Origin: a virus
Direction: 5' to 3' (one strand)
DNA length: 23,466 bases
IMG/VR virus record: IMGVR_UViG_3300023215_002850
Span: 1-23,466 of that record
Part shown: positions 1 through 23,466 of the stretch, piece after piece
Layout: each line of letters starts with the position of its first letter
Position numbering within the stretch: the first letter of the stretch is position 1
Notes under the pieces: model-generated
What the model was told of the DNA's origin: nothing
Seen by the model: only the letters and a program-made list of their open reading frames with translations
The model's database searches: none
Program-made: the position numbers and the translations under genes

Positions 1-407
1 ACCCCATGTGCTCGAAAGTCGCTATCTATGGCAAATCTTTGGCTGTCAAATTCTATTCTTTTTGCTTGGGATACGGTTGAGTAATCAGCGGCCTTTAAAA
101 TCATTCGGACCTTTCCTTCTGGGAGAAAGATCTTAAGTTGTGAGTTTGATTGGCTGTCGGCAAAATAGTCTTCGGGATAATTCTTTCCGTATAAAATTCG
201 TGCGGAAACAGTGGAGGATTGAGGTGTATAGGTTATAGGGGTTGTCGCTCCGGCGTTCCCGTAAATAGTATTGTAAGATTGGCTTGGTGTAGAAATGGTG
301 ATAACAGCATCTTTATAAACTGTTACATTCCGTGCAAAAGTATCGTGGAGGTCGTCCATTGCGTCATTACACGTAGTTTTTTCTGCAGTAGTTAAAAGAC
401 TTGCCAT
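1..407 (-). CDS. Partial phage structural protein, probably head-tail connector/neck
   Basis: An open frame starts at an ATG on the minus strand (bases 407-405) and stays open to the left window edge, giving at least 135 residues. It begins MASLLTTAEKTTCNDAMDDL and has a helical N-terminus followed by a beta-rich body, with segments such as LKIFLPEGKVRMILK and FDSQRFAIDSDFRAHG. That style (a short helix, then a small beta barrel mentioning a residue run like 'G-x-V-R' and a final 'D-x-R-x-H-G') is what I would expect of head-completion or neck proteins of tailed phages, but I cannot name a family. No Shine-Dalgarno is visible; a TATAAT-like box lies only 6 bases upstream of the ATG. It is transcribed away from the tail genes, so it opens a divergent gene block outside the window. 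That the frame is coding is fairly safe; the function is a guess from context. Confidence 0.65.
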   Translation of the reverse strand, partial: MASLLTTAEKTTCNDAMDDLHDTFARNVTVYKDAVITISTPSQSYNTIYGNAGATTPITYTPQSSTVSARILYGKNYPEDYFADSQSNSQLKIFLPEGKVRMILKAADYSTVSQAKRIEFDSQRFAIDSDFRAHG

Positions 408-474
408 ACTATTATTATACACTTTTATTTTTTTTTTTAGAAAAAACTTATTTTAAAAGCATAATTTATAAGAT
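408..474. promoter_or_regulatory. Divergent AT-rich intergenic region
   Basis: This 67-base gap separates the minus-strand gene from the plus-strand tail block. It holds an 11-T run (428-438), the minus-strand motif at 414-426 and, for the plus strand, a weaker relative AAAAGCATAAT (455-465) followed by TATAAG (467-472), only 2 bases before the ATG at 475. There is no purine-rich ribosome site before either gene. No stem-loop accompanies the T run, so I do not call a terminator. The simplest reading is a bidirectional late promoter region. Confidence 0.4.
414..426 (-). promoter_or_regulatory. Putative late promoter motif AAAAGTGTATAAT
   Basis: Read on the minus strand this is AAAAGTGTATAAT, 6 bases before the ATG at 407. 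The identical 13-mer lies at 20947-20959 on the plus strand before another start codon, and a one-base variant lies at 2225-2237. TATAAT matches a bacterial -10 box; no convincing -35 is present. Transcription beginning about 7 bases downstream would start at the initiation codon. The role as a promoter is inferred from recurrence and position. Confidence 0.55.
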
Positions 475-1236
475 ATGAAATCTATTTATAGCTTTACGGT
501 TCATTTAGTTGAGGAAGTTGACGAAACAACCAAAGAAAAGAGAAAAAACAAGGAAACGGGAAAACAGGAAGAGGTTGAGGTCACCAAAAAAGTCAAGAAA
601 AAGGTTCCCCACGAGATTGTTTTAAAGGAGCCGGGACGGCGGCAACTAGAAGATGCGGATATGGAATACTCTATTGAAATTAGCAGATGTGTTAAAAAGG
701 GCATCTTGACAAAAGCCATGTTGGCCAAAAAGTACTCGGATACGGGGGGAATTCTCACTGAGAAAGACGCGCAACGTTTAATAGATTTATACGGAGAATT
801 AGCAGAGCTCGAGAGAGAGGCCTCTACCCTAGGTATAAAAATAGGGGATAAGATCCCAGTAAAATCAAACGACAAATCTAAGGAAATCCACGGAAAACTC
901 GCTTTAACGCGCCGAGATATTGTTAATCTCGAATCTTCTTATCAAAGCTTGTTTAACCATACTGCCGACATTAAGGCACAAAATCGTGTGATTTTATGGT
1001 ATATAGTCAACTTAACATATGTAAAAAAAGAAGGTGATGAGAAGCTTCGTCCGCTTTTTGAGGGTGATACTTTCGAAGAGCAGGTAGATGATTATTACGA
1101 TCAAGACGAAAGAGGGGATGATTTATTTGGGGTAACGCATCCTAAGTTGGCTGCGTTGATAAGTTATTGGTATTTTAGCGCTTCTCCAACTAAAGAAGAA
1201 TTTGATAACTTGATCAGTGAGATCCAAACCAAATAA
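475..1236 (+). CDS. Putative tail assembly chaperone-like protein, first of pair
   Basis: This 253-residue acidic and lysine-rich protein has an N-terminal beta segment, a Lys/Glu-rich stretch (about residues 15-45), then long amphipathic helices (LTEKDAQRLIDLYGELAELE and the region around 135-180 containing HTADIKAQNRVILWYIVN). It ends with an acidic tail. I do not recognise a named family. Its place, in a two-gene overlap directly upstream of the tape measure, is where G/GT-type tail assembly chaperones sit in siphophages, and both genes share a similar helical design, which suggests that they are paralogues. Chaperones of this kind coat the tape measure during tail assembly and are absent from the finished virion. 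The last 20 bases overlap the next gene. The start ATG lacks a Shine-Dalgarno. Coding status is clear; the chaperone role is inferred from synteny. Confidence 0.7.
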   Translation: MKSIYSFTVHLVEEVDETTKEKRKNKETGKQEEVEVTKKVKKKVPHEIVLKEPGRRQLEDADMEYSIEISRCVKKGILTKAMLAKKYSDTGGILTEKDAQRLIDLYGELAELEREASTLGIKIGDKIPVKSNDKSKEIHGKLALTRRDIVNLESSYQSLFNHTADIKAQNRVILWYIVNLTYVKKEGDEKLRPLFEGDTFEEQVDDYYDQDERGDDLFGVTHPKLAALISYWYFSASPTKEEFDNLISEIQTK

Positions 1237-2206
1237 GGTTAATTATCGTTATTTGTTTAGGGATGTTGTTCTAGGGTTTTGTGAAATAGACCTCGAGGGG
1301 AAAACCCTTTTTATTAAGCACTTGTCGACCTTAGATCAGGTTGACTTAGAGGTTTTAGAGGAAAAGTTTTTTACCAAAGCACAAACTCGCGGTTTACCAA
1401 CTGAGCAAGAAGCCCTTGAACGCCTTCAGGATGAAGAAATGTGGACTAAGGGCGATGAAGCTAAGGTCAAAAGACAGGAGCAATACGTCGAGGGGGTAGA
1501 AAATGCACGCAAACAACTTTACCTTAAAACGGAACTTGACACCAACGAAAAACAACTAAAAGAGGGGCGCGACAAACTAGCAGAGCTTTTGTTCGACAAA
1601 GAGAAGTTGATTGGACAAACGTGTGAAAAATATTCACGAAATCGGGTGAGCGACCATTATATCTTAAAGTCTTTTTTCAAAGACAAAGGTCTTACCGCTT
1701 TAAATTACACAGACGAGGAAATGAGCGAACTTCCTATGACGGAACTGAAAACTCTCACGGAAGCGTATAATTCACATCTGGGCTTATTTACTGACAAAAA
1801 TGTTCAAGATTTGACGTTGCAGAACTTTTATGCTCCTTATTTTCCGTTTTGTGACAGTGTGATGAATTTTTTTAATAAGCCGCTTTTTCAGTTGTCATCT
1901 ACCCAAGTAAAGCTAATAGTATTCACACGTATGTTCAAAAATATATTTGAAAATTATCCAAAAATCCCGGAATCTATACGTCAAGATGCAACCAAAATTA
2001 TTGATTATGTCAACGCACAAGACAAAGCAAAAGATGCCCTAAGTAATCTAGACAAAGATGGTGCTTCGACTGTCATGGGGGCAACAAAGGAAGACTATGA
2101 GTATTTGGGACACCAGCAAAATCCTCAAGGACGCTCCCTTAGTTCCATGTTAAAGGCAAAAGGAGGTAAAATGGATATGAACGATTTAATGGAAACGATG
2201 ACATAA
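1217..2206 (+). CDS. Putative tail assembly chaperone-like protein, second of pair
   Basis: The frame runs 329 residues from a GTG at 1217, overlapping the previous gene by 20 bases in the +1 frame. The protein starts with a compact beta segment (VNYRYLFRDVVLGFCEIDL, then KTLFIKHLSTLDQVDLE), followed by a helical body (the regions QLYLKTELDTNEKQLKEGRDK and YILKSFF) and a FYAPYFPFCDSVMNFF segment. The 'display of a target, then D-Q-V-D-L-E' opening resembles assembly chaperones and hub-associated proteins of large phages. No ribosome site precedes the GTG, so expression is by translational coupling or by a frameshift that fuses it to the upstream gene, as in the G/GT pair of lambda. The frame is open only from 1214, so any shift must occur within 1214-1236. 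The role is inferred from location immediately before the tape measure. Confidence 0.7.
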   Translation: MRSKPNKVNYRYLFRDVVLGFCEIDLEGKTLFIKHLSTLDQVDLEVLEEKFFTKAQTRGLPTEQEALERLQDEEMWTKGDEAKVKRQEQYVEGVENARKQLYLKTELDTNEKQLKEGRDKLAELLFDKEKLIGQTCEKYSRNRVSDHYILKSFFKDKGLTALNYTDEEMSELPMTELKTLTEAYNSHLGLFTDKNVQDLTLQNFYAPYFPFCDSVMNFFNKPLFQLSSTQVKLIVFTRMFKNIFENYPKIPESIRQDATKIIDYVNAQDKAKDALSNLDKDGASTVMGATKEDYEYLGHQQNPQGRSLSSMLKAKGGKMDMNDLMETMT

Positions 2207-2224
2207 GGCGAACAAACATTTGAA

Positions 2225-2237
2225 AAAAGTGTATATT
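2225..2237 (+). promoter_or_regulatory. Putative late promoter motif AAAAGTGTATATT
   Basis: This element differs from the 13-mer at 414-426 (minus) and 20947-20959 (plus) by one base in the -10-like box. It lies in the 47-base gap between the chaperone-like genes and the tape measure, 16 bases before the ATG at 2254. The tape measure has no Shine-Dalgarno, so a separate transcript with a very short leader is plausible. Promoter function is inferred. Confidence 0.5.
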
Positions 2238-2253
2238 TTATTGATAGTGCACT

Positions 2254-5200
2254 ATGATCAAACTCGACGCCATCATTAATGACAAGAAGCTTCTCACCTC
2301 TATCCAAAAAGGCGTAGATACTTTTAATAAGTCTACATCAGGCAGAAGCAAGCTTAATCTTAAGATTAACGAAAAAGGGTTTCGTCAACCGTTGGGCCGC
2401 ATAACGGGAGACTTGGATAAATTTGAATCTGCATTAGCGGCTTCCAATGCTCGTGTTATTGCTTTCGGCGCATCTACTGCCGTCATTGGTGGAATGACTA
2501 AAGCTTTTAAAGAGTTAGCGCTCACCACCATAAATGTTCAAAAATCATTTGCTGACATCAATCGTATCCTAAATGTGAGCAACAGGGAGTTCGACCAATT
2601 TTCCACTCAGCTTTTCAACATAGGCAAGAGGACAGCTACTACTTTTGAGGATTCTTCTAAGGCAGCGCTTGAGTTTGCGCGGCAGGGCTTGAGTCTTAAC
2701 GAAACCTTAAAACGTACCGCTGACGCGTTAACTTTGGTGCGTTTAACTGGAGTTAATGCGGACAAAGCGGTGTCCTCACTGACAGCGGCGGTCAATGCTT
2801 TTCAACATACTTCTATTTCCACCACTGAAGTACTAAACAAATTTGTAGCAGTGGAAACAAAGTTTGCTGTGTCTGCACGAGACTTGATGGAAGGATTGGG
2901 TCGTGTGGGTTCAGCCGCAGTCGATGCAAAGGTAAATTTTAATGAATTGAACGCTATGGTTGCGGCCGTGCAACAGCAAACGGGTCGAGGTGGTGCGGTT
3001 ATAGGTAACGCTTTAAAAACTATTTTCACGAGGTTACAACGAAGAGATACGTTGACGGCTCTCGAATCCTATGGAATAGCAGTGAGGAATATTGAAGGGC
3101 AGACGCGCCCCGCCATGGCCATTTTACAAGATTTTGCAAAAACCTATGATACTCTTGCTGACTCGAATAAGGCTTACTTAAGGGAACAGGTGGCTGGAGT
3201 GTTTCAGGCAAATATTTTGTCCGCTATAGTTAAGGATTTAAACAGTAATACACAGGTGTATAACAGGGCTTTGACGGTATCGGCAGGTGCTACCAATGAA
3301 GCCGATATGGCTAACGCAAGGCTTAACAAAACACTAAGCGCTTTATTGTCCCAAACTGGCACAGAACTAATAAGACTTCAAGAAAACATAGGAAAAATCA
3401 CCTTTGAACCAATAGCTAAAGGTTTGTTGGGTCCATTTAAGGGCTTAATAGAAGGAATAAATAATCTTGTTGATGGTGAGGGTTTAGGTTCGGAGATTGC
3501 AAACGGACTATTAAAAGGAATACGCAATGTTTTAGCTGGACCCGGATTGGTGGGCGCTATTGCTATTATTGGCTCCACTGTTATTAAAACCGTCGGGTTT
3601 ATGGCAAAGGCTCTTCCAACCCTAGTGGGAATTACGACCCAAGTTCAGAAACGAGCCAACCTTGAAACTACCATTAGCGGGATGCTGGCTTCGGACGCAG
3701 GGCTAACAAAACAAATTGCAGCCAACGAAGGCAAGGCCGCCGTTCAAGCGGGTATTTTATTAGGAGCGGCTCAGAAGGCCGAAACAGCGTTCGCAGCGGC
3801 AGCTCTTACAACAGCGGCAATTGCTAAAAATTTAGCTGCCGCAGGAGTGACCACGAACAAAGCAGGCGCACTAGTGCCTCGTGGTCGCGGAGCATTCGGA
3901 AGAGGGGCTGAAGGTTTTATTCCCGGTGCTGCGGGAGAACTAAATGACATACATCGTGGAACCGGAGGAGTAAGTTCGTCGGCCCGTCCAGTTCATCTTC
4001 CTAATTTTGCATTTGCAGGGGGGGCTCGCGGAAGTATGATTGCCAATACTGGTGAACATATAGTTCCTAATTATCGAGGAGGAGGATCCGCTATTTTTAA
4101 CCCGGATATGGTAAGGGCAAACGGTGGTTTACCAAGGGGCGCAAAAAAAATAACAGCCTCGAAAGGCTATGTCCCGAATTTTGCTATAAAGCCCACCACA
4201 GCTTTGGGGGCCGGTACTTCACTAGATGCCTTAACAAAAGGCATTATATCTGGTCAGTATTCTGCGATTAATGTCGGCAGAAGTTATGATATCCAAGGCA
4301 AAACATATTCGGCTAGTACTATCAATGAAAAAATCTTGGCAGCAAGGGTCTCGAGGGACGCTAAAGTCAAAGGTAAAAAAGACAAAAAGGGAGCTAAAAA
4401 TGTGTTTTCAATACCGGCCGCGGAGCTTGCGGGAGGGATAGGGGCAATTGTGGGCTTCGCCACTCGCTCACCAGCGGTAGCAGCTACTAGCGAAACTGGA
4501 TTTGCTCAGCTTATAGCTGGAAAAAAGAGCCCGAACCCGCAGCTAGCAGCCTATCTGCAAAAAAACGCTACGGGGAAAAACAAAAAACGTATACAGCTAA
4601 CCGGCATACCCGTAGCAGCTCTTAATAGTCTGGGTGGAACGGGCGACGAGAAAGCAAAGCAAAGTATAGAAAGAAGATTTCGGAAGAAACTAAATAAATT
4701 TATGTTGCCTGCTTTAAATAGGTATACGTCCAATATATTTAAAGATTTACTAAAGGATGATGGCAAAGCCTTTGTTAAAAAACTCACCGAAAACAAAAGG
4801 AACGTTTTTTCTACTTCCGTCGAAGGGGGAATTTTTGAATCAGCCCTTCGGTTGGCAGGACGCAAGTCCAAAGCTTTTAAGGGTGATGACATGGCTCGAT
4901 TTGATTTTGAAGAGAGCGGGACAATTTCTCCCGCACTTGCTGACACTTTTTTTACAGGGAAAAAAGTAACGCGAGCAGATGCCAAACGGAGCGATACCGC
5001 ACCAAATATTAAAACCTTAATTGCAAAATCAGTTGGAACCCCAGAAACCGCTAATTCAATGTGGGAGGAACTCGTAAAACGAGGTGCTTCTCCGGTGACG
5101 GAGAAGGCGGCTCAGGGTTATGTTCCTAATTTTGCAGCTAGGGGTACGGTGGCAGCAAGGGTACAAAAAGGGAGGAGAGCCGCCCGGAACGCAGAGCAGC

Positions 5201-7389
5201 TTCAAATTACTACGCAGTCCGGTTTGACCGTATTGGTGAAGGGAATAGATTATAAGATTGTAGGTGGTAAGGCACGTTTTACGGCAGTCGGGGAACAAAA
5301 GGCTTTTAGCGCGGGAGGTTTAGAAAGGGGGGGCACATCTTTAATGTTAGCAGATGGTCGTATGGTGTTGTCCAATAAGCCGCTTCACGGGATGGCTGCC
5401 ATGCAGGCTGGAATTCCCGCCAGTAAAATTGAGAGCCTCGTAGTAGGAGGAGGTTTTCACAATGTAAATACAGGGAGGCTAACTTATACAGAAAGTGATT
5501 TTGTTCAGAGTAACAGGTTGCAACAAGTAGCGGGTGGTGCCGGAGGTTATGTTCCTAATTTTGCGAGGACGAGCTTGGCACGGAAGCTGGGTGGCCGTCC
5601 ATCAACATCAAAAAAAGTGGTTGACAAAATACTGAAGAAATTTGGTATAAGCAAGAGTTACGTGGCTAGTAAGAAAATGGTCGGTAAAATGAAAGATACA
5701 GGCTACTCGCTACTAGCAAAGGGGGGCGACAATAAAATTGTACAAGCACTGAATTATTTGGTTCGAAGCTTTACGGTTGGGTCGGCAAAAGGATTACCTA
5801 TTGCGGCGTTTGTGGCGGATGCAATAGCGAAATACGGTCTTGTAATAATTAGGCGGGTTATGGCGATAGTGAAGAATCTGCAGGCCGGGAATAGTGCTTT
5901 AAAAGGTGTACAATGGAAGGAGCAATTTGGGTCAACCGCTCAAGGCGGACTGCCCGGTTTTGCTAGTGGTTATGTTCCTAATTTTGGTGGTCTCGGAGCG
6001 GCCATTTCTCGGGAAAAAGGGGCGGGAATCCCTTCTTCGGCTATTCGTATTAGTTCTAGTCCCCGTTTTCAGAACGCACAGAATCCAGCGGGGTTAGCTG
6101 TTACCAATACATTGGATGAACCTAGAGGCTTAGCAGATGTTCCTAATTTTGCTGAGAGCGTTAGACAAATGGCGCAATGGGGCGGAGGATTAACCACAAC
6201 GATAGGCGCGAAGGAGGGCGGTTCTAAGAAAGTCCTCGCGGAAAAAGAAAAGCAATTGGCGCGACAGTTGGATAAAACTCTCAGGGACTATAAAAAAGGC
6301 AAAATAAGCCGAGACAAACTTAACAAGACAAGAGAGAAGTTGACCTCGACGATGAAGCTTACGGACGCAGCAGAAAAAAGGGTAGAGAAATCTGTTACTC
6401 GGAGAGCGAACGCTGTAGACAAAATGAATGCGAGGGGAGGAGTCGGCTTGATGGGTGGCAAGGGGGCCAAGGCCGGCGGTCCCGGCGGCGGCATGGGAGG
6501 TATAATGGCAATGATGCTGGTTCCTATGGCTGGGGGTATGGCCGAACAAGCAGTTGGGGGTCAAGGAGGCGCTGCTATTTCAGGGGCAGCTACGGGAGGA
6601 ATGATGGGGGGACTTTTGGGCGGTATGACCGGAGCTGCGATGGCCACAGCAGGTGTTGGAGGCGGGTTTATGGCTCCCACTTTTGCGGGGATGAAGGTTG
6701 GAGGGGTTGGTGGTCCCGCAGGAGTAGCAGTCGGGGCTGCTATAGGTATAACCATAGGAGCTATAATAGCGTGGAACTCGGCCGCAGAGAGCGCCACCGA
6801 TAAGCTACAAGCTTTCACCGCGGAACTTAACGCTAGTCTAAGCGGGGCCAACGCCTATGCTGCCGGTCGCAAAGCGATGGACGACGCCACCACAATGGAG
6901 CAGTTTGAAATTGCGGCAAATGCGGCTTCGAATGCGTTAATGGCTATTGACGACCCGGGGTTACGAAGAGCTTTAATAGAAAATAAAAATGAATTTCAAG
7001 AACTTACAAAAGTAATTCGGGAATACAAAGAAGAAGAGATGAAGCGCATCGTGCTTCAAAAGGGTATAGCCCAGATAACAGAAATGTTCCCCAAACAAGA
7101 GTTGTTTACCTCTAAGGCATTTTTAGAAGCGGCCGGAATAAAGGAAGGGACGTTCCGTTATTCGTTCCCCGAGGGCATGGGTCCTGATCCAGAAGGTGCG
7201 GGGAAAATCCAACGCAGCCTCGAACAGAAAAGCTTTAATCAGTTGTTACAGTATTTTAGAATGATAGGTACCACCCTTCCTGAGATGGAGAAGATTCAAA
7301 AGGCGTTGGCCGGGGGGGAACATGGATATTTGGGCAAAACGGTGGGGGGGGGGGTCAAGTTGCGCAAGAACAAATTTTCAGCAATTTAA
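2254..7389 (+). CDS. Tail tape measure protein, N-terminal part
   Basis: This 1,711-codon frame encodes the N-terminal two thirds of the tape measure, which sets tail length and is ejected with the DNA. Residues about 63-330 match the TP901-type tape measure core in style (FADINRILNVS, then ALEFARQGLSLNETLKRTAD, then MVAAVQQQTGRGG). Residues 580-1300 carry repeated VPNF motifs separated by unlike domains; one stretch (about 850-915) has a nuclease-like pattern. Residues about 1409-1511 are a Gly/Ala/Met-rich hydrophobic region, suited to membrane insertion during DNA entry. The frame ends with a junk-like tail (KLRKNKFSAI) just after an 11-G run at 7344-7354; the -1 frame continues smoothly as GGGGQVAQEQIFSNLKALTK into the next entry. 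I therefore treat both entries as one gene of about 2,711 residues. The start ATG lacks a ribosome site. Confidence 0.93.
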   Translation: MIKLDAIINDKKLLTSIQKGVDTFNKSTSGRSKLNLKINEKGFRQPLGRITGDLDKFESALAASNARVIAFGASTAVIGGMTKAFKELALTTINVQKSFADINRILNVSNREFDQFSTQLFNIGKRTATTFEDSSKAALEFARQGLSLNETLKRTADALTLVRLTGVNADKAVSSLTAAVNAFQHTSISTTEVLNKFVAVETKFAVSARDLMEGLGRVGSAAVDAKVNFNELNAMVAAVQQQTGRGGAVIGNALKTIFTRLQRRDTLTALESYGIAVRNIEGQTRPAMAILQDFAKTYDTLADSNKAYLREQVAGVFQANILSAIVKDLNSNTQVYNRALTVSAGATNEADMANARLNKTLSALLSQTGTELIRLQENIGKITFEPIAKGLLGPFKGLIEGINNLVDGEGLGSEIANGLLKGIRNVLAGPGLVGAIAIIGSTVIKTVGFMAKALPTLVGITTQVQKRANLETTISGMLASDAGLTKQIAANEGKAAVQAGILLGAAQKAETAFAAAALTTAAIAKNLAAAGVTTNKAGALVPRGRGAFGRGAEGFIPGAAGELNDIHRGTGGVSSSARPVHLPNFAFAGGARGSMIANTGEHIVPNYRGGGSAIFNPDMVRANGGLPRGAKKITASKGYVPNFAIKPTTALGAGTSLDALTKGIISGQYSAINVGRSYDIQGKTYSASTINEKILAARVSRDAKVKGKKDKKGAKNVFSIPAAELAGGIGAIVGFATRSPAVAATSETGFAQLIAGKKSPNPQLAAYLQKNATGKNKKRIQLTGIPVAALNSLGGTGDEKAKQSIERRFRKKLNKFMLPALNRYTSNIFKDLLKDDGKAFVKKLTENKRNVFSTSVEGGIFESALRLAGRKSKAFKGDDMARFDFEESGTISPALADTFFTGKKVTRADAKRSDTAPNIKTLIAKSVGTPETANSMWEELVKRGASPVTEKAAQGYVPNFAARGTVAARVQKGRRAARNAEQLQITTQSGLTVLVKGIDYKIVGGKARFTAVGEQKAFSAGGLERGGTSLMLADGRMVLSNKPLHGMAAMQAGIPASKIESLVVGGGFHNVNTGRLTYTESDFVQSNRLQQVAGGAGGYVPNFARTSLARKLGGRPSTSKKVVDKILKKFGISKSYVASKKMVGKMKDTGYSLLAKGGDNKIVQALNYLVRSFTVGSAKGLPIAAFVADAIAKYGLVIIRRVMAIVKNLQAGNSALKGVQWKEQFGSTAQGGLPGFASGYVPNFGGLGAAISREKGAGIPSSAIRISSSPRFQNAQNPAGLAVTNTLDEPRGLADVPNFAESVRQMAQWGGGLTTTIGAKEGGSKKVLAEKEKQLARQLDKTLRDYKKGKISRDKLNKTREKLTSTMKLTDAAEKRVEKSVTRRANAVDKMNARGGVGLMGGKGAKAGGPGGGMGGIMAMMLVPMAGGMAEQAVGGQGGAAISGAATGGMMGGLLGGMTGAAMATAGVGGGFMAPTFAGMKVGGVGGPAGVAVGAAIGITIGAIIAWNSAAESATDKLQAFTAELNASLSGANAYAAGRKAMDDATTMEQFEIAANAASNALMAIDDPGLRRALIENKNEFQELTKVIREYKEEEMKRIVLQKGIAQITEMFPKQELFTSKAFLEAAGIKEGTFRYSFPEGMGPDPEGAGKIQRSLEQKSFNQLLQYFRMIGTTLPEMEKIQKALAGGEHGYLGKTVGGGVKLRKNKFSAI
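3994..6153 (+). repeat. VPNF motif repeats in the tape measure
   Basis: The peptide motif GYVPNFA or close variants recurs at tape-measure residues 581 (HLPNFA), 638, 955, 1098, 1239 (ending FG) and 1295 (DVPNFA), with a relative HIVPNY near 602. At DNA level GTTCCTAATTTTG is identical in the copies near 5122, 5551, 5974 and 6139, while the copy near 4171 uses different codons. The stretches between motifs are 56-317 residues long and unlike each other. The repeats therefore punctuate a mosaic rather than form a regular repeat array. Confidence 0.85.
7344..7354 (+). other. Poly-G (11) tract at the frame break of the tape measure
   Basis: Eleven consecutive G residues follow GGT at 7341-7343. 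Upstream the coding frame is that of the ATG at 2254; downstream the -1 frame is open to 10388 and the conceptual join V-GGGG-QVAQEQIF is smooth. A 12-G version would make the gene continuous. A second, 7-G run lies at 7312-7318. The -1 frame is open from 7284, so a shift anywhere in 7284-7389 would work, but the G run is the obvious place. Confidence 0.85.
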
Positions 7390-7424
7390 AGGCGCTTACG
7401 AAAACAGATAAGCAGGGCATTGAG

Positions 7425-10388
7425 GTGCCATTAATAGAACACGATATGGCTAGGGCGTTGGCAGACATGATGGGAGCTTTAGATCCCGGGGCCGCTTTCG
7501 AAGTCTTTGAAAGTAAAGAGCAATTTAATAAGGCAATGCTGCTGAACGCTGTAAGGACTAATATTGTTTCCCTTTACGCGGGGGTTCTAACGCGGAGCAA
7601 GGAGGAAATAAGTGAAATTGCGCGGAGGAAAGAGCAAAAGTTTATATTCATTGACCAGTTTAAAAAAATAGTTACAGAGGTAGATCAGGCTATTATAGAT
7701 AGCGCTCGTATTACAAGAGATGTGGCTTTTCAGGTTACTCGCCGCACAACCAGAACGAAAGCGCGTAGTGAGTTACTAAGAAAAGGACGTAGTGCTTTCG
7801 CTGGGCAAAGGGAAGCCTTTGATGTAAGCGCGGGCAATTTAGCTCTTCGAAGAGAGGATATGGCTAACCCTATTATCATTGCACAAAGTCGGGCGCTGTC
7901 GGCTTTAATTGCCGAGATAAATCAAAAAGGTGGAGCAGGAGGGGTCAATTTACAGGAGTTAAAGACAGGACTGATGGATCCTTTGCGTGGTGGAAATATT
8001 ATGGAAGTCGTAGGGGCGCTGCGTGAACGTTTAGCGTTGCCTCCAAAAGAAGCCGGAGGTCTTGCGGATCAGGCTGTTCGTACGCGAGCCGAAAATATGG
8101 CTCGTAATTTAGAAGCGGCTTGGGGTAAAGCTGGTCAGGTTCTTGACCAGCAACAAAAGGCTCTTCTTGATGAACATAGAATTAATATAGTACGAGAGGA
8201 AATCCTAAAAGCGGAAAGAGATATTCAAAACCAAAAAAATGAATACTTAAGTGGCCTAAAAATTCAACAAGTTAAAGAAGAGGTACGCTTAAAGAAGCAA
8301 TTAAGTGCACTCACAATGCAAGGTAAAGATCCGCGCACCACTCGAGGCATGACGCTATTGGAACAACAATCCTTCAGGTCAAATCTGGAAAGACAAAAAA
8401 TTGTTGCTCAACAAGAGTCTGAGAAGACACAATTAGATTTAGACCTCCGAGCTAAAAAGGCAGCAATAGAAGCTACTTTTTTGCTCAATAAGAGTACGTT
8501 GAGCCTTGTGGGCTCTAATGTGAAACTATTTGATCAGCTTGAGAAACTCAATCGACATCTTGGTGGAACACCCACTACTACGGACGGTGGTACAGCTACT
8601 ACTACGGACGGTGGTACAGCTAAAACGACACCACCACGTCTTGTGAGCGATCCTGCCAAGCGGCAGTCAGGGTTCATGTCGCCGTGGATCGGTGGTGACC
8701 GGGGCTCCGCCCCGTGGTCAAAAGGACAGCCCGGGCCCTCATTTGCTCCAATACTACCAAAGGGCGATGTGTCAGTAGCCGAAAGGAAGGCGATGATGCC
8801 GCCGCGCACCGGCGCACAGGTCGCCGCCGATGACAAGCAACTCGCTGCGGCTCGAGCGGCATTTGCCGAAGGCCGGGGTCTCGCCAAAGGCGATAAGCGT
8901 AAGCTGGGGACCTTCATAGGGCCGACACCGGGGATGATGAAATTGTGGGAGGAGAGCAAGAGGTTCGAGGGAAAGGACCCGACGATCGAGAGGTTGTCTC
9001 CTGTGCTGATCAAAACGGAGAGTATGGCGGAAAAGCGAGAGAAGATAGAAAGCAACATAGCTAAAATAATAGAAAAGATCGTAACTTACCGAAAAAAAGG
9101 CCTTAATTTCTTAAAGAATGACAAATCCGAAGCCGAAGGTTTAACTGACGAATTAGAAGAGCAAATAAAACAATTTAAGAGGCTCGAGAAGGAACAAAAA
9201 AAGGCTAGACGCATAAGGGCAAAAGGGGGATTGGGTATTTTTGATGATGAAGCTGCTCAAGACGTAAAGTTGCTCGGCCGTAAAATAGGCGGCAAAGGTT
9301 TTGGGGAAGGTTGGGGTGGAGGTATGCAAAAGGTTAAGGAGGACTCGGAGACCATATTTAATTTGCTAGGAGAGCGCTTACCTGTTCAGTTGAGAGATGG
9401 TTTGGTCACGGCTATGGAAGCTGGTTTGGATGGAGCTCAGAATATCGGTGATGCCATGAGAGCTATGGCCGTTGATGTGTTGAAAATGATTCGCCGCGCT
9501 TTTTTACAGAGGATGGTCAGTAATGTTGTAGGGGCTCTTCCCGCGGGTCCGACGGACACATCGGAGCAAATTGGAGGATTAATTCGCGCTCAAGCAGGAC
9601 TCTTTGTTCCCGGGAGTGGAAGTGGCGATAAGGTTCCCATTATGGCGGAACCCAAAGAATATGTGTTGAATAAAAACGCGGTGGCGGCCTTGGGCGGTGA
9701 ACGGGCTTTAGATAACCTTAACTTTAATGTGGCTCCTCGTTTTGGGGGACGCATGGCTTTAAACGAAGATCCCTTGAGCAGTAGGATGAGTGGCCTTTAT
9801 TATGCCACTGGTAGTCCAGAGTTGGATGAATTATTGCAGAAAATGAGAGAAAAAGAGGAAGAACGCAAAGCTAAAAAAGCAGAAAAAAGAGCTCTTTGGA
9901 CCAGCTTTGCTACCATGCTTGCTAGCGCAGCCGTATTTAAGGGAATGGATGTGGCAGGCAAAAAGTGGAAAACACACAAACAACTCAAGGCGAGCGAACA
10001 TATCTATGGGCCCGGGGGTCCGGGATCGGCCGCAGGTCCACCTATTCCGTCCACACTGCGCGCGGATACGGGCGAGTGGCCTAAGCAAATGGGGGGCGGC
10101 GTAGTTAGACGCTATGGTCTTGGTGGAGGTTACCAAGCGGGAGGTGCTGTGCGAGGCCTTTCAGGGCCATCTTCTAATACAAACAACATTAGTATCAATA
10201 TCTCTACTGGGTCGAACAATGAAACAGGTAGGAACGCCACCGCTCAGCAAGGTGGACAAGATATAGACTCTGATAACGGTAGTACTTCCAAAGAATTTGC
10301 GCGAAGAATATCAGATGCAGTCAAGCGTGTTATTGTTGAGGAGCAACGAGTCGGTGGAAGTTTGAGTCCCGGAGCTAGGAGAAGGTAA
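7425..10388 (+). CDS. Tail tape measure protein, C-terminal part
   Basis: The frame from the GTG at 7425 gives 987 residues, but it is open back to 7284 and has no ribosome site, so it is best read as the continuation of the tape measure after a -1 shift at the poly-G run. The first half is long charged helix (coiled-coil-like, for example EEVRLKKQLSALTMQ). A Thr/Gly linker with a duplicated TTTDGGTA follows, then a Pro/Gly-rich GC-rich segment. Two features are typical of tape measure C-termini: the motif FVPGSGSGDKVPIMAEPKEY with VLNKNAVAALGG after it, and the final helix EFARRISDAVKRVIVEEQR ending the protein with a Gly/Arg tail. A short helix at residues about 800-850 is strongly charged (KMREKEEERKAKKAEKR). 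The stop overlaps the next start (TAATG). Confidence 0.9.
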   Translation: MPLIEHDMARALADMMGALDPGAAFEVFESKEQFNKAMLLNAVRTNIVSLYAGVLTRSKEEISEIARRKEQKFIFIDQFKKIVTEVDQAIIDSARITRDVAFQVTRRTTRTKARSELLRKGRSAFAGQREAFDVSAGNLALRREDMANPIIIAQSRALSALIAEINQKGGAGGVNLQELKTGLMDPLRGGNIMEVVGALRERLALPPKEAGGLADQAVRTRAENMARNLEAAWGKAGQVLDQQQKALLDEHRINIVREEILKAERDIQNQKNEYLSGLKIQQVKEEVRLKKQLSALTMQGKDPRTTRGMTLLEQQSFRSNLERQKIVAQQESEKTQLDLDLRAKKAAIEATFLLNKSTLSLVGSNVKLFDQLEKLNRHLGGTPTTTDGGTATTTDGGTAKTTPPRLVSDPAKRQSGFMSPWIGGDRGSAPWSKGQPGPSFAPILPKGDVSVAERKAMMPPRTGAQVAADDKQLAAARAAFAEGRGLAKGDKRKLGTFIGPTPGMMKLWEESKRFEGKDPTIERLSPVLIKTESMAEKREKIESNIAKIIEKIVTYRKKGLNFLKNDKSEAEGLTDELEEQIKQFKRLEKEQKKARRIRAKGGLGIFDDEAAQDVKLLGRKIGGKGFGEGWGGGMQKVKEDSETIFNLLGERLPVQLRDGLVTAMEAGLDGAQNIGDAMRAMAVDVLKMIRRAFLQRMVSNVVGALPAGPTDTSEQIGGLIRAQAGLFVPGSGSGDKVPIMAEPKEYVLNKNAVAALGGERALDNLNFNVAPRFGGRMALNEDPLSSRMSGLYYATGSPELDELLQKMREKEEERKAKKAEKRALWTSFATMLASAAVFKGMDVAGKKWKTHKQLKASEHIYGPGGPGSAAGPPIPSTLRADTGEWPKQMGGGVVRRYGLGGGYQAGGAVRGLSGPSSNTNNISINISTGSNNETGRNATAQQGGQDIDSDNGSTSKEFARRISDAVKRVIVEEQRVGGSLSPGARRR
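8574..8621 (+). repeat. Two perfect 24-bp tandem repeats
   Basis: The 24-base unit starting ACTACTACGGACGGTGGTAC occurs at 8574-8597 and 8598-8621 without a mismatch. It encodes two copies of a Thr/Asp/Gly linker (TTTDGGTA). The repeat sits immediately before the GC-rich segment, so it may mark a junction or simply be a slippage-prone linker. Confidence 0.9.
8641..9000 (+). other. GC-rich island inside the tape measure gene
   Basis: By hand count these 360 bases are about 62% G+C, with two 60-base lines at 68-70%, against about 42% just upstream (8461-8520) and 27% just downstream (9061-9120). The frame stays open throughout. The encoded residues are Pro/Gly/Ala/Arg-rich and look like a disordered linker. 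The composition suggests a recently acquired insertion; strong amino-acid bias could contribute. Confidence 0.75.
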
Positions 10389-11362
10389 TGGCAAAAAACG
10401 CAGTACCAAGTTATGAACAACAATTTTTCGTAAACGGTACGGGCTTGTCTGGTATTCGGGATATTAGTGCAGGTTATACTGTGCCAGAAGAAAGGGTAGA
10501 CGCCTTAGGGGCTGGGTTTGTGCGAAACATTTATGCTGGTCCTCTACAGGGCACCATGTCTTTTGCTAGAGATATTTTGTATGATGACCCTATTTTAAGA
10601 TTTACGGGAGAGTCTCCACTTTCAGGTACTTTAATATATGACACTGAGTTAGACGGAGGAGGGGAGAAGGTATTAGGCTTTAATACAGGTTATTTGACAG
10701 ATTATAGGGTGAACTGCAGTGTTGGAGATGTGCCTACCGTAGATTGTTCTTTTGTTAGTTTTGGGCGGTTTGGAAGCGGTATTAGGGGAGGGGATTTAGA
10801 CTGTTCTGGACAAGCCCCTTATTCTGCTGTTGATTTTCAAAAAGAATATTTTGCATTTGCTAATCAAGGGTCTATCGAATGTGGTTTGAATCAGTCTGGA
10901 ACAAATAGGGTTACACAGGCTGCACAAAGCTACGCAATTCAAAGAGACCCTGTTTATGATCTTTCCCAGAAAACTGCGTCCGATTTAACAGGAGGTGCTG
11001 GCTTTGTGCCAGCTGAGGTGCTTACACATTACCCTATAGAAGTAAGAACAAATTTTACAGTAGAAGTTGACGATTTCGAAACGGCCAATATTATGGATAC
11101 AATACGAAGTGGTCATTATGAAGCAATCGACTTAAAAATCCACAGAAGTGAGGGCCTAGGATACCCCGGGATTATAAAAGATCAGGTGCTTGATCCACTG
11201 AAAGATGACAGCTCAAACAATTTAAATGACAATGGATACAGAACGTTATATAATTTTAGAAGCGTAACGGGGCAACTGGTTTCGGAAAGCATCAATACAT
11301 CCATTGATGGTGTGTTGAGTGTAAATCTAGGATTCGTAGACTTTTTAAATAAGGAACTTTAA
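10388..11362 (+). CDS. Tail-tube-like minor tail protein
   Basis: This 324-residue protein begins one base inside the stop of the tape measure, with a good ribosome site (GGAGAAGG). It is beta-rich. The first half reads FVNGTGLSGIRDISAGYTV, then RFTGESPLSGTLIYD (71-85), GYLTDYRVNCSVGDVPTVDC (101-120) and SFVSFGRFG, and the second half repeats a similar beta layout (RTNFTVEVDDFETANI onward, and SESINTSIDGVLSVNLGF near the end). That two-domain beta design resembles tail-tube or distal-tail proteins. The gene at 13213-13845 shares the pattern TGE-x-PL-x-G followed by GY(L/I), so the two are paralogues. A role in the tube-to-tip junction is likely from position after the tape measure; I cannot assign an exact name. 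Confidence 0.75.
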   Translation: MAKNAVPSYEQQFFVNGTGLSGIRDISAGYTVPEERVDALGAGFVRNIYAGPLQGTMSFARDILYDDPILRFTGESPLSGTLIYDTELDGGGEKVLGFNTGYLTDYRVNCSVGDVPTVDCSFVSFGRFGSGIRGGDLDCSGQAPYSAVDFQKEYFAFANQGSIECGLNQSGTNRVTQAAQSYAIQRDPVYDLSQKTASDLTGGAGFVPAEVLTHYPIEVRTNFTVEVDDFETANIMDTIRSGHYEAIDLKIHRSEGLGYPGIIKDQVLDPLKDDSSNNLNDNGYRTLYNFRSVTGQLVSESINTSIDGVLSVNLGFVDFLNKEL

Positions 11363-11363
11363 T

Positions 11364-13064
11364 ATGGGACAAATTGGTAGTTATACTGAGATGAGCGCCG
11401 CACCTGCGGTGGATGATTTGCTTTTTATAGCAGATGCGAGCAACAGCAATCAGATCATGAAGATTCAAACGGACACGCTTCATAGCGCGCCCGTATTTAA
11501 AGGAGGAGCCGCAGGGGGAAACTTGTCTCTGGCCGATGGGGATGGGGACATTGGCATAACGCTTGAGGACGGTGGCAATGTAGGCATAGGCAATACAAGC
11601 CCTGCTTCCAAATTGGATATTAAGACAACGGTTTCCCCTACGGCCGCCTCACAAGCTCTCCTGAGGCTATATGGTACCGCTAGTGATAGTTATCCTTATA
11701 TGGAGTTTCGTAACGATGTTCAACGGTTTCAGATTTATGGTGCTCATGGTGGGCTCAATAATGCTTTCACAATATACGATCAAACTAAGACAGCTCATCG
11801 TTTGAGCATTTTAATGGATGGTAAAACGGGGATATCCAATATTGCTCCTTCTGACCTTTTGACTGTGGGTGATGCGACCGCTGGGACTACGCCTAGTTTT
11901 CGTCTTATGGGGGGCACGCATAGTTCAGGTCCTGTCATAGGTCCTTATAGTGTCTATCTTTATTCTGATGGTACTAATGGTCCCGGAATCGCATCTTCTG
12001 ACGTTCTGCACATAATGAGAAATGTGTCAAGCCCTAGCCGAAAGACTTATTTTTATTATGATAATGGAGGTACTTATAAATCCCCTTTGGTAGTACTTGC
12101 AAATGGAGCCACTCGACGAGTAGGGATCGGAATTGAGAGTCCGGATACCAATCTTCATGTAGAAGGTACGGGCACAATGGTTAAGATTAATGCTACGAGC
12201 GGTGACTCAAGCTTTCAGTTGTCAGATTGTTTTTTTATTAATGAGGCGGCGGCAGGTACCTATTTACAAATCAAGGACACTAATAATACTCCAAATCAAG
12301 CCAAAGGTATTGTTATCAGCAAAGGCACGGGGTATATCAACATAGGCTCTAGTTGGCAAGACTCTACTACCCCAGATTTTCTTTATCCTTTGGCTATTGG
12401 TAATTTGCATGACCAAAGCAGTGACTCGAGAGCAACCAAGACAACCGCAGCTTATATTGCCTCGAGTAGCGCAAGCGGCGTGCGGTTGGCGTTGGTGGCT
12501 AATGCTGCCAATAACGATACCGCGGCGATTGGCTATGCTTCTGCTAATCAATTTAATTGGCTAGCTGGTTCTTTTGAAGATACTTCTGTAGAATATTTTG
12601 GCATTACAACATTAGGGGGCACAGCTATCACCGCTCCAGATAATACTGTTTTTTATAGTACTTTAGAAACTAATACTGTTTATATAAATGGGGCTACATC
12701 AGGAAACGCCAAAGGTGGCGTTAATGCGAGCAACACTCCAGCCGCATTTGGTACCGCGGTTGGTACGGGGAGCGCAATCAATGGATCAGGCCAATACAAC
12801 GTATCTGCTATTACTAGGCCGTCTACAAATGTTGCCCAGATTACTTTTGTGAATGACTTAGCTGCTACGGGCGATGCAAGTACTTACACAGTTGTAGCTA
12901 CTGGTTGGGATTCAGGAAACAGTCAGGTATTGTTTGGAGAGGCGACTAGTAAAGCTACGGGAAGTTGCCAGATTACATTTCGTTCAGCAGGTACAACGCC
13001 CGATTTATATGCAACTACGGTTACATGGACATGGGCCATATATGGCGCAAAGCATAAAGCTTAA
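11364..13064 (+). CDS. Tail fibre-like protein with VGIG repeats
   Basis: This 566-residue protein starts at an ATG 8 bases after AAGGA. It opens like many trimeric phage fibres (YTEMSAAPAVDDLLFIADAS). Three copies of the fibre motif 'G-N-V-G-I-G...SP...L-x-V' appear near residues 71-82 (VGIGNTSPASKLDI), 155-170 (TGISNIAPSDLLTV) and 250-265 (VGIGIESPDTNLHV), as found in shafts that precede chaperone or receptor-binding tips. The C-terminus is Ser/Thr/Ala-rich beta (ASTYTVVATGWDSGNSQVLF, then TVTWTWAIYGAKHKA), probably the exposed head. No intramolecular chaperone (peptidase S74) domain is visible. It is inserted between two paralogous tube-like genes, which is typical of cargo fibre genes exchanged between phages. 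Receptor binding is inferred. Confidence 0.75.
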   Translation: MGQIGSYTEMSAAPAVDDLLFIADASNSNQIMKIQTDTLHSAPVFKGGAAGGNLSLADGDGDIGITLEDGGNVGIGNTSPASKLDIKTTVSPTAASQALLRLYGTASDSYPYMEFRNDVQRFQIYGAHGGLNNAFTIYDQTKTAHRLSILMDGKTGISNIAPSDLLTVGDATAGTTPSFRLMGGTHSSGPVIGPYSVYLYSDGTNGPGIASSDVLHIMRNVSSPSRKTYFYYDNGGTYKSPLVVLANGATRRVGIGIESPDTNLHVEGTGTMVKINATSGDSSFQLSDCFFINEAAAGTYLQIKDTNNTPNQAKGIVISKGTGYINIGSSWQDSTTPDFLYPLAIGNLHDQSSDSRATKTTAAYIASSSASGVRLALVANAANNDTAAIGYASANQFNWLAGSFEDTSVEYFGITTLGGTAITAPDNTVFYSTLETNTVYINGATSGNAKGGVNASNTPAAFGTAVGTGSAINGSGQYNVSAITRPSTNVAQITFVNDLAATGDASTYTVVATGWDSGNSQVLFGEATSKATGSCQITFRSAGTTPDLYATTVTWTWAIYGAKHKA

Positions 13065-13066
13065 GA

Positions 13067-13198
13067 ATGGCTAAATTCATAAAATATGAAAAAGCATTAC
13101 TGGAAATTGAAGGCAAAAGCATTTTTGCCGAGGAGGCCACTTTAGGCGTTGAAGCTTCTGTTACTCCTGTCGAAAATATTACAGGCAGTGGACATTAG
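13067..13198 (+). pseudogene. 5' fragment of a frame-broken tail-tube-like gene
   Basis: An ATG at 13067 opens a 43-codon frame beginning MAKFIKYEKALLEIEGKSIF and ending ...ENITGSGH at a TAG (13196-13198). The next entry continues in the -1 frame, and the frame upstream of its TTG start reads on as LDFTHY just before TGALHPF. Adding one base around 13190 would join both into one protein of about 259 residues. There is no slippery heptamer or homopolymer here, so a sequencing or real one-base deletion is more likely than programmed shifting. It begins 2 bases after the stop of the fibre gene. Confidence 0.7.
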
Positions 13199-13212
13199 AC
13201 TTTACTCATTAT

Positions 13213-13845
13213 TTGACGGGGGCACTTCATCCTTTCCTTGACCCTCTGACTGCTGTAGAATGGACAGGTGAACCATTGCGGGGTAATTTAGGTGGAATTG
13301 AATTTAGTAGCGGATATATCAAGAGTCTTTCTTTTTCGGTAAGTCCTTTTCAGCCTATTGCGGTACAATCTTCCTTGGATATTTATGGAGAACTAAGCGT
13401 AGAGGTATCGGGTAAAAGCGATAGCGCGATGAGAGGGACCCGGGAGGAGGCTCGTGCAATTGGACATGGTGCTCGTACATATGCGGCTGGTACTGATATA
13501 GGCATCAATAACAAGTTAGGATTTAGTTATTCTGTAACGACAGAGCGTAACCCTGTGGTTCCAATTGGAAGCGGCCTTCCAATCAGGGTAACAAAGGAAG
13601 ACGTAAGAATCAGCGTGAATGTTGAAGGGGAAGATTTGGGGGATGTGTTAACCACGACAGGCTATGAGGCTACCTTAGATATTTACATTCACGATGTATA
13701 CGCGGACGCAGGTGCTACAGCTATTGGTCGTTTTGGGTGCACTGGGCAAGCCTTTTCTCAAAGCGTTTCGGTAGGAACCAATGGTTATATGAGAGGCTCA
13801 ATTGGTATATCTCAAGTATATTTAACAGGTAAAAGAACGGTATGA
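13213..13845 (+). CDS. Tail-tube-like minor tail protein, main part of frame-broken gene
   Basis: The frame given starts at a TTG with no ribosome site and is almost surely the continuation of the fragment at 13067. Its 210 residues are beta-rich. The segment VEWTGEPLRGNLGGIEFSSG (15-34) followed by YIKSLSFSVSPFQPIAVQ and IYGEL parallels the protein at 10388 (FTGESPLSGTL, then TGYLTDYRVNCSVGDVPTVD and FGRFG), so the two genes are paralogues. The second half (NNKLGFSYSVTTERNPVVPI, then VTKEDVRISVNVEGEDLGDV) is a second beta domain ending SQSVSVGTNGYMRGSIGISQ. A function in the tail tube end or tip is likely. Its stop overlaps the next gene by 4 bases. Confidence 0.75.
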   Translation: MTGALHPFLDPLTAVEWTGEPLRGNLGGIEFSSGYIKSLSFSVSPFQPIAVQSSLDIYGELSVEVSGKSDSAMRGTREEARAIGHGARTYAAGTDIGINNKLGFSYSVTTERNPVVPIGSGLPIRVTKEDVRISVNVEGEDLGDVLTTTGYEATLDIYIHDVYADAGATAIGRFGCTGQAFSQSVSVGTNGYMRGSIGISQVYLTGKRTV

Positions 13846-16800
13846 TTTTAAATTCTGGAGTAACTACTATTCAAGGCATAGACCCCTTTGCCGTTGGGAC
13901 CACTTATGAGAAAAATGATATTGTTTATTTTAGTGGTTATAATGTAGGCGCAACTCAAACCACATGTACAGAAGCTCAATCAGGTCATTATTATTATACT
14001 GGCAATACAAGTCAAGTTGCTGCGGCTTCCAATACTCCTATTGCTACGACCTCCAACTGGACGCAAGATTTTTATTTTGAGCCATCTTATGGGGCGTCAG
14101 TGAATTATAATACGAGCTACTATGGAATAAAATATGGTGATGGCTACTTTAACTTTCTCAATCGAAGTGAAAATGCTTTAAAGGCAACGTTTGATGTTTC
14201 ATTTGAAAAGCGCACAGATAAGGAGACTAAGGCATTACTGCATTTTTTAGACGATTCATTTAATAGAGGGGAGCGTCCAAGCGGGGGATACACCGGCATA
14301 AAATGGACACCGTTTAACCCATATAATATGGAGGCAAGATTTTTTGTAGAAAGTTTTGATCACCAGTACGACTCTCCAGATGTCAATACTGTATCCACTT
14401 CTTTTTTCAACGAAACTAAAACCTTAACAGACTGGCAAGCTTTTGCAATTCCGTGGAGCGCTACGCGCCAAGAGTATAATCCAACCGGGGCAGCTTATTA
14501 TCAGCATGATGCCGTCTTTTTTGAATCAACAAACGCCGCCGACTCCATCACAATGACGCCCCTACAATCTGGATGGTATTATTTCACAGGAGAGGCGCCA
14601 ACAACAGGAATAAGCTCTGATAATTATAATAGCCCCACTGGAGGGGGAACGCTTTGGACCAAGGATAGTTTTTATTTTGATGTGGGAGCCGGGTTAAATG
14701 TCCAACAAAATCCTCGTTTTACAAAACCTCAACTCCAAAACGAGTTTTATATTAGAATGAAGGATGGGTTGAATAAAAATCTGTTGACTTTTTCCCTTCA
14801 GCTGACAGGACGAACAGATACGGAGGCTAAGGCCATTATTCATTTTTTGGAACATCATAGAGGCACTGATTTGATTAGGTTTACATTGCCAGCTCCTTAT
14901 AATTTTTCCAACAAGGTTTTTATTTGTCAGAGATGGAATCATTCATTAAAATTTAAAGACAATAATGATATAACAGTAGAATTTCTAGAGTTTCCTATAG
15001 ATTACCTAAAAGCAGAGGATGAGTTTAACACTTTAATTACTGTGGTTAACCAGCCTGTGTTGGGAAGTGTCGGAGCGGCTTCCACTAAGGAAAGGCCAGA
15101 GAATAGCGAGTTTGTATCGAACACGGGTTTATCCACCTACGTTGCAACGGGATTTTCCATGCGGACAGGGTTTTATTTGACTAACAGCGGTCGATACTCC
15201 ATTGAAACGCGGATAGAGCGTAATGATGCTTTTAAGGCTTTTGAATTTCCTAGTGGAATAAACAAACCCATACCGATTCCTCCCGGCAAAAATGCTTTTA
15301 TTCCGTTTTATTTTAATGGGATTATGGATAATATTTCCGGGCCGCAGGCAACAACCGGACCTTTTTCCGACGGAACTTACACCACATCTCTTTCTATTAC
15401 TAGTATCAGCGAGGGAGATGGGGTGGCAGATATTAGCGGGCCAATTACGCTGGGCATAACTGGATATGTAACGGGACTTGGAGCCGGGAATCCGTTTAGA
15501 GGGATTGTAGATGATAACCCGGGGAACCCCGAGAAATTTTTAATAAAAACAGGACTGTATGATACAAGCTCAGGCTACCCGAGGAATTTTTTAATATGGC
15601 GCGTGCCTGAAAGCGGCTACTATACGACCCGATACAATATACAAAACTCAGAAGATAACAGTAACTGGACTGGCGTTGATTATGATAATGTAAATTATCG
15701 TTATATTACTGATACCTATGGGACCGATACCGTAGAGACTAATTTGTACACTGGAGCAATGGTGCCTCCCAGCCTTATCACAGAGGCAGGAGATGGCGCA
15801 CCTTTAAAGGATCCGCTAAATACGGGAGTACGCCAACCAAGTTCTTATATGCACACTGGTTTTCTTGGGTTTAATAAAGATTACTATTATAGAATGCGAG
15901 CAGAGCTTGAAGGTGTGGCGGGAAGCGTAGGGCATAATTCCATGTGGGTGTATGGTAGCGGAACCAATGACCTCAACCAAATAGTGTCTGAAGACGTCGA
16001 AACAGGGTTAACTGCGGGATCTGTTACTTATACACAGGATCGCATTAAAATTCCTACCGGGCCAAAACAGCCCTTGGTGATATATTTGGATAATGGCGAA
16101 ACAAATGTTAATCTTAGCGGCAAATTTGATCAGGCGCTTATAGGCAGAAATATGGTTGAGCAAACCCTTGTGTCGCCGGGGTATTATGTAGACACCAAAG
16201 ACCCAGAAACCGGAATATATGGTGAGAATTTTACAGGCGTTCAATATATAGTACGAAGCAATCATCTTATTGGTGCCACTACAACAACCCAAGATATGAG
16301 CGTGACCCTAAGTAGTACTTTGGCAGATGCAGCGACCACTATGTCGATGAACCCTGTGACCACTCTTCTTGAAAACGGGGATATTGTTTATTTTGGAAAC
16401 GATACTTTCACGTTAAGCGCTGATGCTAGCGCGGGAGATATATCTGTTGCCGGGACCGCCGTGGTAGTCTCTACGTTAGCCGTCGGAACCGTGGGTACTT
16501 GTAATACTAATTTAGGTGCTATTGAAAATGGTTATCAGCTTATTACTGGGGTGGTGCAACCAGCGGACGCGGGGCCAAGTAACCCTAATACCCTAAAGCC
16601 TTTGGCAGAAACTCCCACTCTTCTCATCATGAAAGAGGGTTCTGCTATTGCGGGTAAAGGAGGAGGCGGGGGCAATGCGGGCTTTACTTTTGTTACTACC
16701 GAGAAAGTAAACACTCTTGATGCGAACAAGCCTGAGCTGCAATATATTGTAGGCAAATCTATAGATCCCTCAGAAGGCAAAAAAGGAGGCGACGCTGTTC

Positions 16801-19019
16801 GTATTACCCATAAAGATATTGCTAAGTTTGAGATAAAGAAAGATTATTCGGCTCAGATTTTAGGAGGAGGAGGGGGAGGGGGTGCTGGTGATCGTCTTAA
16901 TTCGCAGCAATCACTTAAAGTTAAGGTTGGTAACTTCGAGGCACCTGTAAGGACTTCAAGGAGTGGTGAGGAGTCAAAAAATTGGTACAATATAGTTAAG
17001 CAGGGGCTAACTGCCGGTGACGAGTGGGAACTCGAACAACTGGGCGAGATTCAGAGGGGTGCCTTTGTCTTTAATCCGTTTTTGGGCAATAGCGACACGT
17101 GGGTGCCGATCACCTCAAAACTGTCATACATGTTAGCGGATAACATTTTTGGGCTGCATTATGGTGGCGCAGGTGGGGGTGGGCAGGGTTTCAGTAGCAG
17201 CATAGTGGATCCCATAATTATTTCCAAAGGCGGCAAAAGAGTGGAGGTTAAAGGGACGAATGGCTCCGAGTCAGAGGTTACAGTTGAACCCCTTGAGATT
17301 CAAAATGGAACATTGCAAGCCTTTGGGGCAGGGCAAGGTGTTAGTATTCCTATGAAAGAAACTTATGGGGGTAGTGGTGCTATTTTTGGGGGCCTTGGGA
17401 TGACAGGGCAACAAGATGGCGGAGGTGATCCATATTCACTTGATAAGGGTAATTCAGGGGGGAGACTAGGAGGGGTACCGGGGAAGGCTATTCGTATTCT
17501 CGATTATAGCGGTACAGCTCATTACACACCAACAAATTTTCGAAATAAGATGCTGTTCATCGGGCCCAGATTCTTTGATCCTTCGAATATAGAGGGGTTG
17601 GTGGCGCAGTTTGATGCTCAAGATACTTCTAATATTGTAGACGTTAGTGCTGGGGCCATTGAGGATAACACAGGTGTTGGAAAATGGACATCTAAAAATG
17701 ATGCTAATGTTTACCTCCAGCAAACCAGTGCTGGCTCAACCCCTACGTTCTTTGGGGGCACCTATGCCACCGGAACCGCGACACAAAGCGGTAACACCGT
17801 TACGGGGGTAGGGACAACATGGGGAGCGTGGATGGTTGGCATGACGTTTAATTTTACCGGAGTATCTGCTAGCGCCGGGTTAATAACAGCGTTTACTAGT
17901 GTTACTCAGATGACGGTGACTGTATCTCAGGCGGTGGGTGTTGCTGAGGGCTATAAAGTTGAAGGCTCTAACCAGCCTTCGGCAACAGCGAGCAATCCTT
18001 CGCCTTTGAATGATACATATTTTAATGCTAAAAATTATGTTTACTTTTATCCCACTGCGGCTAATGCGGCAGATTATTTTGAGTTAGTGGGTGCTACGGC
18101 AAACGACATAATAGTAGACGAAAACGCCATAACAGGGACAACCTCTCTAAAGGTTGCTTCCTTGGGGATTGGATTAGCCAGCGGGACGGTGATTTATTTT
18201 GAGAAAGGCAGCGAAACCTCAACAAGAAGCAAATTTGTTTTGAGCAGTTCCGCCGCGGCTTCTGGATCACAGGTGACTTTAACGGGTAAGCTTTATACCA
18301 CAGGATCAGCGGCAACTACAATAACGAAAGGTACTAAAGGGTGGACCAAGCTTTCTTCTATAATGAGTGGTTTTGAAGTTTTTTACATGCTCTACGCGGA
18401 CAAGTGGAGCGTTGTTGAAGAAAAAGGTGGCTCTGGGCTTGTTTTTGCGGGGGGCAAAGGGAATTTGACTCCTACGTATAAAACCGGTTTTACGCGTTTT
18501 TCTGACCTTAATAGTCGACATATGTCTCAATATTATGGTCGTGAAACAGATCTGGTTCAGGAAACTATGGGCTTAAAAGGAACTGATATGTTTCAGTTTA
18601 GAGATTGGGCTATGTCTGATAATCCGGATAAATTGCCTGTATATCGAGCATGGTCTTATAACTTAAGAGCTACTCGCGCACAAGCATCCCTTATCTATCG
18701 TACTAGAAACGAAGGGAACCCTATGGGGCAGGAGAGTTTTGCGGGCAACACTTTTAATTTTATGTCTACCCCAATTATAGGGGCAAGCCAAATTGACGCC
18801 ACCCAACAAGTTGGTTTTCAGGGAGCTATAGCGGAGATTTTGATATATAGCCGCACTTTGACTGAGACGGAAAGGGTGTGTGTAACTGGCTATTTAATGA
18901 ATAAATATTTACACATTAAAACAACAGAGCTAGGAACACGAGCAGATCTGATTCGCTCTAAGACGAACATTTATGGGGCTGATAGGAATGGGTTTGCCGG
19001 ACCTATTTATTTTAAATAA
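13842..19019 (+). CDS. Giant mosaic tail tip protein with two M-like domains
   Basis: This 1,725-residue protein is a chain of modules. Residues 16-80 and 210-280 resemble small carbohydrate-binding modules of the CBM5/12 type (YEKNDIVYF...SGHYYYTGN...SNWTQDFYF). Residues 85-190 and 283-388 resemble the lambda tail protein M/DUF2460 family (IKYGDGYFNF, ETKALLHFLDD, FNPYNM, and later MKDGLNK, EAKAIIHFLEHH, APYNFSNKVFICQRW). After a long Pro/Gly/Tyr beta region come glycine-rich loops (about 938-1211, for example GGGGGNAG and GGGGGGGAG). A LamG-like domain is split by an insert, with its front near 1248 (IEGLVAQFDAQDTSNI) and its end near 1690 (AEILIYSRTLTETERVCVTG). M-family proteins sit at the tail tip; the rest points to surface or receptor binding. 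No Shine-Dalgarno stands out. Confidence 0.85.
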   Translation: MILNSGVTTIQGIDPFAVGTTYEKNDIVYFSGYNVGATQTTCTEAQSGHYYYTGNTSQVAAASNTPIATTSNWTQDFYFEPSYGASVNYNTSYYGIKYGDGYFNFLNRSENALKATFDVSFEKRTDKETKALLHFLDDSFNRGERPSGGYTGIKWTPFNPYNMEARFFVESFDHQYDSPDVNTVSTSFFNETKTLTDWQAFAIPWSATRQEYNPTGAAYYQHDAVFFESTNAADSITMTPLQSGWYYFTGEAPTTGISSDNYNSPTGGGTLWTKDSFYFDVGAGLNVQQNPRFTKPQLQNEFYIRMKDGLNKNLLTFSLQLTGRTDTEAKAIIHFLEHHRGTDLIRFTLPAPYNFSNKVFICQRWNHSLKFKDNNDITVEFLEFPIDYLKAEDEFNTLITVVNQPVLGSVGAASTKERPENSEFVSNTGLSTYVATGFSMRTGFYLTNSGRYSIETRIERNDAFKAFEFPSGINKPIPIPPGKNAFIPFYFNGIMDNISGPQATTGPFSDGTYTTSLSITSISEGDGVADISGPITLGITGYVTGLGAGNPFRGIVDDNPGNPEKFLIKTGLYDTSSGYPRNFLIWRVPESGYYTTRYNIQNSEDNSNWTGVDYDNVNYRYITDTYGTDTVETNLYTGAMVPPSLITEAGDGAPLKDPLNTGVRQPSSYMHTGFLGFNKDYYYRMRAELEGVAGSVGHNSMWVYGSGTNDLNQIVSEDVETGLTAGSVTYTQDRIKIPTGPKQPLVIYLDNGETNVNLSGKFDQALIGRNMVEQTLVSPGYYVDTKDPETGIYGENFTGVQYIVRSNHLIGATTTTQDMSVTLSSTLADAATTMSMNPVTTLLENGDIVYFGNDTFTLSADASAGDISVAGTAVVVSTLAVGTVGTCNTNLGAIENGYQLITGVVQPADAGPSNPNTLKPLAETPTLLIMKEGSAIAGKGGGGGNAGFTFVTTEKVNTLDANKPELQYIVGKSIDPSEGKKGGDAVRITHKDIAKFEIKKDYSAQILGGGGGGGAGDRLNSQQSLKVKVGNFEAPVRTSRSGEESKNWYNIVKQGLTAGDEWELEQLGEIQRGAFVFNPFLGNSDTWVPITSKLSYMLADNIFGLHYGGAGGGGQGFSSSIVDPIIISKGGKRVEVKGTNGSESEVTVEPLEIQNGTLQAFGAGQGVSIPMKETYGGSGAIFGGLGMTGQQDGGGDPYSLDKGNSGGRLGGVPGKAIRILDYSGTAHYTPTNFRNKMLFIGPRFFDPSNIEGLVAQFDAQDTSNIVDVSAGAIEDNTGVGKWTSKNDANVYLQQTSAGSTPTFFGGTYATGTATQSGNTVTGVGTTWGAWMVGMTFNFTGVSASAGLITAFTSVTQMTVTVSQAVGVAEGYKVEGSNQPSATASNPSPLNDTYFNAKNYVYFYPTAANAADYFELVGATANDIIVDENAITGTTSLKVASLGIGLASGTVIYFEKGSETSTRSKFVLSSSAAASGSQVTLTGKLYTTGSAATTITKGTKGWTKLSSIMSGFEVFYMLYADKWSVVEEKGGSGLVFAGGKGNLTPTYKTGFTRFSDLNSRHMSQYYGRETDLVQETMGLKGTDMFQFRDWAMSDNPDKLPVYRAWSYNLRATRAQASLIYRTRNEGNPMGQESFAGNTFNFMSTPIIGASQIDATQQVGFQGAIAEILIYSRTLTETERVCVTGYLMNKYLHIKTTELGTRADLIRSKTNIYGADRNGFAGPIYFK

Positions 19020-19021
19020 AA

Positions 19022-20611
19022 ATGTCAACACAAGCACACAATCAATCAATAAGCGACCTTCTGCCAGATACAATTATAGAGTTGTACGAGGTGGAACTAG
19101 GAGGGTCAGATGGTATCAAGAGGTTTCACGCGGGCAAGTTAATTGAAAAAGATATTGTTTTATCGGAAGTGACCGACGCTGGCGTTAGGATTCCGCATAC
19201 ATACTTTTCTATACCTTTTGAGGTTGATGGGTTTGAGTCGAGAGGGGACGGCCAGCTCCCTAGGCCCAAATTAACGGTAGCTAACCCCAAGGGCGTTATT
19301 ACAGATTTAATTAAGCGGCGCGACGATTTGGTGGGGAGTTTGTTTAAAAGAGTACGAATTTTTCTTAAGTATATAGACGAAGAAAATTTTCCAGATGGTA
19401 TAAACCCATTTGCCACTTCCGATCCAAGTTCTCGTTTTGACGATGATATATACGTATTCAATAGAAAGGTAACTGAAAATAAATATATGATTGAGTTTGA
19501 GCTTGTTTCGCCTTTGGAGATGGAGAATGCTAAGCTCCCGGCTCGTCTCATGATTGCTAATTATTGTCCTTGGCATTATAGGGGACTAGGGTGTAAATAT
19601 GGACAAAGGGGGAATATGCTGGGGCCTGTAACCTTATCTAAACAAGGTGCGGCGTATTTTTTGGAAGAGGAGGCGGCGGCACTCAACCCGGATGGCACAG
19701 AACGCGGGGACGAAAACAATCTTGTGGCTAATCTGGGGATAGCTGTAGCAGATGAGAATGATAAACAGTTTGTAGGTTATGGTGGTTATGATCTCGGTAG
19801 GCTTAATTGGGCTTATGATTATGACCATAGTGGTTTTACTACTGTAAAAACGGGGAGTTCGGCTAATGACGAAGTTACATCAATTAATGTTGGGACTACT
19901 GTTCAGATTAATAATGGGAGTGGTTATGCTAAAGGAGATTATACACTCAGTGCACTGACGGTTGATGCAATTTCTAGGATAATTTATGCGGGGCAAACCA
20001 TAACATTTACTGGAGGAGGGGAATTAGAGGTATCTGCAGACGCTAGCAGTGGTGCTACTTCTATTTTTGGTACCTTATCAGTTGGGCCTGTGGCGGATAA
20101 CGAGGTTGGAAATGTTGGTATCACGGCTAAAATATCACGAGGTAGAACGATTAAATTTAGCGACGGTTCTTTGGTGGCACTAAGCGCAACAGCTGCAAAA
20201 GACGCCACTTCTATCGCCAGTGCGACCGTTGATTATAAAGGCACTATAGGGGAGATAAAATACGGTGGTTTAAGAACTCCCACCACAGGGGGCACGCTAG
20301 CTGCAGGCGTTGTTGGCACCGTAGGTTATGTAGTGGGTGATATGGTGCGTGTGAAGCCCGAAATGCCTACGGCTTTTACGAAACCGGAAAGTTCGACGGT
20401 GAATCCGGCGGTCTCCTTAGATAGGTTTTTTGTGTGCATCAAGGATCATTATACAGCGCAAGATCCTCGCTATAAGAGTGAATATTGGCGAGAAGATCAA
20501 TGTGGCAAAACTTTGTTTTCTTGCAGGTTGAGGTATGAGGAATTTGCCGAAGATAAGGGTTTGCCTTTTGGGGGTTTTCCATCAATTGAAGCTTATCGAT
20601 ACACCAATTAA
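19022..20611 (+). CDS. Tail tip protein L-like, with a large internal insertion
   Basis: The 529-residue protein matches the lambda tail protein L family at both ends. The N-terminal part carries RPKLTVANPKGVITDLIKRR and NYCPWHYRGLGCKYG (C182, C191); the end carries DQCGKTLFSCRLRYEEF (C494, C501) and LPFGGFPSIEAY. In L the four cysteines bind an iron-sulphur cluster and the protein joins the tip initiator. Here about 295 residues lie between the two cysteine pairs: an acidic patch, a beta module near 320-415 (AGQTITFTGGGELEVSADAS, then SIFGTLSV) seen again in the preceding gene, and a CBM5/12-like piece (VVGDMVRVKPEM ... FFVCIKDHYTAQDP ... SEYW) touching the third cysteine. L usually lacks such an insert. 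The start ATG follows the previous stop by 2 bases and lacks a clear ribosome site. Confidence 0.9.
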   Translation: MSTQAHNQSISDLLPDTIIELYEVELGGSDGIKRFHAGKLIEKDIVLSEVTDAGVRIPHTYFSIPFEVDGFESRGDGQLPRPKLTVANPKGVITDLIKRRDDLVGSLFKRVRIFLKYIDEENFPDGINPFATSDPSSRFDDDIYVFNRKVTENKYMIEFELVSPLEMENAKLPARLMIANYCPWHYRGLGCKYGQRGNMLGPVTLSKQGAAYFLEEEAAALNPDGTERGDENNLVANLGIAVADENDKQFVGYGGYDLGRLNWAYDYDHSGFTTVKTGSSANDEVTSINVGTTVQINNGSGYAKGDYTLSALTVDAISRIIYAGQTITFTGGGELEVSADASSGATSIFGTLSVGPVADNEVGNVGITAKISRGRTIKFSDGSLVALSATAAKDATSIASATVDYKGTIGEIKYGGLRTPTTGGTLAAGVVGTVGYVVGDMVRVKPEMPTAFTKPESSTVNPAVSLDRFFVCIKDHYTAQDPRYKSEYWREDQCGKTLFSCRLRYEEFAEDKGLPFGGFPSIEAYRYTN

Positions 20612-20948
20612 ATTAAATTTTTTAAAACTTATAACACGCGTTTCTTTGTTAAATGGTAGTGAAATATGTGGATTAGGCGCAAAAAACAGTTTATTTTTTT
20701 TTAAAAACATAGCCCCCGACAAGAAAACTGGTTTTTTGATAGATCCGCTAGATTATTTTCATGTTTTTGAGAGGTCTAAATTAGATTTTTGTTTCCATTC
20801 GCATCCAGAGGGTTCTTGTAAGCCCAGCTCAATGGATGTGGAGATGTCGCGCAACGCGCTTATAGATTTTTTGGTTTTTTCTGTGCGGGATAAAAAGTTT
20901 TCACTGTATAGCCCTGTTAGAGAAGAAACGATTTATTTTTCCATTTAA
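20535..20948 (+). CDS. Tail protein K-like JAMM/MPN metallopeptidase domain
   Basis: This 137-residue frame contains the complete JAMM zinc motif: Glu43 in GSEICGLG, then H88-x-H90, seven residues, S98 and D101 (HSHPEGSCKPSSMD). Lambda tail protein K has this domain followed by an NlpC/P60 cell-wall peptidase; here there is no second domain and the protein ends at the JAMM fold. K proteins act at the tail tip during assembly or host entry. The ATG at 20535 overlaps L by 77 bases; the first 17 residues do not look like the domain, so the TTG at 20586, with a 26-base overlap, is a credible start. Context between L and I matches the lambda order L-K-I-J. Confidence 0.85.
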   Translation: MRNLPKIRVCLLGVFHQLKLIDTPIKLNFLKLITRVSLLNGSEICGLGAKNSLFFFKNIAPDKKTGFLIDPLDYFHVFERSKLDFCFHSHPEGSCKPSSMDVEMSRNALIDFLVFSVRDKKFSLYSPVREETIYFSI

Positions 20949-20959
20949 AAGTGTATAAT
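20947..20959 (+). promoter_or_regulatory. Putative late promoter motif AAAAGTGTATAAT
   Basis: This is an exact plus-strand copy of the 13-mer found on the minus strand at 414-426. It overlaps the stop codon of the K-like gene, and TATAAT ends 5 bases before the GTG at 20965. No Shine-Dalgarno is present, so transcription starting here would give an almost leaderless message for the I-I-J genes. Confidence 0.55.
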
Positions 20960-20964
20960 GTAGT

Positions 20965-21627
20965 GTGGTTACCGTATTTCTAGAGGGTCAAATAGCAGCT
21001 GGGTTAGAGAAGCGGTGGCGCCTCAATGTTCGGACGGTAGCAGACGCTTTGAGAGCCATACATGCTAATACGGGGCATTTTTTGGGCACCGTTATCAAGC
21101 ATAAAAATCATTATGTAGTTATGGTGGACGGCCAACCATTGGAAAATACCACCTCTTTATACAAAAAAGTTAAAAAAAGCATTTATCTTATTCCAATCAT
21201 AGCAGGGGGAGTTGTTTATTGGCCTGCAATCAAGGCAGTTATGGGATATTTGATTAAGCATTGGGCAGCTTATGCGGCGTGGGGGGAAGGGGTACAACTA
21301 TTGGTTGCTGCGCTAATTGTATTTGGGGGATATGCTTTGATTTCTTATGGAATACATTTGCTTGTGGAATCTCTTATGGGAAAAAACGATCCTGACACGC
21401 TATCGACAAGCAGCTATGTGTTTCGTGGGCCTCAAAATGTAACTGATCAAGGAAACCCTGTTCCTATAGCTTATGGGAGGCTACTGTCTGGAAGCAAGGT
21501 AATTTCAGTATCCCTCAGTAGCGCGGACAAGTCTAATGACAGTTTTATTAGAGAAGGGCTTAAGTTTAGCGCAACAAGCACAAACTTAAAAGAAGGAGGC
21601 GCCATGGTAACGCGAGCAATATTATGA
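20965..21627 (+). CDS. Tail tip assembly protein I-like, copy 1
   Basis: From a GTG start the frame gives 220 residues. It matches the tail protein I family: an N-terminal beta-grasp-like part (VTVFLEGQIAAGLEKRW, YVVMVDGQPLEN, then IYLIPIIAGG), hydrophobic segments (GVQLLVAALIVFGGYALI), and a conserved C-terminal core FRGPQNVTDQGNPVPIAYGR followed by LLSGSKVISVS. I-family proteins join J, L and K in the tip initiator and are probably not retained in the virion. After the core a variable tail (residues about 190-220) ends in GGAMVTRAIL. It overlaps copy 2 by 4 bases (ATGA). Copy 2 has the same order of motifs but only moderate identity, so this is an old tandem duplication. Confidence 0.88.
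   Translation: MVTVFLEGQIAAGLEKRWRLNVRTVADALRAIHANTGHFLGTVIKHKNHYVVMVDGQPLENTTSLYKKVKKSIYLIPIIAGGVVYWPAIKAVMGYLIKHWAAYAAWGEGVQLLVAALIVFGGYALISYGIHLLVESLMGKNDPDTLSTSSYVFRGPQNVTDQGNPVPIAYGRLLSGSKVISVSLSSADKSNDSFIREGLKFSATSTNLKEGGAMVTRAIL
21592..21599 (+). promoter_or_regulatory. Strong Shine-Dalgarno-like site inside copy 1 of I
   Basis: GAAGGAGG lies 4 bases before an in-frame ATG at 21604, which would encode a 7-residue peptide (MVTRAIL) whose stop overlaps the start of copy 2 (ATGA at 21624). It could feed ribosomes to copy 2 by reinitiation. Codons for Glu-Gly-Gly also create this sequence, so chance is possible. Confidence 0.3.
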
Positions 21628-22274
21628 CTACGATAAGAATAGAAGGCTGGCTTGGCGAGCTATTAGGAAAAAAATGGGACTTAAAAGTTAAAAATTTTGT
21701 AGAACTTTTTAGCGCTATTGAAAATAATACCCATAAGTTTAGGTCTTTTCTTCTTAAAAACCGTGGCAACTCATTCGCTATATTTGTTGATGGGGAACTG
21801 GTAGATAATAAAAATTTTATTTTCACGAATATCCGTGGAAAAAAGGTAGATATCTTACCTGTTTTGGCGGGAGCAACCACAGCTATAGCTGTCGAAATCG
21901 CCAAAGCTGTTGGGTTTACCGCTAAAACATTTGCCTTTGAAGTTGCGGTGTTTGTATTAGATACCATTATTACCGCTGTTATTACCATGGGCATTAGCGT
22001 TTTAATTGCAAAACTAATGGCTCCTGATGATCCTCAAGCTGTAAACACTACTTCTTTTATTTTTGGGTCAGCTGAAAATGTGTCAAGTCAAGGACAGGTT
22101 GTTCCTGTTGGTTATGGCAGGATGAGGACTGGGAGCAAGGTGATTTCATCGTCTATAAGTACAATGGATAAGAAAAAATTTGCCGATGAAGATAAGGAAA
22201 TTTCTACTGCTACGGTATATGGTATGGGGAATATTGAGAGCTTTCATGGTGCACGTATGAGCACTTTACGTTAA
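21624..22274 (+). CDS. Tail tip assembly protein I-like, copy 2
   Basis: This 216-residue paralogue of the previous gene has the same parts in the same order: TTIRIEGWLGELLGKKWDL, FAIFVDGELVDNKNF, VDILPVLAGA, a hydrophobic segment (TIITAVITMGISVLIAKLM), and the core FIFGSAENVSSQGQVVPVGY followed by GRMRTGSKVISSS. Its variable C-terminal tail (YGMGNIESFHGARMSTLR) differs from copy 1. It is coupled to copy 1 by an ATGA overlap, and the J-like gene starts 1 base after its stop. Two I-like proteins in tandem may form a heteromeric initiator or serve different J partners; this is inference. Confidence 0.88.
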   Translation: MTTIRIEGWLGELLGKKWDLKVKNFVELFSAIENNTHKFRSFLLKNRGNSFAIFVDGELVDNKNFIFTNIRGKKVDILPVLAGATTAIAVEIAKAVGFTAKTFAFEVAVFVLDTIITAVITMGISVLIAKLMAPDDPQAVNTTSFIFGSAENVSSQGQVVPVGYGRMRTGSKVISSSISTMDKKKFADEDKEISTATVYGMGNIESFHGARMSTLR

Positions 22275-22275
22275 A

Positions 22276-23466
22276 ATGATTTATTATAATACAACTCCTG
22301 TGCGTGTAGGCAAAAACTGGCATTTGGTCGTCAATGGTGAGTTATGTGTTGTGCCTATATTAGCAGGGCGTCTTATAAAGAGACATGGTGAGGGGTTGAT
22401 TCCCTCTGAACTACACGAGGTAACAAACGAAAAAGAAGAGACGGTAGAGACAGAAGTGCCGGTACAATCGCCAAAGCGTCCACCTAATGACCAGATACCC
22501 ATGCCGGGATACGATCATGGGCGAAATCCAAAGCCACCGGATTCAGTTGACCCTGATCTCAAAGTTGACCCAAATATGCCTAATACCGGAAAGGAAAGTT
22601 CCGACGAAGATAAAACCCCTCCGAAGACATGGCTGGAGGAGGAGGAGCTTGTTGAAGCTCCAATAGTTTTGACTAGCAGTCCAGAACCATCAAAGACAGT
22701 AGAAAAAATTGGCTCAGGTGCTCCTACAGCTACCCCACCTGAAATAAAAACATGGTACGAAAAAAAATTTACAAATGATGACGTGATACCCAATGTGGAT
22801 CCAACTAATACTATATTAGAGTCAGTAAGTATTTATAAATGTATTGATTTAATAAGCGAAGGGGAAATAGCGGGATTGTGTGATGCGAGAGGCAATTTGA
22901 TTCAGCTGACAGACAAGACGGATGCCGCATCTTTAGAGAAAAATGAGGATGGATTTCAGGGAATTTATTTCAACGATGTTCCTGTTAAAAATACAAACAG
23001 CAACACATTAAATTATGCACGCGCCTTTGCGGAGATTAAATATGGAACATCAGATCAAGGCATGTTGGCTGACAGCACTAATCCAGCGTTATCTCTTCGA
23101 GCCTCTTCTCAAACTTTCACCGTGGGCCTTACTTTACCGGAGCTTAACAAAAAAAACTATGAAGCGATATGGGGTCCAGCCACCTTGGTAACTATCCCCA
23201 GCACCAACCGGGGCGGCAGCACGGTTACATGGACATATGCAAAGGTCCCTTTTCAACAAGGTGGGGACACCTCTAAGCGTCCACCGGGTGTAAAGGAGAA
23301 CGGATGGTATGATTTAGATTGGCACGGCCGTGCCCACATCGCTGATAGTTATGGCCGAGGAGGAAGGCGCGTGCAGAGTAATTCTCCTTCTTATTATTTG
23401 GGCGGCGGTAGTGAATGGTATGCCATTATGAGTAGAGCGTTTGAGTTGGCTCCTGTTAAATATCAG
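22276..23466 (+). CDS. Tail tip protein J-like, 5' part (runs off window)
   Basis: An ATG at 22276 opens a frame with no stop to the window end (397 codons seen). From residue about 182 it matches the N-terminus of the lambda host-specificity protein J: ESVSIYKCIDLISEGEIAGL, then GFQGIYFNDVPVKN and AEIKYGTSDQG. J forms the tail tip, starts tail assembly and contacts the receptor at its C-terminus, which is outside the window. Residues 1-35 (VRVGKNWHLVVNGELCVVPI, then LAG) echo the end of the beta-grasp part of the I proteins. Residues about 45-170 are an acidic, Pro-rich linker (VPVQSPKRPPNDQIP, DEDKTPPKTWLEEEEL) that lambda J lacks. The start is 1 base after the previous stop and has no ribosome site. 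Confidence 0.9.
   Translation, partial: MIYYNTTPVRVGKNWHLVVNGELCVVPILAGRLIKRHGEGLIPSELHEVTNEKEETVETEVPVQSPKRPPNDQIPMPGYDHGRNPKPPDSVDPDLKVDPNMPNTGKESSDEDKTPPKTWLEEEELVEAPIVLTSSPEPSKTVEKIGSGAPTATPPEIKTWYEKKFTNDDVIPNVDPTNTILESVSIYKCIDLISEGEIAGLCDARGNLIQLTDKTDAASLEKNEDGFQGIYFNDVPVKNTNSNTLNYARAFAEIKYGTSDQGMLADSTNPALSLRASSQTFTVGLTLPELNKKNYEAIWGPATLVTIPSTNRGGSTVTWTYAKVPFQQGGDTSKRPPGVKENGWYDLDWHGRAHIADSYGRGGRRVQSNSPSYYLGGGSEWYAIMSRAFELAPVKYQ

Follow-up and report, generated by a model that had tools for sequence, protein, structure and literature searches.

The window analysed here is the whole virus record, 23,466 bases in length, and contains a long gene whose reading frame is broken at a site rich in G (Table 1). 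The upstream ORF encodes 1711 aa and stops shortly past 11 consecutive G residues (G11). Displaced from it by one base, another frame stays open over positions 7284–10388 (1034 aa from stop to stop in the ORF listing), with a GTG at 7425 as its first start codon. Since the two open frames share only 7284–7389, the frame change is confined to this interval. The initial annotation had described a tape-measure frame that starts at 2254 and ends at 7389, and an offset frame that runs on to 10388 with an intact tape-measure C-terminus; both were borne out by the ORF listing and by homology to relatives. It had also regarded the residues before 7389 as an implausible tail. The frame does end there, but the tail comprises only about 11 codons, which is too short for a strong judgement from codon usage.

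Table 1. Features at the break in the tape-measure gene
Feature	Position	Strand	Basis
Tape-measure gene upstream of the break; stop codon TAA at 7387–7389	2254–7389	+	PHROG and PF10145 matches
Overlap of both open frames; the frame change must fall inside	7284–7389	+	Stop-to-stop ORF listing
G7 run, the other candidate for the length change	7312–7318	+	Sequence; codon log-odds compatible with G7
G11 run, where the length change most likely lies	7344–7354	+	Sequence; length outlier
Remainder of the tape-measure gene, read in the offset frame; contains the conserved C-terminal domain	7390–10388	+	Homology to C-terminal ends of uninterrupted genes in relatives; dN/dS

The upstream part matched twelve PHROG families, all of them tail length tape measure (best E=1.5e-35), and the Pfam family PhageMin_Tail (PF10145, E=7.1e-25), with zero PHROG or Pfam family matches for the downstream part. 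Tail genes then follow, with PHROG and Pfam matches to Phage_min_tail, minor tail protein L and tail assembly proteins. Among phage tape measures (PHROG 4211, 14917 and others; PF10145), the gene is typical in its N-terminal domain, its size and its place before the tail-tip genes, and differs in being read in two frames, which is seen only in this contig. A further mark of a tape measure is a very long, unbroken ORF located before the tail-tip genes; it was present in all 28 complete relatives but is interrupted here by the break within 7284–7389. By homology, the gene is a tail tape measure despite its broken frame. By analogy with lambda gpH and similar proteins, the C-terminus of a tape measure is expected to act together with the tail tip.

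GYVPNFA-type motifs recur about seven times in the central part of the tape measure (residues 582–1296 of the 2254–7389 product) and are present in 3–8 copies in relatives, at positions that are partly alike; a literature search for VPNFA found no phage paper. Elsewhere in the window, two adjacent genes at 20965–22274 both match the tail assembly family phrog_32 and look like a tandem duplication, and a related contig (L007) has two genes of similar size in the place of this pair. Adjacent genes overlap in different frames by 20 bases (475–2206) and by 77 bases (19022–20948), and these overlaps are conserved, since similar ones are found in L004 and L007. A run of 11 T lies at 428–438, in the short gap between a reverse ORF (3–422) and the ORF at 475.

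The initial annotation had proposed that related phages be searched for a continuous gene, and such a gene was found in every relative in which it is complete. The census consisted of 45 IMG/VR records with the C-terminal domain, of which 28 hold the complete gene (several of these are near-duplicates, with an independent number of roughly 24). All 28 encode the tape measure as a single uninterrupted ORF of 1852–3728 aa, and in the remaining 17 records the gene is unbroken up to the contig end, where it runs off. No census gene had a G run longer than 7. L003 (2438 aa), L004 (2583 aa) and L005 (2366 aa) each have one ORF. Relatives share the gene order of the window, and a gene of about 330 aa lies directly before the tape measure in 26 of the 28, as it does here. 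The nearest complete relative (G002, represented by L052/L068) has one open frame of 2373 codons, with 79 % identity to the window at the N-terminus and 75 % at the C-terminus. Homology to the single-gene relatives runs in order, through the upstream frame to about residue 1600 and through the downstream frame from about position 7407, and the last 360 residues of the downstream part are 73–81 % identical to the nearest relatives and 37–44 % identical to distant ones. The split and the long G run are private to this contig, and the gene of its relatives is continuous.

Zero matches were obtained among annotated phages, either by DNA search with positions 6400–8400 or by protein search with the downstream frame, and no relative was detected in bacterial and archaeal genomes with an N-terminal profile. 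Searches with the middle of the gene found no close relatives, which is attributable to the hypervariability of this segment. No IMG/VR record matched the exact flanks when the length of the run was left free. Sample 3300028612 contains a strain 99.7 % identical to the window over positions 17108–23456 (L006, IMGVR_UViG_3300028612_002663, positions 1–6346); the contig of this strain begins only at window position 17108 and hence does not include the junction; its sister contigs may extend over it. Within the tape-measure gene, a 466-bp stretch (5116–5579) is 89.7 % identical to L004 and is flanked by matched sequence of about 70 % identity or less. These identities mark the stretch as a mosaic (recombined) block.

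Estimates of dN/dS for the downstream part were approximately 0.15, 0.18 and 0.17 against the three nearest relatives (L066, L067 and L068, respectively), and this part of the gene is under purifying selection. No second stop or indel was detected across its 1034 codons. Purifying selection and the lack of a second break indicate that the gene has not decayed, and thus that the break arose recently, affects only part of the population, or is an error.

G11 is the longest homopolymer within coding sequence of the window, and the second-longest G run in the window is 7. Runs of at least 11 G arose in 16 of 3000 codon shuffles of the upstream ORF, and a census of related loci (2.03 Mb, partly overlapping) contained one G or C run of at least 9 besides G11, in L128. 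The other long genes of the window are intact. The contig is not generally indel-rich, which fits a local homopolymer problem and not a poor long-read assembly. By codon log-odds, the best shift point was at 7328, with G11 approximately 1.6 bits worse and G7 and G11 both within 1.7 bits. The junction also falls where the gene is most variable, and the local protein alignment there is not significant. The placement of the split at G11 in the initial annotation was therefore upheld in part: the run is present and is an outlier in length, but the coding signal alone cannot separate it from the G7 run at 7312. From the known behaviour of long homopolymers, G11 is most likely the site of the length change.

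These data are best explained, with a probability of roughly 0.88, by a single tape-measure gene of about 2,700 codons (2254–10388) in a tailed phage, with a length change within 7284–7389, most likely at G11, that has no programmed function. Sequencing, library PCR or assembly may have misjudged the length of G11; alternatively, the sampled phage population may vary in run length, with the consensus having taken an out-of-frame length. The fault may thus lie in the data or in the DNA; the break is almost certainly a sequencing error or a chance mutation and not a switch. The suggestion of an indel in the initial annotation is supported in this form, as an assembly or sequence error or, equally, as a stray mutation of the tract, by the continuity of the gene and the lack of a long G run in all complete relatives.

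Both routes have counterparts in published work. At 10x coverage, homopolymer errors in Illumina contigs reach about 1 % of proteins (PMC3277595); there, a change of homopolymer length breaks an otherwise intact gene, as it probably does here. G stretches of 6–13 have been observed in reads of one phage, and variable G stretches are described for phages KIL1-5, a PB1-like baseplate gene and a Bordetella phage methylase gene (PMC4791379). Like these, G11 is a long G run that may differ in length from one copy of the phage to another. However, the gene is a different one, the KIL stretches are intergenic, and length variation was shown in those phages whereas one run length is known here.

Readings in which the gene truly has 11 G and slippage (of RNA polymerase, or during replication in a mixed population) gives short and full tape measures or limits the full one are improbable. 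More specifically, RNA polymerase or the ribosome could slip at G11 and make partly the full tape measure and partly a short form, as was suggested in the initial annotation; this we consider very improbable. A precedent is tssM1 of Citrobacter rodentium, in which an 11-base homopolymer is likewise followed by an early stop and then by a long offset frame, and 20–25 % frameshift occurs (PMC4256274), and the intact downstream frame of the window would agree with such a rescue. However, the tssM1 run is of A and its slip was proven by protein and cDNA, whereas the run described here is of G and is not conserved. Neither a G run longer than 7 nor a frame change was found in any relative (28 complete genes), and the short form would be without the C-terminal third of the protein, including the conserved C-terminal domain that all relatives keep. 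The predicted RNA fold of 7345–7435 was not significant (z −1.28, 18 of 200 shuffles as good), although downstream structure is not required for transcriptional slippage. The programmed −1 frameshift of the gpG/gpGT tail chaperones (PMC5009743) shares with this locus a tail gene cluster and a frame change, but concerns a different gene and is widely conserved among phages, which the frame change of the window is not. On present evidence, nothing supports a programmed role of G11 or a phase-variable feature: conservation, the mark of functional frame changes such as that of gpG/gpGT, is absent, there is no significant RNA structure, and the short form would lack the C-terminal domain.

A phase-variable switch, also raised in the initial annotation, would involve changes of run length in replication that toggle the gene between broken and intact and are kept by selection. 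So long a G run would be expected to be unstable, and the variable stretches of the KIL phages and the PB1-like baseplate gene (PMC4791379) provide parallels. However, the gene is expected to be essential for tails, so that its off state should yield no virions; such a run is kept by no relative, the complete ones included, and the exact-flank search of IMG/VR revealed no variants. This switch is less probable still. Both slip and switch had been put forward as new for a tape measure. Literature searches found no case of homopolymer or slippage control of a tape measure. The claim to novelty is to be tempered, since variable G tracts in phages, including that of the PB1-like baseplate gene, had already been reported (PMC4791379). 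Least probable of all is a gene truly divided into two separate proteins, with the downstream part starting at GTG 7425 or nearby: the anti-Shine-Dalgarno pairing upstream of this codon (−5.8 kcal/mol) is in about the top quarter of random sites and is not exceptional, several intact genes of the window have no Shine-Dalgarno site, so that the pairing says little, and every complete relative has one ORF.

We know of no earlier slippage control of a tape measure, and a true 11-G gene with slippage would, if real, be the first such control. Under the favoured explanation, a stray length change in a continuous gene, the two ORFs should be annotated together, as a single tape-measure gene of about 2,700 codons, with no biological meaning read into the break.
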